From a virus, in IMG/VR virus record IMGVR_UViG_3300047476_001680, positions 1 to 64,000 of that record: DNA of 64,000 nucleotides; one strand, given 5' to 3'. This document shows, piece after piece, positions 1 through 64,000 of this stretch. Every line of letters starts with the position of its first letter. The stretch's first letter is position 1. A model generated the notes under the pieces. It had not been told where the DNA came from. It saw only the letters and a list, made by a program, of their open reading frames with translations, and made no database searches. The position numbers and the translations under genes are program-made.

Positions 1-771
1 GACTGGATACACTATCTGGGAACCAGTAAACTTGAATGGGCTATGTTGTTTACCGACGTACAACGTGCAGTGAGAAAGTACCATAACCCCAGTTTGACTG
101 TGAGTTTTGACTGTGCTAGTCCTTTCCTGGCCACAGCCAACGGACAAGTGTATTGGAAAAATAATCTGGAAGACCGTGCCAAATGGTCCTACAAGATGAA
201 AAAATGCGTGGACGATAAAAAGTATGCCAACGACAGTCGTTACTTCCGTGACGCAGTCGTACAAGATGGCATATTTGAAGAATTTATCCCCAGTCCCATA
301 ATCGATCGTACCAAAATTTCTGATATTTGCTGGTACGGCCCTGGCGACCTAAATAAAATCGGCAAAGAAGGCAAGACTTCCTGGGATAGCTTTGCCTATG
401 CTATCTTGATGGGCCACAATGTCTATGCACACCTTAAAGCAGTACAGGATGGCAACGAACGCTACGATGCTGGTGTAATTCCTGAAATGTTGGTGCGCGA
501 AGTCACAGTGCGTGAAACATTCAGACAGGTCACTGATGATATTTTCAGTGCACCCACACACGCTGATGCAATGCGCCGTATCGATGAATTTGACAAGTGG
601 TATACTTGTATTGTAGGATCAAGTGCCAATGGATTCCTGGGTAAAAGAGCTGTAAATGCCCATACTAAATTGGAGGAACATTTCGAAATGGAGGGCAGCG
701 GGCCAGAAATCGAAGCTGCTGAACGTAAAAAAACCGAAGTTGTATTAAACCCTGATCTTTTTGAGGAGTAA
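1..771 (+). CDS. TGT/DpdA-like transglycosylase, 3' part (partial)
   Basis: The frame is open to the left edge, so this is the C-terminal part (256 codons seen) of a larger gene. Near residues 5-50 it has HYLGTS and then SFDCASPFLATANG. These parallel the GVGTP and FDC-x-PTR-x-x-RNG core of tRNA-guanine transglycosylases, where the Asp of FDC is the nucleophile. The TGT zinc motif CxCxxC is not visible in this part, so it is not an ordinary bacterial Tgt. Phage relatives called DpdA insert 7-deazaguanine bases into DNA, and folE, queD and queE lie within the next 13 kb, which fits that role. The family call rests on eye alignment of one short region. The gene ends in GAGGAGTAA, which doubles as the ribosome-binding site of the next gene. 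Confidence 0.55.
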   Translation, partial: DWIHYLGTSKLEWAMLFTDVQRAVRKYHNPSLTVSFDCASPFLATANGQVYWKNNLEDRAKWSYKMKKCVDDKKYANDSRYFRDAVVQDGIFEEFIPSPIIDRTKISDICWYGPGDLNKIGKEGKTSWDSFAYAILMGHNVYAHLKAVQDGNERYDAGVIPEMLVREVTVRETFRQVTDDIFSAPTHADAMRRIDEFDKWYTCIVGSSANGFLGKRAVNAHTKLEEHFEMEGSGPEIEAAERKKTEVVLNPDLFEE

Positions 772-772
772 T

Positions 773-982
773 ATGTACAAGGAAAAAATTCGCCATCTGG
801 AGGAAATGCATCGAGTGCTTAACAAACAAATCGACGATATGGAAAGAAATCATCCCCACGTTGAAAAAGAAAAATTGGCCGAGATGAAAAAGCGTAAACT
901 TTCTATTAGGGACGAAGTATCTCGTCTAAATAGATTGCAATGGGAGTACGACCATAATACTGTACAAGGTGAAGATTATTAA
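773..982 (+). CDS. YdcH/DUF465-like small coiled-coil protein
   Basis: A 69-residue, highly charged helical protein. Its pattern LEEMHRVLNKQIDDMER-x-HP followed by L-x-EMKKRKLSIRDE resembles the YdcH/DUF465 family of small bacterial and phage coiled-coil proteins, whose function is unknown. The ATG at 773 is chosen because GAGGAG sits 5 nt upstream, inside the stop region of the preceding gene. It is probably co-transcribed with that gene. No catalytic residues are apparent. Confidence 0.75.
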   Translation: MYKEKIRHLEEMHRVLNKQIDDMERNHPHVEKEKLAEMKKRKLSIRDEVSRLNRLQWEYDHNTVQGEDY

Positions 983-1024
983 TTATAATATCACTACAAA
1001 CAACAATCTTAAATTTTAATTATT

Positions 1025-1453
1025 ATGAATCAAGAACAACGCGAAACTGTAGATAGGGTGATGGAAAATGCATCTAGACAAATTTGGGTTACCTTTCAGA
1101 AAGAAGGCGTTCATTTGTATCCAGCGGCTGGCACAGATCCTAAATTACAGGATGTTAGTTTTCTCAGCCATCCTCATCGTCACATTTTCCACTTCAGGGT
1201 GTACATTGATGTGTTCCATAATGACCGGGACATTGAATTCATCCAATTCAAAAGATGGTTACAAGGGCTGTATGATAATGCAGTTCTAGAACTGAATTTT
1301 AAATCCTGCGAGATGATTGCCGACGATCTTTACCTCAAGATATCTGAAAAGTATCCCAATAGGAATGTCACAATCGAAGTCAGTGAAGATAACGAAAATG
1401 GTTGTTCAATCAACTACGCCCTACACAAGCCAGCAATGTCAATTAAAGTTTAA
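1025..1453 (+). CDS. Conserved phage protein, possible divergent T-fold (QueD-like)
   Basis: 142 residues. Residues 45-75 read SFLSHPHRHIFHFRVYIDV, then an RDIEFIQFKRWL segment; further on come LN-x3-CEMIADDL and a VTIEVSEDNENG strand near 115-126. The order (histidine-rich strand, acidic strand leading to a helix, helix, final V-x-VSE strand) follows the 6-pyruvoyl-tetrahydropterin synthase/QueD fold. The canonical HGH zinc pair is not in its usual form. Either a catalytically divergent T-fold protein or unrelated; the fold is inference. A better QueD candidate exists at 11400-11918. No clear ribosome-binding site precedes the ATG; the 42-bp gap upstream is A+T-rich with nothing recognised. 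Confidence 0.7.
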   Translation: MNQEQRETVDRVMENASRQIWVTFQKEGVHLYPAAGTDPKLQDVSFLSHPHRHIFHFRVYIDVFHNDRDIEFIQFKRWLQGLYDNAVLELNFKSCEMIADDLYLKISEKYPNRNVTIEVSEDNENGCSINYALHKPAMSIKV

Positions 1454-1463
1454 GGAGAACAAA

Positions 1464-1670
1464 ATGGTAGCTGCATATATTAAAAAACATTTTAAAATGA
1501 AACCCGAAGTTTCCAAGATCTTTGATGATCTTGAAGCTTATAAAGATTACTGCCGTAATTATATGTTAAAATTTGACGAGAAGGATTTGTATAAATCCGA
1601 GCAGTATCGCAAATTTGAAAAACAACGTAATTGGCTGTTACGTCAACAAGCCAAGGAAAATTCTCAATGA
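1464..1670 (+). CDS. Small hypothetical phage protein
   Basis: 68 residues, basic and predicted helical, with many Lys and Tyr, ending QQAKENSQ. The ATG at 1464 has AAGGAG seven bases upstream; an upstream in-frame start at 1317 would overlap most of the preceding gene and has no ribosome-binding site. The stop overlaps the next start as ATGA, so the two are translationally coupled. I do not recognise a family. Confidence 0.75.
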   Translation: MVAAYIKKHFKMKPEVSKIFDDLEAYKDYCRNYMLKFDEKDLYKSEQYRKFEKQRNWLLRQQAKENSQ

Positions 1671-1933
1671 TTAATGTTGTTCAAAACTTTATCAAGTCCA
1701 ACATTCCAGCGATGGAAATGTTGGGCGTGATAATGCGTATCATCAGCTTTACCCTGGTATCCTGGTTAGGCCCAGCAAGTCCCTTTATGTTTGTCTGGGT
1801 CTTTAACACTCTGGATGCTATACTATTAACCTATTGCGCGGTCCTCAAACAAGACCGTGCCTACACTTTACTTAACGGATTCTGGATTCTGGTGGGTACC
1901 ATTGGAATAGCCAGGGCAGGAGGACTATTATGA
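1667..1933 (+). CDS. Small membrane protein (three hydrophobic segments)
   Basis: 88 residues with three hydrophobic stretches (about residues 15-33, 37-55 and 64-86). The segments read as LVSWLGPASPFMFVWVFNTLD, a short basic loop with KQDR, then LLNGFWILVGTIGIARA. The ATG overlaps the previous stop (ATGA). Its layout, with prolines before the second segment and N-x2-W/L-x5-TIG-x2-R in the third, is shared with the membrane protein at 11020-11310, so the two are probably paralogues. Function unknown; an inner-membrane location is inferred. The stop overlaps the next start. Confidence 0.8.
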   Translation: MINVVQNFIKSNIPAMEMLGVIMRIISFTLVSWLGPASPFMFVWVFNTLDAILLTYCAVLKQDRAYTLLNGFWILVGTIGIARAGGLL

Positions 1934-2421
1934 GCGAAGCAATGCGTGAAAAAGACAGTGCAGACTACGACCTAGAACGTTTTATTGAAATGTTTGACAC
2001 GGCGATGACTAGCAACGACCCACGAGTGCAGAATGCACTGCGTCAACTTATGATGATGGTAATTTTGACTGACAATAGTCACGAAAACAGAGAGAGAAAA
2101 CTGGGCGGGCGGCAGGGGCCACTGCGCAGAATCACAGAAGAACTCAATATGGTGCAGCGTCGTATGCACGACTTGGCTAATGAACTCAGCACATTGAGAT
2201 TGGCAGCAGTCAACTCTCAGGCCAGGTCAGCACTAGATCCCTACGTGGATAGAGGACACCGGTACGAAAGAGAAGGGATGGAAGTCGCTAAAAGGCCTTA
2301 CCCCAGTACACCAGAAGTGTCTATGGGTCAAGTAGCTGTGAACATTCACGGAGAACACGCAGTGCCCGAGAGTGGTAAAAAACTTGCATCACTTATACAG
2401 AGGATGTCGGGCCACAAGTAA
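1930..2421 (+). CDS. Hypothetical phage protein, 163 aa
   Basis: Begins with ATG overlapping the previous TGA (ATGA). The N-terminal 55 residues are acidic and helical (ERFIEMFDTAMTSNDPRVQNALRQLM). A likely coiled coil follows around residues 65-95 (LRRITEELNMVQRRMHDLANEL). The C-terminus is polar and low in structure. No family recognised. It lies between a small membrane protein and a glycosyltransferase in one run of overlapping genes. Confidence 0.75.
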   Translation: MSEAMREKDSADYDLERFIEMFDTAMTSNDPRVQNALRQLMMMVILTDNSHENRERKLGGRQGPLRRITEELNMVQRRMHDLANELSTLRLAAVNSQARSALDPYVDRGHRYEREGMEVAKRPYPSTPEVSMGQVAVNIHGEHAVPESGKKLASLIQRMSGHK

Positions 2422-3491
2422 TGAAAACTATCTATATAGTTCCCATTGAACCCATAGATGCTAGATATACCAAACAATGGTATGAAAACATACCAGCGAT
2501 TCTAGAATCTGAAATCACTAAACGTAATCTAGATGTAAAGGTGGTCACTGTTGATGGTGTTAGTATTCCACCCAACACCACCACTGGTGCGTTTTTAGAT
2601 TTTGGTGCTACCAATGTCTACAAAGCCAGCCAGGCTGAGCGTATCAGTCGTATGTTCAGTGAGGGCAAGATTCAGCCTGGTGACAAGTTTTTAGTAACTG
2701 ACGCCTGGAACTTTGTGATCACTCCCATCAAGTATATGAGTGACTTGTTGGATATACCCGTGGAGATACACGGCATCTGGCACGCCGGCGCCTATGACCC
2801 CAGTGACATCCTGGGCTACAAAATGAATAAGCCCTGGCCCTGGCATACTGAACGTGGGTGGTATCATAGTTGTGATTATAACTACTATGCAACCAATTTT
2901 CACAAGGATATGTTCTTGCGTAACTTGAACATCGAAGAGGACGCATACTTCAAGGCGGTGCGATCAGGTCAACCACACGACCCAATTATTGATCAATGTG
3001 GACAATATTGGAATGTTGCTAAAACTAACACGATGATCTGGCCGCATAGATACAACGCCGACAAACAACCAGAGATAGTAGAGGATCTGTCTTCATTGAT
3101 CGCTGGCGACACAATTATCACGCAGAAATTAAACTTATCCAAGGATGAGTACTACAAAACTCTTGGCGGTTGTTCAGTGATGTTTAGTTGTAGCCTACAC
3201 GAGAATCTTGGTATCAGTATGATGGAGGGTGTACTAGCTGGAGTTATCCCCATTGTGCCAGATCGTTGCTCGTACAAGGAAATGTATCTAGATGAATTCA
3301 AATATCCCTCGGAATGGACTGAAAGTGTTGATGCGTATAAACAACACCGCGATGATCTGGTAGAATTTGTAAACCGAAGAATCAATAATAGAGATCAGTT
3401 TATAGGTGCATTACAGCGCCAAAAAAATATTTTGGTACAAAACTACCTAAATGCCACGGTGATGATTGACAAGTTGCTGTTAAACATTTAA
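2421..3491 (+). CDS. GT-B-type glycosyltransferase
   Basis: 356 residues. The C-terminal half carries the nucleotide-sugar binding signature of GT-B retaining transferases: CSLHENLGISMMEGVLAG followed by VIPIVPDRCSYKEMY (about residues 255-295), equivalent to the EX7E motif of family GT4/GT1 enzymes. The N-terminal half has an alternating strand/helix pattern (TIYIVPIEPIDARY, then DKFLVTDAWNF). No membrane anchor is seen. Acceptor unknown: modified DNA bases, a virion protein or host surface glycan are all possible. It shares one base with the preceding stop (TAATG). Other transferase-like genes lie at 27.8-31.8 and 44.4-47.3 kb. Confidence 0.8.
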   Translation: MKTIYIVPIEPIDARYTKQWYENIPAILESEITKRNLDVKVVTVDGVSIPPNTTTGAFLDFGATNVYKASQAERISRMFSEGKIQPGDKFLVTDAWNFVITPIKYMSDLLDIPVEIHGIWHAGAYDPSDILGYKMNKPWPWHTERGWYHSCDYNYYATNFHKDMFLRNLNIEEDAYFKAVRSGQPHDPIIDQCGQYWNVAKTNTMIWPHRYNADKQPEIVEDLSSLIAGDTIITQKLNLSKDEYYKTLGGCSVMFSCSLHENLGISMMEGVLAGVIPIVPDRCSYKEMYLDEFKYPSEWTESVDAYKQHRDDLVEFVNRRINNRDQFIGALQRQKNILVQNYLNATVMIDKLLLNI

Positions 3492-3515
3492 AATGACAAA
3501 ATCAAGGAGAGTAAA

Positions 3516-3707
3516 ATGAAAGTATCTAACAAACTAAGCAAAGTAAGCGACAGTTACACTGTCAATATGTATGACAATGGGTTTATGGTGGAAATAAGCG
3601 GTCGCAACGAAGAAAATGACTGGGCTACAGCCAAAATTCTATGTGGCGATTTGAACGATGTTCTAGAGCTGGTCAAAGAAATCGCCGATATGCCACGTGA
3701 CAATTAA
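3516..3707 (+). CDS. Small hypothetical phage protein, 63 aa
   Basis: 63 residues with two beta-like segments (DSYTVNMYDNGFMVEISGR) and a helical, acidic C-terminus. A good AAGGAGAG ribosome-binding site precedes the ATG. It sits just upstream of folE. No family recognised. Confidence 0.7.
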   Translation: MKVSNKLSKVSDSYTVNMYDNGFMVEISGRNEENDWATAKILCGDLNDVLELVKEIADMPRDN

Positions 3708-3720
3708 TTTTAGGAAAACG

Positions 3721-4401
3721 ATGAAACAACCTATCAGTGAAGAAATTAGAAAGCGTGTGGAAGCTGCTGGTGTGCGTTACCACAGCAACGACAACATTTC
3801 TGAATTTATTAAAGAAGGTGAACTAGAAGCACTGCAACAAGAGGTCGCCTACAAGATGGAAGATGTCCTGCAGAGTTTGGTCATTGATACTACACACGAT
3901 CATAACACGCAGGACACAGCCAATCGCGTGGCCAAGATGTTTATTCAGGAAACGTTCAGTGGTCGCTATCGTCCAGTGCCCAAGGTTACTGCCTTTCCCA
4001 ATATGGGATATAAGAGTCTGTACACCACTGGACCAATTACTATTCGCAGCACTTGTGCACATCACTTTCAGAATATCGTGGGTAAATGCTGGGTGGGTAT
4101 TGTTCCTGAAGACGAAGTCATTGGCCTGAGCAAGTTTAACCGCATAGTTCATCATATCTGCGAGCGTCCACAAATTCAGGAAGAAATGACCACGCAAATT
4201 GCAGAAGCATTAAAGAAGTATGCCAAGACTGAAAACATTGCAGTAGTGGTTAAAGCCGAGCATCACTGTATGACACATCGTGGTGTTCGTGAACACGAAA
4301 GTGATATGACCACTGCAATTATGCTGGGTAGATTCCTGGAAGATCCGGCTCTTAAGAAAGAGTTCTACGACATCTGTATGAGTATGAAGGGACATAACTA
4401 A
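3721..4401 (+). CDS. folE: GTP cyclohydrolase I
   Basis: Converts GTP to 7,8-dihydroneopterin triphosphate, the first step of both folate and 7-deazaguanine synthesis. 226 residues, the usual length. The zinc ligands are present as C112, H115 and C183 (STCAHHFQ and AEHHCMTHRGVR). The signatures VIGLSKFNRIV and RPQIQEEMTTQI surround the active site. The ATG at 3721 is preferred because AGGAAA lies just upstream; a GTG at 3697 would overlap the previous gene by 11 bp. With queD and queE at 11.4-13 kb it most likely feeds a 7-deazaguanine pathway rather than folate, although a DHFR is also encoded. Confidence 0.95.
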   Translation: MKQPISEEIRKRVEAAGVRYHSNDNISEFIKEGELEALQQEVAYKMEDVLQSLVIDTTHDHNTQDTANRVAKMFIQETFSGRYRPVPKVTAFPNMGYKSLYTTGPITIRSTCAHHFQNIVGKCWVGIVPEDEVIGLSKFNRIVHHICERPQIQEEMTTQIAEALKKYAKTENIAVVVKAEHHCMTHRGVREHESDMTTAIMLGRFLEDPALKKEFYDICMSMKGHN

Positions 4402-5015
4402 TGGCTATCTGGAGGGTTTCTACCTATTACAAAAAATCCTGTGAGGAGCACGAGTATTATTACAAGGACGGGCAAACAATTGTCCGTAAAACAGGATTTC
4501 GATGGGGAAGTTTTTTTGTAGAAACAGATGATGACAACCCGCCAAAGTTTGAATTTGACTATGTTCCCGGTGGTGATGGCAGACTGGATAGTATTAATAT
4601 GTATGACTGTTGTGTTAATAACATTGTGGGTTCCGAACTAGAACATATGAGTGACGGCTGCTGGGAAGACATAGAGTTTCCAGAAGAAATGGATGACGAG
4701 GAACAGGAAAGATTAACTGAACTGTTTGATGAATCCAGTATTTACGAAGTTCTTGAAGAAAGTGAAGGCTGGAGTCAAAACGACACTGAAGCCTGGGTCT
4801 GGGGTCCTATACTCATCGAGGATGAAGCAGGTAACCGAGTCAGAATTATCTGCGCTGACAGTCAAGGTAATGTGATTGATTTTAAAGAAGACGAAGAAGA
4901 CGATGAAGATGAGGAAGTTACCTTTGAAGAACTTGCTAAAATTAATCCAGAGACAGAAGAAGATGTAATTAAATCTATGCCTGTATGGCCATTTCCTGAC
5001 ATCAAGGACAAATAA
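4401..5015 (+). CDS. Acidic hypothetical phage protein, 204 aa
   Basis: 204 residues. The N-terminal half has repeated aromatic strands (SCEEHEYYYKDGQTIVRK, TGFRWGSFFVETDDDNPP) and a cysteine pair in MYDCCVNN. The C-terminal third is very acidic, with a run of Asp/Glu near residues 160-175. AGGGA precedes the ATG, which shares its A with the folE stop (TAATG). It resembles a conserved hypothetical protein of marine T4-like phages; function unknown. Such acidity is sometimes seen in DNA-mimic proteins, but nothing here demonstrates that. Confidence 0.8.
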   Translation: MAIWRVSTYYKKSCEEHEYYYKDGQTIVRKTGFRWGSFFVETDDDNPPKFEFDYVPGGDGRLDSINMYDCCVNNIVGSELEHMSDGCWEDIEFPEEMDDEEQERLTELFDESSIYEVLEESEGWSQNDTEAWVWGPILIEDEAGNRVRIICADSQGNVIDFKEDEEDDEDEEVTFEELAKINPETEEDVIKSMPVWPFPDIKDK

Positions 5016-5239
5016 TGAACCACAAAGAACTTGTTGACAATATTATTTTTCGAGCAAAAAACATTCAGGAATTTACTGTGATCACCGCAGTACCTCAAGG
5101 CTTTATGTTCAATGGCCCAGTGCCTTTTGATATACGAATTGCCGGAGGCTATATCGAGGCAGATATTCTAGCAATGGATTTTGACGAAGCCACCAAGATG
5201 TTCCACAATTGGCTGGAAGGATTAAAAGAAAATGATTAA
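5015..5239 (+). CDS. Small hypothetical phage protein, 74 aa
   Basis: 74 residues, alternating helix and strand (FTVITAVPQGFMFNGPVPFDIRIAG in two halves), with an acidic helical end. AAGGA lies 7 bases before the ATG, which overlaps the previous stop (TAATG). No family recognised; part of the same run of coupled small genes. Confidence 0.7.
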   Translation: MNHKELVDNIIFRAKNIQEFTVITAVPQGFMFNGPVPFDIRIAGGYIEADILAMDFDEATKMFHNWLEGLKEND

Positions 5240-5525
5240 GTTAAAACGCTGGATCCGCAATTGGTTAACCAGTGACGATATTCAATTAGGTCATATTGCA
5301 GAAAAAGAACCAAGAAACTATCCCAGAGCAGTGGACACTGTGGATTCTGGAGACAACCTTAAGTTTACTGTGACATCAGCCACGGGTGGCATAATTATCA
5401 CTAGTAACTATTTTGACAAGCACCGCGGTGAAAATAAACATAACATTTATCTAATACACGATGACGACGAAGTAGCCGAAAATATTACTAAAATAATAAC
5501 ACTAGAGTTGCTAAAAAAGCAATAA
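5232..5525 (+). CDS. Small hypothetical phage protein, 97 aa
   Basis: 97 residues with a basic, Trp-containing N-terminus (MIKLKRWIRNWL) that may be an amphipathic helix. A beta-rich middle (KFTVTSATGGIIITSNYF) and an acidic helical end follow. It overlaps the preceding gene by 8 bp. It is the last gene before a 68-bp promoter-bearing gap, so it probably ends the first transcription unit. Function unknown. Confidence 0.7.
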   Translation: MIKLKRWIRNWLTSDDIQLGHIAEKEPRNYPRAVDTVDSGDNLKFTVTSATGGIIITSNYFDKHRGENKHNIYLIHDDDEVAENITKIITLELLKKQ

Positions 5526-5534
5526 TATTATCAC

Positions 5535-5563
5535 TTGACCTTAAAGTAATATACTGTTATTAT
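5535..5563 (+). promoter_or_regulatory. Sigma70 promoter for the FG-GAP lipoprotein
   Basis: TTGACC (5535-5540), 17-bp spacer, TATTAT (5558-5563). The predicted start near 5570 leaves a leader of about 24 nt with GAGGG before the ATG at 5594. It lies in one of the few true intergenic gaps and is overlaid by an inverted repeat. Confidence 0.7.
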
Positions 5564-5578
5564 ACGGTATATTACTTT
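5543..5578. promoter_or_regulatory. Inverted repeat overlapping promoter (putative operator)
   Basis: Perfect 12-bp arms AAAGTAATATAC (5543-5554) and GTATATTACTTT (5567-5578), separated by 12 bp. The left arm sits in the promoter spacer and the right arm over the predicted transcription start. This position is typical of a repressor operator. The arms are A+T-rich and no T-run follows, which argues against a terminator. Confidence 0.55.
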
Positions 5579-5593
5579 CTTCTTGAGGGAACT

Positions 5594-8143
5594 ATGAAAA
5601 CTAAACAAACAAATTTAAGTATAATCTCGTTTTTGATTATGGCGCTGTTTTCCACTACTGCTTGCACTCAAACTCTTGGCGGCTTTACTAGATCCCCATT
5701 AAATGCGTCAATCACCAAATCTTCTGCAAGTTCCCCAGTAAACACTGCTCCCATAACGTCATTTACTCTAGCAAATTCTTTTAGTCCAGTAGATTCTACT
5801 AATAGATCATACGTTGTGCACGATTTATTCGCACGTGATTTAAACAAAGACAGAGTAGATGAGATTATATATGCAGGGCGTGTTTCTAATTATTCCGGGG
5901 CGATCTATGAAGAAGTAAATCTTAATATTTTTGGTTGGAACGTAAACAAGTCAAAATTAACCAATGAAACCACTCGTTGGTTCTCTCCCGGTGAAAATAA
6001 AATCAAAGGTACAGAACCCACTGTTTTATTTGGTAATTTTACTGGTGGTGGTACTGACATTTTCCTAGCACAAAGCACAGACAGACCTGACGAGAACACA
6101 ATGGGTCCGGCAGTTATTTTCAAGAACACTGGCAAAAACAAATTAACTAGAATAGAACTGCCCGGAACTACTTCTTGGTCACACGGCTCAGCCACGTTCG
6201 ACATTAATGGTGACGGAAAAATGGATATTATGGCTGTGAGCTATAATAACAATTCATTCACAGTGTTGGGTGGCGTCACCCCTAAAGTTTTCAGTGACGC
6301 TAACTCTAATTCCTCAGGGACTGACTCTCAGGGTCGTGCGGTTGCTGGAGTATTTGGTAGTGGCCTAACTATTGGCAAATTTCTCAATAACAATAAAGTC
6401 TACGCTATTGTGGCGGACAGTCCTTATATTGATGGTGTGCCAGGAAGCTGGGGGCGTGTGGCTATGATGGAAGTTTACGCTGGTTTTCATTATGAAAACG
6501 GTGTAAAAACTACCAAAGAGATTGCTGGTGTGATACCTTCTACTGCTAAACTATTACCATTACCTCACCTGGAGGCTGAGAAAGCTAGTAGTATGGGGAT
6601 GACTGAATTAGATTACATACAACGTGGAGATAGTAACATCAGCCACGATACCCGTGTTATCACACTAAAAGTTAATAATGATAAATTCTCTGACATTGCA
6701 GTTATCAGTCGTCCAAATGCGCCTGATAATAACTGGGGTGCAGTTAAAGGTGATAGTTATGTAACATTTTACAAAAACAATGGTGATGGTACTTTTAGTC
6801 GTGTAGGTCTTTTCTTTAAAGAAAATGCTCGTTTTTATAATGTAGAAACACGTGACATTAATGGTGACGGTAGAGCAGACCTAATTCTCAGTGCACAACA
6901 AGGTAATACATCTATCCTTATAGCTAAACAACAAAAAAATGGTGATATAGTTTATGTCGAAGCAGGTTCTAATGTCATCAAGGCTTTTGAAGATAAAATT
7001 CGAGCCAATACAGGAGGTGGATGCACAGAAACAGATAACTGGTGTGTGGGTGCGACAAATATTGTCCGCGGCCCTGGTGGTAAAAACTACGTAGTTGGTA
7101 TTCACAATGAGTACCCTATGACTGGGGGCCAAATTTCACATACTTACTACAGTATCATTGGCAACAAGGGAACACTGACACTCAATGGTGCAATACAAAC
7201 TCTTATGTCGCAGTGGAATCTCACTGAAAAACAAGCTACAGAAATTTTGAAGTTAACTGGCACAAACTATGCTGATGGCACTGTTATTAATATTGATGCT
7301 GCGATGCAGCCTGTCAGGGGTCTATGGTTTCCAATGAATGGCAAGATGGTAGCACTGCAAGGTGGTGTTTCGGGCATTGCACCCAATGAAGCTATCAAGA
7401 ATTTTACGGGTGTTGATTATTATAACCGTAATTTTAGTTTAGACATTGGGCAGAGATTAAGTTCTTCCGATTACTGGAGTCAACGATCCTATCAAGCCAT
7501 CAATCACGGGCTTGCTAGTATGCAATTACAGAATACTGATATAATTACTATTGGTAATTTCAAATTTAATAGTACTAACGATCCAATGGAAGGTGCTAAA
7601 TCTTGGGCGATGGGTGTAAGTGGTATCGCTATCAATGACAACACTGAAATGTCAATGAGTATTAGCAAGGTACCATTCAATCCTTGGTTCTCTATGTCAG
7701 GCACCTGGGGGCAGTTACAAAATTCTTCTATCATTGAAAGTAGTATATTACACACAACTGGCCCTTGGTCCTACCGTGGAGGTTTGATGCAAGTTACCAG
7801 TGAATATACACCTGGGTTGGTGACCGCAGTAAAACCAATCTATGCTGGCTGGGCTGATGTAGAGTATATGGTAAATGATAATTTAAAGGTTGCCACGGGT
7901 GTTCTTCCCTATGCATTTGCTGGCTCAGTGAGTATGACTTTACCCACTGGTATTGACAATCAAGGCCAATTCTCTTATACTAGTTCCAGTGCAAGTATCA
8001 AGGATACTATGCGCGGATATGCTCGGATTAACTACACTGGACTGGTTGAAAATCACAAAAATATATCATATAGTTTTACAGGCTTAATAACTGACCACGG
8101 TGTGCCAGCTGGTCGCGCAACGCTTAATTACAGCTTTAAATAA
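5594..8143 (+). CDS. Lipoprotein with FG-GAP/VCBS repeats and subtilase-like C-terminal region
   Basis: 849 residues. The N-terminus is a lipoprotein signal: a basic start, a hydrophobic core and lipobox STTAC with Cys at residue 24, so it is predicted to be exported and lipidated. Calcium-binding FG-GAP/VCBS motifs follow: DLNKDRVDEI (about 82), DINGDGKMDI (about 203), DINGDGRADL (about 421). From residue 525, GTLTLNGAIQTLMSQW followed by LTEKQATEILKLTGTNYADG and INIDAAMQPV resembles the end of S8 subtilase domains (GTSMAAP, final helices), but the catalytic Ser position is Leu. The last 250 residues have alternating hydrophobic strands ending in Phe-Lys, like an autotransporter-type barrel. 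It has its own promoter. Likely role at the host envelope (surface change or superinfection exclusion); inferred. Confidence 0.8.
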   Translation: MKTKQTNLSIISFLIMALFSTTACTQTLGGFTRSPLNASITKSSASSPVNTAPITSFTLANSFSPVDSTNRSYVVHDLFARDLNKDRVDEIIYAGRVSNYSGAIYEEVNLNIFGWNVNKSKLTNETTRWFSPGENKIKGTEPTVLFGNFTGGGTDIFLAQSTDRPDENTMGPAVIFKNTGKNKLTRIELPGTTSWSHGSATFDINGDGKMDIMAVSYNNNSFTVLGGVTPKVFSDANSNSSGTDSQGRAVAGVFGSGLTIGKFLNNNKVYAIVADSPYIDGVPGSWGRVAMMEVYAGFHYENGVKTTKEIAGVIPSTAKLLPLPHLEAEKASSMGMTELDYIQRGDSNISHDTRVITLKVNNDKFSDIAVISRPNAPDNNWGAVKGDSYVTFYKNNGDGTFSRVGLFFKENARFYNVETRDINGDGRADLILSAQQGNTSILIAKQQKNGDIVYVEAGSNVIKAFEDKIRANTGGGCTETDNWCVGATNIVRGPGGKNYVVGIHNEYPMTGGQISHTYYSIIGNKGTLTLNGAIQTLMSQWNLTEKQATEILKLTGTNYADGTVINIDAAMQPVRGLWFPMNGKMVALQGGVSGIAPNEAIKNFTGVDYYNRNFSLDIGQRLSSSDYWSQRSYQAINHGLASMQLQNTDIITIGNFKFNSTNDPMEGAKSWAMGVSGIAINDNTEMSMSISKVPFNPWFSMSGTWGQLQNSSIIESSILHTTGPWSYRGGLMQVTSEYTPGLVTAVKPIYAGWADVEYMVNDNLKVATGVLPYAFAGSVSMTLPTGIDNQGQFSYTSSSASIKDTMRGYARINYTGLVENHKNISYSFTGLITDHGVPAGRATLNYSFK

Positions 8144-8147
8144 TAAA

Positions 8148-8672
8148 ATGAAAAAATTTATTTTAGATAACAACCAATTTAAATCGCTAGTGGCGGGTCT
8201 TGCAAGAGACATTACGCTGTCAGGCTGGCGACCAGATTATATTGTAGGGATCACAAGAGGCGGATTACTACCGGCTGTTATGCTTAGTCATTATTTTGAT
8301 ATACCTTGTGAAACCTTAAAGGTCAGTTTGCGTGATGGTGGTGAGCCCGAAAGTAATCTCTGGATGGCTGAAGATGCTTTTGGTTATGACCAGGGTAAGA
8401 GTGTTCCGCACCTCTGCAAAAATATCTTAGTAGTGGACGACATCAATGACAGTGGCGCAACCATTAACTGGATTATGGAGGACTGGCGGTCTGGGTGTAT
8501 GCCCAACGATGCTGCCTGGAACACAGTCTGGGGAAGGAATGTACGATTTGCGGTGCTGGTGGATAATACTGCTAGCCAATGCCAGACCTCAATGAGTTAT
8601 TTTGGTATGGAAGTTAACAAATCTGAAGAAGACGTTTGGATAGAATTTCCTTATGAAAAATGGTGGACTTAA
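8148..8672 (+). CDS. Phosphoribosyltransferase (PRTase) family protein
   Basis: 174 residues. The PRPP-binding signature ILVVDDINDSGATI (about residues 97-110) and the upstream GITRGGLLPAVMLSHYFDIP segment identify a type I phosphoribosyltransferase, closest in style to hypoxanthine/xanthine-type enzymes. Such enzymes join a base to PRPP or do the reverse; the base used here cannot be read off. The ATG at 8148 follows the lipoprotein stop by 4 bp and suits the family length. It overlaps the next gene by 20 bp. Purine salvage during infection or supply of a modified base are both possible. Confidence 0.88.
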   Translation: MKKFILDNNQFKSLVAGLARDITLSGWRPDYIVGITRGGLLPAVMLSHYFDIPCETLKVSLRDGGEPESNLWMAEDAFGYDQGKSVPHLCKNILVVDDINDSGATINWIMEDWRSGCMPNDAAWNTVWGRNVRFAVLVDNTASQCQTSMSYFGMEVNKSEEDVWIEFPYEKWWT

Positions 8673-9195
8673 TTTAAGCATTTCTGTTTTCGGAAGTAAA
8701 GTAAATTCTTGGCCCACTCTCTTAATCAGTATCAATGATTGCATTGTCTATGATAAAGAAGTATCCGGGAGCAAAACAATATCTATCGATGTTGACGCAA
8801 TAAAAGTTTACAATATTAAAGTTTCTGGAATAGGGAAAAAGTTTGGTGAAGATGGCGTCTACGATACCATCGTTGACTCGCAGGGAAATATAATACAAGA
8901 TAAAAGTCTTATTATAACTGATATATCAGTAAATGGCATAGCTATGGATGATCACTGGATAAGATCTTTACCATTCTTCACTGATAATTTTACTAATTTT
9001 TCTGCAAAGGGATTCTATACTAACGGTGAATTAAGATTCAGTATTACTGAACCTGTATTAGACTGGGTCATTAATGAAAGATTTATTAAACATAAAACAC
9101 AAAATACACAAATATTTGGTGGTGGAGACAAGTTTGAATATACAGAAATATTAAATAAGATTGATCATATTAAAAAAACATACTTTAATGACTAA
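8653..9195 (+). CDS. Hypothetical beta-rich protein, 180 aa
   Basis: 180 residues, predicted almost all beta in the first two thirds: SISVFGSKVNSWPTLLISIND, a GIGKKFGEDGVYDTIVDSQG loop, then SLIITDISVNGIAM. This looks like a jelly-roll or carbohydrate-binding beta-sandwich, but no family is certain. The C-terminus is helical and basic. The ATG lies inside the PRTase gene (20-bp overlap), and the gene overlaps the following radical SAM gene by 8 bp, so the three are coupled. Similar proteins occur in marine phages as far as I recall; function unknown. Confidence 0.75.
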   Translation: MKNGGLNLSISVFGSKVNSWPTLLISINDCIVYDKEVSGSKTISIDVDAIKVYNIKVSGIGKKFGEDGVYDTIVDSQGNIIQDKSLIITDISVNGIAMDDHWIRSLPFFTDNFTNFSAKGFYTNGELRFSITEPVLDWVINERFIKHKTQNTQIFGGGDKFEYTEILNKIDHIKKTYFND

Positions 9196-10678
9196 AACAC
9201 TAATATGCAATCTCCCACCGTTAGATAACACTAGGCCCCCACTCAGTGGGGCTATTTTGACAAGTATTTGTAAATCTCAAAGGCACGACGTCGTGGCAAG
9301 AGACGTCAACGTTGATCTAAGGAAATATCTACATATTAGGCAATTAGATTTATCTTTTTTTGATGACGTTTTTTATGAAATGTCTGACGATTACTCAGAA
9401 AATCAAAAAAAAGTTATTAATGAATTTTTACTTAATTACTTCGAGTATTTAAATGTCAAAGAATTTGATTACATAGTAGTCAGTCTTTTTTCTTTTCTTG
9501 CACAGTCATTTGCTAATATATTTTTGCCTGAACTACGTAAAGTATCTAAAGCAAAAATAATTATTGGTGGTGCTGGCCTCACTAAACTTGTAAGTGACCC
9601 TACTTATATAGGATATGGACAAGAATTAAAAAACAAAAATTTAATTGACGAATTTATTACCGGCGAAGCCGAAGAAGCATTGATACAATATTTTAGCACG
9701 GGCTCTGGCCCAGGAATAGGTAATTCAAATTTTATACAATTAGATGATCTGGATCGATACCCATTTCCTGACTACTCTGAGTACGATTTGTCAAATTACC
9801 GAACCCAAGATGGGTCGCTAGAGCTTAATATCATTGGTAGTCGTGGTTGTGTTCGCGACTGTACTTTTTGTGATGTAAGGAAAACTTCCCCCAAGTATAG
9901 ATTTAGATCAGGAAAAAACATTGCTGATGAAATTATTCATCATTATGAAAATTATGGTGTTACTGATTTTTATTTTGCTGATAGCCTAGTAAATGGTAGT
10001 TACAAAGCTTTTGATGATATGTGCAATGCACTAACAAATTATAAATTTCACAAACCAATATCTTGGTCTGGTCAATATATTATACGAACTAAAGAAACTA
10101 CACCCAAGAACCATTTTGATTTGTTAGCTGCGAGCGGTGCGAAAAATCTTTACGTAGGTATAGAATCAGGATGTGATAAAATAAGATTTGAAATTGGAAA
10201 AAAATTTACCAATAATGATATTGACTTTTATTTAGAAAACTTTTATAAACATAATATCAAGATACTATTTTTGTTTTTTACTGGGTACATTACAGAGACC
10301 CTTGATGATTACAAAGAAACCTTAAAAATGTTTCCACGTTGGCAAAAGTTTGTTGCATCTGGAACCATAATTGGTGTGGAAACTTTAAATTTGTTAAGTA
10401 TTTTACCTGGCACACACCTAGAATCACTGGCAATGAATAACAATTTTGTATTTAAACAAAATGATGATAATGGACATCTTAATACCAAATTTTGGATAGA
10501 CCCTGGTCAGCCCACTTATGACTATCTTGAAAGAGTAAAACGTCATCTAGGTGTTATGGAAGAAGCAATTAAGTACAAATGGCCAGTTTGGAACGCATCC
10601 ATTTCGTTAAACCTTATTGAACAAAGTTTAATTAGTTTTAACAATCCTAAAAATCGATATATTAAATTAAAAGGATAA
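9188..10678 (+). CDS. B12-binding-domain-type radical SAM protein
   Basis: 496 residues. The N-terminal part (about 1-180) has the Rossmann-like layout of cobalamin-binding radical SAM enzymes (NLPPLDNTRPPLSGAIL; FDYIVVSLFSFLAQ; KIIIGGAG; FITGEAEEAL). The radical SAM core begins at GSRGCVRDCTFC with the [4Fe-4S] cysteines C221, C225 and C228 (CX3CX2C). YVGIESG, about 110 residues later, is the usual second core motif. The strict cobalamin-ligating DXHXXG is not seen, so B12 dependence is uncertain. Start ATG 9188 is preferred over an upstream alternative at 9161. Likely a methyltransferase or C-C bond-forming enzyme; substrate unknown. It follows a PRTase and a beta-sandwich protein. Confidence 0.85.
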   Translation: MTKTLICNLPPLDNTRPPLSGAILTSICKSQRHDVVARDVNVDLRKYLHIRQLDLSFFDDVFYEMSDDYSENQKKVINEFLLNYFEYLNVKEFDYIVVSLFSFLAQSFANIFLPELRKVSKAKIIIGGAGLTKLVSDPTYIGYGQELKNKNLIDEFITGEAEEALIQYFSTGSGPGIGNSNFIQLDDLDRYPFPDYSEYDLSNYRTQDGSLELNIIGSRGCVRDCTFCDVRKTSPKYRFRSGKNIADEIIHHYENYGVTDFYFADSLVNGSYKAFDDMCNALTNYKFHKPISWSGQYIIRTKETTPKNHFDLLAASGAKNLYVGIESGCDKIRFEIGKKFTNNDIDFYLENFYKHNIKILFLFFTGYITETLDDYKETLKMFPRWQKFVASGTIIGVETLNLLSILPGTHLESLAMNNNFVFKQNDDNGHLNTKFWIDPGQPTYDYLERVKRHLGVMEEAIKYKWPVWNASISLNLIEQSLISFNNPKNRYIKLKG

Positions 10679-10681
10679 AGT

Positions 10682-11023
10682 ATGATAGCATTGCCACCTG
10701 GTGTGAAACTTAATTTCAGCATCTATATTGATGTGCAAAATCTCACTCAAGATATGATAGAGTGGTATCGCACTGTGGGTGGTGAAGTATCCCAGGACAC
10801 TGTCTACGATCATCGTGGCAGGCAATTAGATACAACCTATGTTAAGTACGGTCGTGGTAAACGTAGCTATAAATATACTAATTCCACACAGACAAAATTG
10901 CATTTTAATGGTGAGGACGCCTCGGTGGCCAGTCTTTTTGTTCTCAAATATCTAGACTTGATTATAAACACCAACTTGCAGGAACAAATGGAAAGATTTG
11001 AACGAGAGGATGCGATTAATTGA
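10682..11023 (+). CDS. Hypothetical phage protein, 113 aa
   Basis: 113 residues; beta-rich N-terminal half (KLNFSIYIDVQNL) and a helical acidic end. AAGGA precedes the ATG, 3 bp after the previous stop. It overlaps the next gene by 4 bp (TTGA). No family recognised. Confidence 0.72.
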   Translation: MIALPPGVKLNFSIYIDVQNLTQDMIEWYRTVGGEVSQDTVYDHRGRQLDTTYVKYGRGKRSYKYTNSTQTKLHFNGEDASVASLFVLKYLDLIINTNLQEQMERFEREDAIN

Positions 11024-11310
11024 ACGACATACTAGCAGATATTTTTAAATGGATTAAAAGTGACTTTAATTCTTACCGTTTTCGTTTTATTGTTGAGCTT
11101 TTGGCTTGGGCTATCTCTATTTGTTGCAGTGTCACGATGGCACTCACTGTACCTAACCCGCCTCTACTTGTCCTATATCCTATTTGGATTTGTGGTTGTG
11201 CTATGTATTCGTGGGCTGCTTGGACTCGTAGGAGTTTTGGAATGCTTGCCAATTACCTACTGCTCGTGACAATTGACACTATTGGCTTGATGCGAATGCT
11301 ACTAAACTAA
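11020..11310 (+). CDS. Small membrane protein (paralogue of the 1667-1933 protein)
   Basis: 96 residues starting at TTG 11020, which overlaps the previous TGA. Three hydrophobic segments (about 22-42, 47-65 and 74-94): FIVELLAWAISICCSVTMAL, PPLLVLYPIWICGCAMYSW, LANYLLLVTIDTIGLMRML. The arrangement of prolines, Trp and the final N-x-TIG-x2-R pattern matches the membrane protein at 1667-1933. No ATG lies near the N-terminus. Inner membrane predicted; role unknown. Confidence 0.7.
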   Translation: MNDILADIFKWIKSDFNSYRFRFIVELLAWAISICCSVTMALTVPNPPLLVLYPIWICGCAMYSWAAWTRRSFGMLANYLLLVTIDTIGLMRMLLN

Positions 11311-11399
11311 ATAATATTCTACACAGCGGCCTTCCTGGCTCTTCATCCCGCTTTACAAATTCTGCAGGCCTATGTTAACATTTAATATAGGAGAAGATA
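11311..11399 (+). promoter_or_regulatory. Intergenic gap with weak promoter-like sequence before queD
   Basis: An 89-bp gap. A weak promoter-like pair TTCTGC (11360-11365) and TAATAT (11383-11388) with a 17-bp spacer is present, and AGGAG precedes the queD ATG. I looked for a preQ1 riboswitch because of the neighbouring que genes and saw no recognisable one. Confidence 0.3.
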
Positions 11400-11918
11400 A
11401 TGTTATACCTTAAAGAAACTAACCCCCCAAGAACTTATAAATTTGTAAGTACTAAAGAATACCACGACGCTTTTCCCTGTGCCTACAGGCAATGGCGTGC
11501 AGATAGTCACTGTAACCTAATCCACGGTTATAGTTTTAGTATGAAGTTTTACTTTGGTACTGATAGTCTAGATGTGCGCAACTGGGCTGCTGATTATGGC
11601 GGCCTAAAAGAACTTAAAAAGGTACTAGAAGATCAATTCGATCACACTTTACTAGTGGCACAAGATGATCCAGAACTGGAAACATTTAAAATGCTACAAG
11701 AACGTAAAATGGCTAAGTTAACCATCCTACCCAGATTGGGCTGTGAGGGTTTAGCCGATATGCTTTACAAATATGTCAATGGTGTGTATATTCCTGATAT
11801 GTGGGGGCCGGGCGAAGCAGAACGTCTCTGGTGCTTCCGTGTGGAAGTTCGTGAAACTCAGGCTAATATGGCGTTCCGTGAAGGCCATCGTGAATGGGAC
11901 GAAGATCTATTTGCGTGA
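11400..11918 (+). CDS. queD: 6-carboxytetrahydropterin synthase, phage type
   Basis: Converts dihydroneopterin triphosphate (FolE product) to 6-carboxytetrahydropterin, the second step to preQ0. 172 residues with the T-fold pattern: H22, C38-x3-H42 in SHCNLIHGYSF, then WAADYGGLKELKK, catalytic DH at 81-82 (FDHTLLV) and a VEVRET strand with E152. The third zinc His of the usual HGH is Tyr here (HGY), so metal binding may differ from cellular QueD. Ribosome-binding site AGGAG 6 nt before the ATG. Followed by queE after one small gene, as in other phages with 7-deazaguanine DNA. Confidence 0.88.
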   Translation: MLYLKETNPPRTYKFVSTKEYHDAFPCAYRQWRADSHCNLIHGYSFSMKFYFGTDSLDVRNWAADYGGLKELKKVLEDQFDHTLLVAQDDPELETFKMLQERKMAKLTILPRLGCEGLADMLYKYVNGVYIPDMWGPGEAERLWCFRVEVRETQANMAFREGHREWDEDLFA

Positions 11919-11928
11919 TTGATTTTTT

Positions 11929-12117
11929 ATGAAAACTCGAGAACAAATCATCACTGATATGTGTTACACTTATCGCCACGATTACGGTCTTGACAAGACC
12001 AATGATACTGGTATATTTTCTTCAGGCACTACTGAAGAAGAACGAAGATGGCTCTGGGCAGTGATGGCGCAGATTTTCGACAACAACATAGCACCACATA
12101 TGGAATTCAAAAAATGA
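11929..12117 (+). CDS. Small hypothetical protein between queD and queE
   Basis: 62 residues, helical, Trp-containing (TEEERRWLWAVMAQIFDNN). It starts 10 bp after queD and overlaps queE as ATGA, so the three are one translational unit. No family recognised. Inside it, TTGACA (11990-11995), 16 bp and TATATT (12012-12017) could be an internal promoter for queE; the -35 lies within a 15-bp palindrome. Confidence 0.7.
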   Translation: MKTREQIITDMCYTYRHDYGLDKTNDTGIFSSGTTEEERRWLWAVMAQIFDNNIAPHMEFKK

Positions 12118-12962
12118 GTAAATTAAAAGTAGCAGAACTATTCTACAGTATACAAGGAGAAGGACGCTTTATGGGTGTTCCTTCTATTTTCTTACGTACA
12201 TTCGGTTGTAACTTTACCTGTGCAGGCTTTGGTATGCCACGTGGAGAGCGTAGTACAGCTAATGACCAAGTAGCACAAGAAATCAATAAGTTCGAGAAAT
12301 ATGAAGACCTTCCAGTAGTGTCAACTGGTTGCGATAGCTATGCCAGCTGGGACGCTAGATTTAAGGATCTTAGTCCTGTACTAACAGTGGATGCCATTGC
12401 TGATAGGATGATGGAAATACTTCCTGATAACAAATGGCGAGGTGTTCATTTGGTTATTACTGGCGGCGAGCCTCTACTGGGCTGGCAGCGTAGCTATCCA
12501 GACTTGTTAAATCACGAAAAGCTTAAAAAGTTAAAAGATCTAACATTTGAGACCAATGGTACTCAAGAACTCACTAAGGATTTTAAACTATATCTTTATA
12601 AATGGACACACAAACAAGGTTATCATAATTTAACATTCAGTGTTAGTCCTAAATTAAGTGTCAGTGGAGAAAAGAGAGAAGATGCTATTCGTCCGGACAT
12701 TGTTCGCGAGTACGAAGACCTAGGCCATACATACTTAAAATTTGTTGTGGCAACGGAAGATGATGTCACAGAAGCACTGGAAGTGATTGACATATACAAG
12801 AAAGAAGGGTTTAGTGGACACGTCTATCTGATGCCCGTGGGTGGTGTGGAAAGTGTGTATACTCTAAATAATCGAAGAGTAGCAGAACTAGCAATGAAAC
12901 ACGGACTACGATACTCCGACAGGCTGCAGGTTCCATTGTTTAAAAACGCCTGGGGGACCTAA
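12114..12962 (+). CDS. queE: 7-carboxy-7-deazaguanine synthase (radical SAM)
   Basis: Radical SAM enzyme turning 6-carboxytetrahydropterin into 7-carboxy-7-deazaguanine. 282 residues. KVAELFYSIQGEGRFMGVPSIF is the family N-terminus and VITGGEPLL (GGEP 117-120) the SAM-binding motif. Cluster cysteines are unusual: C32 and C36 (GCNFTCAGFG) lack the third Cys of CX3CX2C, and the next candidate is C73 in STGCDSYASWD after a 36-residue insert. ATG 12114 overlaps the previous stop (ATGA). No queC follows within the window, so the preQ0-forming step must be encoded elsewhere or by the host. Confidence 0.9.
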   Translation: MSKLKVAELFYSIQGEGRFMGVPSIFLRTFGCNFTCAGFGMPRGERSTANDQVAQEINKFEKYEDLPVVSTGCDSYASWDARFKDLSPVLTVDAIADRMMEILPDNKWRGVHLVITGGEPLLGWQRSYPDLLNHEKLKKLKDLTFETNGTQELTKDFKLYLYKWTHKQGYHNLTFSVSPKLSVSGEKREDAIRPDIVREYEDLGHTYLKFVVATEDDVTEALEVIDIYKKEGFSGHVYLMPVGGVESVYTLNNRRVAELAMKHGLRYSDRLQVPLFKNAWGT

Positions 12963-13159
12963 TGACAGAAACACATAAACGAACTATAGCCAGGGCCATT
13001 ACCTGGCGGATCACTGCCACAGTAATCACCGGTATCTACACCGGGCTGGCTGGTGCCATCATAATTAATATCTGGATGACCTTGGCGCACTATATACACG
13101 AAAGGCTCTGGCTTAGATTAAAATGGGGGACCAGTACAGATGACGACGGAAGTAGCTAG
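12962..13159 (+). CDS. DUF2061 small membrane protein
   Basis: 65 residues with the DUF2061 signature: RTIARAITWRITATVITGIYTG, a short membrane segment, then YIHERLWLRLKWG. These are small inner-membrane proteins common in Proteobacteria, of unknown function. It shares one base with the queE stop (TAATG) and overlaps the DUF1289 gene by 20 bp. Confidence 0.8.
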   Translation: MTETHKRTIARAITWRITATVITGIYTGLAGAIIINIWMTLAHYIHERLWLRLKWGTSTDDDGSS

Positions 13160-13550
13160 TCCTTGTATCAATATTTGCAAACTAGAAAAAGAAGTCTGTA
13201 TTGGTTGTTTCAGAACTCTAGATGAAATAGCCAGCTGGACAACTTATACAGACGTGGAAAAGAAAATGGTCATAGAATTAAGTAACATACGACGTGAACA
13301 AAATTTCAAGGGCAATATGAGAGATAATACTGAGTCGTTTTTAACTGACAAATATTTTTTACAAGATGCAGTAACAGAAGAAAAATTTATGTGGACACCG
13401 CGAAGATGCAATCTTAGCAATAAATTGCTTTGGATGACTTTTGCAATTCGTGGCCACCGTAGATTACTAGGACCGGGTGGTCTTCGTAATGAATATAGAT
13501 TTTACCACCCAGAAGATTTTATTATGATGAGGTTAAAAGATGGTTGCTAA
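13140..13550 (+). CDS. DUF1289 domain protein with C-terminal extension
   Basis: 136 residues. Residues 1-55 match DUF1289: SPCINICKLEKEVCIGCFRTLDEIASW, with four cysteines likely binding a metal. Bacterial DUF1289 proteins usually end soon after this. Here a further 75 residues follow (FMWTPRRCNLSNKLLWM, then RGHRRLLGPGGLRNEYRFY) and look like a separate basic domain. The phage protein may thus be a fusion. The start overlaps the preceding gene by 20 bp. Function unknown. Confidence 0.78.
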   Translation: MTTEVASPCINICKLEKEVCIGCFRTLDEIASWTTYTDVEKKMVIELSNIRREQNFKGNMRDNTESFLTDKYFLQDAVTEEKFMWTPRRCNLSNKLLWMTFAIRGHRRLLGPGGLRNEYRFYHPEDFIMMRLKDGC

Positions 13551-13911
13551 AAAAACACCAAACACTGACACCGCACCCAAGGGCAAGACCAGGGTGAGTG
13601 CCAAATCTAAATCACCCAAGGATCTGGCTACCGAACGTGGTGAGCCCTGGGTGGGAATCCTGAGCGTAGACCTAGATCCTGAAAATATTGGCAATGGTGC
13701 CTTTGAACTGGACTGGAATGATCACTTTGTGAGTAAACTTGTACGAGCTGGTTATCAGGGTAAAGACGACAGTCAGATTGTGGAACAATGGTTTCAGACC
13801 ATCTGTCGTAATGTGGTTATGGAAACCTACGAACAATATGAAGCTAACGACACAGACAGGTTATCTCTTAATAGAAAAAACCTAGGCAACGGAAGGACTG
13901 AAGTGTCGTGA
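13540..13911 (+). CDS. Hypothetical phage protein, 123 aa
   Basis: 123 residues. A basic disordered N-terminus (KKTPNTDTAPKGKTRVSAKS) is followed by EPWVGILSVDLDPENIGNG and a helical region with AGYQGKDDSQIVEQWFQTI. GAGG precedes the ATG by 7 bases. It overlaps both neighbours. It resembles a protein conserved in T4-like marine phages; no function known to me. Confidence 0.75.
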   Translation: MVAKKTPNTDTAPKGKTRVSAKSKSPKDLATERGEPWVGILSVDLDPENIGNGAFELDWNDHFVSKLVRAGYQGKDDSQIVEQWFQTICRNVVMETYEQYEANDTDRLSLNRKNLGNGRTEVS

Positions 13912-14390
13912 TAATCTATGTCAACGGCGACGGACACTGCTCGGCATCCTATGCTGAAGTTCCTTATGCGGTCGCCGAGGAAGATTTTGATCTCTGGCAC
14001 CAGGGCAGAGTACCACATCCTGTCAACTATGCGACCAGCTGGCCTTGTCTTCTAGCCAGTGTGTTTAAAGCGGAAATAAAGGTTGAGGCGGATATCAGAA
14101 ATACCCAAATAGATGTTCTGTATCATACCAAAAACTATGTTGATAATAATTATCAAAGGGGCGCACTCAAGGTAATACTAGGTTTCCCCATCCAGGACCG
14201 AGACCGGTTCCTACAATTATCCAATTATCTACAAGCAAGAGAAGTAAAGCATATCTTTTATCCCACCTCGGACTATATCAATTATCTTACCAAAAAGGGT
14301 CATCGACCCAATCATAAAGGTTACTTTAACGGTCAGGCTCATCGAGTTTGGTCGAATTACATTGCGGATCATTTGACAAAATTAGTGTAA
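13908..14390 (+). CDS. SGNH-like hypothetical protein (short form)
   Basis: 160 residues from GTG 13908 (GTGA overlap with the previous stop, GGAAGG upstream). It starts IIYVNGDGHCSASYAEV, which resembles block I (GDS) of SGNH hydrolases but with GDGHC in place of GDSHS, so catalysis is doubtful. Later HPVNYATSWPCLLA and VILGFPI fit the following strands of that fold. It is shorter than the phage SGNH proteins I recall. The sigma70 promoter of the next gene lies within its last codons. Confidence 0.6.
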   Translation: MIIYVNGDGHCSASYAEVPYAVAEEDFDLWHQGRVPHPVNYATSWPCLLASVFKAEIKVEADIRNTQIDVLYHTKNYVDNNYQRGALKVILGFPIQDRDRFLQLSNYLQAREVKHIFYPTSDYINYLTKKGHRPNHKGYFNGQAHRVWSNYIADHLTKLV

Positions 14391-14401
14391 TAAGCTATTA
14401 T
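14373..14401 (+). promoter_or_regulatory. Sigma70 promoter predicting a leaderless exonuclease mRNA
   Basis: TTGACA (14373-14378), 17-bp spacer, TATTAT (14396-14401). The exonuclease ATG begins at 14408, only 6 nt after the -10, where transcription would start, and there is no ribosome-binding site. Confidence 0.7.
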
Positions 14402-14407
14402 TATACT

Positions 14408-15400
14408 ATGAAAAAATATTTGGTTGTTGACACTGCTAATACCTTTTTTAGAGCTAGACACGCTTCCCATCGAGCCAGCTCGGTCGAAGAACGTGTAGGT
14501 TTCGCTCTACATCTTACACTGGGCAGCGTATTCAAGGCCTGGCGCGACCAAAAAGCGGACCACATAGTGTTCGCTCTAGAGGGGCGCAGCTGGCGCAAGG
14601 ATTATTACAAACCCTACAAGGCCAATCGCGCTGTGGCTCGCGCCGCCCTTACAGAAAGAGAACAAGAAGAAGATGCTATGTTCTGGGAAACCTTTGATAC
14701 TCTACAGAAGTTTCTTATGGAAAAAACCAATTGCACAGTGCTTCAACATCCTGAATTAGAAGGAGATGATCTTATTGCAGGTTGGATCCAGAGTCATCCC
14801 AATGATTCCCACGTGATTGTGAGTTCAGACACGGACTTCTATCAGCTCTTGAATAAAAATGTAGTACAATACAATGGCATACAGGACGAACTACATACAC
14901 TGGGTGGCATCCTGGATAAAAAGGGTAATCTTGTCATTGATAAAAAAACGCAAAAGCCCAAGACAATACCTGATCCGCAATGGATACTTTTTGAAAAATG
15001 TATGCGTGGTGACCCCGGTGATAATATTTTTAGTGCCTATCCCGGAGTAAGGACCAAGGGCACCAAAAATAAGACAGGACTCACTGAAGCCTATGGTGAC
15101 CGAGATGCACGTGGATTTGCCTGGAATAACCTTATGTTACAGAAATGGGTAGACCACAACGGTCAGGAACATCGAGTGCTGGACGATTATAACAGAAATC
15201 GCATACTGGTGGATTTAACTGCACAGCCCGAAGATATCCGTACCAAGATAAACGAAGTTATCTCTAGTAATAGTGTGGTCAAGAAAACTCCTATGATTGG
15301 AGCACAATTTCTCAAATTTTGCGGCAAATTTGATTTAGTTAAACTAAGTGAAAGTGCCACACAGTATGCAGAAATGCTGAGTGCAGGATATACTGAATGA
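14408..15400 (+). CDS. 5'-3' exonuclease / flap endonuclease (T4 RNase H type)
   Basis: 330 residues with the metal-binding acidic pattern of the FEN family: LVVDTANTFFRARHA (D8), an arch region with FALEGRSWRKDYYKPYKANR, ELEGDDLIAGW, SSDTDFYQLL, and a GDPGDNI helix-hairpin region near 200. In phages this enzyme removes RNA primers and trims 5' flaps during replication. ATG 14408 gives the family N-terminus; a longer start would run through the promoter. There is no Shine-Dalgarno sequence, in line with a leaderless message. It is coupled to the next gene by ATGA. Confidence 0.92.
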   Translation: MKKYLVVDTANTFFRARHASHRASSVEERVGFALHLTLGSVFKAWRDQKADHIVFALEGRSWRKDYYKPYKANRAVARAALTEREQEEDAMFWETFDTLQKFLMEKTNCTVLQHPELEGDDLIAGWIQSHPNDSHVIVSSDTDFYQLLNKNVVQYNGIQDELHTLGGILDKKGNLVIDKKTQKPKTIPDPQWILFEKCMRGDPGDNIFSAYPGVRTKGTKNKTGLTEAYGDRDARGFAWNNLMLQKWVDHNGQEHRVLDDYNRNRILVDLTAQPEDIRTKINEVISSNSVVKKTPMIGAQFLKFCGKFDLVKLSESATQYAEMLSAGYTE

Positions 15401-15630
15401 CCAAAAAAGACAAATACAGAATTATAAAGCATCAGGACCAAGAAGGCGTTACATTCTACACTGTACAGTTTCAGTTTGAGTGGTTCTTGGGGTTAAAGTT
15501 CTGGCGCACGTTGGAACAAGATAAACGTCCACGTATGTTTGACACATTGGAAGATACCCATAAATTTATTCGTGGATCTGTCTGGACGCACGTCGTGGTA
15601 GAAGAAGGGGAAATACCTGGGGGGATTTAA
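15397..15630 (+). CDS. Small hypothetical phage protein, 77 aa
   Basis: 77 residues, aromatic and basic (VTFYTVQFQFEWFLGLKFW, then KRPRMFDTLEDTHKFI). ATG overlaps the exonuclease stop (ATGA). Predicted mixed alpha/beta; no family recognised. Confidence 0.7.
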   Translation: MTKKDKYRIIKHQDQEGVTFYTVQFQFEWFLGLKFWRTLEQDKRPRMFDTLEDTHKFIRGSVWTHVVVEEGEIPGGI

Positions 15631-15633
15631 CAG

Positions 15634-15810
15634 ATGGAACGACTACCGTTTGACTGGATTAAAATACTTGAGAAGCTATGGGCTTATGTTACCTATCTGG
15701 TAGCCTGCCTAGTTTTCATTTGGCTTTTTTATTTTTTAAAAAATACCTTGGAAAGTAACAATTATAAGATTATTAAAATGCAACAAGAAATTAGGAAAAT
15801 ACTAGAATGA
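15634..15810 (+). CDS. Small single-pass membrane protein, 58 aa
   Basis: An ATG three bases after the preceding stop opens a 58-codon frame closed by TGA that overlaps the next ATG (ATGA). Residues about 17-35 (AYVTYLVACLVFIWLFYFL) form a clear membrane segment. The last 20 residues are a charged amphipathic helix. The exact fit between its neighbours supports a real gene. No lysis function can be assigned; no family recognised. Confidence 0.7.
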   Translation: MERLPFDWIKILEKLWAYVTYLVACLVFIWLFYFLKNTLESNNYKIIKMQQEIRKILE

Positions 15811-16307
15811 ATATCTATCTTGATATGGACGGAGTGGTGGCAGATTTCGACGAGTATGCATACAGAGCTGTGGGGGCGCCTCCAAGTACTGGGGTCTACC
15901 CTGATGAGATCTGGGACCAACTGGCCAAAAATCACAGACTATATCGTGACCTCCGGGTTAAACCTGGAGGTAAAGATCTAGTAGACTGGGTGGAATATTA
16001 TCGGTTTACACATTTTGATAAAGACATTACCATTGCTTTTTTAACTGCTATACCCAAGGACAATGATATGCCTTATTCGTTCTACGACAAGGTTCGCTGG
16101 GCAGCGGATAATTTTCCCGGACTGCCTGTGTTCTTCGGCCCTTACAGCAAGGACAAATGGCAACACTGTAAGCCTGGTGATATTCTAATCGACGATCGTG
16201 AATCTAATTGTGATGAATGGCGTGCACACGGCGGACTAGCCTTCCAGTATAAAGAATGGCCCGAGTGCAAGGCCTGGCTAGAGGAGACATTAAAATGGCA
16301 AAAATGA
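15807..16307 (+). CDS. HAD-family 5'(3')-deoxyribonucleotidase-like
   Basis: 166 residues. HAD motif I is YLDMDGVVADF (D6 and D8), motif II FLTAIP, and motif III/IV the KPGDILIDDRESN segment, followed by a GGLAFQYKEW end typical of 5'-nucleotidase type C (NT5C-like) proteins. It would remove phosphate from deoxyribonucleotides and could tune dNTP pools together with thymidylate synthase and dCMP deaminase. The ATG overlaps the preceding TGA. Confidence 0.85.
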   Translation: MNIYLDMDGVVADFDEYAYRAVGAPPSTGVYPDEIWDQLAKNHRLYRDLRVKPGGKDLVDWVEYYRFTHFDKDITIAFLTAIPKDNDMPYSFYDKVRWAADNFPGLPVFFGPYSKDKWQHCKPGDILIDDRESNCDEWRAHGGLAFQYKEWPECKAWLEETLKWQK

Positions 16308-16486
16308 ATGATCGTATCTACAAAATAAGTCTAGCGGCAGGCGGGTCACATTACCCTGTGATTAATCCTGAATTACAAGTGGCATTTGCTAGAATAATGC
16401 TGCAAGAGTGTATCGATGAAGCCTATCGCCACGGCGATGATATTTCTTACCTAAAGGAATATTTCAACCTTGAACAAAATGATTAA
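16295..16486 (+). CDS. Small hypothetical phage protein, 64 aa
   Basis: 64 residues, helical (VAFARIMLQECIDEAYRHG). ATG 16295 is chosen because GAGGAG lies 8 bases upstream; a second ATG at 16304 is possible. Overlaps the HAD gene by 13 bp and the next gene by 8 bp. No family recognised. Confidence 0.7.
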   Translation: MAKMNDRIYKISLAAGGSHYPVINPELQVAFARIMLQECIDEAYRHGDDISYLKEYFNLEQND

Positions 16487-17003
16487 ACTAATTGCCAAAC
16501 CAGTAGTCAAGAACAAATACTGGATCGTAGAGAATAATGGTGACAAAATAGGTACAGTACAGGCCGTGGAAGACGGTGGTTATGTTTACGTACAAGATCA
16601 AAACAGAAACAAATATGCCACCATCAAGACTCTAGGCCAGTCACACAATATAAAATTTGAAACTTCTACTAATATAGAAAAACCTAAACCACAAGCAAGG
16701 GCAATCAGTAAACCCAATAATAAAGTTCTTGATGGTTATCCTACTGATACCACGCCACACAACGTGATGCGTGAAGTACGACTGGGAGTAAGTGTCTATA
16801 CTAAGACAAAAAAAAGTAAAAGTTATTTCTGCGCAGGTTATTTTGCCATAGAAGAAAAATCCGAATGGACTGTGGAATTTTGTCCCAAACTAATCACAGT
16901 AAATCGACACAAAATTCTAGGACCCTACAAGACAAGATCTGAAGTTCTAGAAGCTATCAAGGAAATCAAACACAATGGAACATATACTAAGCCCCAACCT
17001 TAA
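16479..17003 (+). CDS. Hypothetical phage protein, 174 aa
   Basis: 174 residues in two beta-rich halves, joined by a Lys/Pro linker (about 66-85). The first half (KLIAKPVVKNKYWIVENNG, DGGYVYVQD) looks like a small barrel; the second (RLGVSVYTKTKKSKSYFCAG, EWTVEFCPK) is similar in style. The ATG 16479 is used rather than TTG 16470. It resembles proteins of unknown function in marine phages. Confidence 0.72.
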   Translation: MIKLIAKPVVKNKYWIVENNGDKIGTVQAVEDGGYVYVQDQNRNKYATIKTLGQSHNIKFETSTNIEKPKPQARAISKPNNKVLDGYPTDTTPHNVMREVRLGVSVYTKTKKSKSYFCAGYFAIEEKSEWTVEFCPKLITVNRHKILGPYKTRSEVLEAIKEIKHNGTYTKPQP

Positions 17004-17196
17004 ATCGTTTAATGATAAGATTAAAGTATTAAATCAGACCAATGGTAGACAACTTACACTGACTGCTCAGGAAGCGAAAAACCTACACGCTGAAATTTTT
17101 GATCTACTAAACCATTTTGCCACTGTGGGTAGAATAGAAACGTCTAAAAACCCTGATGAAGTTATCACAGTGGCTATGGATGGTGGTGGTTTTTAA
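16975..17196 (+). CDS. Small hypothetical phage protein, 73 aa
   Basis: 73 residues, mostly helical, ending in the glycine-rich VITVAMDGGGF. The ATG lies 29 bp inside the preceding gene. No family recognised. It is followed by a 51-bp gap that has a late-promoter-like motif. Confidence 0.68.
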   Translation: MEHILSPNLKSFNDKIKVLNQTNGRQLTLTAQEAKNLHAEIFDLLNHFATVGRIETSKNPDEVITVAMDGGGF

Positions 17197-17223
17197 TATA
17201 CGTAGATTATACCTCTCCCCAGG

Positions 17224-17230
17224 ATAAATA
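17224..17230 (+). promoter_or_regulatory. ATAAATA late-promoter-like motif
   Basis: GGATAAATAAACG in a short gap, 17 nt upstream of the ATG at 17248, with AGAGGA between. It matches the core of the T4-type late promoter TATAAATA. The same motif recurs before virion genes on the - strand. Confidence 0.4.
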
Positions 17231-17247
17231 AACGTAGAGGATTTAAA

Positions 17248-17535
17248 ATGAGCAGACCTAAACCCACAGTACTAATCGAGCATACTGATAAAGTAACTTT
17301 CAAAAGCGAACAGATTCTGAGTAGTGAAGGTATCTGGGCAGTGTTCTACGAGGATCGCCCTATTAATTTAAAAAGCAGTAATATGTTAGTAAGTTATCCT
17401 GGGCCAAAATACAAAAAAACAAGTTTTAGTAATCCTGGCCACGCTGTCAACCTTTGCAAAAAACTCAACAATCTTTTCAAGACAGATAAATTTACCGTGG
17501 TACTACTAAGTGCCGGCAACCGCATCTACCCCTAA
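17248..17535 (+). CDS. Hypothetical phage protein, 95 aa
   Basis: 95 residues, basic, mixed alpha/beta: GIWAVFYEDRPINLK, then SYPGPKYKKTSFSNPGHAVNL. The style fits a small nucleic-acid-associated protein conserved among T4-like phages, but I cannot name it. AGAGGA lies upstream of the ATG. Confidence 0.72.
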   Translation: MSRPKPTVLIEHTDKVTFKSEQILSSEGIWAVFYEDRPINLKSSNMLVSYPGPKYKKTSFSNPGHAVNLCKKLNNLFKTDKFTVVLLSAGNRIYP

Positions 17536-17899
17536 GAATCACGATCAGGCTCAGCTAACTAAAAAGTATCTAGAGTTAGCTGGGTCTGCAACTGACCTCA
17601 CCTACCAAGATTTTAGAAAAACTCTATGGTGGAATTTTACAGACAATAATAGCCTACGTCTGACCTCCTACGGATATAGGTTTTTGTCGGAGATACTAAA
17701 AGTTAAACATTATAGTTTTACACTCAAGAATAGATTGGCTAACAAAAATCTTATACAACTGGAAAGATATTTTCCCGGCGTCTATTTTCTATACCGCAAC
17801 GAACTCATCATTGTGTTTGATGAAAGCGATGCCAGTATGCTGGCACTGCTAGACGGTGATCTTAAAACCTATCTCGAAAATCTAGAAGTTAACAATTAA
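17510..17899 (+). CDS. Hypothetical phage protein, 129 aa
   Basis: 129 residues from a GTG at 17510, within the end of the preceding gene (26-bp overlap). There is no ATG near the N-terminus. The middle reads LRLTSYGYRFLSEILKVKHY and YFPGVYFLYRNELIIVFDE. No family recognised. It ends the transcription unit before a strong promoter; the start is less certain than the frame. Confidence 0.68.
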   Translation: MPATASTPKNHDQAQLTKKYLELAGSATDLTYQDFRKTLWWNFTDNNSLRLTSYGYRFLSEILKVKHYSFTLKNRLANKNLIQLERYFPGVYFLYRNELIIVFDESDASMLALLDGDLKTYLENLEVNN

Positions 17900-17937
17900 G
17901 CAACTTCAGTTAATAAACTAGCAACAAAAAAATTTGG

Positions 17938-17966
17938 TTGACAATAACGACCAAAGATCTTATAAT
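17938..17966 (+). promoter_or_regulatory. Consensus sigma70 promoter
   Basis: TTGACA (17938-17943), 17-bp spacer, TATAAT (17961-17966): a perfect match to the consensus. Predicted start near 17973. The leader GCGGTATAGT...AACAAGGAG is nearly repeated after the promoter at 18560. Confidence 0.88.
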
Positions 17967-17998
17967 AGCGGTATAGTGAATAACAAGGAGCATACAAG

Positions 17999-18319
17999 AT
18001 GGCTAAATTACTTATCACCACCCAAGTCTACGAAAACTACGCCTGGCGCGAAGATGGTACTCTGGGCACTGGTGCTGATGCATACTGGAAGGCCAAAGGC
18101 GGTGACGAGTATGTGATTACTAAATTTAACGGTGACGACGACGCGGCTACTGCAATGGTAATGGCGGTGCGTGATCGGGTTGAAACGGATAATGACGGTT
18201 TCCGTGAGCATATTATTGATTGGGTAATTGTTGCTGACGACTACCTCACTGAGTTTGAGCGTGATCAGCTGGAGTACGAAGGCAAGATTACTTACCCTGC
18301 AAAAGAACTGGTAATTTAA
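17999..18319 (+). CDS. Hypothetical protein with own strong promoter, 106 aa
   Basis: 106 residues, acidic: LLITTQVYENYAWREDGTLG, DAYWKAKGGDEYVI, then a helical AVRDRVE region. AAGGAG lies 8 bases before the ATG. A perfect sigma70 promoter drives it, so it is probably an early, highly expressed gene. No family recognised; early host-takeover proteins are often of this size, but that is inference. Confidence 0.78.
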   Translation: MAKLLITTQVYENYAWREDGTLGTGADAYWKAKGGDEYVITKFNGDDDAATAMVMAVRDRVETDNDGFREHIIDWVIVADDYLTEFERDQLEYEGKITYPAKELVI

Positions 18320-18329
18320 GGAGAATATT

Positions 18330-18554
18330 ATGAGAATAGCACACGATTTTGGTTTGGTGCGCATCGTGCACGACGGTGACCCAATGTCCAAGGCATATGA
18401 CATCCGTGTAGAATGGATGCAAAATGGTCAGTGGGAATTGTATCACGGTTTCAACAGTCTGAGTGACGACTATGCCTACACTAATTCTCGCGAAGCAGCT
18501 GGCCGTGCTGTTGCTAAACTAGCAAAAGAAGTTGCTGAAACCGCAACAAAATAA
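18330..18554 (+). CDS. Small hypothetical protein, 74 aa
   Basis: 74 residues. A beta-rich first half (RIAHDFGLVRIVHDGD, AYDIRVEWMQNGQWELYHG) is followed by an Ala-rich helix. AAGGAGAA precedes the ATG by about 7 bases; it follows the previous gene by 10 bp and shares its promoter. No family recognised. Confidence 0.75.
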   Translation: MRIAHDFGLVRIVHDGDPMSKAYDIRVEWMQNGQWELYHGFNSLSDDYAYTNSREAAGRAVAKLAKEVAETATK

Positions 18555-18559
18555 TCTGG

Positions 18560-18588
18560 TTGACATTAACCCCCAGATCGGCTATAAT
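18560..18588 (+). promoter_or_regulatory. Consensus sigma70 promoter
   Basis: TTGACA (18560-18565), 17-bp spacer, TATAAT (18583-18588). The leader resembles that of the 17938 promoter. The spacer start TTAACCC is shared with the promoter at 20733. Confidence 0.88.
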
Positions 18589-18620
18589 GGCGGTATAGTA
18601 ACTAACAAGGAGTGTAAGAA

Positions 18621-19046
18621 ATGGCATACGTTTCCCAGGAACTCAAGGCAAAGCTGGCACCTGCTATTAAAGCAATTTGCAAGAAATACAACATCAAGGC
18701 CAGCCTGGCTGTTGGTAATCACAGTACCTTGGTTTTGAATGTCAAACAGGGTGATATCGATTTTATCGAAAACTTTATTGCCACAGACAAGGCAAAACCC
18801 TATTCAAAGTATATGGAAGACAGACAGGTTGAATTTCTGCGCAAAAATCAATCTCTGGATGTCAATGTGTACTGGTACAAAGAGCACTTCTCAGGTCGTG
18901 CACTGGAGTTTCTTGATGAGGTGATTCCTGCGATGAATGACGGTAACTGGGACAAGAGTGATATTCAGTCTGACTACTTTAACATAGGCTGGTATGTGTC
19001 CGTTAACGTGGGCAAATGGAACAAGCCCTATGCCCTGGTCAAATAA
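18621..19046 (+). CDS. Conserved hypothetical protein, 141 aa
   Basis: 141 residues: a helical N-terminus (LKAKLAPAIKAICKKYNIK), a strand ASLAVGNHSTLVLNVKQG, DVNVYWYKEHF, and a final IGWYVSVNVGKWNKPYALVK. Homologues are, to my recollection, widespread in proteobacterial phages and mobile elements as proteins of unknown function. AAGGAG precedes the ATG. A perfect sigma70 promoter suggests early, strong expression. Confidence 0.8.
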   Translation: MAYVSQELKAKLAPAIKAICKKYNIKASLAVGNHSTLVLNVKQGDIDFIENFIATDKAKPYSKYMEDRQVEFLRKNQSLDVNVYWYKEHFSGRALEFLDEVIPAMNDGNWDKSDIQSDYFNIGWYVSVNVGKWNKPYALVK

Positions 19047-19060
19047 CACAAGGAAATAAA

Positions 19061-19237
19061 ATGACTCCCGATTACTCCCCCAAGTTTTATCAAAATTCTG
19101 GTTCCGGCCAGAAGGTACAAATAACCGAGCTTCTGAATAACCTAAACCAAATCCAACTTGATATGATTGATCAGGCTGTGGAATACAGTGACCTCGACAA
19201 GGCCAAGGAAGTCATTGACTATATCCGCAGTCTGTAA
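19061..19237 (+). CDS. Small hypothetical protein, 58 aa
   Basis: 58 residues, helical in the second half (LNNLNQIQLDMIDQAVEYS). AAGGAA precedes ATG 19061, 14 bp after the previous stop. The -35 box of the MoxR promoter lies inside its last codons. No family recognised. Confidence 0.68.
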   Translation: MTPDYSPKFYQNSGSGQKVQITELLNNLNQIQLDMIDQAVEYSDLDKAKEVIDYIRSL

Positions 19238-19243
19238 TATAAT
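19215..19243 (+). promoter_or_regulatory. Sigma70 promoter for the MoxR ATPase gene
   Basis: TTGACT (19215-19220), 17-bp spacer, TATAAT (19238-19243), straddling the end of the previous gene. The leader is about 40 nt with AGGAG before ATG 19290. Confidence 0.8.
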
Positions 19244-19289
19244 TTGTCTTGTAATTACTTCAACTTAATATAGTTTTTAGGAGAGCTAG

Positions 19290-20399
19290 ATGGCTAAAGA
19301 ATCAGCAGTGACTGACCGCCGCACTGTTACCTCGGAATCAGCACGTCGCAGTATTATTACCTGTTTTAAACGTAAACGTCCGGTTTTTCTCTGGGGGCCT
19401 CCGGGTATTGGTAAATCGGAATTGGTGGCTAGTATTGCAGAGGAACTGGGCGGTGCTATGATTGACCTGCGCCTGGCGCAGATGGAACCCACAGACCTTC
19501 GTGGTATTCCTTACTTTAATAAAGACAATGGTTTGATGGACTGGGCTCCTCCCATTGATCTTCCTGACGAAGAATTTGCCAGCCAACATCCCATTGTGGT
19601 GTTGTTCCTGGATGAGATGAACTCTGCTGCACCTAGTATTCAGGCCGCGGCCTATCAGCTGGTTCTAAATCGTCGTATTGGCAAATATGTACTACCTGAC
19701 AATGTGGTCGTGATTGCTGCGGGCAACCGTGAAAGCGACAAGGGTGTTACTTATCGTATGCCTGCTCCGCTGGCCAACCGTTTTGTGCACTTGGAGATGC
19801 GTGTGGATCACGAATCCTGGCAGAACTGGGCGGTGTTGAACAAGGTGCACAAGGACGTGGTTGGTTATGTGGGTTTTGCCAAACAAGACCTCTATGACTT
19901 TGACCCACGCTCTAGCTCACGTAGTTTTGCCACACCACGTAGCTGGACCTTTGTGAGTGAGTTGCTGGAGGAAAAACTCAGCGACAGCGAAATGACTGAC
20001 CTGGTGGCTGGTGCTGTGGGCGAAGGTGTCGCAGTTAAGTTTATGGCACACCGCAAGGTCGCCGGTCAGATGCCCAAGCCCAGCGAGATTCTCAAGGGCG
20101 AAGTCACAGAGCTCAAGGTCAAGGAAATTAGTGCAATGTATTCTCTAACCATTGCAATGTGCTACGAACTACAAGAAGCTGCACTCAAGCTGGAGAACAA
20201 GCCTGATCAGAACTGGCATTCAATGGCAGATAATTTCTTTAAGTTTATGATGGATAACTTTACCACAGAGCTTACTGTTATGGGTGCGCGAGTTGCGCTT
20301 ACTACCTATAACCTGCCCTTCGTGCCTGGTAAACTCAAGAACTTTGACGAGTTCCACAAACGATTTGGTAAGTACATTGTAGCAGCAAGTCAGAAATAA
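19290..20399 (+). CDS. MoxR-type AAA+ ATPase
   Basis: 369 residues. Walker A WGPPGIGKSELV (about residues 33-44), Walker B VVLFLDEMN (about 103-111), a sensor region VVIAAGNRESD, and arginines in MPAPLANRFVH place it in the MoxR group of AAA+ ATPases. These act as chaperones that remodel or insert cofactors into partner complexes, nearly always with a VWA protein. The VWA partner is at 20793-22079. Substrate unknown. It has its own promoter and is followed by a strong hairpin. Confidence 0.93.
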   Translation: MAKESAVTDRRTVTSESARRSIITCFKRKRPVFLWGPPGIGKSELVASIAEELGGAMIDLRLAQMEPTDLRGIPYFNKDNGLMDWAPPIDLPDEEFASQHPIVVLFLDEMNSAAPSIQAAAYQLVLNRRIGKYVLPDNVVVIAAGNRESDKGVTYRMPAPLANRFVHLEMRVDHESWQNWAVLNKVHKDVVGYVGFAKQDLYDFDPRSSSRSFATPRSWTFVSELLEEKLSDSEMTDLVAGAVGEGVAVKFMAHRKVAGQMPKPSEILKGEVTELKVKEISAMYSLTIAMCYELQEAALKLENKPDQNWHSMADNFFKFMMDNFTTELTVMGARVALTTYNLPFVPGKLKNFDEFHKRFGKYIVAASQK

Positions 20400-20423
20400 A
20401 GTTGGGGGCGCAAGCCCCCAACT
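20400..20423 (+). other. GC-rich hairpin with GNRA loop after the MoxR gene
   Basis: Perfect 10-bp stem AGTTGGGGGC / GCCCCCAACT closed by a GCAA tetraloop, beginning at the last base of the MoxR stop codon. No T-run follows, so it is not a standard terminator; it may stabilise the 3' end or partially stop transcription. It is only 8 bp before the next ATG. Confidence 0.75.
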
Positions 20424-20430
20424 CACCTAG

Positions 20431-20736
20431 ATGAAATACAAAATAGAAACATTGGACGCTAGACACAATGGATTCGGAAGTTGGAAGTATCGAATTCGTT
20501 TTAAAGACATTAGCTCAGTCAACGTAAGAAATTTTCACAGAATTAGACGATGGTTATGGGAATGTTATGGTCCAGGCTGCGAACGTGACCTGTACCTAGA
20601 GTGGCAAATGGCCTGCAAAGGATATGAAGTGGCTGAAGCAGTGTGGGGTTGGCATTCCGACGACGGTCAAAAATTTATCTATCTCAGAGACGATGCCATA
20701 ATGAGTTCGATCATACTCCAGTTTGACCCTAATTGA
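20431..20736 (+). CDS. Hypothetical protein between MoxR and VWA genes, 101 aa
   Basis: 101 residues with several Trp and Tyr: SWKYRIRFKDISSVNVRNF, RRWLWECYGPGCERD, VAEAVWGWHSDD, KFIYLRDD. Mixed alpha/beta. No clear ribosome-binding site other than CACCT just before the ATG. Its place between the two partner genes hints at a linked role, but I do not recognise it. Confidence 0.72.
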   Translation: MKYKIETLDARHNGFGSWKYRIRFKDISSVNVRNFHRIRRWLWECYGPGCERDLYLEWQMACKGYEVAEAVWGWHSDDGQKFIYLRDDAIMSSIILQFDPN

Positions 20737-20761
20737 CATTAACCCAGAGCCGTCGTATAAT
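20733..20761 (+). promoter_or_regulatory. Consensus sigma70 promoter for the VWA gene
   Basis: TTGACA (20733-20738), 17-bp spacer, TATAAT (20756-20761). AAAGGA precedes ATG 20793. The TTGACATTAACCC start is shared with the 18560 promoter. Confidence 0.88.
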
Positions 20762-20792
20762 ACATATATAAGTTAACACAAAGGACAAACAT

Positions 20793-22079
20793 ATGAGCTC
20801 TCAAGGCACAACTGCTGCAAAAGGTTCTACTAAAAAAACTAAACCCAAAAATGGTGGTAAATTGAGTGACACCATTGACACTAGGCTGGACGCCATTGTG
20901 CGTGAAAAATTGGTCACTGCACGAATTGGTCTTCTGCTTCGTGCGCCCTTCTTCGGCAACCTGGCCACTCGTCTACAATTGGTCAACGGAGATAGCTGGC
21001 TGACTACCGCAGCCACTGACGGCCGTAACTTTTATTACAACACTGATTTTATCAACAAACTCAAGGCCAAGGAAGTAGAGTTCCTGTTTGGTCACGAGGT
21101 ATTACACAATGTCTATGACCACCTGGGTCGTGTGGGTCTTGACCGTGATCCAATGTTGTTTAATTGTGCCGCGGACTTCTGTGTCAATAGTGACCTAGTG
21201 GATCAGCGTATTGGAGACCGTATCAATCCCTGTCTGTACGACCAAAAGTATCGTGGCTGGAGCGCCGAGGAAGTCTACGACGATCTCTACGAAAAAGCAG
21301 AGAAAATTGATATCAACCAGCTAGTGGAACAGATGCTGGATGAACACCTTGACGCAGATGGTCAGGGTGACGAGGATGAAGACGGCAAAGGCCGCCCCAA
21401 GATTAGTCCTGGAGAACGTGATGCTATTCGTGACGAAATTCGAGAGGCACTGCTACAGGCCGCCCAGGCTGTGGGTGCAGGTAATCTACCAGCTGGGGTT
21501 AAACGTCTAATCAAGGACCTTACCAAGCCTGTGGTTAACTGGCGTGAACTTCTGGAACAACAGATCCAGAGTACTATTAAAGATGACTTTAGCTGGATGA
21601 AGCCCAATCGTCGTGGTTGGCATATGGATGCAGTGATGCCCGGTCTAAAACCCGGCACACAGATTGATATCTGCGTGGCCATTGACACATCTGGTAGTAT
21701 TGGTGAGGCAGACATCAAGGCCTTTATGAGCGAGATCAAGGGCATTATGGAATCCTACGATGAATATCGTATCCAGGTCTGGAGTTTTGATACTGCGATC
21801 TATAACCATCAAGAGTTTAGTTCGGACAATATGGACGACATCACCAGCTACGAACCCAAGGGTGGTGGTGGCACTGACTTTATGGCCAACTGGCATTATA
21901 TGAAGGAAAACAATATTGAACCCAAAAAGTTCATTATGTTTACCGACGGTATGCCCTTTGGTGAATGGGGTGATCCTGACTACTGCGACACTGTGTTTGT
22001 GATCAAGGGCAACGAAAATGCCGAACCTCCGTTTGGTGTCTGGGCTATCTATGAACGAGCCAAAGCACTTGCCAGCTGA
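20793..22079 (+). CDS. VWA-domain metallopeptidase-like protein (DUF2201 type)
   Basis: 428 residues. The N-terminal domain has FLFGHEVLHNVYDHLGR, an HExxH zinc motif as in the DUF2201 putative metallopeptidase domain. A low-complexity acidic linker (about 185-210) follows. The C-terminal VWA-like domain has the metal-ion-dependent adhesion site DTSGSIG, then GGGGTDF and FTDGMPFGEWGD. This architecture is the usual partner of MoxR ATPases. Together they probably form a chaperone or remodelling pair in the cytoplasm. It has its own consensus promoter, suggesting independent dosing from the ATPase. Confidence 0.9.
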   Translation: MSSQGTTAAKGSTKKTKPKNGGKLSDTIDTRLDAIVREKLVTARIGLLLRAPFFGNLATRLQLVNGDSWLTTAATDGRNFYYNTDFINKLKAKEVEFLFGHEVLHNVYDHLGRVGLDRDPMLFNCAADFCVNSDLVDQRIGDRINPCLYDQKYRGWSAEEVYDDLYEKAEKIDINQLVEQMLDEHLDADGQGDEDEDGKGRPKISPGERDAIRDEIREALLQAAQAVGAGNLPAGVKRLIKDLTKPVVNWRELLEQQIQSTIKDDFSWMKPNRRGWHMDAVMPGLKPGTQIDICVAIDTSGSIGEADIKAFMSEIKGIMESYDEYRIQVWSFDTAIYNHQEFSSDNMDDITSYEPKGGGGTDFMANWHYMKENNIEPKKFIMFTDGMPFGEWGDPDYCDTVFVIKGNENAEPPFGVWAIYERAKALAS

Positions 22080-22404
22080 TCTTACTGAGCAAGAACGGTT
22101 GATTGAACAACTACGTGGTGTGCGCCACGTAGTTATCAACGCCAGATATGGTGGCTATGAACTGAGTGACGAGGCCATTAGTCGTTACAAAGAACAGGCT
22201 GGTATTCAAGACCCTGATTGGTCTATCTACGATGTGCCACGGGATGACAACTATTTGGTTAATATTGTGAGAGAACTGGGCGAAGAAGCAGATGGGCGAC
22301 TTGCTCGTCTAAAAATTGTAGAAATACCTGCTGATGTAGACTGGATCATACAAGAGTATGATGGCATCGAATGGGTAGCAGAACGTCATAGAACCTGGAG
22401 TTAA
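22051..22404 (+). CDS. Conserved phage protein, 117 aa
   Basis: 117 residues. A helical start is followed by VRHVVINARYGGYELSDEAI, a DDNYLVNIVRELGEEADGRL region, and LKIVEIPADVDWIIQEYDG ending in WVAERHRTW. I recall this pattern as a conserved hypothetical protein in many T4-like phages and phage-like elements. ATG 22051 lies 29 bp inside the VWA gene; an ATG at 22018 is an alternative. Function unknown. Confidence 0.78.
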   Translation: MNEPKHLPADLTEQERLIEQLRGVRHVVINARYGGYELSDEAISRYKEQAGIQDPDWSIYDVPRDDNYLVNIVRELGEEADGRLARLKIVEIPADVDWIIQEYDGIEWVAERHRTWS

Positions 22405-22405
22405 A

Positions 22406-22702
22406 TTGTTAAAACACGGAGAAATTAATCCCCTAAATGTTTTTGGTCTCAGAGAGACCGAACACTGTCCCCCTCACTTTCAACAAATCATTTTTGACAG
22501 CAAAGTTCCAGACAAGCAAATACGTGACTGGATCTATGAGAATTTGTCAGAAAGATTTTGGCTGGGAGATCTCTATACAGTGGATCAACCTGGTAGCAAA
22601 ATAGAAATTAAAAAATGCGCTGCTTTTGAGTCCCACGCCGAGGCTAGTTTTTTTGCCCTGCTACTAGACCAAATTAATACGTATGGTGGTCTTCTGTCAT
22701 AA
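22406..22702 (+). CDS. Hypothetical phage protein, 98 aa (TTG start)
   Basis: 98 residues from TTG 22406, one base after the previous stop, with GGAG six bases upstream; no ATG lies in the N-terminal part. It has PPHFQQIIFDSKVPDKQIRDW, ERFWLGDLYT and HAEASFFALLLDQI. No family recognised. Confidence 0.7.
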   Translation: MLKHGEINPLNVFGLRETEHCPPHFQQIIFDSKVPDKQIRDWIYENLSERFWLGDLYTVDQPGSKIEIKKCAAFESHAEASFFALLLDQINTYGGLLS

Positions 22703-22726
22703 AAAAATTCCTAGCGGATCTAGACG

Positions 22727-22733
22727 TTAAATA
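22727..22733 (+). promoter_or_regulatory. TTAAATA late-promoter-like motif
   Basis: GTTAAATAATAG in a 55-bp gap, 24 nt before the ATG at 22758. A variant of the ATAAATA motif at 17224 and on the - strand. Confidence 0.3.
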
Positions 22734-22757
22734 ATAGTACATAATCAAGGAATTTTT

Positions 22758-23060
22758 ATGGTGTACGAAAAAATGTATGAGAATCACGATCAAGAATCTG
22801 CGCAGGATACTCAACAACCTGCGGCAGGTAATACCCCAGCTTCTTTGCAGATCAACGATCTAGTCAAGGTATTAGAGATACTAGATGTTGTCAGCAAGCG
22901 CGGTGCCATCAAGGCGGACGAATTTGAAATCGTGGGCGGTGTGTATGCTCGTATTTTTGAGTTTTTAAAAAATACAGGTGTAATTCAAGAAAGAAATTCA
23001 GATGAGTCAGCTATAGCTGAAGGTGGCACTGAAGAGCAAGAATCAAATCAGGAAGGATAA
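22758..23060 (+). CDS. Hypothetical phage protein, 100 aa
   Basis: 100 residues. Low-complexity Gln/Glu-rich ends flank a helical core LQINDLVKVLEILDVVSKRGAIKADEFEIVG in two helices. AAGGAA precedes the ATG. The core looks like a small conserved phage helical domain of unknown role; it heads a three-gene run that leads to DHFR. Confidence 0.75.
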   Translation: MVYEKMYENHDQESAQDTQQPAAGNTPASLQINDLVKVLEILDVVSKRGAIKADEFEIVGGVYARIFEFLKNTGVIQERNSDESAIAEGGTEEQESNQEG

Positions 23061-23064
23061 TATT

Positions 23065-23745
23065 ATGATCAAGCACGTAGGCAGACACGGAAATCGTCGC
23101 TGTGTGGTTTTATTTAGACAAGTACCAGGAGAAGACCATATGTGTTTAGTCTTTTATCCTGATATGCTACCTCAAAATGTGCACGATGACATTATGAAGG
23201 CACTGGAAAGCGAAGCCGGTCAACAGGCAAAACAATTCAGCGACTATCTTTTTAGAGTGACTCTAATAGATGGTACCAATGCCCTGACTAAACTTCACAG
23301 TGAAGGCTGGATTAAAAAAGTGGCCACAAACCAAGTAATTGTCACACCCAATGCCAAGAGCAATGTTCGTCTAGATGAACTCAACAATATCTTGAACACA
23401 ATGGAACAGGGTGACGAGGCAGTGAAAAAACTCGCAGAGCTAGATAAAAATGCTGGGTTTAAAGACTCTAAGTCTCAGTCAAGAGATCTAGGAGAAGTAA
23501 GAGCACCACAAGGTAGCAGTCAACCAGCTGTAGTCGAAAATAACATAAGTATTAGTGATGTGCTAACAGACGAGCAACTAGCCAGTCAACGTTTAGCTCA
23601 AGCACAAAGAATGACTACAGAAGCTAAACAACTTTTAGCAGAAGCGGCACGTCTGCAAAAGGAGGCGGCGGAACTACAAGGGGCTACTACAGAAAATGTC
23701 ACAACAAAAACCAAAAAAACCAAAGCAGACCAAGTTAAATCTTAA
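23065..23745 (+). CDS. Hypothetical phage protein with coiled-coil end, 226 aa
   Basis: 226 residues. Residues 1-100 are a folded domain (IKHVGRHGNRRCVVLFRQVPG, EDHMCLVFYPDMLP, QVIVTPNAKSNVRLDEL). The C-terminal 70 residues are an Ala/Glu/Gln-rich coiled coil (AQRMTTEAKQLLAEAARLQK). ATG 23065 follows GGAAGGA. I recall this type in T4-like marine phages, unassigned; the first domain resembles a small virion or assembly protein, but that is a guess. Confidence 0.78.
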   Translation: MIKHVGRHGNRRCVVLFRQVPGEDHMCLVFYPDMLPQNVHDDIMKALESEAGQQAKQFSDYLFRVTLIDGTNALTKLHSEGWIKKVATNQVIVTPNAKSNVRLDELNNILNTMEQGDEAVKKLAELDKNAGFKDSKSQSRDLGEVRAPQGSSQPAVVENNISISDVLTDEQLASQRLAQAQRMTTEAKQLLAEAARLQKEAAELQGATTENVTTKTKKTKADQVKS

Positions 23746-24031
23746 TAGCAAAAATCAGTGGAGAGCTATTCTTAAAGATGTAGACAAGCGTGAGGTGCCC
23801 ATACATATACTGGAAAGTTTAACTGTTCATCTTAAAGATGGCAGCAAGGTAGTTGTAGACATCAAACGCTTGTTGTCTGAAGGCGCAGATCCAGACGAAG
23901 TTGAACAAGAAGTCAATCAACGTCTTAAAGAGCTAGACCATTACATTGATAATGTAGATTTTTTTGTAGATATTGGTCTAGTGGAAGCAACTGTACAACC
24001 AATCACTGATAAAATTCTAGGTAAACTGTAA
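23696..24031 (+). CDS. Hypothetical phage protein, 111 aa
   Basis: 111 residues starting 50 bp inside the previous gene. A Lys-rich N-terminus (QQKPKKPKQTKLNLNSK) is followed by KREVPIHILESLTVHLKDG and a helical VEQEVNQRLKELDHYIDNV. The conserved pattern and overlap suggest a partner of the preceding gene product. Function unknown. Confidence 0.75.
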   Translation: MSQQKPKKPKQTKLNLNSKNQWRAILKDVDKREVPIHILESLTVHLKDGSKVVVDIKRLLSEGADPDEVEQEVNQRLKELDHYIDNVDFFVDIGLVEATVQPITDKILGKL

Positions 24032-24034
24032 TAA

Positions 24035-24544
24035 ATGATCAAAGCAATATTTGCTGTTGATGTCTGGGGTGGTATGGGCTATCAGGGCCATCTACCCTGG
24101 CCTCACCATCGTGAAGATATGAAATACTTTCAGGGACACACAATGAACAACATTGTGGTGATGGGTAGACGTACCTGGGACGATCCGCAATTACCCAAGC
24201 CGCTTAACGGCAGAATCTGCTACGTGGCCACCAATAGAAGTATGGTGGGCCAACCAGCCAATGTTATATCTGGTGACCTTAATTATCAGATCAAACAGCT
24301 AGCAGATAATAACCCTGACAAGACTGTCTGGATTATTGGCGGTCCTGATATACTGATGGAAACTCGAGAGATCACTGATGAAGTTCATATTACTCATTTT
24401 AAAGGCCAATACAGAACTGACCGCAGCATAGATCTCAGAAAGTACTTGACTCTATTCAGAGTCACCAGTGCCAAGCCCAGTGTGGATGGACGTTGTAACT
24501 GGATGACATACAAAAACATTGACATTTTTAGGTCAGCACTTTAA
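24035..24544 (+). CDS. folA: Dihydrofolate reductase
   Basis: Reduces dihydrofolate to tetrahydrofolate with NADPH, regenerating the folate used by thymidylate synthase. 169 residues, the family length. The active-site region LPWPHHREDMKYF supplies the catalytic Asp; VVMGRRTWDDP and WIIGGPDI are the NADPH-binding motifs. It lies directly upstream of thyA, as in many phages. Start ATG 24035 follows the previous stop by 3 bp. Confidence 0.93.
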   Translation: MIKAIFAVDVWGGMGYQGHLPWPHHREDMKYFQGHTMNNIVVMGRRTWDDPQLPKPLNGRICYVATNRSMVGQPANVISGDLNYQIKQLADNNPDKTVWIIGGPDILMETREITDEVHITHFKGQYRTDRSIDLRKYLTLFRVTSAKPSVDGRCNWMTYKNIDIFRSAL

Positions 24545-24547
24545 AAT
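24519..24547 (+). promoter_or_regulatory. Sigma70 promoter predicting a leaderless thyA mRNA
   Basis: TTGACA (24519-24524), 17-bp spacer, TAAAAT (24542-24547). The thyA ATG begins at 24554, 6 nt after the -10, with no ribosome-binding site. Geometry and sequence (TACACT before ATG) mirror the exonuclease promoter at 14373. Confidence 0.65.
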
Positions 24548-24553
24548 TACACT

Positions 24554-25468
24554 ATGGACATTTATTTAAACGCTCTACGGCACGTACTAGAGAACGGCAA
24601 ACCACGAGCTGATCGCACAGGCGTGGGCACCATTGGTGTATTTGGTATGCAACAAAGATATAATCTTGCTGACGGCTTCCCCGCAGTTACTACAAAGAAA
24701 CTTGCCTGGAAAGCCTGTGTGGGAGAACTCCTTTGGTTTATAGAAGGTTCAGGTGATGAACGCAGACTTGCAGAGATCACCCACGGTACTAGGGATGGCA
24801 CAGTGACTATCTGGACTCCCAATGCCCTGGCACCTTACTGGCGGCCGAAAGCCAAATACGAAGGCGACCTAGGCCGTGTATACGGTGTGCAATGGCGCCA
24901 CTGGCGTAAGCTTAAACCCAGAGAGGCTGATGGAACATTTAAAGATGGTTTTGGTACTTCATATCGTAGAATAGGTAATAATGTAGAAGTAGTTGAGGTA
25001 GATCAACTTAAGAATCTAATCGAGGGCATCAAAACAGATCCATACGGCAGGCGACATATATTAACAGCCTGGAACCCCGGGGAGCTAGACTCAATGGCAC
25101 TGCCTCCCTGTCATTGCTTTGCACAGTTTTATGTAGAAGATGGCAAACTAAGTTGCCAGATGTATCAGCGTAGCTGCGATATGTTTCTGGGAGTGCCTTT
25201 CAACATTGCAAGTTACTCATTACTCACGCATATGATTGCACAGGTTTGTGGTTTGGGAGTGGGCGAGTTTGTTCACGTTCTCGGAGACGCACATATATAC
25301 AGTAATCATCTCGAGCAGGTAAAGGAACAACTGGAACGTGAGTCTCTGCCTGCCCCAGTTCTTAGACTTAATCCCGAGATAAAAGATATCACCAAATTCA
25401 CTATGGATGATATCTATCTAGGCAATTACAAATCGCACACCCCACTCAAGGCACCAATGGCAGTATGA
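24554..25468 (+). CDS. thyA: Thymidylate synthase
   Basis: Methylates dUMP to dTMP using methylene-tetrahydrofolate. 304 residues. The catalytic Cys is in LPPCHCFAQFYV; the phosphate-binding Arg is in YQRSCDMFLGVPFNIASY; RADRTGVGT is the N-terminal signature. The Asn in PFNIASY (an Asp in dCMP hydroxymethylases) argues for true thymidylate synthase activity. An insert of about 40 residues sits after WRHW. Companion enzymes: DHFR (upstream), dCMP deaminase (30184-30699). Confidence 0.95.
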   Translation: MDIYLNALRHVLENGKPRADRTGVGTIGVFGMQQRYNLADGFPAVTTKKLAWKACVGELLWFIEGSGDERRLAEITHGTRDGTVTIWTPNALAPYWRPKAKYEGDLGRVYGVQWRHWRKLKPREADGTFKDGFGTSYRRIGNNVEVVEVDQLKNLIEGIKTDPYGRRHILTAWNPGELDSMALPPCHCFAQFYVEDGKLSCQMYQRSCDMFLGVPFNIASYSLLTHMIAQVCGLGVGEFVHVLGDAHIYSNHLEQVKEQLERESLPAPVLRLNPEIKDITKFTMDDIYLGNYKSHTPLKAPMAV

Positions 25469-25737
25469 CAAACAGTTCATCTTCATCTAATAGAGTCAAG
25501 GTAGTATTTGCTACTCTTAGACTGGCTGATGTTGAAGACCCGGAAATATACGCGGCAGGTCCTTTGATGGATTGGCAAAAAACAGAAATGGGACAATGGT
25601 GTATGGAGAATTCTCTAGATCAACCCCATTATACTATAATACAGGACTATGCTACCTGGGGGTATACTATCAAGGTATCGGGAATACTAATGGAAAAAGA
25701 CTTCACTTATTTTTCCCTGAAATGGGGGCAACAATGA
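25465..25737 (+). CDS. Hypothetical phage protein after thyA, 90 aa
   Basis: 90 residues, starting ATG within the thyA stop (ATGA). A Ser-rich start is followed by KVVFATLRLADVEDPEIYAAG, MDWQKTEMGQWCMEN, and YTIIQDYATWGYTIKVSG. Alpha/beta pattern; no family recognised. Confidence 0.72.
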   Translation: MTNSSSSSNRVKVVFATLRLADVEDPEIYAAGPLMDWQKTEMGQWCMENSLDQPHYTIIQDYATWGYTIKVSGILMEKDFTYFSLKWGQQ

Positions 25738-26702
25738 AATTTATTGTAACTGGTGGTGCTGGTTTTATAGGTCATAATGTTGTTCGTCAACTTGAGGATC
25801 AAGGTCATAATTGTTTTATTGTTGACAATGTCACTGACTATGGTTTTTTAAACAATCAAGAACTTGAGTATCTTTATCGAGCAAGATCTAATAGAACTCG
25901 AGCTGGCGCTCATCACATTGATATAAGAGATTATAAATCACTTAGAGGATTTTTTAGTACTTTCGCTGTTGATTGCCACGCTGTAATACATCTAGCTAGT
26001 TTTCCAAGACAAAAAGTTGTTGGAAAAAATCCTATCTGGGGTAGTGAAGTGATGAGTACTGCACTTATTAATTTGCTGGAATTAACCAAGAGTTACCGTA
26101 TACCTAAATTTGTTTATATAAGCTCTAGTATGGTTTATGGAGACTTCAAGGACGATGTGAAAGAGGATGCTATATGTCGCCCACAGGGACAGTATGGTAT
26201 TATGAAACTTATGGGCGAGCATCTTGTACGTGACTATACAAGACAAGGACATTTTGATCACGTTATCATTAGGCCTAGTGCAGTCTACGGAGAATATGAC
26301 GTGGAGGATCGTGTGGTAAGTAAGTTTATGTTAAGTGCTCTACGTGGAGAGACTTTAAAAGTTAATGGGGCTGGTGAAACTCTTGACTTTACCTACGTGG
26401 AAGATGCTGCCAGTGGCATCGTGGCGGCTGCCACTAAACAAGCTGCCAATAATAAAACATATAACATCACAAAGAGTCACAGTTATAGTCTACTGGACGC
26501 GGCACGTATTGCTGTCGAGATCGCTGGTCGTGGTGAAATAGAGGTGCGTGACAGAGATCTAGACTTTCCCAGTCGCGGTGCCTTAAACATTGACGCAGCA
26601 CGTAGAGATCTTGGCTTTGACCCCAAGGTTGATGTGCGTGAGGGGTTTCAACGATATGCTGATTGGTTTAGGAGTAGTCCATATTGGAAAAACCTGATCT
26701 AA
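25734..26702 (+). CDS. NAD-dependent sugar epimerase/dehydratase (extended SDR)
   Basis: 322 residues. Dinucleotide-binding TGGAGFIGHNVV at the N-terminus, catalytic YGIMK (Tyr-x3-Lys) near residue 150 with the SSSMVYG serine segment before it, and a sugar-nucleotide binding RPSAVYGEYD. It belongs to the UDP-glucose 4-epimerase-like group and acts on a nucleotide sugar; the exact reaction cannot be told. ATG 25734 overlaps the previous stop. It is followed, with a 19-bp overlap, by a sugar aminotransferase, forming an amino-sugar module. Confidence 0.9.
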   Translation: MKFIVTGGAGFIGHNVVRQLEDQGHNCFIVDNVTDYGFLNNQELEYLYRARSNRTRAGAHHIDIRDYKSLRGFFSTFAVDCHAVIHLASFPRQKVVGKNPIWGSEVMSTALINLLELTKSYRIPKFVYISSSMVYGDFKDDVKEDAICRPQGQYGIMKLMGEHLVRDYTRQGHFDHVIIRPSAVYGEYDVEDRVVSKFMLSALRGETLKVNGAGETLDFTYVEDAASGIVAAATKQAANNKTYNITKSHSYSLLDAARIAVEIAGRGEIEVRDRDLDFPSRGALNIDAARRDLGFDPKVDVREGFQRYADWFRSSPYWKNLI

Positions 26703-27832
26703 TTAAGTTTATTGATCTAAAAAGGCAATATCAGGGAATTCGCGAACAAGTTTTAGATGCAGTGGACTCTGTGTTGTCCACTGGGCAGGTTCTAGATGGT
26801 GCTAATATAGAACACCTAGAAGGCGCTATAGCGAGAATGACCAATCGCCGTTATGCGGTGGCTGTAAATTCGGGAACGCAGGCACTCATCTTTGCCGTCA
26901 GAGCTCTTGAAGAAACAAATAAAACAGGTAATGTCAGAAACAAAATATTGATACCTTGTATAAGTTTTGTAGCAACGTTAAACTCTGTTCTAGAGACTCA
27001 TAATAATCCAGTTTTTTGTGATGTAGACTATCAGGGTCTCCTGGATATTACTACATTAACCAAGCCCTTTGATCGATCATCAGACAGGCGCCCTTTTGAT
27101 ATTGTAATGTATGTTAATATTTTTGGTAACACCATTGACTACGACAAGTTCTACACTGCGGTTAAGTTTTTTGGTGACCAAGACATACCCATCATTGAAG
27201 ATGCTGCACAGAGTTTAGGTGCAAAATACAAAGGTATACCCAGTGGCAAACTGGGTGATATTAGCATACTAAGTTTTGACCCTACCAAAAATTTGCCTAA
27301 CTATGGTTCGGGCGGTATGATACTCACCGACGATGCAGCAGAGTATGCTTTGCTACGAGATCTAAGAGATAACGGCAAATACGATAACTATTCTAGAACT
27401 GGAATCAATAGCAAGATGAGTGAGCTAGATGCAGCCGTGATGCTAGTAAAGCTAGAGCATTTCCCCAAGTGGCAGAAAAGACGCACTGATATAGCTAATT
27501 ACTATACACAAGAGCTACAAGACTATGTACAAGTGCCCAAGATCACGCAGGATTGTGAGCCAGCCTGGCACAAGTATGTTATAAGATATGCTGACCGCAG
27601 TATTCTCAAAGCTCACTTAATGCGTGAAAATATTGAAACAAAAATACACTACGACACGCCACTTTTTGACCTACCGCTGGGATTTAGTTACGCTGATTTT
27701 AAATCAACTATGTATACCAATGCTATGATGTTTAGTCGTAGCTGCCTCAGCTTACCCATATATCCCGAGCTAAGTGACCTAGAAGTAGAGCGAATAGTTA
27801 ACAGTGTCAAAAGTGGTGCCGCAAGGACCTAG
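26684..27832 (+). CDS. DegT/DnrJ/EryC1-type sugar aminotransferase
   Basis: 382 residues from TTG 26684 (GGAG upstream), coupled to the epimerase. PLP-enzyme features: NSGTQALIFAVRAL (phosphate binding), PIIEDAAQSLGAKY (Asp contacting the PLP nitrogen), and SFDPTKNLPNYGSGGM with the Schiff-base Lys. C-terminal WHKYVIRYADR and SLPIYPELSDLEV are family typical. It would transaminate a keto-sugar nucleotide made upstream. Last + strand gene; its 3' end overlaps the end of the convergent gene by 26 bp. Confidence 0.92.
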   Translation: MEKPDLIKFIDLKRQYQGIREQVLDAVDSVLSTGQVLDGANIEHLEGAIARMTNRRYAVAVNSGTQALIFAVRALEETNKTGNVRNKILIPCISFVATLNSVLETHNNPVFCDVDYQGLLDITTLTKPFDRSSDRRPFDIVMYVNIFGNTIDYDKFYTAVKFFGDQDIPIIEDAAQSLGAKYKGIPSGKLGDISILSFDPTKNLPNYGSGGMILTDDAAEYALLRDLRDNGKYDNYSRTGINSKMSELDAAVMLVKLEHFPKWQKRRTDIANYYTQELQDYVQVPKITQDCEPAWHKYVIRYADRSILKAHLMRENIETKIHYDTPLFDLPLGFSYADFKSTMYTNAMMFSRSCLSLPIYPELSDLEVERIVNSVKSGAART

Positions 27833-30191
27833 CGTAGTCTGCTAGCCAGGCCCAGTCAAAACTTAATTTAATCTTGTCGTAATCACCAGCCACTTGCTCG
27901 TAGTAATCAAGAGCATCCTGTGCCCCCTGAAGGCACCAGTCGGCATTCTCTCCCTCAGCCCTCGTAGTCCAGACTTTTAGTCTGTGACTAGTCTCTATGG
28001 TTTCAGTCTGACTATTAAAGTGTTTGAGCTTTAGTACTTCACGAAATGCTGTACGCCAGGTCATCCAGGGATTTTGATTGAAATGTGCCACACCGGAAAG
28101 CACAGGCACACTCTCGTGAGCTTGGCTTAGAGTAAAATCTATGCCGGGTTGGTTATTCTCTAGTACTAACTTTTTATTATAGGCGATAAGACCCTGATGA
28201 CCATACTCCAGTCCATTAAGAATATTCTTACTGTTAAAAATATAATGTTTAGGCTGCTGGAAATAATCTGGTTGCCAATAAAAATTAAAATCTGGAGTTA
28301 TCTCTAGTTTAGCAAACACTGCAAAGAACCAGGGAGTATGGCTTAACTCCGCGGCTGCTTGATAGGCGGCTGTCCTGCCATTGACATTTTGTACTCTACG
28401 CACCTTTTTACTGGCAATGTTCGCAAGATGATTGTACCAATGCTCAGCATCAGGTTCCCCGTTACTGATATAGATTATATCCAGAGGTTGATCAATACTT
28501 AGTTTATTTTTTGTTTTGTTGATATAGGGATAATCGTAGATCTGTGTGTTGATGTGACCCTTGGCGTCACGTGGCACATAGCAAACACTGTTACTGGGAC
28601 AGAAGCTGACTAACTCTCTGTCTTTATGTGACCATAGACAGACATTGTCCATTATATGTGTATGTGATCGGTTGGTAAACAGTGCGTAGGGAGTTTTAAA
28701 CTGATGCTTGCTTATTTCTTCAGTGAGATTGTCTGAATCATACTTAACAATATCCTGAGGAAAACGTAATACTATTTGATCTTCACAGTAGTTTATGATA
28801 TTAAACCAATCCAGCAGTTCAAGATCATACATCTGTTGTTTAAAGCTGGGCACGTGAATATAAAATGTATCACCACGTTTCAACACACCCGTGGGGAAAC
28901 AATGTATCATTTCTCTCTGACTGCCGTCAGGATGCCAGGTAAAATCAAATTTACTGTAATCACAAATGCTGCTAACGATCCAGACGAACTCAGTGTCAGC
29001 CAGGCTCATTATGCGCTTAAAAACATTGAGATGGTTGTCCACGTACCTGGTGCTTTTGATATCCGGAAAACGTTCTTTTAATTCTTCCAGTTGTCGCTTG
29101 CTTTCTGGATTTAGGAAATCCATATAGAATATCTGCGTGGCATTGGTGCGTATTTTCTGGCCGGCCACATATTTGATGCCGGCGGTGCCATTGTATATGG
29201 GCCCGCCTTCTCTCTGCCACTGAGTGGGGAATCTGTATTCGTAATCTGGCTCAAATCTAGAAGGGTGCCAACTAAAATCAAAGCCTGTAGTATCTATGCC
29301 AGCGGGCACTGTCCACCGTGACATATCAGGCAATGCTGTGGCAGTGGGAGTATATACAATTTTAACTCCAGCAGTTCCACGATAGATTGGCCCACCAGAA
29401 CTTTGCCATTGGGTACCAAAATGATATTCGTAGTCTAGGTCCCTAAAGTCAGGATGCCAACTAAAATCAAAGCTTGCTTGGTCAATATTGTCGGGCACTG
29501 ACCACCGGGACATATCAGGAAGTGCTCGGGCTGTTTGTGCCGTTTCTAGTTTTATGCCAGCTACTCCCTGGTATATTGGTCCACCCGTTTTTTGCCACTG
29601 GGTACCAAAATGGTATTCATAGGCAGGTTCCCTTATATCAGGATGCCAACTAAAGTCAAAATTGCTAGTATCTATGTTAGCTGGTATTTTCCACCGAGAT
29701 AAGTCAGCAAGAGCGTGTGCACGTTGCTCGCTGGCTAACTTTGTACCCTTGGTGCCTGGGTATATTGGTCCACCAGTGTCTTGCCATTGCGTGCCAAAAT
29801 AATGCTCGTAATCACCATCAGTAAAGTCTGGGTGCCAGCTAAAATCAAATTTTTCTTCGTCTATATGTACAGGTATACGCCATACAGACTTTACACTTTG
29901 TCTAATTACTCGTTGATCGCTTCTAAAATTATACTGTAATTGAGCAGCGGAACCTTTTCTAGCAAAATAAGTTCCACCATTGCGCTGATGCTGCGAAGGA
30001 AAAACGTGCACGTGGTCTCGTTCCCAGGGTGGTGGTTGCCAGAAAAAATTGAAACCAGTGTAATCATTATGGCCATCAAGGAACCAGAAGAATTCAGTTC
30101 GCGACAGTTCAGCAGCTTCAGCTAAACTGTTAGCAGAACGCTCAAAGGCGAATAATCCTGTGGGTTGGTTTTTATAGAAAACGTCAAACAT
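27807..30191 (-). CDS. Multi-module protein with four 63-residue FDFSWHPD repeats
   Basis: 794 residues. Four tandem units of exactly 63 residues begin at W104, W167, W230 and W293, each with FDFSWHP, then FGTQWQ (FPTQWQ in unit 4), GGPIY and a short linker. Related motifs lie outside them: FNFFWQP (residues 47-53), FDFTWHPD (415-422) and FNFYWQPD (635-642). The C-terminal 225 residues (DIIYISNGEPDAEHWY; AAYQAAAELSHTPWFF; NGLEYGHQGLIAYNK) resemble the GT-A-like gene at 44393-45328. So the whole protein may be built from degenerate glycosyltransferase-like modules. Role unknown: glycan handling or a repeat scaffold. Last gene of the large - strand operon. Confidence 0.8.
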   Translation of the reverse strand: MFDVFYKNQPTGLFAFERSANSLAEAAELSRTEFFWFLDGHNDYTGFNFFWQPPPWERDHVHVFPSQHQRNGGTYFARKGSAAQLQYNFRSDQRVIRQSVKSVWRIPVHIDEEKFDFSWHPDFTDGDYEHYFGTQWQDTGGPIYPGTKGTKLASEQRAHALADLSRWKIPANIDTSNFDFSWHPDIREPAYEYHFGTQWQKTGGPIYQGVAGIKLETAQTARALPDMSRWSVPDNIDQASFDFSWHPDFRDLDYEYHFGTQWQSSGGPIYRGTAGVKIVYTPTATALPDMSRWTVPAGIDTTGFDFSWHPSRFEPDYEYRFPTQWQREGGPIYNGTAGIKYVAGQKIRTNATQIFYMDFLNPESKRQLEELKERFPDIKSTRYVDNHLNVFKRIMSLADTEFVWIVSSICDYSKFDFTWHPDGSQREMIHCFPTGVLKRGDTFYIHVPSFKQQMYDLELLDWFNIINYCEDQIVLRFPQDIVKYDSDNLTEEISKHQFKTPYALFTNRSHTHIMDNVCLWSHKDRELVSFCPSNSVCYVPRDAKGHINTQIYDYPYINKTKNKLSIDQPLDIIYISNGEPDAEHWYNHLANIASKKVRRVQNVNGRTAAYQAAAELSHTPWFFAVFAKLEITPDFNFYWQPDYFQQPKHYIFNSKNILNGLEYGHQGLIAYNKKLVLENNQPGIDFTLSQAHESVPVLSGVAHFNQNPWMTWRTAFREVLKLKHFNSQTETIETSHRLKVWTTRAEGENADWCLQGAQDALDYYEQVAGDYDKIKLSFDWAWLADYARSLRHHF
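29127..29882 (-). repeat. Four in-frame 189-bp coding repeats
   Basis: The four 63-residue units of the gene above. The spacing is exact at the protein level while the nucleotide copies have diverged, so the repeats are old enough to be under protein-level selection. Confidence 0.85.
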
Positions 30192-30699
30192 CTAAAATCT
30201 GTTCTACTTGAATACCTGAAGCTTTGAGAAACTTGATGCCAGCATCATCACGATAGTTGGCACCGTAGAAAACTCTCTTAATACCTGATTGATAAATTAG
30301 TTTTGCACAGTCAATGCAGGGGCTATGGGTAACAAAAATATCAGCACCATCCCCACTTTCACTGGACTTGGCTAATTTAGAGATAGCATTGGACTCGGCG
30401 TGCAGTACTTCGGGTCTAGTCACTAACTTGTATCTACCCACTGATACATTTTCAGTATATTCTTCCAAGGGCCATAGTTCCTCAACCTCTGGCAGACTTA
30501 ACCACCCGCCCGCATCCTGCGGCATCCATTCACGTGTTTCACAATTATTGTCCCAGCCAGCCGGCATACCATTGTACCCAATAGAGATAATTCTATCGTC
30601 TTTGACCACAATGGCGCCCACTTGGAGACGTTTGGCGTAACTAAGTCCAGCAAATGTCTTGGCTGTGGACATATAAGCCCGCTTAAATTTTTCTTTCAT
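30184..30699 (-). CDS. dCMP deaminase
   Basis: Deaminates dCMP to dUMP, the substrate of thymidylate synthase. 171 residues. Zinc and catalytic residues are seen in LHAESNAI (His-Ala-Glu) and SPCIDCAKLI (PCxxC); YNGMPAGWDNN is typical of the ComEB/phage dCMP deaminase group. A roughly 30-residue insert with acidic Trp-containing sequence (about 57-90) lies before the HAE motif. It shares one base with the previous stop (TAATG) and overlaps the next gene by 8 bp. Confidence 0.93.
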   Translation of the reverse strand: MKEKFKRAYMSTAKTFAGLSYAKRLQVGAIVVKDDRIISIGYNGMPAGWDNNCETREWMPQDAGGWLSLPEVEELWPLEEYTENVSVGRYKLVTRPEVLHAESNAISKLAKSSESGDGADIFVTHSPCIDCAKLIYQSGIKRVFYGANYRDDAGIKFLKASGIQVEQILDV

Positions 30700-31808
30700 T
30701 ATTCACACATTTCTAAAAAAGGGTAAACTAGGTCGTTCACTAGTCTATATTCTACTACGTCTGCATTAAAAAATAAATGATAATTATGTTCAATTTTACC
30801 TTCAGTGATTCTATCATATAAAAATTTTGATGATTTTTTGTTCGAATACACATTGCCTTGCAATTTTTTCACATTTTCAACAATCTGGTCTAATCGCACA
30901 TACGCATCATCTGTCTCATCATAGCTTTCATCAAATAGGTTATCATAAGTTTCAAATCCCAAACTCTTTAAATGTTTCACAATGCCCGGCTGGCCGTGTA
31001 TTATAAAAGGATGCCCGTACATTATGGGTTTATAAGTTTTTTCTGTTATAAACAGTGGAGAATCAAAATTATTTTTATTATGGAGAAAAGGCTGCCTTAT
31101 TACACAGGTTTCCGATACCAAGCTAAAATATGTATCATTGTACCAATCTGGATTAAAATACCTGTCGTTAATTATTCCCAGGTTTTCATATTCCCATAAA
31201 TTATATTGATTTTCAAAATTGATATTTCTAGGAAGGTATATATTTTCCTTCATACAACTATACAATACGTCAGGCAATAACGGTTCCATTTTCTTCAAGA
31301 GTTCTTCTCTATGATTTCTTAATCTACCGATGGGCATTAATGCCAGTTTATTTCTATTTGCTTCGCGAGGATAGGAGAACTTGTGAAAGATTAGTTTCTT
31401 GTCACCCCTGAAACTTTCCCAGCCATTCAAATGTCTAAATACTTCGTTGAACCAAAACCAATTAGTTACATTGAATATTTCAAATTGATTATAAATTTCC
31501 GGATGGTGTTCGGGATAATATTCTGTAAAATGCCATATAATAACCTTAAACCCGTCATTTCGAAGTGACGCATAAAGTGGTAAATTATTTAAAAATTGTT
31601 CTTGATTATAAATGTCACAAATTACAAAGATATGTTGAGTTTTATCATAGGATTTTGTTTCATCATATATTTCTATATTAAAAAAATTTTCAAAAAAAGG
31701 CCGCATATTCAAGCCGAAATATGCTGTAGATGATTTTTCATAAAAATCTTTTCGACGGAACCAATATTTTTCAGTTGCCCAATCCAATAAAACAATAGTT
31801 TTCTTCAT
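30699..31808 (-). CDS. Putative glycosyltransferase (GT-B/exostosin-like)
   Basis: 369 residues. The most telling region is PLFITEKTYKPIMYGHPFIIHGQPGIVKHLKSLG (about 250-285, given here in its two halves: ITEKTYKPIMYGHPFII and HGQPGIVKHL), followed by FETYDNLFDESYDE. This resembles the donor-binding part of fucosyltransferase/exostosin-type enzymes. The N-terminal half has strand-helix alternation (FKVIIWHFTEYYPEHH). The acceptor is unknown. TAATG coupling to the preceding small gene and to dCMP deaminase. Assignment rests on one region. Confidence 0.65.
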   Translation of the reverse strand: MKKTIVLLDWATEKYWFRRKDFYEKSSTAYFGLNMRPFFENFFNIEIYDETKSYDKTQHIFVICDIYNQEQFLNNLPLYASLRNDGFKVIIWHFTEYYPEHHPEIYNQFEIFNVTNWFWFNEVFRHLNGWESFRGDKKLIFHKFSYPREANRNKLALMPIGRLRNHREELLKKMEPLLPDVLYSCMKENIYLPRNINFENQYNLWEYENLGIINDRYFNPDWYNDTYFSLVSETCVIRQPFLHNKNNFDSPLFITEKTYKPIMYGHPFIIHGQPGIVKHLKSLGFETYDNLFDESYDETDDAYVRLDQIVENVKKLQGNVYSNKKSSKFLYDRITEGKIEHNYHLFFNADVVEYRLVNDLVYPFLEMCE

Positions 31809-32014
31809 TATTTTTTATTTCTATTGGCCACTGCGTCCTTGAGCATAGCCTTAACCATTAATATGACTCTATTTTTTTCTTTCTCGGCTAACAATTTTAC
31901 TAGCACTTGTTTATCTTCGTAACTTTTAGCATTGTCCAAAAACTCGGGAGGAACAGTTAGCTTGGGTTTTTTGGGTTTAAATTTTTTAAAATCATTTGCG
32001 TCGTCATCGTTCAT
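31808..32014 (-). CDS. Small basic protein, 68 aa
   Basis: 68 residues, Lys-rich (FKKFKPKKPKLTVPPEFLDN, then helical VLVKLLAEKEKNRVIL). ATG 32014 is chosen, with GGAG 12 bases upstream; GTG 32032 is an alternative. It overlaps the next gene as TAATG. Could be a small nucleic-acid-binding protein, or a precursor peptide for the radical SAM enzymes; neither is shown. Confidence 0.62.
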   Translation of the reverse strand: MNDDDANDFKKFKPKKPKLTVPPEFLDNAKSYEDKQVLVKLLAEKEKNRVILMVKAMLKDAVANRNKK

Positions 32015-32045
32015 TTTATTATTATTCTCCACGATATTTTTATTT

Positions 32046-33524
32046 TTAACTACACACTTTTACACCATACATTTTTTCGAACCTGTCTGCATCCAGGCGA
32101 TCATTGACTATCGGCTCGCCACGTACATTCAAGCTAGTATTTAACAGCATAGGACAGTCTGTGATCTCGTACCAACGTTCCAGTAAAGATCTGATGCCTG
32201 AATTGGAATCTTTACCGACTGTCTGCACTCTACTAGTACCGTCCACGTGTACTATGGCAGGAAAGAGATCAGGTTGTTTACATTTTGCCACCACTTGCAT
32301 ATAGGGGCTTGATTTCCACCCACGCGGCATTTCAAAATAATTGTCCACAAGTTCCTCTAGAATTACTGGGGCGAAAGGTCTGAATTTTTGTCTACGCTTT
32401 ATTTCGTTAACTCGATCCTTGATATCGGTACCTCTTGGATCTGCTAATAAACTTCTATTGCCCAATGCCCTGGGTCCAAATTCTGCGCGACCGCTAGCAA
32501 CGCCCACAATGCCATCAACCAGTAAACTATCAAGAAGGTCATCAACAGGGTATGGACCAGGTATATTATTCCCAATATAAGCGTTAGTCCAATTAAGCTG
32601 ACTCCCATAAGCGAGGGCCGCAGCACCAAGGCTACTACCAGCATCGCCGGGATTAGGCATAATCCAAATATTCTCAAAGTATTCTCCTAAATTTCTATTG
32701 GCTAGACAGTTCAACGCCACCCCGCCACTGTAAACTAAATTATTACTATTGTTTAGATTTCGAGCTCTTGAAAAAACTTTTTTCAGAATTCTTTCTGTCA
32801 CTTTTTGTGCACAAGCGGCTATTTCTTCTTTTTCAAAAAAAGCTAGTTCATTTTCAGAGATTCCCAAATGTAAATTTAGTTTAAAAGAAGACTCGGCAAT
32901 ATCGTCAATGTATTTGCGTTCTAAAATACTATAATGGTAAGGACGAGCATAGGCGCTCATCCCCATCAATATATATTCTTCTTCGTTGGGTTTTAGCCCC
33001 ACTCTTTTGGTCATTGCACTATAAAATAAACCAATACTATGTGGATACTTTTTTGACCAAAGCTTTTCATATCGGGCACGGCCGCCTACGAGTGAAGCAT
33101 TCCAGATTGATATAGTATCAAACTCCCCAATGGCATCAATGACCACAACAGTGGCGCGGTCGAATCCACTGGTTTGGAATCCCGCAGCGGCGTGACTGAG
33201 ATGATGTCCGTAGGTTTTTATTTTAAAATTATTTAAATTGATGGGGAGTTGTTGCTGTAGTATTTGTCTAGTAGTAAACTTGTCCAGTTCTAGACCTTGT
33301 CCACTATATAAGCGACGTAATTGTTTAAGCCAAGGTCGTTCAAAATAAGCTAGGGTATTGATGGGAAATGCAAAAGCATCACTTATTAAAGACTTATGTA
33401 AGTTGGGGTCGTTTTTTATTTTGCTGTAACGTTCACTGTGCCCAGCAAACAGTATGTCCCCTTGTGGACTAACGACACTAAGAGCAGCATCGTGATCACC
33501 CGCCGATATACCTAATATGTTCAT
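32046..33524 (-). CDS. NodU/CmcH/TobZ-type O-carbamoyltransferase
   Basis: 492 residues with both domains of the family. The N-terminal ASKHA-like domain has NILGISAGDHDAALS, metal-binding HHLSHAA (107-113) and VVVIDAIGEFD. The C-terminal YrdC-like domain has SGRAEFGPRALGNRSLLADPR, FRPFAPVILEE and LLNTSLNVRGEPIV. These enzymes use carbamoyl phosphate and ATP to carbamoylate a hydroxyl on a sugar, antibiotic or, in some phages, hydroxymethylcytosine in DNA. Here the neighbours (transferases, amino-sugar genes) favour a glycan; DNA is not excluded. ATG 33524 is preferred to TTG 33539. Confidence 0.93.
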   Translation of the reverse strand: MNILGISAGDHDAALSVVSPQGDILFAGHSERYSKIKNDPNLHKSLISDAFAFPINTLAYFERPWLKQLRRLYSGQGLELDKFTTRQILQQQLPINLNNFKIKTYGHHLSHAAAGFQTSGFDRATVVVIDAIGEFDTISIWNASLVGGRARYEKLWSKKYPHSIGLFYSAMTKRVGLKPNEEEYILMGMSAYARPYHYSILERKYIDDIAESSFKLNLHLGISENELAFFEKEEIAACAQKVTERILKKVFSRARNLNNSNNLVYSGGVALNCLANRNLGEYFENIWIMPNPGDAGSSLGAAALAYGSQLNWTNAYIGNNIPGPYPVDDLLDSLLVDGIVGVASGRAEFGPRALGNRSLLADPRGTDIKDRVNEIKRRQKFRPFAPVILEELVDNYFEMPRGWKSSPYMQVVAKCKQPDLFPAIVHVDGTSRVQTVGKDSNSGIRSLLERWYEITDCPMLLNTSLNVRGEPIVNDRLDADRFEKMYGVKVCS

Positions 33525-34140
33525 AAACTTTATTAGCAATTAATTTATGCCCTTCGGGATTGGGATGACCCCGAGGCATTTTGGATAATTTGTTAGTCCA
33601 CTCATCGGTACTATCAAACATTGTTTTATCTACAAACATATCCATATCAATATTTTTTACAAGATCTTGATGTAAATGATTAAATTTCATATGCAATTTA
33701 TTTGCATTATGACTGATAAACATCACGCAGGGTATTTGTTTTAACTTACACATACCTTGTATTAAAATTATCTGTCTCAGCCAATTGGTATAATAGTACT
33801 CAGGCTGATCGTGCAATACAGTATACTTAATTAAATCTACTCTGTGCTGTAAATTGTGATCATTGACCCAGGGACTAATCCGTCCTCCCCAAACATCATA
33901 TATTCCGTAGTTATCAGCTAATTCCATTCTTCCGGGATTGGTCCAGGAAATTACTAATAATTTGCAATCAGACAAAACTACATCTAGGGCTCTTTTTACT
34001 ATCCTGGTATTTCCGCAAGCTTCTTTACCAAGATTCGTGACTTCTCGTCCCAATAAATTTTGCAATACACTGGGCCAGGCGTCTGCCCTATCTGCCAGTT
34101 CAGCACCGTACGTAAAGCTACAACCCACTGCATATATCAT
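33496..34140 (-). CDS. SGNH/GDSL-like hydrolase
   Basis: 214 residues. Block I is IYAVGCSFTYGAEL (Ser8 nucleophile, as GxSxTxG in this family). An NLGKEACGNTRIVKR segment holds the glycine and Asn blocks, and GHPNPEGHKLIA is block V with the catalytic His. The usual Asp three residues before that His is not evident. Such enzymes de-esterify sugars or lipids, for example O-acetyl groups. It starts 3 bp after a 32-residue gene and overlaps the carbamoyltransferase gene by 29 bp, consistent with glycan tailoring. Confidence 0.82.
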   Translation of the reverse strand: MIYAVGCSFTYGAELADRADAWPSVLQNLLGREVTNLGKEACGNTRIVKRALDVVLSDCKLLVISWTNPGRMELADNYGIYDVWGGRISPWVNDHNLQHRVDLIKYTVLHDQPEYYYTNWLRQIILIQGMCKLKQIPCVMFISHNANKLHMKFNHLHQDLVKNIDMDMFVDKTMFDSTDEWTNKLSKMPRGHPNPEGHKLIANKVYEHIRYIGG

Positions 34141-34143
34141 AAT

Positions 34144-34242
34144 TTAATAGATAAAAGGGTCGCGCTTTCGTAGTTCTTTGAGTTTTCGTCTATACTTAAT
34201 TTCTAGTTTAATTCTATTATATAAGTTTACTAACCATTTCAT
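34144..34242 (-). CDS. Very small basic protein, 32 aa
   Basis: A 32-codon frame that exactly fills the gap between two genes: it starts 2 bp after one stop and ends 3 bp before the next ATG. GGGGA lies about 7 bases before its ATG. The peptide starts MKWLVNLYNR and ends RKRDPFIY, basic and helical. I recall similar short proteins ending in DPFIY in marine phage genomes. A precursor peptide role for the adjacent radical SAM enzymes is possible, but there is no core-peptide signature. Confidence 0.6.
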   Translation of the reverse strand: MKWLVNLYNRIKLEIKYRRKLKELRKRDPFIY

Positions 34243-34244
34243 TT

Positions 34245-35351
34245 TTATGTCCCCACTGAGTATTTACTACTGAAGTCGTAGCCGGGTTTCATCATTTCTA
34301 TTTGCTGCATTTCATAATCTGAATCTGACCAGCAGTAATCATATTCTTGTCGCACGCCATCAACTTCAATTGCCTGAATGTTTAGATGATTTCCCAATAT
34401 TTTCCATATTTGCTGTGCATCAGTGGTACCAAAGCTTCCCATCAAATCCACTTGACCAATGGGTAAATACCCTAAACTTAATTTTGGATCATTAAGGGCT
34501 CTACCATTGCGGGTCAACCACTCCTTGAATTTATCCTGCTGTTCAGTATGCCAGTAGGCTGGTCCACCATAGACCACATCATTGCCCCATTCTACGTCGA
34601 ACTCGCCACTGTAGAATTTTAGCTCAGTTATCGCCTCACAGACGGTGTCAGTTAAATCAGGAGCACCCTCATCTCTAAAAACTTCAAACAATGTTTTTCC
34701 AATCTGTGTCCAGTGCATATACACCCCACCTAGCACTCTATCGTAACCATTGATGGAAAATAACTCCCTGTGCTCATCAGTTAATAGATATCTTGGCGCT
34801 TGTAGAAAGGTAGTTATCTGGCTGGGTCTAATCCAGAAAGGAACAGTTTGTAATTTTCTCTGACTTAAAACATAGCTTTCTAATTCGTGACAGATATTAT
34901 TAAGTTGCCTTATGGCATACTTGGTCTCGTAGTTTGCCTTCTTATAATAATCACTTAACTCCCAAACAGTACCTTGTAACACTTCAAAGTGATTGTGAAG
35001 CAAGTTAAAGACTTCGTGATTGGGACCTAGATCCTGATCATCGGTCCAGAGATCTTTTGTGTACTTTTCTGAAATTGTATAGGAATCTTTAAAAAAATTA
35101 TTGATAGTATCAATGTGTTTGTTTAAATTCTCGGTAAGATATCCCAGATTCCTAGCAGTATAAGGGAATCCCATAAAGCAATAATTTTTTTCTAGGTGCT
35201 TATTATTATGTAATAGTTCTTTAAGTGCAAAGAGCCAATCCCGTGCAAGAACGTTGTCTGCAGGAATTATATTGTATTCTATAGTGTCTTTTTTATTCCA
35301 GGGATTGGATAATATTACTTTAACTAATTGTTTTGTACCAGTCATAGACAT
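34245..35351 (-). CDS. Conserved protein of unknown function beside the radical SAM array
   Basis: 368 residues, no Cys cluster, no membrane segment. Distinct blocks: ARDWLFALKELL, HNHFEVLQGTVWELSDYY, YAIRQLNNICHELE, RPSQITTFLQAPRYLL, NGYDRVLGGVYMHWTQIGKT, FYSGEFDVEWG and LSLGYLPIGQVDLMGSFG. I recall the pattern from uncharacterised marine phage and metagenome proteins; no known enzyme motif fits. It overlaps the seventh radical SAM gene by 32 bp and so is made with it, which makes it a candidate partner or tailoring protein of that array. Confidence 0.8.
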   Translation of the reverse strand: MSMTGTKQLVKVILSNPWNKKDTIEYNIIPADNVLARDWLFALKELLHNNKHLEKNYCFMGFPYTARNLGYLTENLNKHIDTINNFFKDSYTISEKYTKDLWTDDQDLGPNHEVFNLLHNHFEVLQGTVWELSDYYKKANYETKYAIRQLNNICHELESYVLSQRKLQTVPFWIRPSQITTFLQAPRYLLTDEHRELFSINGYDRVLGGVYMHWTQIGKTLFEVFRDEGAPDLTDTVCEAITELKFYSGEFDVEWGNDVVYGGPAYWHTEQQDKFKEWLTRNGRALNDPKLSLGYLPIGQVDLMGSFGTTDAQQIWKILGNHLNIQAIEVDGVRQEYDYCWSDSDYEMQQIEMMKPGYDFSSKYSVGT

Positions 35352-36612
35352 CTTTTCTTGTTGATAATATTTCTTCCAGGCAAGTACTAGCCTTGCGTCT
35401 TGATTCCATTTTTAATATTTGGTTTTTACCAGATGCTAGGTGCTTGATATAATCGTCACCATACTGTTCCTGATAGGTAGGTCTGTTTTTAAGTTGTACC
35501 AGTATATCTTTTAGTGACCCTGAAACTTGTGGTACAAGTTCATCTACCCAGGGGTCTAAAATTTCCCTGGGCAGAGCCAAGGGCGATAAGATTATATCTG
35601 GACTAAAACTAAAAATGACCTTGGATAGCACATCTACCCCTAGCGTTTGCGCGAGCTGCTGTATTTTGACAACTTCAAACATTCCGGGCAGAGTGAGCGT
35701 AAAGTCAATTCTGAGCTGACGTGAGTGAGTTCTGATCTCAAGTCCTTGACGGAAGTTCTCAAGCCACTGGTCGTAGTCAAGACCTGTTCTAATGTATTCT
35801 CCAATTGCTCCTGTACCGTCGAGGCTCGCACATATCTGCCAATCACGAAGCCCAGTAAGAATGTCACGGTAAAGATTAATACCGCGATAATTAATTCTAG
35901 ATAAATTTGTGTTGTATCTTGCATAAACACGATGGCCGTCTCCTAATTCTATTATTCTTGCCATATAACGCCAATGTTGTTCATACATTAGTGGCTCACC
36001 ACCCACCCAGTAGACCTCTTCCACTCGGTGCTCTTCTACAGCTCTTCTGAATTCTTCTTCGATTTGTGTGTCCTGAAAACTTTCTATTTTAACTCTGTTT
36101 TCAGATTTCATCCAATTGTTTTTCGGATTGGACCAGTCAATATCATTAAACTGTCGGCGTTCTGATTCCCAACTACTACTTAGCATATCGCCACACATAC
36201 GACACTTAAAATTACATAGGTTACTGAACCTATAATCCCAACTAACAGGCTGCATAGTGGTGTAACCAGTGTTGTCTGTTTTAGCCATTGCCTCCGAATA
36301 CTTATGCCCAAACAGTTGATTAAAATAACTACGGTAAACGTCGGTGTTAAGAAGTTTGTGGTTGCAGACTTCGCACTCAGGCAATTCTTGTCCTGACATC
36401 ATACGACGTCTCACAGACTTCATATGTTCACTGTTCCAGTGTTCTTCTAGTGTTAGTGGACGATATTCTCCCGTGCCCGCATCAGTATCAATGTATTGTT
36501 GAAAGTTTTGCGCAGGTTCACGGCTAGCACAGCACATTCTTCGTTCAGTCTGCGGGCTTAGGTAGGTATGTACCCAGGGGGCCATACATAAAGTTTTGGG
36601 TTTATCTGACAT
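35320..36612 (-). CDS. Twitch-type radical SAM protein 7 (CMAPW group)
   Basis: 430 residues. An N-terminal auxiliary-cluster (twitch) region has C9 in LCMAPWVH, C27/C28 in RRMCCAS and C80-x2-C83. The SAM core has C133-x3-C137-x2-C140 in SNLCNFKCRMC, then VYWVGGEPLMYE, ARYNTNLS and ICASLDGTGA. Belongs to the twitch-domain radical SAM group whose substrates are mostly peptides or unknown. The C-terminus lacks a good copy of the D-x2-RG-x5-FP signature of its paralogues, so it is the most diverged of the set with the 36602 gene. Overlaps both neighbours. Confidence 0.88.
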   Translation of the reverse strand: MSDKPKTLCMAPWVHTYLSPQTERRMCCASREPAQNFQQYIDTDAGTGEYRPLTLEEHWNSEHMKSVRRRMMSGQELPECEVCNHKLLNTDVYRSYFNQLFGHKYSEAMAKTDNTGYTTMQPVSWDYRFSNLCNFKCRMCGDMLSSSWESERRQFNDIDWSNPKNNWMKSENRVKIESFQDTQIEEEFRRAVEEHRVEEVYWVGGEPLMYEQHWRYMARIIELGDGHRVYARYNTNLSRINYRGINLYRDILTGLRDWQICASLDGTGAIGEYIRTGLDYDQWLENFRQGLEIRTHSRQLRIDFTLTLPGMFEVVKIQQLAQTLGVDVLSKVIFSFSPDIILSPLALPREILDPWVDELVPQVSGSLKDILVQLKNRPTYQEQYGDDYIKHLASGKNQILKMESRRKASTCLEEILSTRKDVYDWYKTIS

Positions 36613-37723
36613 AAGGGGTTAATTCAGGAAATACAGTTAACAAGTCTGTGCCACGATGTTGATCGTGGCGTTTGAAGAAACCTAAACTTTCCGCGAAACC
36701 ACTTTCGTCTAGGTTAGTTGCATAACCCGTAGCGGCCTCAATTGACATTTTAGTAGTATTATTAACTGATAAGTTTTGTAGCATTTCGTATTTTTTATGC
36801 AAATGGTCACTTAACCCCAGTGGTAACCTCTGCGGATTCATAATTTCAGGATCATCCACGGAGCATAGATACAGATTTTCTATATCATTCTGTAGTGCCC
36901 AGGTGATTAAATCAGGATATCTTAATAGGGATAGATTACTAAACGCAGTCCTAATATTAAATTGTTGATCGCAGTTTTTTAAGATATCAATACCCGTTAA
37001 TATCTGTTCCCAACGAGAAGGGTAGCGTAAATAATCGTTGACTTCGTTGACACCATCTATGCTAACATCTATATCAAAATCTTTAAAGTTTTCTTGTATC
37101 CGTGTCACTCGATCTGCTTTAATATTAGTGGCATTTGTAGTGAAATATAATTTTATTTTTTTAGAAAGACCACGTTGAATTAATTCTTCTATAAATTGAA
37201 ACGTTACTTTATCATAAAACGGCTCTCCACCCAGCAAACTAACTGTGGAAAAATTATACTGCTCAATAATCTCTAAAATTTTATCTCTTTTATCTTGAGA
37301 TATATCAATGAGCCCAATGTCTTGGTTTTTGTTTAATACTTTTATTTCTATTAGTTCTTTTATTCTGGGAAAGCTACTGTAACTACAGGGCAGACATTTT
37401 AAATTACAAGCATTGCTAGTAGAGATTAGAATTGTGCCATCATCAAAATCTCCCACTTCATAGTTTTTATCTTTTATGTTTTTACTAAATCTTAAACTGC
37501 TACCATATTTTTCTTCATTAGTTTTGCAGACTCTGCACTGATAGGGCAATTCTCCATCTTCCAGGTGAGCTCTTTGTAGTTCCAAAATTTCAGGATGTGT
37601 GAAATAATTATATATATTAATGTCAGAGGAAGACGGCAAATAGGGAGGGCAGGGTTTAGATCTACCATACTCATCTATTATCATACCTTCATAAGGATTT
37701 ACACAAAGTGGTTTCTTATTCAT
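36602..37723 (-). CDS. Twitch-type radical SAM protein 6 (divergent)
   Basis: 373 residues, the shortest of the array. Auxiliary cysteines: C7 (LCVNPYEG), C25 (SKPCPPY), C63-x2-C66. Core: C106-x3-C110-x2-C113 in NACNLKCLPC; VSLLGGEPFYD; FTTNATNIKA; VSIDGVNEVNDYLR. It ends with HDQHRGTDLLTVFPEL, the D-x2-RG-x2-(L/F)-x3-FP signature. The N-terminus (NPYEGMIIDEYGR) is unlike either of the two main sub-groups, suggesting a different partner or substrate. Overlaps neighbours by 11 and 8 bp. Confidence 0.88.
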   Translation of the reverse strand: MNKKPLCVNPYEGMIIDEYGRSKPCPPYLPSSSDINIYNYFTHPEILELQRAHLEDGELPYQCRVCKTNEEKYGSSLRFSKNIKDKNYEVGDFDDGTILISTSNACNLKCLPCSYSSFPRIKELIEIKVLNKNQDIGLIDISQDKRDKILEIIEQYNFSTVSLLGGEPFYDKVTFQFIEELIQRGLSKKIKLYFTTNATNIKADRVTRIQENFKDFDIDVSIDGVNEVNDYLRYPSRWEQILTGIDILKNCDQQFNIRTAFSNLSLLRYPDLITWALQNDIENLYLCSVDDPEIMNPQRLPLGLSDHLHKKYEMLQNLSVNNTTKMSIEAATGYATNLDESGFAESLGFFKRHDQHRGTDLLTVFPELTPYVR

Positions 37724-38930
37724 ATCCCATTGCCTTTGCTATTTCATAGTGTGTGTCTTTGAAGTTTTGATTTCTATATTGATCTGTTTGCTTCATACGA
37801 CGCAAAAATTCTCTGCCATCACTACCTGACCCGTTCTCTATAAAGCGTATGACATTTTCTATTTCTCTTTGATAAAACTTACTAGACCAGAAAGTTGTTT
37901 TTAACTTGTTTAGGACTAACTCTTGAGCAGTGGGGGTCATTTGTTGTATACTCATATGATCTGGACTATGTAACATATTAAAATAAACATTATCAAAACC
38001 CTTTTTGTCAGCCCAGTCCAGTAATTCATCTAGGTAATAGACATTTTGTATGTTAACTGTAAAGCACAGCTGAGTGGTCAAATGAACACCGTCGTGTTGC
38101 TTGTAAGAACTGATAGCCATAATGTTATCATTCACCTCCTGCCATTTAGCACCGTAACGCTCATATTCGAATCGTTTGCCGACATTGTCAATGCTAAATG
38201 CAATATCCACACGACCAAAATGTTGCCAGACCCAGGAATCCAAATTAGGGTCAACTGTACCATTGGTGTTATAATGAATATCAATATTTTTACTATAGCC
38301 CTGATCCACGGCAAACTTTAATAGATCAAAATGTTCTTGAATTAGGAAGGGCTCACCACCAGTGAATTCCATATACTTTATGTTAGGCAATAACTCTTTA
38401 AGATTATTCCAAAAATTTGTATCCTTGTCCCTGGGCCAGGCGCCCTGTTTGAGCCATTGGTAGGCTACGTGCTTCTCCTTGGGTACATTGGGTGTATATT
38501 TTAATTCTTCATCAGCCCACTTACTGCTGCTCCAGCTTCCGCAGATTCTGCATTTTAGGTTACAGATATTACCCAACTTTAAGTCAACAAACCATAATTG
38601 ATCTGGTACTAAGTTTTCCCAATCAACATTTTTGTAAAGCTCTTTCAGTCGTATTCTGCTATTAATTCTTTTGCTAGTCCTACCCGCGGCCTCTTCCTCC
38701 CAGCATAACTGGCAAGTACTGGGCTTTTCTCCCTGTAGCATTTGTTTTCTCAAGCCTTGCATATATGAACTCTTATATGCAGTCACTAAATCAGAAGTGC
38801 GCAAATTTATTTTTTGTCCATTATCATCCGTAATTTCTTCCCGGGCCAGACAACAAGGCCTCACTGTGCCCATAGGACTAGTCTCTATACTGACCCAGGG
38901 CAACATACAAATTGTTTCAGGTAGTTTCAT
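37716..38930 (-). CDS. Twitch-type radical SAM protein 5 (CMLPW group)
   Basis: 404 residues. N-terminal twitch: C8 (ICMLPWVS), C26/C27 (RPCCLAR), C73-x2-C76 (CQLCWEEE). Core C123-x3-C127-x2-C130 in NICNLKCRIC; MEFTGGEPFLI; YNTNGTVD; AFSIDNVGKRFEYER. The C-terminal end (TDQYRNQNFKD) is a degraded form of the shared signature. Substrate unknown. It sits in the middle of the array and overlaps neighbours by 14 and 8 bp. Confidence 0.88.
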   Translation of the reverse strand: MKLPETICMLPWVSIETSPMGTVRPCCLAREEITDDNGQKINLRTSDLVTAYKSSYMQGLRKQMLQGEKPSTCQLCWEEEAAGRTSKRINSRIRLKELYKNVDWENLVPDQLWFVDLKLGNICNLKCRICGSWSSSKWADEELKYTPNVPKEKHVAYQWLKQGAWPRDKDTNFWNNLKELLPNIKYMEFTGGEPFLIQEHFDLLKFAVDQGYSKNIDIHYNTNGTVDPNLDSWVWQHFGRVDIAFSIDNVGKRFEYERYGAKWQEVNDNIMAISSYKQHDGVHLTTQLCFTVNIQNVYYLDELLDWADKKGFDNVYFNMLHSPDHMSIQQMTPTAQELVLNKLKTTFWSSKFYQREIENVIRFIENGSGSDGREFLRRMKQTDQYRNQNFKDTHYEIAKAMGYE

Positions 38931-40263
38931 ATTTTTTTAACTCTTGTAATTCAGGAAAAACTTCAAAAAAGTTTTCACCACGTGTGGTATCCAATAATTT
39001 TACTTCATTTAGGAATCTAGGAAGTAAATGCTCGGCATTGTTTCCGTTGATAAAGTTTAAAAGTCCACGATATCCAGAAGTAGCACGTTTCAATGGGTCT
39101 ATGGGCTCAAGCCAGGCCAAATGTTCGTTATATTTTTGAGTCAATTGAACTTTGATATCCGCTGGCAATATGTCTGCACGGTACCAATCAGGACCCTGGC
39201 AGACGTTTATGTTAAAATCTTTGGCATTGATTAGTCCCAGATCAGTCCATTCTCTATGAAAGTCAGGAACGTGAAAGGCATTCATAGAACTCACAGTGGC
39301 CGCAATATAAAAATCCACGTGCGGTACCTCTTGTATCATTCTCTGTCTATTATCCACAGTTTGATGCCATTTGGTACCTTTGCGCATAAGCTCTGCCCTT
39401 GCGCCGCTGGCATCTAGGCTAGCACCCACACTGACGTTTTTAAAATGTTTCCAAAATTCAAATACGTGCTTGTCCTTGAAGGCTAACTCACTAAAGTTAG
39501 TATTGTACTGTATTCTAATATCTGTTTTTCCGTGCTCCAATAACTTCTCCAGCATAAAATAATGCTCTTTCATTATCAGTGGTTCACCTCCAGCAAAATA
39601 CACTTGTTCAAGATAGGGAATATGCGGCAACATTTGATCTAACATCGACTGTTCATCACCAGCAGCATATTCTATCCGCATCATTTCTCTACCCAATACA
39701 TCTGGTTTTTTACCGTACTGTTTGACGTGTTCGTTATACCAGTTACTGCTAAAGATTGGCCCACAGGTTCTGCAACTAAAATTGCATAGATTACTAAATC
39801 GTACGTCCCAGTATCTAATCTTGAAATCTTGAACTGTGCCGTCGAGAGCTGTCTTTTCTACATCGTCAATATGGTGCCCATAGTTTCTATTACTGTCATA
39901 TCTCATACTGAACAGTCCATTTTTTTCCTGTTCATAACATTTTTTGCACTGAACGCTGGGTTTTCCCTCCAGCATATTTTTTCGCATTTTGCGTAGAGGT
40001 CGCTGATTCCAGACTTCCTGCATAGAATTTTTTCTAAGATCTCCTATAGGATGCCAGTAATCAGCAAGGCAGCAGGGGTAGGCGCGACCGTCAGGAAAGG
40101 CGTGCATATGAACCCAGGGTAACATACAAAAAGTGTCGCTTTCGGTCAGCAAATGTTTTTGCTTATCAGTGAGCTTTTCTTCGCTTACAAAGAAAGGTTT
40201 GCGATCGTTATACTTGTAACCTTTATTATAAAAACCCTTTACTCCTTGATCTTCCTTATCCAT
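38917..40263 (-). CDS. Twitch-type radical SAM protein 4 (CMLPW group)
   Basis: 448 residues. An extra 40-residue basic N-terminus precedes C46 (FCMLPWVHMH), C64/C65 (YPCCLADY) and C106-x2-C109. Core C160-x3-C164-x2-C167 in SNLCNFSCRTC; VYFAGGEPLIMKEH; QYNTNFSE; GASLDASGARAE. It ends LDTTRGENFFEVFPEL. ATG 40263 (TAATG overlap with the previous stop, AGGGG upstream) is preferred over ATG 40281. DPLKRATSGYRGL near 395 is unique to it. Confidence 0.88.
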   Translation of the reverse strand: MDKEDQGVKGFYNKGYKYNDRKPFFVSEEKLTDKQKHLLTESDTFCMLPWVHMHAFPDGRAYPCCLADYWHPIGDLRKNSMQEVWNQRPLRKMRKNMLEGKPSVQCKKCYEQEKNGLFSMRYDSNRNYGHHIDDVEKTALDGTVQDFKIRYWDVRFSNLCNFSCRTCGPIFSSNWYNEHVKQYGKKPDVLGREMMRIEYAAGDEQSMLDQMLPHIPYLEQVYFAGGEPLIMKEHYFMLEKLLEHGKTDIRIQYNTNFSELAFKDKHVFEFWKHFKNVSVGASLDASGARAELMRKGTKWHQTVDNRQRMIQEVPHVDFYIAATVSSMNAFHVPDFHREWTDLGLINAKDFNINVCQGPDWYRADILPADIKVQLTQKYNEHLAWLEPIDPLKRATSGYRGLLNFINGNNAEHLLPRFLNEVKLLDTTRGENFFEVFPELQELKKYETT

Positions 40264-41669
40264 TATATGCCCCTGTACCATTCTGCCAAGTCGGGAAACG
40301 TTTTTTCAAAATCTCTACCCCTTCTTTTATCAAACTGCACAAAGAAATTTTTAAAATCTTGCGCAAGATCTGATTTAATATATGTGACGTTTTGTTTGTC
40401 GTAATCTTGTTCTTCAAAAGTAATACCCTTGTGTGGAACTTCCACAGTCTTTAAGTATTCTGCCAAACGTTTTATTTGTACAATATCATCAGCATTAAAG
40501 TATTTTGAATTATCTGGATTGTCTATAAATTCCATTATATCATCACTGTACTTTACTCTTTTTTCCATTGGTAAAATAAAAATATTTTGAAAAGCTGGGA
40601 ATCTCACAAAATTAATATATGAACTTAATTTTCTTTTACTGCGTGTTTCTTGTCTAAAATTTTTGGACCATATTAAGTATTCTAAATATCCATCTATGCT
40701 CACAGCACTTATTGTGCTTTGTAGATGAATTTTATCCACTACTTTTTCTTTTATAAGTCTACGTAGATTTTTTTCAAATTGCACACTGTCTAGACCATCT
40801 CTCACATACTCTGCTTTGGTGCCAATATTTTCTATACTCACCAACATAAATATTTCTTTTAATCTTGGTTTAGTTCGTTTTAAATGATCTATTAACTTAT
40901 CCATAACATCGTCATCGTAGGATAAATTTGTAATAATACCTATTTTTTCTAAACTAGTATTTTCTTGTTCTGCACACCAATCCAGGAATCGCCATAGATA
41001 ACCACCCATCGTGGGCTCGCCGCCAGTGAACAATATAAGTTTGAGGTGTTTATGGAGTTCCGTTTCCCACCACTTAAAGAAAGCTTCTATATAGGGATTA
41101 TTTTCACGATCATTGTAGTCATACTTTACAGTATGATCCTGTGCACTGGCATATTGATCGCTACCATTGGTAGTTAAATTAGTATATGGGCCGTTATTTC
41201 TCACATCCTTGGCCCAACTGCTGCTGATATAGGGACTACAATAGGTGCAGGCCAGCTGACAGGTTCTATCGAAGGCTATTTCTAGTTCTCGTAATTGTAC
41301 GTCTGAATCAGGGTCAGCATCAAAAGCTAATTTTAACTCCTCGGGACTGTAGTTCATACTATATCGCATCCTATCGGATATAGCTTCTGGATTTGCTTCT
41401 TCAATGACCCAACAAAACTGACAATTGATGGGCTTCTCACCGCGAAGCATCTGCGCTCTTTCAACCTTTTTTAATTTGGTATTATGAATAGCTGAGGGAT
41501 TGGTTTTAATTTCTTCAGGGTCAATACTGTGTCCTGGATTGTGAAAGCAGCTCTGTGTGCCTCCCATCCAGAGTTGTATGGTAGCATAATACCACTTGTG
41601 CCCACAAAAGCTAGCTGACTTGGTGTCCAGATGTTTCTTTTTAAAAAATTTTATTTTCTGTTCATTCAT
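40263..41669 (-). CDS. Twitch-type radical SAM protein 3 (KWY/SCHP group)
   Basis: 468 residues. Auxiliary cysteines C22 (FCGHKWYYATI), C41 (TQSCFHNPGH), C83-x2-C86 (CQFCWVIEE). Core C137-x3-C141-x2-C144 in RTCQLACTYC; LILFTGGEPTMGGYLW; ITNLSYDDD; VSIENIGTKAEYVRDGL. It ends QFDKRRGRDFEKTFPDLAEWY. SAIHNTKLKKVERAQMLRGEKP is a block shared almost intact with the two genes upstream, so the three are recent paralogues. ATG overlaps the previous TGA (ATGA). Confidence 0.9.
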   Translation of the reverse strand: MNEQKIKFFKKKHLDTKSASFCGHKWYYATIQLWMGGTQSCFHNPGHSIDPEEIKTNPSAIHNTKLKKVERAQMLRGEKPINCQFCWVIEEANPEAISDRMRYSMNYSPEELKLAFDADPDSDVQLRELEIAFDRTCQLACTYCSPYISSSWAKDVRNNGPYTNLTTNGSDQYASAQDHTVKYDYNDRENNPYIEAFFKWWETELHKHLKLILFTGGEPTMGGYLWRFLDWCAEQENTSLEKIGIITNLSYDDDVMDKLIDHLKRTKPRLKEIFMLVSIENIGTKAEYVRDGLDSVQFEKNLRRLIKEKVVDKIHLQSTISAVSIDGYLEYLIWSKNFRQETRSKRKLSSYINFVRFPAFQNIFILPMEKRVKYSDDIMEFIDNPDNSKYFNADDIVQIKRLAEYLKTVEVPHKGITFEEQDYDKQNVTYIKSDLAQDFKNFFVQFDKRRGRDFEKTFPDLAEWYRGI

Positions 41670-43021
41670 AGAGTGTTATACCATTCCACCAAGGAGGGGA
41701 AACTAACCGCAAAGTCTTTTCCTCTACGTTGATCATACTGGCTATAAAAGTTTTTAAAGTCCATACGCAATTTTGAAAGTTCAAATGCTTCACTATGTGG
41801 AGTTTCCACTCGATCAAGATAATTTATCAATCTTTTCACGTGGGCGATTTCGTGCTCGTGCAGTCCTACGTGATTTTGCCAGATATCCAACCAATGCTGG
41901 AGCCTGCCTTTATATTTTGACTTGATGTCATCAGGCAATACTAGGGCACTCTGGAAGCTGGGAAACCTTAGTATATTTAAGGTAAAGTTTATACTGTCTT
42001 TACCAAAGTTACTTTTAAATTCCAACAATTTAGTTAAAAAATCTGGCAATGAATCCAGGCACAATGCATTGATAGTGCACATAACGTGCACCCCCTTGAT
42101 TGTTTTATTGCGCACAAGTAATTCTAGATTTTTAAGCCATTGGTTGTAGTCCAACCCATCTCTAATGTACTCCGCTTGTGGGCCCACACTTTCATTGCTG
42201 GTGTAAATTTCTAAATGTGGTATTCCCTCGACCTTGTCTAAAAATTCTTTCAGTCTTCCTTCATCGAATCCCAGATTGCTGTTTATGGCCAGCTTGGTTG
42301 AGCTCTTGTTGTCGTTACTAGTATACCAGTCTAATAGTTTCCAGGTGTAACCAGACATAAGAGGCTCACCGCCGGTAATTCTTAACTCCTTTAGGCTCTT
42401 GTGTAAATCTGATTCCCACCAGTTAAAAAACGCAGTAATATAAGGGTTTTCTTCGCCGAACTTATAAAGTTGACTACTATCGTGAGTATGAGTAAAGTGG
42501 TTCCTACCATCACTAACCAAATTGACATAGGGTCCATTATTTTTAATGTCTCTAACCCAGGTGCTACTAAAGGCAGGATTACAATAAGAACAAGCAAATT
42601 GACAAGTGCGGTCAAAAGATATTTCAAGAGTCTGTAGGTTAACGTCACTATCCGACGGTAAATTAAATGCATATTCGAGATCCTTATCATCGTAAATAAC
42701 TGTTTTGTAAACACGATCACTGACATTATTAACATCAGCGTCTTCAATCTTCCAGCAATACTCGCAGCCACGAGGTCTTTCTCCCTGTTGCATCTGTTTA
42801 CGTTCTGCTTTTTTATGACTAGTATTATGCAGAGCACGTGGATTACTCATTACTTCTTGTTCAGACACGTGATGTGGTAAAGGATGATGGCAGCTAGTAG
42901 TCTGGCCACTGCCCAACCAAATGGTGGCATTATACCACTTGGCCGCGCACCAACTTTCACTCTTGATATCTATTACACGCTTTTTATAGTCTAAATAGGT
43001 TTCGTTATTTTGTTTTGGCAT
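41666..43021 (-). CDS. Twitch-type radical SAM protein 2 (KWY/SCHP group)
   Basis: 451 residues. Auxiliary cysteines C25 (WCAAKWYNATI), C44 (TSCHHPLPH), C86-x2-C89 (CEYCWKIED). Core C140-x3-C144-x2-C147 in RTCQFACSYC; LRITGGEPLMSGYTW; INSNLGFDEG; SNESVGPQAEYIRDGL. Ends QYDQRRGKDFAVSFPSLVEWY. Closest by eye to the next gene in the array (40263-41669). Overlaps neighbours by 17 and 4 bp. Confidence 0.9.
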   Translation of the reverse strand: MPKQNNETYLDYKKRVIDIKSESWCAAKWYNATIWLGSGQTTSCHHPLPHHVSEQEVMSNPRALHNTSHKKAERKQMQQGERPRGCEYCWKIEDADVNNVSDRVYKTVIYDDKDLEYAFNLPSDSDVNLQTLEISFDRTCQFACSYCNPAFSSTWVRDIKNNGPYVNLVSDGRNHFTHTHDSSQLYKFGEENPYITAFFNWWESDLHKSLKELRITGGEPLMSGYTWKLLDWYTSNDNKSSTKLAINSNLGFDEGRLKEFLDKVEGIPHLEIYTSNESVGPQAEYIRDGLDYNQWLKNLELLVRNKTIKGVHVMCTINALCLDSLPDFLTKLLEFKSNFGKDSINFTLNILRFPSFQSALVLPDDIKSKYKGRLQHWLDIWQNHVGLHEHEIAHVKRLINYLDRVETPHSEAFELSKLRMDFKNFYSQYDQRRGKDFAVSFPSLVEWYNTL

Positions 43022-44393
43022 AATATTCGCATTGGCGCCAAAATTCAGACATTTCTGGAAATGATTTTAGAAAGTCTGTCCCCCGGCGGCGATCGTGTTC
43101 GTTAAAAAACTTATAAAAGTCAGCTTGTTGCATTGTAACATAATCTGGATCAAGATTGCGACCTTCATTCATCCAATCTATCACACGCTGTAATCTCTGT
43201 AACTCATAATCTTTGAATCCTTTAAATGGCCTAGTTGGATCTTCCAGATTCTTCATTATGAACACCCAGCTTTCCTCTAGAAGATCAGAATACACTTCTG
43301 GTAAAATTTGTAGACTCTGATGTGTGGGCTGCCTAAGTATGGGCGTATCAAACCAAACTCTCTGATAGGTTTTGCTATATATCTCTCTAAGTCCCATAAT
43401 GGCATTAAACAACTCACGGACACCAGTTACATTTAGAGCATTCATTGTGATAATAAATGTAAGGCTGCTTCTATTGGGAACTTCATTTAAAAATCTATTT
43501 ACATTATCCCAGAGCCTGTTAAAATCCAACCCATTTCTACCATATTCAGCTTTTCCCCCCACACAGTCCAAACTCACATACTGCATAAAGTGCTGTAGGT
43601 GTTTGGGTTCGTTGGTAGTTAATCTCTTTACATAGTCCAGATATTTTTCAAACAACTCTGGTTCTACACTGAAGTTACTGGTCACATCAAGATGTAGATC
43701 AGGACTGGGATTTTCCAGAACGTAATCAAATACTCTATAGGTATTGCGATCCATCAAGGGCTCGCCACCAGTCATCCTAAAGTGTTTTAGTTTCGGGTAG
43801 AGTTCAGGCCACCAGGACCAAAAGGCATCAACATATGGATTATCTTCACGAGCGGGGATAGGTTTTCTCCGACCCAGGAAGTAACTAGGCTCGTTATGAA
43901 GATTACTAGTGGGATATGCTCCGTGCCTAGCAATTTCGTCAGCCCAACTGCTACTAAACTGAGGGCTACAATAACTACACTTAAGGTTACAAGCGTGATT
44001 AAAATTGACTTCCACATAACTTGGTATTTCATTTTCTTCTCCGGTACTATTTACAATACGATCAAAATGTTCCGCGGCCCAGGGTTCGCCGCTGCGATAG
44101 TGCCTGTCACTTAAATTACCTAGGTCTTCTTGTGTCCAGCAATAGCTGCACTCTTGTGGGCGTTCGTTGCGTAGCATAATTCGACGCTGTTCTTTTTTGT
44201 GCGGTGTATTATGTAATGCACTGGGATTGTCTTTTAGCAAGGATGCGTCTATTTCGTGTAGCGGGGGATGATAACAACTATTTGTTAATCCTGTGGGCAA
44301 GTGAAGACTAACCTGTTGCCATTTAGCTAGGCACAAACCTTCCCCCAGTTTGGATTTCATTTGTTCTGCTGCTGAAAGAAAATCGCTTGACAT
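43005..44393 (-). CDS. Twitch-type radical SAM protein 1 (KW/SCHP group)
   Basis: 462 residues. Auxiliary cysteines C21 (LCLAKWQQVSL), C40 (NSCYHPPLHEI), C82-x2-C85 (CSYCWTQED). Core C135-x3-C139-x2-C142 in HACNLKCSYC; FRMTGGEPLMDRNTY; VTSNFSVEPE; VSLDCVGGKAEYGRNGL. Ends EHDRRRGTDFLKSFPEMSEFW. First of the seven to be transcribed. ATG 44393 overlaps the preceding stop (TAATG) with GAGGG upstream; a TTG six bases earlier is less likely. Confidence 0.9.
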   Translation of the reverse strand: MSSDFLSAAEQMKSKLGEGLCLAKWQQVSLHLPTGLTNSCYHPPLHEIDASLLKDNPSALHNTPHKKEQRRIMLRNERPQECSYCWTQEDLGNLSDRHYRSGEPWAAEHFDRIVNSTGEENEIPSYVEVNFNHACNLKCSYCSPQFSSSWADEIARHGAYPTSNLHNEPSYFLGRRKPIPAREDNPYVDAFWSWWPELYPKLKHFRMTGGEPLMDRNTYRVFDYVLENPSPDLHLDVTSNFSVEPELFEKYLDYVKRLTTNEPKHLQHFMQYVSLDCVGGKAEYGRNGLDFNRLWDNVNRFLNEVPNRSSLTFIITMNALNVTGVRELFNAIMGLREIYSKTYQRVWFDTPILRQPTHQSLQILPEVYSDLLEESWVFIMKNLEDPTRPFKGFKDYELQRLQRVIDWMNEGRNLDPDYVTMQQADFYKFFNEHDRRRGTDFLKSFPEMSEFWRQCEYYAKTK

Positions 44394-45328
44394 TACCAAC
44401 CCTCAATTCTACGGATGACGTCTAGTTCAGTCATCATTACTTCAGTGTTTCTCTGCCCAGTACTATAATGATGCTTGAAAAATTTACTTTGTTCAGGAGA
44501 CAAAGTTGTTATAGGTAACCCCAGTCGATTTTTTAGAGAATCTTCAATGTTTTGACAGCCCACTAGTGGATCTTCCTTGCCAAAACTATCCCAGAGTTTT
44601 TCTAACATATCAAAATCTTGAACGTGATGGTGATCCCATTTTTCCAGCATAATCATATATGTGCCCAGTCTGGCTCCATACATTGCCCAGTAACCATTTT
44701 CTACATCTGCTCCCACACTCTGCCAGATGCATAGATGATCGTAATTACGATTGTTAACCTTTTGTTCGAACTCTTGTAGTGTCGGTTTGTGTCCGCGATC
44801 TAGACACATCTTCACTCCTTCACGAAACCCAGCACGCCAGGCCTGTTTGGCACTGCCGTTGGGATAGGTGGTACTATAACAATTATGCATCGCAAAATAT
44901 TTTGGATCAAAACAAAACTCCACCGATGTTTCTTCTCTGCCGTCGGAGTTTTCGTGAGTACGCATATTGTTGACAAATTCGCGGCTCCAGACACTGAGAC
45001 CACCATTACCATACCTTAAACCATTGATGACATTTCTGGCTTTCCAACGGAAGGCTGCACCCTGGTATTCTGGTTTTAATGTCAACTGTAGGTTAAAAAA
45101 TTCTGGATCAGGTAGGTTATCACCATCAATTAATACAAACCATTCAGTGTCACTGGTGTTGGCTGCGGCCTTGTGAGCAGCATCAGACCCCTTGATGCCA
45201 TCAACCCTCTTGGCCCAGGGAATCATATTTTGTATCTTAACCCAAAAGTCTTCCTTTTTGGGTTCATCATAGGTTAAGAAAATTACATCTAGGTCAGCAA
45301 TATCAAGTGTGTCGATGTGTGTAGTCAT
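44393..45328 (-). CDS. GT-A-fold-like glycosyltransferase
   Basis: 311 residues. LDVIFLTYDEPKKEDFW opens a nucleotide-sugar-type Rossmann half. GSDAAHKAAANTSDTEWFVLIDGDN ends in a DGDN metal-binding (DxD-like) motif. Then RNVINGLRYGNGGLSVWSREF and SAKQAWRAGFREGVKM follow. The same blocks recur in the C-terminal region of the 794-residue repeat protein at 27807-30191. Likely a metal-dependent transferase; donor and acceptor unknown. ATG 45328 is preferred to TTG 45355. It overlaps the first radical SAM gene by one base. Confidence 0.75.
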   Translation of the reverse strand: MTTHIDTLDIADLDVIFLTYDEPKKEDFWVKIQNMIPWAKRVDGIKGSDAAHKAAANTSDTEWFVLIDGDNLPDPEFFNLQLTLKPEYQGAAFRWKARNVINGLRYGNGGLSVWSREFVNNMRTHENSDGREETSVEFCFDPKYFAMHNCYSTTYPNGSAKQAWRAGFREGVKMCLDRGHKPTLQEFEQKVNNRNYDHLCIWQSVGADVENGYWAMYGARLGTYMIMLEKWDHHHVQDFDMLEKLWDSFGKEDPLVGCQNIEDSLKNRLGLPITTLSPEQSKFFKHHYSTGQRNTEVMMTELDVIRRIEGW

Positions 45329-45683
45329 AATAGTCAATGTGTTCAAAATCTTCAAGGTCGTTTTTTTCTAGTACCAGGGCTGCGTGTCCTGGCACTGTGG
45401 GAATACCGGTACTACTTTTTTTAAGTTTTCTTTTTAGCTCAACACTGTGCACAATGAGTTCAGCTACTCTATCCTTAATGTGATACTGGTGATAATTATG
45501 ATATATTTCTTGTTCAACAACTATATAAGGTAATTCTGTCCCAGGATGGTTTATCATACTGCACATTTTGATATCACCATTTTCATTATAGTACCATCGA
45601 TATTCAGGAATCTCAGGTCTATAATCCAGGTGCTCCTGGTAGGCTGCCATCAAGGCTTTAAATAATTCCTGCTCTGCGTTCAT
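45303..45683 (-). CDS. Tyr/His-rich hypothetical protein, 126 aa
   Basis: 126 residues. A helical start is followed by an aromatic stretch (EYRWYYNENGDIKMCSM, EQEIYHNYHQYHIKD), a basic helix, and a Tyr/His-rich end (HIDYYDYTHRHT). No catalytic motif. Its small size, unusual C-terminus and position two genes from seven radical SAM genes make it one possible modified substrate, but I see no leader/core boundary. Overlaps both neighbours by 26 bp. Confidence 0.72.
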   Translation of the reverse strand: MNAEQELFKALMAAYQEHLDYRPEIPEYRWYYNENGDIKMCSMINHPGTELPYIVVEQEIYHNYHQYHIKDRVAELIVHSVELKRKLKKSSTGIPTVPGHAALVLEKNDLEDFEHIDYYDYTHRHT

Positions 45684-46515
45684 AGTATTCGATTAATTCC
45701 TGTGTGGCATACTCTTTTTCGTAATAGTGAACTGGCCAATATTGATTTACACCATTAATACGTATCATATCCCCGTCACGTTCACTCATAACTGCATCAT
45801 ACCAGGGTATGCCCACATTGTAGCCATTTATTTCTGGTTTCATATGTGCAAACTTTATAAAATCCAAACTGGGCAGTGTGACATTTTCCACCCCAATCAT
45901 CTGTGCTGTCACCGCATATAATACATCAGTACTAGGCACATCTTCGCGACAATTCTTTAACACTTTATTTTTTAATTCGTCCCAGTGTTCTCGAATTTGA
46001 TTGGCTGTTCTAAAAAAATTAGCGCCAGTATGAGAAAATCTGAAATACATCAGCCCAGTGTATACATCAGGTAATGAATTACTGTCAAAAAATCTTCTGT
46101 ATTCTCTACTAGTTGCTGGAATTCCCAGACTGGTTAGACAACCCAGAGGCATTAATACATCGCGAAGTCTAAAACTTGGTAACCAATGATCTATGCTGCT
46201 AGTAAAAAGAAGATCACTTTCTAACTTGATAGTTTCTTTAAAAGGCGTTAGGCTAAATGTCTGGCACTCGTTGGCCAGTCTCCATTTAGAGTCGTCAGAA
46301 TTATAATTATTTTCGATCTCAATGACGTAATCAAAAACTCTCCGATGCCGGTCAGTCAGTAACTCTGCTGTTTTTTTATCAACCACCACCGCATATTTGT
46401 TTTGCTTTTGTGTGCATTTAACATTAAGAGCCTGCAGATAAGCTAGACTCAAATAGTCTACCTCTGATGTATTTTCGGCTATGGTTAAAAAACCCAGTTG
46501 TTCTTTATGCTGCAT
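45658..46515 (-). CDS. Putative glycosyltransferase-like protein, 285 aa
   Basis: 285 residues. FLTIAENTSEVDYLSLAYLQA and KYAVVVDKKTAELL form the first strands. TFSLTPFKETIKLESDLLFTSSIDHW has an acidic ESDLLF at the place of a DxD motif, and LPDVYTGLMYFRFSHTGANFF follows. The order resembles GT8-like or other GT-A proteins and that of the neighbouring 46505 gene (strand, then ESD/DAD). No definite family. Overlaps 11 bp upstream. Confidence 0.62.
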   Translation of the reverse strand: MQHKEQLGFLTIAENTSEVDYLSLAYLQALNVKCTQKQNKYAVVVDKKTAELLTDRHRRVFDYVIEIENNYNSDDSKWRLANECQTFSLTPFKETIKLESDLLFTSSIDHWLPSFRLRDVLMPLGCLTSLGIPATSREYRRFFDSNSLPDVYTGLMYFRFSHTGANFFRTANQIREHWDELKNKVLKNCREDVPSTDVLYAVTAQMIGVENVTLPSLDFIKFAHMKPEINGYNVGIPWYDAVMSERDGDMIRINGVNQYWPVHYYEKEYATQELIEYYERRAGII

Positions 46516-47290
46516 TACTAATATATTGTTCTAAAAAATTATTAAAATTGTCTGATAACAAATACATCTTGTCCATAACGTGTATGTCCTGTATGGGAGA
46601 TATCAATGCTCTGTCCCTTGTTCGTATTACTATTGAGTTATTGAGACTTTCCATTGCCTTGATTTCATTATCAAAAGTAAACATCGACCAGGGTATTCGT
46701 TTATTTTTCTCTAGTTTATACCCGTTGATAACTAGATCCGCGATGGCGAAGGCGTAATCATTTCTATAACTCTGATTAAAAATATTAAACATTGCACAGT
46801 AGTAACTATATCTATTTTCTATCCTCCTTACCAAATCAAATAAACTTTGGCTTACTGGTGTTCTATTAAAAACAATCACGGTGGCCCAGATATAGTTTAT
46901 ACTGCCGCGAGCCATTGGTTGTGTCAGTGTTTCGTACCCATTGTAACTATCTCCCATAATTTTATAGTCGAAATCAGCATCCATCAATTTGGCAAGATTA
47001 TCTGTGAGAGGCAAATAATCAGCGTCAATTAAAATAGTGGTGTCGTAAGGACTGAGCTCGTAGGCACTGTATCTGCTTTTATTCCTCCAAGCCCAGGCCT
47101 GGTTATTATAATATTTGGTATTAGAATTATCTAGTGCATCAATGTTTATAATCTTATCAAATAATGAATTTTGGTAATCTTGAGAATCAGTGATCAGAGT
47201 TACAGGAAGTGCTAGTGTATGCTGCACTAGTTGTGCACATCTCGATGCTATTTTTAGGTAATCTATTTGCTCAGTATTACTGGCAAACAT
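46505..47290 (-). CDS. Putative GT-A-type glycosyltransferase, 261 aa
   Basis: 261 residues. GVVMFASNTEQIDYL-like start, VTLITDSQDYQNS, then SAYELSPYDTTILIDADYLPLTDN with a clear DAD (DxD) motif near residue 95, and IMGDSYNGYET. The DxD and fold order fit a metal-dependent nucleotide-sugar transferase. ATG 47290 is chosen for its AAAGGAG site 6 bases upstream; a GTG at 47317 would overlap the previous gene. Similar in plan to the next gene, so they may be paralogues. Confidence 0.7.
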   Translation of the reverse strand: MFASNTEQIDYLKIASRCAQLVQHTLALPVTLITDSQDYQNSLFDKIINIDALDNSNTKYYNNQAWAWRNKSRYSAYELSPYDTTILIDADYLPLTDNLAKLMDADFDYKIMGDSYNGYETLTQPMARGSINYIWATVIVFNRTPVSQSLFDLVRRIENRYSYYCAMFNIFNQSYRNDYAFAIADLVINGYKLEKNKRIPWSMFTFDNEIKAMESLNNSIVIRTRDRALISPIQDIHVMDKMYLLSDNFNNFLEQYISNAA

Positions 47291-47300
47291 AACCACTCCT

Positions 47301-47615
47301 TTAGACTTTTCTGACACGAGTTATTTCCTGATATTGCTGATGCCAAGCGTTCATTTGTACTTGATAGTGTTGCCGGGCTAGGTCGTAGAATTCAGTTCGA
47401 TTTACCTTTACTGGATTTTCATAAACGTCTGCCAGAAATAATTCCTCATCAGGCCAGGTTGCCACAAAGGATAATAATTCGGGAGTTGCCAAGAACATCC
47501 CGCCATTATAAGTAAAATGCAGATTGGTTTTTATTGCTTCCCTGATTAACTTTTTGTTTATCTGGATATCAGTTGCTTGTCGCACTGATTCCGCTAGCTG
47601 ACTTATTGAATTCAT
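47301..47615 (-). CDS. Hypothetical protein, first gene of the 20-kb operon, 104 aa
   Basis: 104 residues, helical: ISQLAESVRQATDIQINKKLI, a GGMFLATPELLSFVATWP middle, EELFLADVYENPVKV, then a Tyr/Gln-rich helix. It follows a sigma70 promoter with a leader of about 21 nt and no Shine-Dalgarno site. No family recognised. Confidence 0.72.
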   Translation of the reverse strand: MNSISQLAESVRQATDIQINKKLIREAIKTNLHFTYNGGMFLATPELLSFVATWPDEELFLADVYENPVKVNRTEFYDLARQHYQVQMNAWHQQYQEITRVRKV

Positions 47616-47630
47616 AATTTAAATGTGATA

Positions 47631-47659
47631 AAGGCCTACAGTAGTATACTATAGGCCTT
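47631..47659. promoter_or_regulatory. 29-bp inverted repeat over the operon promoter
   Basis: Arms AAGGCCTACAGTA (47631-47643) and TACTATAGGCCTT (47647-47659) with a 3-bp centre; 12 of 13 positions pair. It covers the -10 box, part of the spacer and the predicted start. No T-run follows in either direction, so an operator is likelier than a terminator. Confidence 0.6.
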
Positions 47660-47671
47660 GAGCAGTGTCAA
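47643..47671 (-). promoter_or_regulatory. Sigma70 promoter of the - strand radical SAM operon
   Basis: On the - strand: TTGACA (47671-47666), 17-bp spacer, TATACT (47648-47643). Start expected near 47636. No other gap on the - strand from here to 27.8 kb exceeds 31 bp, so this promoter could drive the whole 20-kb cluster. Confidence 0.72.
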
Positions 47672-47691
47672 TATTTTATTGGTAATTGCTT

Positions 47692-48642
47692 TTAGGTAAT
47701 TGTTATAGTACCCCAAGTGTTTGCCAAGAAAGTTGTTTCTGGTGGTACGATATCGATTCTAGTAGTAATGGTACCAGAAATATCATCGCTAGTAGTGTCT
47801 GCACCAGATTCAGCAGACTGGAATCCTTGGTTGATTGTGTAGGTAAAAGTTAACACATTACCCACATCCAGGTAGGTGGCGTCCTGTTGGCCATTGGTTC
47901 TTAGTCTTAGGGTAACGTTACTATCAGTATATTGAGCTGTAGTGGCTGTTGCCTGGAATAAAGTAACGTTAGATGAGGTCAATTGCCAGTAGCCCACGTT
48001 AGTTGTGTCAGTGACTGAACCGCCACCAGTGCCTGATCTTGCAGAAGCATTGCCACCGCGAATAGTCTTGGCAGTCATCATTGGCTGGAAAGCCACGAAT
48101 GTCGCGCCCCTTGAGGTGGAGTCAGTTCTAGTAATTGCAGGCACATTGAAAACAATGGCGCCACCAGCATTAAAGAAGAATCTGGCTGCATCTGGACTGG
48201 CAAAGCTTACTGTCCTGGTAACGTTTACAGTGTACAGTGCAGAAGAAGTTGTAGAATAAGAAGCGTTGGCATTGGTGCCAGTAATAGTTGTACCCACTGC
48301 GCTGTAGTTATTACGATTGGTATAAGCTGTGGTTAAGTTACCAGTGACCTGACTGTAAAAAGTAATAGTGTCACCAGCAACAGGCAAAGTGGTAATAATG
48401 TTTGCACCAGAATCTTGATGTCGACGCATTTGGTTTAAATCATTAAAAAACTCTGACCATTGAGTAGCAGTAACAGTGTTGCCCACTGTTACGTTTGCAG
48501 GCACTACTTGTCCATAGCCGCTGTCACCTTTTCCTCTACCCCAGACAGTGGCAAGTTCTCCGGATATTTTGGCGCCGGCATTACTTCCTATAAAACTATT
48601 ATAGTCAGATGCTTGAATTAAACCAGTTTGTGCGTAAGTCAT
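47692..48642 (-). CDS. Virion structural/fibre-like protein, 316 aa
   Basis: 316 residues, Thr/Ser/Asn/Gly-rich and beta-rich. The start SDYNSFIGSNAGAKI, LATVWGRGKGDSGYGQ and ATQWSEFFNDLNQM resembles proteins next to fibre genes in marine myoviruses. The rest (ARSGTGGGSVTDTTNVGYW) looks like a repetitive beta fibre or adhesin. AGGA precedes the ATG. A late-type motif is 27 nt upstream. Exact virion position unknown. Confidence 0.72.
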   Translation of the reverse strand: MTYAQTGLIQASDYNSFIGSNAGAKISGELATVWGRGKGDSGYGQVVPANVTVGNTVTATQWSEFFNDLNQMRRHQDSGANIITTLPVAGDTITFYSQVTGNLTTAYTNRNNYSAVGTTITGTNANASYSTTSSALYTVNVTRTVSFASPDAARFFFNAGGAIVFNVPAITRTDSTSRGATFVAFQPMMTAKTIRGGNASARSGTGGGSVTDTTNVGYWQLTSSNVTLFQATATTAQYTDSNVTLRLRTNGQQDATYLDVGNVLTFTYTINQGFQSAESGADTTSDDISGTITTRIDIVPPETTFLANTWGTITIT

Positions 48643-48664
48643 ATCTTATTCCTAAAATTTCTAT

Positions 48665-50164
48665 TTAAATATTTATTCTAACGATAGCCAGCACTGTATT
48701 TTCTCCCTCGTCTTTTTTATCTTCAAGAGATCTACCTATAACGTTAAATGGGGTAACTTCCTCAGATTTGGCGGCACGGGCCAGACCGTTTCCTGCAGAT
48801 ACCAAGCGATCTCCTTTGGAGACAGCGCCAATGGCTCTTACTGGGACGCGACCTGATAGTACTACCGCAGGATGTGATTTTTCGTCACCAACTTCTGAGT
48901 TCATTAAGTATGCGGGAGCAGTACTGATTACTCCAAGAACATCTTGACTCAGTTCTTGTGTTTCCAGAGTGACTTCATAGAAACCACCCACACGCACTAA
49001 TGTGCCAGGTTGGTAAACATTATCTGCTGCAAATCTTTCGGCCAAGTCAGCGTATTCGGCTGAACTAGCTCTACCTTGGAGAGTGACTGCTGTAATAGTG
49101 TTAGCAAATACATTACTAAAGTATCTAGTACTACTACCTATTGTACCACTTATATTAGATGCAGGTATTACATTACTGGTGTTTATAGTTACATTACCAA
49201 CAACTACACTGGAAGTTGCGGCATAGGTGGCTGCTTGCACCTGTGTATTAGAGTAAATTCTCAGTGCTTCTACACTGCTACCAGAATTGACGACGTTTAC
49301 TGCAATGTCACCGCTGTTAACGGTGTTTTGTAACCTTACTAAACTGGTTGATCCGCCCACAATTCGGAACTGGCTGGCATTACCAAAACTTACACCAGCC
49401 TCATTGGTAGAAGAAAACTGTATGGCGCCGCTCAAGACTTGGCCATTGCCTGTTGTGGTGACATAGGCGTTGGCATCAATATTACCTAGTTTATCTGAAT
49501 TAGTGGCAGTTCCGACTAGTTTAACGTTGGCACTGCTAAATGTGAAACCTGTATATAAGTTGGCATTAGAACCAAAAGATGTCGTAATGTCCGTGGTTAA
49601 TGTGCTGGCATCTGACCCCATTGTGAAATCACTGCCGCTCAGGACTGCCACAACATTGCCATCAATATAGAATGCTGTGACAGTTTTACTTGCCCCCACA
49701 CTACTATCAACTGTACCAGTTACCGTGCCACTGGTGCCGGCATTACTACTAAATGTGCTTTCACCAACTTTGACCCAGGCGTTGCCATTGTAAATTTTTA
49801 GTGCTTTGTTAGCTGGATCTGTGGTCTTGTCAAACCAAAGGTCGCCTTCTTTGACAGTGGCTGAAGCTGCTACTACATTACTGATAGTCAGCTTGGCCAG
49901 ACTGTTAAATCGAGTGCCATCATATACTTTAAGTGACAAGTTGGCTTTATCGTACCATAACTGACCGGTTAAAATATTTGTGGGATTGGGCTGCGTATCG
50001 CTGGCAAAATTTTCAGTAATTCTTAGAAAATTTTGATTCAGGGCTGGGCCGTAATCTGCTGAGTTTTTACCAATGAACTGAACTACATAGTCAGTGGTAG
50101 GAGTAACTAGACCTGCACTAATTGACAGTGGGGTGCCGTCTTGTTTATTAATTGTATATGCCAT
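48665..50164 (-). CDS. Tail-fibre-like virion protein, 499 aa
   Basis: 499 residues. The N-terminal part has TGQLWYDKANLSLKVYDG and GDLWFDKTTDPANKALKIYNG, repeated W-Y/F-D-K blocks. A long Ser/Thr/Gly/Asn beta-rich shaft follows. The C-terminal 130 residues (SSAEYADLAERFAADNVYQPG, VLGVISTAPAYLMNS, LSGRVPVRAIGAVSKGDRLV) match the end of the protein at 50982-52574, so the two share a terminal domain, probably for trimerisation or receptor contact. A late-type motif lies upstream. Confidence 0.8.
   Translation of the reverse strand: MAYTINKQDGTPLSISAGLVTPTTDYVVQFIGKNSADYGPALNQNFLRITENFASDTQPNPTNILTGQLWYDKANLSLKVYDGTRFNSLAKLTISNVVAASATVKEGDLWFDKTTDPANKALKIYNGNAWVKVGESTFSSNAGTSGTVTGTVDSSVGASKTVTAFYIDGNVVAVLSGSDFTMGSDASTLTTDITTSFGSNANLYTGFTFSSANVKLVGTATNSDKLGNIDANAYVTTTGNGQVLSGAIQFSSTNEAGVSFGNASQFRIVGGSTSLVRLQNTVNSGDIAVNVVNSGSSVEALRIYSNTQVQAATYAATSSVVVGNVTINTSNVIPASNISGTIGSSTRYFSNVFANTITAVTLQGRASSAEYADLAERFAADNVYQPGTLVRVGGFYEVTLETQELSQDVLGVISTAPAYLMNSEVGDEKSHPAVVLSGRVPVRAIGAVSKGDRLVSAGNGLARAAKSEEVTPFNVIGRSLEDKKDEGENTVLAIVRINI
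48670..48676 (-). promoter_or_regulatory. ATAAATA late-promoter-like motif
   Basis: ATAAATA on the - strand, 27 nt before the ATG at 48642, inside the end of the upstream fibre gene. Confidence 0.4.
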
Positions 50165-50186
50165 TGTTCTAATCCAATAATAAGTG

Positions 50187-50193
50187 TATTTAT
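50187..50193 (-). promoter_or_regulatory. ATAAATA late-promoter-like motif
   Basis: GGGATAAATACAC on the - strand, 22 nt before the ATG at 50164, in a 38-bp gap. Confidence 0.42.
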
Positions 50194-50202
50194 CCCTAGT
50201 CG

Positions 50203-50835
50203 TTAAGCATTGCTTGTGAGGTTAGTCAAACTTTGAATTCTTATAGTATAATCAATTTGAATTAACCTGTTCAGCGCCTTCTGAACTGGATGAAATATAA
50301 CGTGTGTGAGTAATCTTCCTGTTTTTTGCACAGAGCTTTCAGTATAGGGATCATTTGACACTATACCAAGCTCGTCAAATACGAAGTCGCCGCTTAGAGT
50401 AGCACTATTGTCAAAAGCAGCTTGTCCAGCAGGCTCTGAGTAATCCAAGAGGCAGCTGATAAAAATATCCGTGTAGACTGTGCCGTCGGTGTGGCGCACC
50501 TCTACGAAATTTTTGGCTGTATCTGTATTAAGTGGGCTGTTATTGTCCACTACTTTAAAATAGGTTTGGTTGTAGAGATCAGCGTTTCTTCCGTCGCTGG
50601 TATTTGTTTTAGTTGGCAAATACGTCACTATACCCGTGCTGTCAATGGCTGTGGCGCCGTTGCCAAAGGCCATAAGGTAAATAGTACCCAACCCTTTGTT
50701 GGCGAAGCTCTTGGCCAGGGCTTCACTCATATTTTCAAAATGAATAGCATTGGACTTGTCAACAAATACTTCCGCAGTGACAGGGTCAAATATTTTAATA
50801 TGCCCCATCATCATAGTATTATTTTTATCAAACAT
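50203..50835 (-). CDS. Probable virion protein, 210 aa
   Basis: 210 residues. The start has Met-rich NTMMMGHIKIFDPVTAEVFVDK then SNAIHFENMSEALAK. The next part (GTIYLMAFGNGATAIDSTG) and the C-terminus with GDFVFDELGIVSN and RLIQIDYTIRIQSL are beta-rich. It lies between two fibre-like genes, so a fibre-attachment or baseplate role is plausible. ATG 50835 is preferred to GTG 50838; GGAAA precedes it. Confidence 0.72.
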   Translation of the reverse strand: MFDKNNTMMMGHIKIFDPVTAEVFVDKSNAIHFENMSEALAKSFANKGLGTIYLMAFGNGATAIDSTGIVTYLPTKTNTSDGRNADLYNQTYFKVVDNNSPLNTDTAKNFVEVRHTDGTVYTDIFISCLLDYSEPAGQAAFDNSATLSGDFVFDELGIVSNDPYTESSVQKTGRLLTHVIFHPVQKALNRLIQIDYTIRIQSLTNLTSNA

Positions 50836-50838
50836 CAC

Positions 50839-50985
50839 TTAGTTTCCAGTTTCAACAATGGTTTGCCCCGATTCGGGGTCAGTTATCTTTAGAAATCCAC
50901 GAACATAGATGCCGCTAAGGTCATCTGGTTTTGTCTCGGGTGTGGGTTTTTCCTGATCTCTTTCAGTATTTTCATTATTTATCAT
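50839..50985 (-). CDS. Small protein, 48 aa, partial paralogue of the next gene
   Basis: A 48-codon frame whose ATG overlaps the preceding fibre-gene TGA (ATGA) and whose stop lies 3 bp before the next ATG. An acidic, Pro-rich start (EKPTPETKPDDLSG) is followed by IYVRGFLKITDPESGQTIVE. This matches the G-x2-KI-x-DP-x-(T/S)-x3-V block at the start of the downstream protein (GHIKIFDPVTAEVFVDK). It could be a truncated duplicate or a small connector. Confidence 0.65.
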   Translation of the reverse strand: MINNENTERDQEKPTPETKPDDLSGIYVRGFLKITDPESGQTIVETGN

Positions 50986-52574
50986 AATATCATAGCCCAG
51001 ATTTTATGTAATCCCTGCTGGTCACTGTTCTCTAAACTCTTGGCAAACACTGCATTGGAGTCATAACTTTCAGTTAGATTACGAACAGATACAGCGTACC
51101 CAGCTACGTCACTGGTTACAAGTAGATCACCTTTCTGCACTGGTCCTTTGACATTGACTGGGATTTTCCCACGTAGTGCAAGCGGTAGACCTTGTTCGTC
51201 ACCATTCATCAGATATGCGGGATTAGTAGATATAGCGCCAGCCACACGGGTGTCTGCGTTGATCGTTGTCACTGTAATTTCTGCACTACCTCCAAAAATT
51301 ACCACAGTGCCAGCGTCATATTGTGAGTCAGGTACATATATCTCTGCTAAGTCAGCGTACTGTGCACTGGTGGCCTTGGCGTGCAAAGTATTAAATCTAT
51401 TATCAATCTGCCCAATGTTGCCAATGTTACTAGTGCCTGTTTTAACAATCTGACTGACTGTTAAACTTGTGGCGAACTCGCCAGTGGGGGCCACTACACT
51501 TGTATTTGCATTTAAATTAGCAGCAGTGATATTTCCATTTGCAGACAAAATACCAGCACGTACATTACTGGAAATTACTGTGCCTATTAGGTTACCAGCT
51601 GTCACATTAGTAGCTATGACAAACCTTGTATTAATAGTTGAAATGTGAGCATTGCTGAACCAATTAGCTGTGTTGCCTATGTTGGCCACATTCGCCGCAG
51701 TGGGCACAATAGCGTTGGCTGTAAGTGCAAATAAATCAATATACCCGTTTCCTGCAAATATATTATTGTATCTATTAGTTGTATTACCCAAGGTCCCAGA
51801 TAGGTTTGATATGGGCGACACTTCTGCCAGTGTAGTTACATTACCAGTCAAGGTACTTGTTGTGTTAACAATGAGTTTATCAGCGGTTATGTAATTGCTT
51901 ATGGTTGCCACAGGTGTGGTCAAAGTTGTATTTGACAGTATGCTGGTTGCTGTTAACACGTTTCCATTGATATCGCCCTGTGCTGTCAAAATTCCCTGCA
52001 GATGTATGTTGCCAGCCACGCCCACGCCGCCTGCCACCCTTAGGGCACCAGTAGTACTAGATATAGAGTTAGTAGCATTACCGACCACAACCTCACCAGT
52101 GGAAAAAGTACCCAAAATACTGTTAGCACTAATTACACCATTTGCATTACTTGCTCCTGAACCGAACCAAGTTAAGTAATTTGTGTCTGGCTGTAAAACC
52201 AGTGCAGCAACATCAGGGGCAGCGTTGGCCACATAATAAAGTCTTACACCCACGCTTTTATTATTTGCTGTGATTACATTGGGCAGGGTAAGATTAGCAT
52301 CTGTTTGCACTTCGATCAAGTTGCTAGCTGAGGATACTGATGTCAGTGTTACAGTAGTTTGATTGGGGGCAAAAAGTGTTCCATTTACAGTAACATTACC
52401 AGAGTATGTAATATCCCCAGTGGTTATGAAGCTTTTTAAGTTGGTCAAACTTACCTGATAGGTCATTAGGTTACCAGTGGTAAGATTCGACGCTACCACT
52501 GGAAGACTGCCTCCCGTGGACACCAAGGTTGCAACTGATACGTCATCATTGAGTTGACTAATTTTTACTGACAT
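50982..52574 (-). CDS. Tail-fibre-like virion protein, 530 aa
   Basis: 530 residues. A long beta shaft with many LTxNVTT/ISNLSGTLGN-like blocks (NLSGTLGNTTNRYNNIFAG, ANIGNTANWFSNAHIST, SNIGNIGQIDNRFNTLHA) resembles repeated fibre units of about 60-65 residues. The C-terminus (SAQYADLAEIYVPDSQYDAG, GAISTNPAYLMNG, LRGKIPVNVKGPVQKGDLLV) matches that of the 48665-50164 protein. ATG 52574 with GGA upstream; a late-type motif precedes it. Confidence 0.8.
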   Translation of the reverse strand: MSVKISQLNDDVSVATLVSTGGSLPVVASNLTTGNLMTYQVSLTNLKSFITTGDITYSGNVTVNGTLFAPNQTTVTLTSVSSASNLIEVQTDANLTLPNVITANNKSVGVRLYYVANAAPDVAALVLQPDTNYLTWFGSGASNANGVISANSILGTFSTGEVVVGNATNSISSTTGALRVAGGVGVAGNIHLQGILTAQGDINGNVLTATSILSNTTLTTPVATISNYITADKLIVNTTSTLTGNVTTLAEVSPISNLSGTLGNTTNRYNNIFAGNGYIDLFALTANAIVPTAANVANIGNTANWFSNAHISTINTRFVIATNVTAGNLIGTVISSNVRAGILSANGNITAANLNANTSVVAPTGEFATSLTVSQIVKTGTSNIGNIGQIDNRFNTLHAKATSAQYADLAEIYVPDSQYDAGTVVIFGGSAEITVTTINADTRVAGAISTNPAYLMNGDEQGLPLALRGKIPVNVKGPVQKGDLLVTSDVAGYAVSVRNLTESYDSNAVFAKSLENSDQQGLHKIWAMIL

Positions 52575-52595
52575 TTTTTATTCCAATCGTTTCTA

Positions 52596-52602
52596 TATTT
52601 AT
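52596..52602 (-). promoter_or_regulatory. ATAAATA late-promoter-like motif
   Basis: AAATAAATATAG on the - strand, 21 nt before the ATG at 52574, in a 50-bp gap. Confidence 0.4.
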
Positions 52603-52624
52603 TTGTATCTATAAACTGCATATA

Positions 52625-55600
52625 TTAACTGGTTAAACCCTTGATGAATCTAATATATGGGGTATTACTATTAAATATTCCCGTATTAGACGCTGGTGCG
52701 TTGGCCAAAGTCTCAACTGTGATATTTTCCAAACTAGCTTCAGTAATTACCACCACATTGGATTCAGTTAAAATAGGACTATCAGCGTATCCTTGTTCGT
52801 TGAATACTCCAGTACGGACAGCATTATTAACTGAGGTAAACGTATAGGTAATCGGAGGACCAAAATTAGCCCCTTCAAATCGTTTCCCAAACTCAACACC
52901 AGCTACATTTACTCTCGTAAAAGCAATATTGTCTCTGTCAGCCTTGTCTACACCTTGAACTACATCAACATTGGCACCCATATCATAGACAACTGTGCCG
53001 GCACTGTGTGAGGCCATACCAGTACCAAGAGTGCCGCGACGAATGTTACTTAGTGTATGTGTAGCAGTGTCCACATTCCAGAAAGTAATGCGTTCACCAT
53101 TTATGTAAATTACCCCGGGTATTCTGCTTGTGGGTGTGTTAACTGGCAATGACAACACTGCGCTGTTTGCAACCACAATGGTGTTGGAGTTTGCAGTAAT
53201 ATCTGAAGCCAATGTGGTTCTGTCTAGCACATAGTCTGCTCTGTAATATCTATAAATGTCCTCACCGTCCTGAATCTCAGTGAATCTAGGAAGGTTTTTA
53301 TAGGACTGTATAGACTTATGAATTCTATAGCTAAACACATTGTTAGTTGTCTCCCAGTAGGGACGAGACAGTCTTGGATATATGATCGCTGGTCTTAAGT
53401 TACCACCAGTGACTGTGATCACAGGGTTATCCAGATATCGTAGACCTGGCTGACTGATGGATATTCCCACGATTGATCCCAGATTGTCCAAGATAATACC
53501 GTCTGTGGTTATTGTAGCAGTCACCAAAGCATTTCCAGAAGTTACAGTGACATTTACCGAAGAAATACCATCCTTGGTATAACCAAGACCGCCGTCTTCA
53601 ATGAATACCCCATCAAGAGTCATACCAATGGAATTATACCAGTTAGTGTACTCAGACGACAACGGGTCAACGTTCGCAGTTGTGATAGTCATTACCACGG
53701 AATCAAACATCCTACCGGGAACTAGTTCTTCTGGTGAATGGCTGTTGTAAGGATCTACGTAGTCCCCACCATCTATTTCTATAACACTGGCGTTACTTGA
53801 AAAACTAGTATCAAATGCGGTGTTGGCCAGTGGTGGCCCACCATCAATGATTCTATCCAGCAAGTCTTCATCAAATACAAAGACGCCATCTTCATTTCTA
53901 GCCTGAGCATCAAAGTTATCTTCGTCAAACTCATTAGAGCTGACATCGAATCCACCGGACTCTGAAAAATATGGACTATCTAGCAACACTCTAGGATAAT
54001 CTATTCCTGACTGCAATAATGCTAGATTTTTTCCAGGTCTTCCAATGTCAGGATTGTAGTAGGCAGTGATTCTGTCGTTAGCGTTGTCAAAATCCCCGCC
54101 GCTTAATTCAACAAGATTTTCTGAGCTAAACAGACTGGTACTCGTAAATCCAGTGCTCACACGGTAGGCAACATTATTAAATGTCACAATGTCATTCTCA
54201 CTGAATACAGTATTTGCTGACCAGGTCAACACATTGCTAGAGTAAGTTATTCTATCGTAGACTAAAGTAGTTTTAATCTTTCTCACTGTTTTATTATCTA
54301 AAACAGGATAAAGTCTAGCAGCGTTACCACCAAAACTTAAAGTGATATTTGGGGTAGTATAATAACCGCTACCAGGATATGTAACTATCACGCTGGTCAC
54401 ACTGCCATTGGCAACCAGTGCTCGAGCTCTTGCGTCGTCATTGGTCATACTACCTGAGAAGGTAATAGTGGGCGGGTCAGCATAACCAGAACCACCATCA
54501 ACCACCCTCACTTCACTCACATAGTAATCGTGATTGTTTTTCCAGTAAGAGTTAACGCTGGTATTCAGAGCATCAAGGTCCTGTGGATATACTGAACCAC
54601 CAGTGGCGAAGGACGTGGGGCTTCGGAATAATCCCAATTCACCATCATAGTAGGGCACAACATCAAAGTCTGACACATTTAAATTATTGTTTTCTGTTTT
54701 TTCGTAGTTAAAAACATATTCTCTAATAGTTGACCTATAGGGCTTAACTTCTTCAACATATTGTTTATAGTTGTCTTGATTATTTCTACGATACAGTGGA
54801 AGTTCTTCAAGGTTAGCAACTTTATGAATAATATTAATAAAGCTAGTTTTAAATGCCCAGTCCACCAGCTTCTGTTCATTGAATATGTAGTGAACAAATA
54901 CAAAGAATAACTCAGTGAATTTCTGGCTTAGTTCATTGATAAAGATGTTATTTCTTAAAGCTTCTACAATAGTTCTCATTTCCACAGTGGGAGTTCTGTC
55001 GAATGTCGAACTTTCAAAACTTCCAGTATCAAAACTATACCCGTATTTTTCGTAATCGTAAAGATTATCCTTGAATTGGATAGTTCCTGACTGTATACCA
55101 ATAATACGTAAATCTTGATCGGTCACTAGTAAAAGAATCCATTTATTTTGACCGTTATTTTTAATTTTTATTATGTCACCAGTGGTCAATCTACTGGTTA
55201 TATCGTTTAAGTTGATGGTAGCTTCAATGGTAAAGTTCGGAACTGTCAGTGCACTATAACCAACTGCGTACCAGTCAGTGTACTCCCAATAATCTGCAAC
55301 ATCATAACTCTGAATGCGCAGTAGTCTCCAACCATCAGTTCTTAGATTTTCGTACAGAGCCCAGTGATTGCCCACTGTGGAATCGTTAACTACGAGGACA
55401 CGATAGCCCAAGGGTGTTGTCAGAGGATTTACAAATCCAAATTCTAGATTGTTTTCACAGCGCAGATCGTACTCACCAAGAGTAATGTCAGGAAGTGGTT
55501 CGCCACCACTGATGGACTCCAGATCAAAACCGCGAGTAACCACGGTCTGCTTGAGTACTTCATTGACGTAGTCAACCATATTAGCAATAGCTTGCTCACG

Positions 55601-58600
55601 CTTGACGAACATAGTTTGTCTTGGTCTGTTGCTGATACCGTATTTTAACTGAACTGGCAGAGCAGCATCGGGAACAATATTATCGTAGACATCAACCCCA
55701 CTAAGACTATCAAGTAATTTATTATAGATTACTTGTGGTATGTTGGCAGGTTTGTCGCCCGTGGGTGACAACAATGAAAACTCACGATGAATAATATCTT
55801 GATTAATTTTGCTAGCATAATCAATATGAAGAATAATTTTGTCTGAAATTACATCTTCAAATATATTAAATAACGCCACTGCGTCATTACGCAGAGCGGC
55901 CAGGTACTTGATACCACTTCCCTTGGGGTTTCTAATATAATCAGTGACAGTCAAGCAAGATAATTTTCTTGAAGCAATCTGTGGCACGGAAATTTTATTT
56001 TTGACCCAGAAATAGTATTTTACCACTGCTAGGTTGGTCACTGTGTCAATGTAGTTAACAGATACATAGGTATCAGTGTACTTGACCTCACCATCACCGT
56101 TTAATGTAGCATACTGACTGGGAGGATAATCGCTTTCTACCCACTCATAGACGTCTATGCTACTACCTTCAAATTGTGCTCCCCAGTTATCTGTTCTGTA
56201 TTTTATGGATCCTTGTTCATAATCTACATATCTTACAGTGCCTAGGTCCCACCATAGCTGCCCCACTTGTTCTCGGCCCCACTGGAAATTCTGACTCAGT
56301 GTAATGTCAGATCTCACAGAGTTATTATAGACTGCTGGATCATAATCAGTTTTATAGGTGAGTTCTTGTTCGGCTTGGCCAAGTATTTTGCCCTTGATTG
56401 GGTCTATGTAGTCTAGGTAGTACACAACTTGGTTAGTATCTTTGTTATAAAGATAAGCTTTTACTATGCTGTTGATATCAACTCTGCCCTGTTTGCTTTC
56501 AACTTGATCCCAACCCTTGCTGCCAGTGTTGTTTTTAAAATAGAACACGCTACCGTGGTATTCTTGGGGATTTACTGTAGAGGTAAACGAGCTACTGTCT
56601 TGTGTGGCCCCAACGAATAGACTATCACCACGAACTGCCACAGCACTTCCAAATTTAATGTCAGTACTAAAGTCTACATTTATATCAGTGGGTATTAATT
56701 GCTGTGTTAGACTAAATTTACCTGGATATTCTATACTCTGTCTGCTGTCAGACAAATATTGCATTAACCATACTGCACCACTGTCAAAATTATCATTGAA
56801 CGTAGTGCTACCATCGTCAAAAGTAGTAGCTTGATCTAACTTATCCAAGGTAGAATCTGTGAAGTATTTTGTAGCTGGAGTAGTTTCAGCCAGCGCAGGA
56901 TATACATCAAAAGTAGTTTCTTTATAGGTCTTGGCCTCGGGACTACCCACTACTAACCCATCACTTGTGTCAGTGATAGCTATAGTATATCCGAATCTAT
57001 CGTAAGATGTTGCTGTGGGATTTTCTATAATTTCCACGTCCTTGAATATGTCCAGACCTAGATAGGTTATAGGACTGGTGCCACTATGTGTGCTTGGCAG
57101 GACTCTCAGTCTATCAGCAACGATGACTGCGTCACTGTTAATTTTTAGGTATCCGTTGTAATTAGACGCAGTGATACCCGGAATGCGTGTATTGTTTATG
57201 TCGTTGACAATATTGTTTAGAGTTGTACCTGTGAACTCCACCACAACGTCATTGATTCTAATAGTGTCCCCAATGACAGCGGTTGGGTTAACCACAGTGC
57301 CAACGATGGTACCATAGACTCTAGATTGGTTTAGTAGTCTATAAACTCTTCCCACTTCAAACTTATTGTCACTGCTAAAATAAGGCACACCAACATAGAC
57401 GCTGCAATTATAAGGGCAAATATCCACACTATAACCATATTGGTCATCTGTGGCAACATTGTCAGTTCCTTTCTTGGTACCTATTAATTCAAAGTTGTTT
57501 GATTCAACTTCAATGGTACTACCATTTGCTGGCTCAGTGATAAATGACACTGTATTACCTGACACTGTATAGTCAACATTAATTGTTTGTAGTTGTCCAG
57601 TTACATAAACCTTGTTTTTGTTGTCCAAGCTATGCAGGGAAACCACGGTGAAGCTGACATTACTGGTGGTTTTATAAAAACGTTCCACACTTCTATCTAG
57701 TATACTAATACTCCCTGAGCGTGATATACCATCAACATCATCAGCAGGAGCACCAGCCACAAGTTGTCGGCCATCAGTACTGGTAGCCACAGACCAACCA
57801 AAATTACTATTGGCGTTTCCAGACACATTAGCATAATATTCATAACCTGATTTCTGTGTTACGGTTAGATTACCATAGTTGCCAGCAGTATTAATATTAA
57901 ATGTGAATGACAATACGTTTCCAGCTAGAGTATAGTCACGATAAGGAGTATAAATGAACTCCCTATCTTGAACTACCAGGAAGTCTTGACCGGCTGGTGT
58001 AAACGGTAGAGTGAAACTATTACTGCTAACAGCAACTTGCGCTGAAGTATAGCTTGTTGACTCGTCGTCTACGTCCCTGAATTGATAGATATAGACTTTA
58101 TCTTCTCCAGGTGCACCTACATACAGCCAATTATCGTCATCACTAATAGTGATACTATGACCAAACATAGATGTTGTGTTTACTGGAGAAGCAATTATAC
58201 TACGCTGTGCCAGTGCACCACGTTCGTCCTGATCAAATACAACCACTGCCCCACGATTATTTTTAGTGTACGGAGCACTGGCAATAACGATCGCATCACC
58301 ATTGGCCACGTCGTGACCCAGCCCCACTAGATCCTTGGCATTGCTGGTTATTGAACCAGTTTCTATATATTGATCATATTTGTTTCTGGCAAAGTTAACC
58401 ACGTTGCCGGTTACACTATTTGTTCCAGGACGGCCAGCGGTCAAGTACTTACCAGTACTAGATAAACTCAAAGAACTACCTAGATAACCCTGGTTACTAA
58501 GCACACTTTGTTTTAAGTTGTTTTCCAGTACCCAGGGCTCAGATTTTTCATAGATAGACCATTCATCAGCTTGGTTACCATTCTCTATGTAAATCTTGGT

Positions 58601-61600
58601 ACTAGGAGTCCATTGCAATTTTCTACTAGGAACTTCGCTTAGATATCTAAACTTGATGCTTGAAAGTTTTAGTATTTTAACAAAATCTACCTCTGCACCG
58701 ATAAATCCAGTGAGGTCAAAATCACCAGTATATTCAATTACAAAATTTGTATCATCAGTTACAGATTTAATTTCATACAATCCAGAAAAATTATCTATTC
58801 CATTTAAAATAATGATATTTTCTTTGGCAAAATTATGCTTGTCAGAAGTGGTCACTGTAAGTTGCCCGCCAAGACTATTAGTAATGTTGACAGTAAACAC
58901 CTCTGTGTTGGTAACTTCGTAAATATCCCAAACTTGTTTATAATTTTTTGCACACCACAATGTTTTGCCAACATCCAGAATGTCCAATTGCTCTTGGGTC
59001 AGCAATGTACTACCAAGATCAAAAACCTTTACATCTATCTCATCTATCTTGGCGAAACCCACAGATTGAATATCTTCGTCGTAGTCGCTAGATTCGTTTC
59101 GATCCAGGAATATAGGGAATTCAAGAGTATGTGTTGATGTTTTATAAACACTGTTTTTGTTTGTGTACGTTTCTGAATACAGAGCACTGCCATTAGCACC
59201 AATTACCAAACTCGCTGGGTTATTTTTTAAATACTGTTCCTGTAGCTGTATTTCAATATATCTATTAGTATCCAGACTTCCATATTCGCCTACTTTGAAA
59301 GCCCAGTCTTCGTGAAGTGTTATATTGCTGGTGTTGTCTTCAAAACTCAGCTGTTTTAATGCGTCAATGGCTCGCTTGGTACCTTTTTCTCGTATAAAGC
59401 CTTGATAGAACTTTACCTGTGATGTATCATTGATACCCAGATTATCCAGATAACTTCTATTTCTATATCCTATTAGGCCCAGGCTGTACTGATCAAAAAT
59501 ATTGTCATCAGTGACAGTGTCTATATCATAGTAATTTTCAGCGAGCCCTGCCATTGTACCAAAACTGTTTAATAAACCAGTCTTGATTCTTGACTTGTCC
59601 ACTGGCAACCATTCTGTAAACTTAAATTCATCGTTGGCCACAATGTTATCTTTGGCAGCATAATAAAAGTTTTTATACTCTACGAGATCTCCACGACGAT
59701 AGTCGGTACCCGAAGTCCAGCCGGGCACAGTCTCTCGGTTATATACAAAACCTGGAATTTCAAAAGAACCAGTCCAATCCTGAGTTTTACTGCCCACTAG
59801 TTTAACTCTGAACTGGCGCTGGCCCGTGGCTGGGTCGTAGATAACATCGTTAAATTGTGATTTATTATTGAACACCATCGCGTGTTCATATTGCACAGTG
59901 TTTAACTTTGCCAGAGCAATCATTGACTGGTTGTTATCTAAAATAATATTACAGTTATTACCCACGCGAGAAATACTGTAAGCATCATAATTCAGTGTCT
60001 TGAAATTCTGATCGACGACCCTACTGTTCCAGGGATCATTAGAAATTTTGTCGACCACTGTGGCTGAATTTTCGAACTCAAGTGTATTAGCCACTGGGCT
60101 TAGAACTAAAATGCTACCCACGGACCAGCCCTGTTGAATCCAAAATAAAAATTCTTCTATACTCAGTGCCCAGTCACCCACTTTACCCAGATCTTCTCGG
60201 AACTTGGTAAATTTAAATCCTTGACTCACTAGTCCCCGTTCGTATCCAGCTATAAAATCACAGACATCCTGAGCTGTCTTAAATTCTGTGCCATAGGGCA
60301 CATCTTGAATTGTATTCTGAAATATAGTTGGATAGGTAACTGTTTCCTTTAATACTCTTATTGGGTAACTATTGGCTGATGGTGCAGGAACTGCCACTGT
60401 AAAATATGGCTGGGAAACATCATAACCCCTCAGACTCCATCCGCTGGTAGTTTTTTCCACTATTATTGCACTATATGTTGGTGTAAGTATTGGTTGAGAT
60501 TTATTTACAAAAAGCTTGTAATCATCATCAGGAATAACAACACCTTGATTTAAACTGTTGGGACTGTATTGTTCGGCTATGACTTTGATTCGACTCTTGT
60601 CACTGAAGCCTGCCATACGATAACTGAGTTGTATGGAGTAATTTTCTATAAATGATTTCAGCGGAGTTTTATCCACTACTCCCAGGCCAGTCTGTCTTTC
60701 TGCCAGCCAGTTTATGTAGCCAGCACCTCGAGTTATTGTGCCAGCGGAATCGATATACCCGTTGATCTTGATATCATTTTGTGTTATACAACGATTGGTA
60801 CCTTCTACCACATACTGATTTAATACTTCGTCGTACCTATATATGTCAGTGGCCACACCCAGACTGAAATATTCTGCTGGGTTGATGACTGCAGATAAAA
60901 TCTGGCAGGCGAAAGGATAATTTACACTCTTGCGCCAGGCTGTTTCTATTCTTCCCCACTCACCAGAAACCCAGGGTTTGTCAAAGTCTTGTTCATTGTA
61001 GCTATTGGTCAACAAACCCAATGGTGGTAATAAATTCCCTTGGTTGTCCACGGGAATGATATTGGATAATCCTGGACGGACAAAACGTGCATCATATTGC
61101 ACTGTGATGCCATCACGTATAGCACCTGCCTCGAGATCTTCCCAGAGTAGTGTGTTATCACTAGTGTAGGGTGCAGGCCCGTATTGGTCTTGCCACCATA
61201 ATGGTTCTTCACTAAATCCCAGCATTTCCCAGGGACGAAGATTGGGCGCTTCAGTGTCATAAAAATACTGGAAGCACGCTCTCCAACTTCCAGGCAGTGC
61301 CTGGTTATCCAAAACATCACCAGCCCCACCATAGTTATAGGTGTAGGGATTGTCTACGTCATAGGTGTCATTGCTAGTAAAGTTTAATCCTAGTGCCCCG
61401 GCCCAGTTCAAGAAATTTTTACTTAATGCAAATTCGATTTGCTCCAGTGTATAGTCTCTATTAAGTTCTTTTCTAAATCTACCAGGCTTGGTTGCAAACA
61501 TATCTACACTTGTTGAAGTGTAACTTACTTTGATATTATTGTAGATTCGTCTCTCTAACTCTAGAACTAAGTCGTCTCTAAAATCATTGAATGCTGGCGT

Positions 61601-64000
61601 CACTGACCCGTCGTGACCACGTATCATTTTTACAGTACCGCTTAGGTAGCTGGTGTCATCAAAAATCTCAGGCGTGAACTTGGGCCACAGGCCCAATTTA
61701 GTTGGTGTTTCTGGAATATAACAGCCGTCGGTGTTGGTATATTCAAAAATAGTAATTCTGTCGCCCACTGTGAGTTCAAAATTATCCAGGAACCTAAATG
61801 CTGGTGATGATTCGAGAAACTCGTAATCTCGTCCTAGTAGTATCTGTGTTTTATTGTAATAAATTATAACTGCTTTATTAGATAATACTGTGGGATTGAA
61901 AATTTCCGATAGCAAATAACTACGTCTTGCAGTATCTAGCACGTAATAGGTTATAATATTTTTGTCACTGCCATAGGGAACCATATCGCTGGCAAACCAG
62001 GGAAAGCTATTGTCCTTGACTGAGTTAATCTGTGATAATATTTTGTCCACTGCCACAATAGGGCTTTCTAGATCTAGATATGGCTCTGTGATGGCCATAC
62101 TTAAAAACTTGTGTCTAAATCTAGAATATTCTTTTTCTGCGTATCTCACACTGTCCACGAAGTTATACTTTTCACTGCTCAAGAACAGTGCAGGTAAACT
62201 CACTGGATTGGCGTGTTGTAGGATGGTGCCCACACCAGTGTTAAAATCAATGTCTCTACTATTGTTAACTCCCGGGAACTCACCAGTTAAATCCACCGTA
62301 CTCTGAGCTAGATTGGTTGCGTGACCACGCATCTGACCCAGGGTGATTTCATTGACAATAAAATTCTGAGCATTGTAGTTTAAGTTTTCTGGAATGATGT
62401 AAAATCCCAGCTGGCTCTGTGACTTACTATAGAAATTAATATCAATTCTATCCCCCTGCTTGATGAGTTCCGAGTCAATAGTAATGTCGTGTTTGTTTCC
62501 AATTAAGTCAGTCACAGTGTAATAATCTGCTGTGATCTCTTTGAAGTTTACCAATACACGTAGATTTTTTCTAGTTATGCTGTCTTCCATTAATACATCC
62601 ACACGGAAGACATTGTCTGTACCATCGTAGATATAGGGAATACTCTGGAATTGTGAAGTGGGCTCGTTTACTTTTCTCCAGGGTATTAGTTTTCTAAGTT
62701 CACCAGTGCTAAACTCTTGTAGAGTACCCAGTCCAATTTTTTGTGTATAAGTAACTCCATCAATTACATAGTTAAATGTTTCATTTTCAAAGGTATTTTC
62801 AAATACGATGTCGCCAGATGTAATTAGATTTTTATAAGACAGTGGGAACCCCAGCACACTGTCGTTGGCGCCTGCACCAATTTTATAGCTAAAAATTGTG
62901 GAGCCATTAAATGCAGTAGCAGAATTGTTTATGGGGTAATAGTCAAGATCCCCGAAACTGATGCCGTTGGCATCATAAACGTCAAACCTAGGTGCCTGAT
63001 TCACATTGAGTTTTTGTTGCCCCTCATTCCAGTCCACACCATCCCACCAGAAATACTTTCCATTGTTACTAGACTGTGTGGCCCGGACACTGCTAAAAGG
63101 CACCACTACATCAGTCTCTTCAATTAAATTAATGACAGGCGCAGGATTAAATGTATTGATGTCAGTGTCAATGAATGCTACTCGGTAGACTTTTTTTCTA
63201 GCTTCGGGATCAAGTTCACGTGTAAAAATAACACGCATACCATCTTCAAATTTAGTACCAGCGTTATCGTAGGCCACAGGCTGGCCTTGTATAGCCACAA
63301 AAGGGCGTTCGTGAATTTGATCCACGATGTCCACGGGCTGAAGCCCAATGTAGCCTGAATTAAACAATTTAATATCTGGGATAAACTCGATGATGGGGCG
63401 ACGTGCCTTGATGGCCTGGGTTAATTCCACATTGGTATTATTGTATCTGGCAGTGTCAAATAAAACTTGTTGGTGGAACCAACGGTTGTTTTTGCTCCAG
63501 GGATTAAAGTCTGTGCTGCTTCTGTTAATTGTAATATAATCAGGTACAGTAATATCCACTGGATCACTATCGTAGACTATCAAACTATCCACAGCAGTCA
63601 GTCTGATACCTTTGCCCACCCCGTCCACATAGAACTCTCGTTCAGAATAGGTGCTGGACTGTGCGCTGGCATCAAATCTGACTTTTAATCCATTGGTGAA
63701 TTTTACACCGTTGGGACTGGTGTAATACGTTCTTGACAAAATATCATTTTCAACGTTGATGATATTGTTTTCAACATCGATGATTCTAATATAACCCCAA
63801 GCCCCCTCACGTGATCCGTTTTGATAATATAATCTGTCAAGATTGGCAGTGATGATGGGCACACTTTCTAGTGTTTGTGTAGTAGTCTTGTACCAACTAG
63901 TTGATCTTAAAGTTTGTCCACCGGTGACAGTTATCTTGTTTAGACTAGCGATGTCAGCATAGTAACTTAACTTAAATCTATATTGCCCGTCACCAATGTC
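52625..64000 (-). CDS. Giant virion protein with seven-bladed FG-GAP propeller (5' end outside window)
   Basis: At least 3,791 residues. The frame stays open to the right edge, so the GTG at 63862 is probably not the start. Seven FG-GAP-like blades lie between about 58480 and 56590: LGSSLSLSSTGKYLTAGRPG, LGHDVANGDAIVIASAPY, FGHSITISDDDNWLYVGAPG, FGWSVATSTDGRQLVAGAPA, YGYSVDICPYNCSVYVGVPY, FGYTIAITDTSDGLVVGSPE and FGSAVAVRGDSLFVGATQ. Nearer the C-terminus, four G-x-(G/R)-Y blocks occur (GGSGYADPPTITFSG, GSGYYTTPNITLS, GGLGYTKDG, GLRYLDNPVITVTGG). The remainder is Asn/Asp/Tyr-rich. It is the last gene in the window on this strand. A very large baseplate, whisker or tail-fibre protein is likely; enzymatic motifs are not evident. 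Confidence 0.85.
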   Translation of the reverse strand, partial: DIGDGQYRFKLSYYADIASLNKITVTGGQTLRSTSWYKTTTQTLESVPIITANLDRLYYQNGSREGAWGYIRIIDVENNIINVENDILSRTYYTSPNGVKFTNGLKVRFDASAQSSTYSEREFYVDGVGKGIRLTAVDSLIVYDSDPVDITVPDYITINRSSTDFNPWSKNNRWFHQQVLFDTARYNNTNVELTQAIKARRPIIEFIPDIKLFNSGYIGLQPVDIVDQIHERPFVAIQGQPVAYDNAGTKFEDGMRVIFTRELDPEARKKVYRVAFIDTDINTFNPAPVINLIEETDVVVPFSSVRATQSSNNGKYFWWDGVDWNEGQQKLNVNQAPRFDVYDANGISFGDLDYYPINNSATAFNGSTIFSYKIGAGANDSVLGFPLSYKNLITSGDIVFENTFENETFNYVIDGVTYTQKIGLGTLQEFSTGELRKLIPWRKVNEPTSQFQSIPYIYDGTDNVFRVDVLMEDSITRKNLRVLVNFKEITADYYTVTDLIGNKHDITIDSELIKQGDRIDINFYSKSQSQLGFYIIPENLNYNAQNFIVNEITLGQMRGHATNLAQSTVDLTGEFPGVNNSRDIDFNTGVGTILQHANPVSLPALFLSSEKYNFVDSVRYAEKEYSRFRHKFLSMAITEPYLDLESPIVAVDKILSQINSVKDNSFPWFASDMVPYGSDKNIITYYVLDTARRSYLLSEIFNPTVLSNKAVIIYYNKTQILLGRDYEFLESSPAFRFLDNFELTVGDRITIFEYTNTDGCYIPETPTKLGLWPKFTPEIFDDTSYLSGTVKMIRGHDGSVTPAFNDFRDDLVLELERRIYNNIKVSYTSTSVDMFATKPGRFRKELNRDYTLEQIEFALSKNFLNWAGALGLNFTSNDTYDVDNPYTYNYGGAGDVLDNQALPGSWRACFQYFYDTEAPNLRPWEMLGFSEEPLWWQDQYGPAPYTSDNTLLWEDLEAGAIRDGITVQYDARFVRPGLSNIIPVDNQGNLLPPLGLLTNSYNEQDFDKPWVSGEWGRIETAWRKSVNYPFACQILSAVINPAEYFSLGVATDIYRYDEVLNQYVVEGTNRCITQNDIKINGYIDSAGTITRGAGYINWLAERQTGLGVVDKTPLKSFIENYSIQLSYRMAGFSDKSRIKVIAEQYSPNSLNQGVVIPDDDYKLFVNKSQPILTPTYSAIIVEKTTSGWSLRGYDVSQPYFTVAVPAPSANSYPIRVLKETVTYPTIFQNTIQDVPYGTEFKTAQDVCDFIAGYERGLVSQGFKFTKFREDLGKVGDWALSIEEFLFWIQQGWSVGSILVLSPVANTLEFENSATVVDKISNDPWNSRVVDQNFKTLNYDAYSISRVGNNCNIILDNNQSMIALAKLNTVQYEHAMVFNNKSQFNDVIYDPATGQRQFRVKLVGSKTQDWTGSFEIPGFVYNRETVPGWTSGTDYRRGDLVEYKNFYYAAKDNIVANDEFKFTEWLPVDKSRIKTGLLNSFGTMAGLAENYYDIDTVTDDNIFDQYSLGLIGYRNRSYLDNLGINDTSQVKFYQGFIREKGTKRAIDALKQLSFEDNTSNITLHEDWAFKVGEYGSLDTNRYIEIQLQEQYLKNNPASLVIGANGSALYSETYTNKNSVYKTSTHTLEFPIFLDRNESSDYDEDIQSVGFAKIDEIDVKVFDLGSTLLTQEQLDILDVGKTLWCAKNYKQVWDIYEVTNTEVFTVNITNSLGGQLTVTTSDKHNFAKENIIILNGIDNFSGLYEIKSVTDDTNFVIEYTGDFDLTGFIGAEVDFVKILKLSSIKFRYLSEVPSRKLQWTPSTKIYIENGNQADEWSIYEKSEPWVLENNLKQSVLSNQGYLGSSLSLSSTGKYLTAGRPGTNSVTGNVVNFARNKYDQYIETGSITSNAKDLVGLGHDVANGDAIVIASAPYTKNNRGAVVVFDQDERGALAQRSIIASPVNTTSMFGHSITISDDDNWLYVGAPGEDKVYIYQFRDVDDESTSYTSAQVAVSSNSFTLPFTPAGQDFLVVQDREFIYTPYRDYTLAGNVLSFTFNINTAGNYGNLTVTQKSGYEYYANVSGNANSNFGWSVATSTDGRQLVAGAPADDVDGISRSGSISILDRSVERFYKTTSNVSFTVVSLHSLDNKNKVYVTGQLQTINVDYTVSGNTVSFITEPANGSTIEVESNNFELIGTKKGTDNVATDDQYGYSVDICPYNCSVYVGVPYFSSDNKFEVGRVYRLLNQSRVYGTIVGTVVNPTAVIGDTIRINDVVVEFTGTTLNNIVNDINNTRIPGITASNYNGYLKINSDAVIVADRLRVLPSTHSGTSPITYLGLDIFKDVEIIENPTATSYDRFGYTIAITDTSDGLVVGSPEAKTYKETTFDVYPALAETTPATKYFTDSTLDKLDQATTFDDGSTTFNDNFDSGAVWLMQYLSDSRQSIEYPGKFSLTQQLIPTDINVDFSTDIKFGSAVAVRGDSLFVGATQDSSSFTSTVNPQEYHGSVFYFKNNTGSKGWDQVESKQGRVDINSIVKAYLYNKDTNQVVYYLDYIDPIKGKILGQAEQELTYKTDYDPAVYNNSVRSDITLSQNFQWGREQVGQLWWDLGTVRYVDYEQGSIKYRTDNWGAQFEGSSIDVYEWVESDYPPSQYATLNGDGEVKYTDTYVSVNYIDTVTNLAVVKYYFWVKNKISVPQIASRKLSCLTVTDYIRNPKGSGIKYLAALRNDAVALFNIFEDVISDKIILHIDYASKINQDIIHREFSLLSPTGDKPANIPQVIYNKLLDSLSGVDVYDNIVPDAALPVQLKYGISNRPRQTMFVKREQAIANMVDYVNEVLKQTVVTRGFDLESISGGEPLPDITLGEYDLRCENNLEFGFVNPLTTPLGYRVLVVNDSTVGNHWALYENLRTDGWRLLRIQSYDVADYWEYTDWYAVGYSALTVPNFTIEATINLNDITSRLTTGDIIKIKNNGQNKWILLLVTDQDLRIIGIQSGTIQFKDNLYDYEKYGYSFDTGSFESSTFDRTPTVEMRTIVEALRNNIFINELSQKFTELFFVFVHYIFNEQKLVDWAFKTSFINIIHKVANLEELPLYRRNNQDNYKQYVEEVKPYRSTIREYVFNYEKTENNNLNVSDFDVVPYYDGELGLFRSPTSFATGGSVYPQDLDALNTSVNSYWKNNHDYYVSEVRVVDGGSGYADPPTITFSGSMTNDDARARALVANGSVTSVIVTYPGSGYYTTPNITLSFGGNAARLYPVLDNKTVRKIKTTLVYDRITYSSNVLTWSANTVFSENDIVTFNNVAYRVSTGFTSTSLFSSENLVELSGGDFDNANDRITAYYNPDIGRPGKNLALLQSGIDYPRVLLDSPYFSESGGFDVSSNEFDEDNFDAQARNEDGVFVFDEDLLDRIIDGGPPLANTAFDTSFSSNASVIEIDGGDYVDPYNSHSPEELVPGRMFDSVVMTITTANVDPLSSEYTNWYNSIGMTLDGVFIEDGGLGYTKDGISSVNVTVTSGNALVTATITTDGIILDNLGSIVGISISQPGLRYLDNPVITVTGGNLRPAIIYPRLSRPYWETTNNVFSYRIHKSIQSYKNLPRFTEIQDGEDIYRYYRADYVLDRTTLASDITANSNTIVVANSAVLSLPVNTPTSRIPGVIYINGERITFWNVDTATHTLSNIRRGTLGTGMASHSAGTVVYDMGANVDVVQGVDKADRDNIAFTRVNVAGVEFGKRFEGANFGPPITYTFTSVNNAVRTGVFNEQGYADSPILTESNVVVITEASLENITVETLANAPASNTGIFNSNTPYIRFIKGLTS

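Follow-up and report, generated by a model that had tools for sequence, protein, structure and literature searches.

A module of phage genes encoding a DpdA-like transglycosylase, a QueD-like T-fold protein, a GT4-type glycosyltransferase, FolE, QueD, QueE and often a phosphoribosyltransferase, and lacking QueC, may direct the synthesis of a glycosylated 7-deazaguanine in phage DNA (a probability of roughly 0.55), whereby CDG (7-carboxy-7-deazaguanine) would be made, processed by the T-fold protein, inserted and decorated with a sugar while the displaced guanine is recycled. The window analysed here comprises bases 1-64000 of an IMG/VR record of 88,750 bases, itself a fragment, and the 24.75 kb of the record beyond the window were also read. 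The module genes of the window are as follows:

1-771, + strand: C-terminal half of a DpdA/TGT-like base-exchange enzyme, assigned by its relatives and motifs, the 5' end being lost at the contig start
1025-1453, + strand: QueD-like T-fold protein, PHROG 17812 ("unknown function"), assigned by AF2 model, hhalign and PHROG
2421-3491, + strand: GT4-type (GT-B) glycosyltransferase, with EX7E, R-x4-K and PF00534
3697-4401, + strand: FolE, GTP cyclohydrolase I (PF01227, E=1.5e-45; PHROG 2197, E=1.3e-52)
8100-8672, + strand: Gpt-like phosphoribosyltransferase (PF00156, E=4.9e-13)
11400-11918, + strand: QueD, phage type (PF01242, E=7e-15; PHROG 2389, E=4e-37)
12048-12962, + strand: QueE, a 7-carboxy-7-deazaguanine synthase-like radical SAM enzyme (PHROG 2076, E=1e-56)

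The initial annotation placed FolE, QueD, QueE and a TGT/DpdA-like gene within positions 1-12962, and the Pfam and PHROG matches together with the motifs described below bear this out, giving good support to a pathway for 7-deazaguanine modification that includes a TGT/DpdA-like enzyme. The T-fold, glycosyltransferase and phosphoribosyltransferase genes interspersed among the pathway genes are part of the same module, and had gone unrecognised. QueE bears its cluster cysteines at C54, C58 and C95, matches TIGR03365 below the cut-off (8e-15) and more likely starts at 12114 than at 12048. Alignment of the phage-type QueD with E. coli QueD reveals that Cys38, Asp81-His82 and Glu152 are retained and that two of the three canonical zinc His residues are lacking. 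The notion that this QueD and the T-fold protein form a single split QueD active site was dropped, as the same type of QueD occurs in more than 100 phage records, most of them devoid of the T-fold gene.

The first gene encodes the predicted nucleophile, Asp37 (nucleotides 109-111), within an SFDC motif that corresponds to MFDC in the E. coli TGT. Taken alone, the fragment gave no significant match in Pfam, PHROGs, NCBIfam or PDB sequence searches, and its own 5' half lies outside the record. Full-length relatives (up to 93% identical) were found, however, and carry both SFDC and the DSGGFQ motif shared with the E. coli TGT. A model of a full-length relative, albeit of low confidence (pLDDT 53), returned only TGTs among its best 50 PDB matches, the best with an E-value of 4.8e-3; PDB searches with profiles A1 and A2, and a PADLOC search, found no match. 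These window-type transglycosylases are approximately 520-590 residues long and the TGT zinc motif CxCxxC, present in the E. coli enzyme, is found in none of the 135 inspected. DpdA2 of Vibrio phage nt-1 (PHROG 10773) is similar in bearing DSGG-Q and FD/YD motifs, whereas the window-type enzyme has DSGGFQ, differs in length and, as judged by a full-length relative, matches no PHROG, that of DpdA2 included. The hhalign comparison with the nt-1 DpdA2 family was borderline (E=0.024), that with the DpdA of phage 9g (DpdA1; E=0.44) was not counted as a match and, with regard to DpdA3/DpdA4, profile A2 found no match in Campylobacter CP220.

The AF2 model of the 1025-1453 protein (pLDDT 85) adopts a T-fold, and its best PDB match is E. 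coli QueD (4ntk; E=4.8e-5, TM 0.61/0.71) at only 18% identity; hhalign aligned it to QueD with E=0.0019 across 41 columns. Like members of the QueD/PTPS superfamily, the protein has a zinc-type HxH and one further His, making three conserved His residues, and the motifs HxH, HxYP and SCE are retained in all 153 homologues. Unlike E. coli QueD, however, it lacks the Asp-His dyad and the catalytic Cys, with the corresponding C-x3-HxH pattern seen in none of the 153. The T-fold protein is a candidate CDG-processing enzyme and may be the same as DpdL, which is reportedly a CDG decarboxylase; the two share a QueC-less FolE/QueD/QueE context and the T-fold family includes a member from Cellulophaga phage phiST.

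The glycosyltransferase displays the EX7E motif at E261-E269 and R-x4-K at R210-K215. Its own match to PF00534 (Glycos_transf_1) is 9e-4 at 19.2 bits against a curated cut-off of 26.4, and this family was matched in 9 of 13 members of the enzyme's family, at best with 8e-12. Fifteen of the 19 records matched by the window enzyme are module phages and the other four are partial matches at 25% identity. The enzyme is predicted to glycosylate the modified base, akin to the T4 alpha/beta-glucosyltransferases and the Q-tRNA glycosyltransferases QTMAN/QTGAL (PMC12518689), which likewise place a sugar onto a modified nucleic-acid base; the likeness lies in the type of reaction, and the acceptor proposed here differs in being a 7-deazaguanine in DNA. 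The phosphoribosyltransferase is best matched in NCBIfam by xanthine phosphoribosyltransferase, below the cut-off (1.1e-8), is encoded in 27 of the 56 related loci described below and in PA5oct-type phages, and is annotated as a xanthine-guanine phosphoribosyltransferase in BUCT-ZZ01. Two neighbours, a B12-type radical SAM protein (9161-10678; 7 of 56 loci) and an FG-GAP protein (5594-8143; 4 of 56), were dropped as module members.

Conservation of the module was followed across 56 loci from environmental phages, each 19 kb or longer, found by a glycosyltransferase or T-fold query; the loci are not independent because they were drawn from the nearest 80 per query. All 56 encode both the T-fold protein and the glycosyltransferase, 54 encode a transglycosylase and 52 FolE, and none encodes QueC; QueD and QueE likewise form part of the module in relatives. 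All 305 module matches in these loci fall on the same strand within their locus, in 18 different gene orders. The transglycosylase is of the window type in some phages and a DpdA2 in others (PHROG 10773 in ACP17 and X1), while the glycosyltransferase and T-fold protein are constant. Pattern scans of IMG/VR gave at least 600 matches for each of these two marker genes, indicating that the module is common in environmental phages. Two bacterial isolates also encode a transglycosylase, a membrane protein, the T-fold protein and the glycosyltransferase together, with none of FolE, QueD or QueE nearby; the membrane protein of one cassette matches Vut_1 (E=7e-5).

The absence of queC from the window, as first annotated, extends to the entire 88.75-kb record, such that it is not merely an effect of the window's edge, although the record is still a fragment. 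Phages of the PA5oct type, PAC2, Phosso, ACP17, X1 and BUCT-ZZ01 encode the glycosyltransferase and T-fold protein with no full-length QueC, which is absent from seven further T-fold phages (a count that includes BUCT-ZZ01), and 22 large contigs of 119-462 kb gave only partial PP-loop matches. Weak QueC matches found in the relative G010, in X1 (one, partial), in D479 and in certain large contigs were not accepted as QueC: none spans the full 210-position model, and their E-values are 6e-9 to 7e-3 versus less than 1e-51 in the controls. Conversely, nt-1, 9g and Vibrio 2.275.O encode QueC (E<1e-51) and lack both the glycosyltransferase and the T-fold protein. Absence of QueC recurs reproducibly across a large group of phages; in the group to which the window belongs, it coincides with the glycosyltransferase and T-fold protein. 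The pathway, initially described as partial, is therefore not merely incomplete. Since the two genes coincide with the absence of QueC, the final base, initially deemed unpredictable, can also be narrowed: a CDG-derived base is favoured and it is probably glycosylated, whereas preQ0, preQ1 or G+ is unlikely unless host preQ0 is used.

In the proposed pathway, FolE, QueD and QueE would convert GTP to CDG, on which the T-fold protein would act, with decarboxylation as the leading guess. The DpdA/TGT-like enzyme would then exchange guanine in DNA for the processed base, the GT4-type enzyme would attach a sugar to the inserted base and the guanine set free would re-enter the GMP/GTP pool through the Gpt-like phosphoribosyltransferase. 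Such a glycosylated base would presumably protect phage DNA against nucleases. What the data show are the gene identities, the active-site motifs, the modelled T-fold, the missing QueC and the tight co-occurrence, whereas each substrate, the nature of the sugar, the choice of DNA over tRNA as target and the protection are inferred. We know of no chemistry established for any of these particular proteins. Were the T-fold protein to decarboxylate CDG, no C7 group would be available for O-glycosylation, and a C- or N-glycoside, or another T-fold reaction, would be needed. In a bolder sub-case, removal of the C7 carboxylate would bare a nucleophilic pyrrole carbon, and the glycosyltransferase would attach its sugar there as a C-glycoside.

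An alternative that we regard as possible yet rather unlikely is that a plain base is inserted, either dCDG or 7-deazaguanine, the latter should the T-fold protein be the decarboxylase DpdL, with the glycosyltransferase acting elsewhere, for instance on host surface sugars against superinfection. Both dCDG and dDG are reportedly phage bases. Further, phiST, RHph_I1_18, Ahp1_CNU-2021, Bakedbeans, D479 and MA9V-3 encode the T-fold protein and FolE, often with QueD/QueE, in the absence of the glycosyltransferase, marking the latter as an add-on, and CDG has been proposed for the queC-lacking phage Bipper (Hutinet 2019, PMC6884629). Nevertheless, the near confinement of the glycosyltransferase to module phages, and its association with the module in distant phages and both bacterial cassettes, count against this alternative.

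It is improbable that host QueC instead converts phage-boosted CDG to preQ0 for insertion by the phage enzyme, with loss of queC as gene economy. Bacteria commonly have QueC, as in the control genomes, and 9g DpdA alone suffices to place preQ0 in DNA when expressed in E. coli, a bacterium able to make preQ0 itself (PMC6884629), but QueC is consistently missing where the glycosyltransferase and T-fold protein occur, the three QueC-bearing deazaguanine phages lack both, and dropping QueC alone would gain little for phages encoding FolE, QueD and QueE. That host QueC could supply preQ0 is nonetheless a point counted against a glycosylated CDG derivative. A glycosylated queuosine-like base in tRNA (cf. 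mannosyl- and galactosyl-queuosine) is very doubtful. The pairing of a TGT-like enzyme with a glycosyltransferase recalls the logic of animal Q-tRNA (QTMAN/QTGAL, PMC12518689), but the 135 window-type transglycosylases inspected lack the zinc motif, QueA/QueG/QueH were absent from the viruses surveyed (Hutinet 2019, PMC6884629) and the DpdA2 enzymes that accompany the module in ACP17, X1 and BUCT-ZZ01 are of a family tied to dPreQ0 in nt-1 DNA.

The dPreQ0/dG+ phages 9g, CAjan and nt-1 encode FolE, QueD, QueE, QueC or Gat-QueC, and DpdA (Hutinet 2019, PMC6884629). Like these pathways, the module combines in a single phage genome the three opening steps of biosynthesis with a base-exchange enzyme of the TGT superfamily, but it has no QueC and no amidotransferase was seen, and it features the glycosyltransferase, the T-fold protein and often the Gpt-like phosphoribosyltransferase. 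A deazaguanine synthesis and incorporation system was noted earlier in PA5oct, among jumbo-phage systems that include Motura, and the excerpted portion of that account draws no link to a glycosyltransferase or T-fold protein (Iyer 2021, PMC7824862).

If the proposed glycosylated base is correct, an apparently incomplete pathway would instead be a distinct branch of guanine modification, complete in itself and widespread, and PHROG 17812 and the glycosyltransferase family, both without known function, would gain a testable role. Guanine salvage by the phage's own phosphoribosyltransferase is predicted as a consequence of base exchange. The module is carried by Pseudomonas jumbo phages that have been isolated and by a cyanophage, the Synechococcus phage BUCT-ZZ01, whose host S. 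elongatus PCC 7942 is a harmless laboratory strain, making their DNA directly testable. To our knowledge, no sugar-bearing purine in DNA was previously known, and there is about an even chance that the phages bearing this module make the first, in the form of a glycosylated 7-deazaguanine.

The initial annotation had placed FolE, QueD and QueE in this stretch, and Pfam and PHROGs confirm all three at their positions. Its further point, that queC is missing from the window, holds for the whole 88,750-base record, itself a fragment, in which a Pfam model search detected no QueC; the window comprises bases 1-64000 of that record. By gene content, read by eye, the record derives from a T4-like myovirus, with baseplate, portal-like and head genes at its far end, which falls inside the next gene. 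Comparison of dpdA neighbourhoods among relatives reveals three further recurrent genes (the second, third and fifth below) that had gone unrecognised.

Genes of the module in the window
1-771 (+), dpdA-like transglycosylase, C-terminal half
1025-1453 (+), 142-residue T-fold protein
2421-3491 (+), glycosyltransferase (GT)
3697-4401 (+), FolE
8100-8672 (+), Gpt-like phosphoribosyltransferase (PRTase)
11400-11918 (+), QueD
12048-12962 (+), QueE

The first gene is truncated by base 1, and the fragment has no match in Pfam, PHROGs, NCBIfam or the PDB. Its 14 IMG/VR relatives (identity up to 93%) include full-length proteins of about 520-590 residues that carry DSGGFQ and SFDC motifs, matching their E. 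coli TGT counterparts DSGGFQ and MFDC, which bears out the original TGT/DpdA-like assignment. A low-confidence AlphaFold model of one such relative (pLDDT 53) retrieves TGTs as all of its best 50 PDB matches (top E 5e-3), suggestive of a TGT fold. The TGT zinc motif occurs in none of 135 homologues of this transglycosylase type.

The T-fold protein belongs to PHROG 17812, of unknown function. Its predicted structure (pLDDT 85) is a beta-beta-alpha-alpha-beta-beta T-fold most similar in the PDB to E. coli QueD (E=4.8e-5), and HxH, HxYP and SCE motifs are kept in 153/153 homologues. Although the fold is alike, an identity as QueD is ruled out, as the QueD cysteine occurs in none of the 153 and alignment shows no Asp-His dyad. 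The phage-type QueD itself, with relatives in more than 100 phage records, aligns with retention of the Cys and Asp-His dyad and with Tyr at two of the three zinc His positions of the E. coli enzyme.

The GT family retains the GT4 motifs EX7E and R-x4-K, and 9 of 13 members match Glycos_transf_1 (best 8e-12). A tblastn search of 50,697 phage records with the GT matched 19. Module phages account for 15 of them: 11 PA5oct-type phages of Pseudomonas, Phosso, X1 and two records of ACP17. The other four matches are partial, at 25% identity and in a different gene context. Synechococcus phage BUCT-ZZ01 bears a divergent member. Elsewhere in the window, an NAD-dependent epimerase and DegT/DnrJ aminotransferase pair of nucleotide-sugar genes (25572-27832, +) might feed the GT or serve surface glycans. 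A carbamoyltransferase of the NodU/CmcH type, found in sugar and base modification, lies at 32046-33539 (-) (PF16861, E=4.7e-51; PF02543, 4e-35).

One Pfam QueC model, run on whole records, separates the phages. QueC is clear (E<1e-51) in nt-1, 9g and Vibrio phage 2.275.O, where GT and T-fold genes are both absent. The model found none in PAC2, Phosso and ACP17, nor in the T-fold phages RHph_I1_18, phiST, Ahp1_CNU-2021, BUCT-ZZ01, Bakedbeans and MA9V-3; X1 gave a single weak partial match (6.6e-4), T-fold phage D479 a partial match, and 22 large environmental contigs (119-462 kb) partial PP-loop matches. Among these six T-fold phages and D479, BUCT-ZZ01 alone has the GT. The T-fold protein is thus a marker for the QueC-less pathway, within which the GT distinguishes a subset. 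DpdA2-family proteins occur in 70 records, mostly KVP40/nt-1-like Vibrio phages that are absent from the GT and T-fold matches. The window-type transglycosylase is also present in QueC-bearing 2.275.O, so the enzyme type alone does not set the branch.

Gene orders of the module in isolates
PA5oct-type: dpdA-GT-T-fold-...-PRTase-QueE
ACP17: QueD-FolE-DpdA2-GT-T-fold-QueE
X1: FolE-...-GT-DpdA2-T-fold-QueE
Phosso: T-fold-GT-FolE-QueE, dpdA elsewhere
BUCT-ZZ01: QueE-Gpt-QueD-FolE-DpdA2-T-fold-GT

IMG/VR scans with the GT and T-fold markers gave at least 600 matches each. Among the matches listed, the best 80 per query (160 loci) were analysed, and the 56 spanning at least 19 kb contain T-fold (56), GT (56), transglycosylase (54), FolE (52), QueE (33), PRTase (27), QueD (25) and QueC (0). 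All 305 matches in these loci share one strand, and 18 different gene orders occur. The loci are those nearest to the queries and are not independent; isolates across lineages weigh more. A small protein adjoining the T-fold and GT genes (1317-1670, +; 40/56 loci) is a possible accessory gene. Since a B12-type radical SAM enzyme (9161-10678, +; PF04055, E=2.2e-14) occurs in only 7/56, it is probably outside the module. The module region also encloses a gene for an FG-GAP repeat protein of 849 residues (5594-8143, +; 4/56), which looks secreted and begins like a lipoprotein. An unusual density of consecutive radical SAM genes lies at 35320-44399 (-), where 5/5 tested match PF04055, two of them also SPASM, and two more were recognised by eye.

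FolE, QueD and QueE yield 7-carboxy-7-deazaguanine (CDG) by an established pathway, a scheme also given in the literature (PMC6884629). As QueC is missing, the inserted base must be CDG itself or a compound derived from it. For a step acting on CDG, the obvious candidate is the T-fold protein. It may be DpdL, which is reported to be a CDG decarboxylase (Cui 2023). On a decarboxylated base, the heterocycle would leave no option but a C- or N-glycoside (or O6), which implies a T-fold reaction other than decarboxylation or else an unusual sugar linkage. The GT would glycosylate the inserted base after exchange; sugars on a 7-deazaguanine have precedent in tRNA (PMC12518689). Guanine freed by the exchange may be returned to GMP by the Gpt-like PRTase.

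FolE, QueD, QueE and DpdA without QueC had been noted in phages, as in Bipper (PMC6884629), and the PA5oct deazaguanine system is already on record (PMC7824862). What appears new is the association with the GT and PHROG 17812, which we found in none of the sources searched, as far as their accessible text extends and with Cui 2023 outside that scope.

Bacterial and archaeal genomes scanned hold 12 T-fold loci, most of which look like module phages binned with their hosts. Two isolates, Aurantimonas sp. VKM B-3413 and Methylobacterium frigidaeris, carry a cassette of transglycosylase, membrane protein, T-fold and GT genes, with no FolE, QueD or QueE nearby; the membrane protein matches Vut_1 in Aurantimonas (E=7e-5) and has no match in M. 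frigidaeris.

Cassettes in cellular isolates
Aurantimonas: locus L218, 6053-9430
Methylobacterium: locus L220, 3-3428

Either a prophage or a DNA-modification system of the cell could account for these cassettes, and the two together suggest that the functional core consists of the transglycosylase, T-fold protein and GT.
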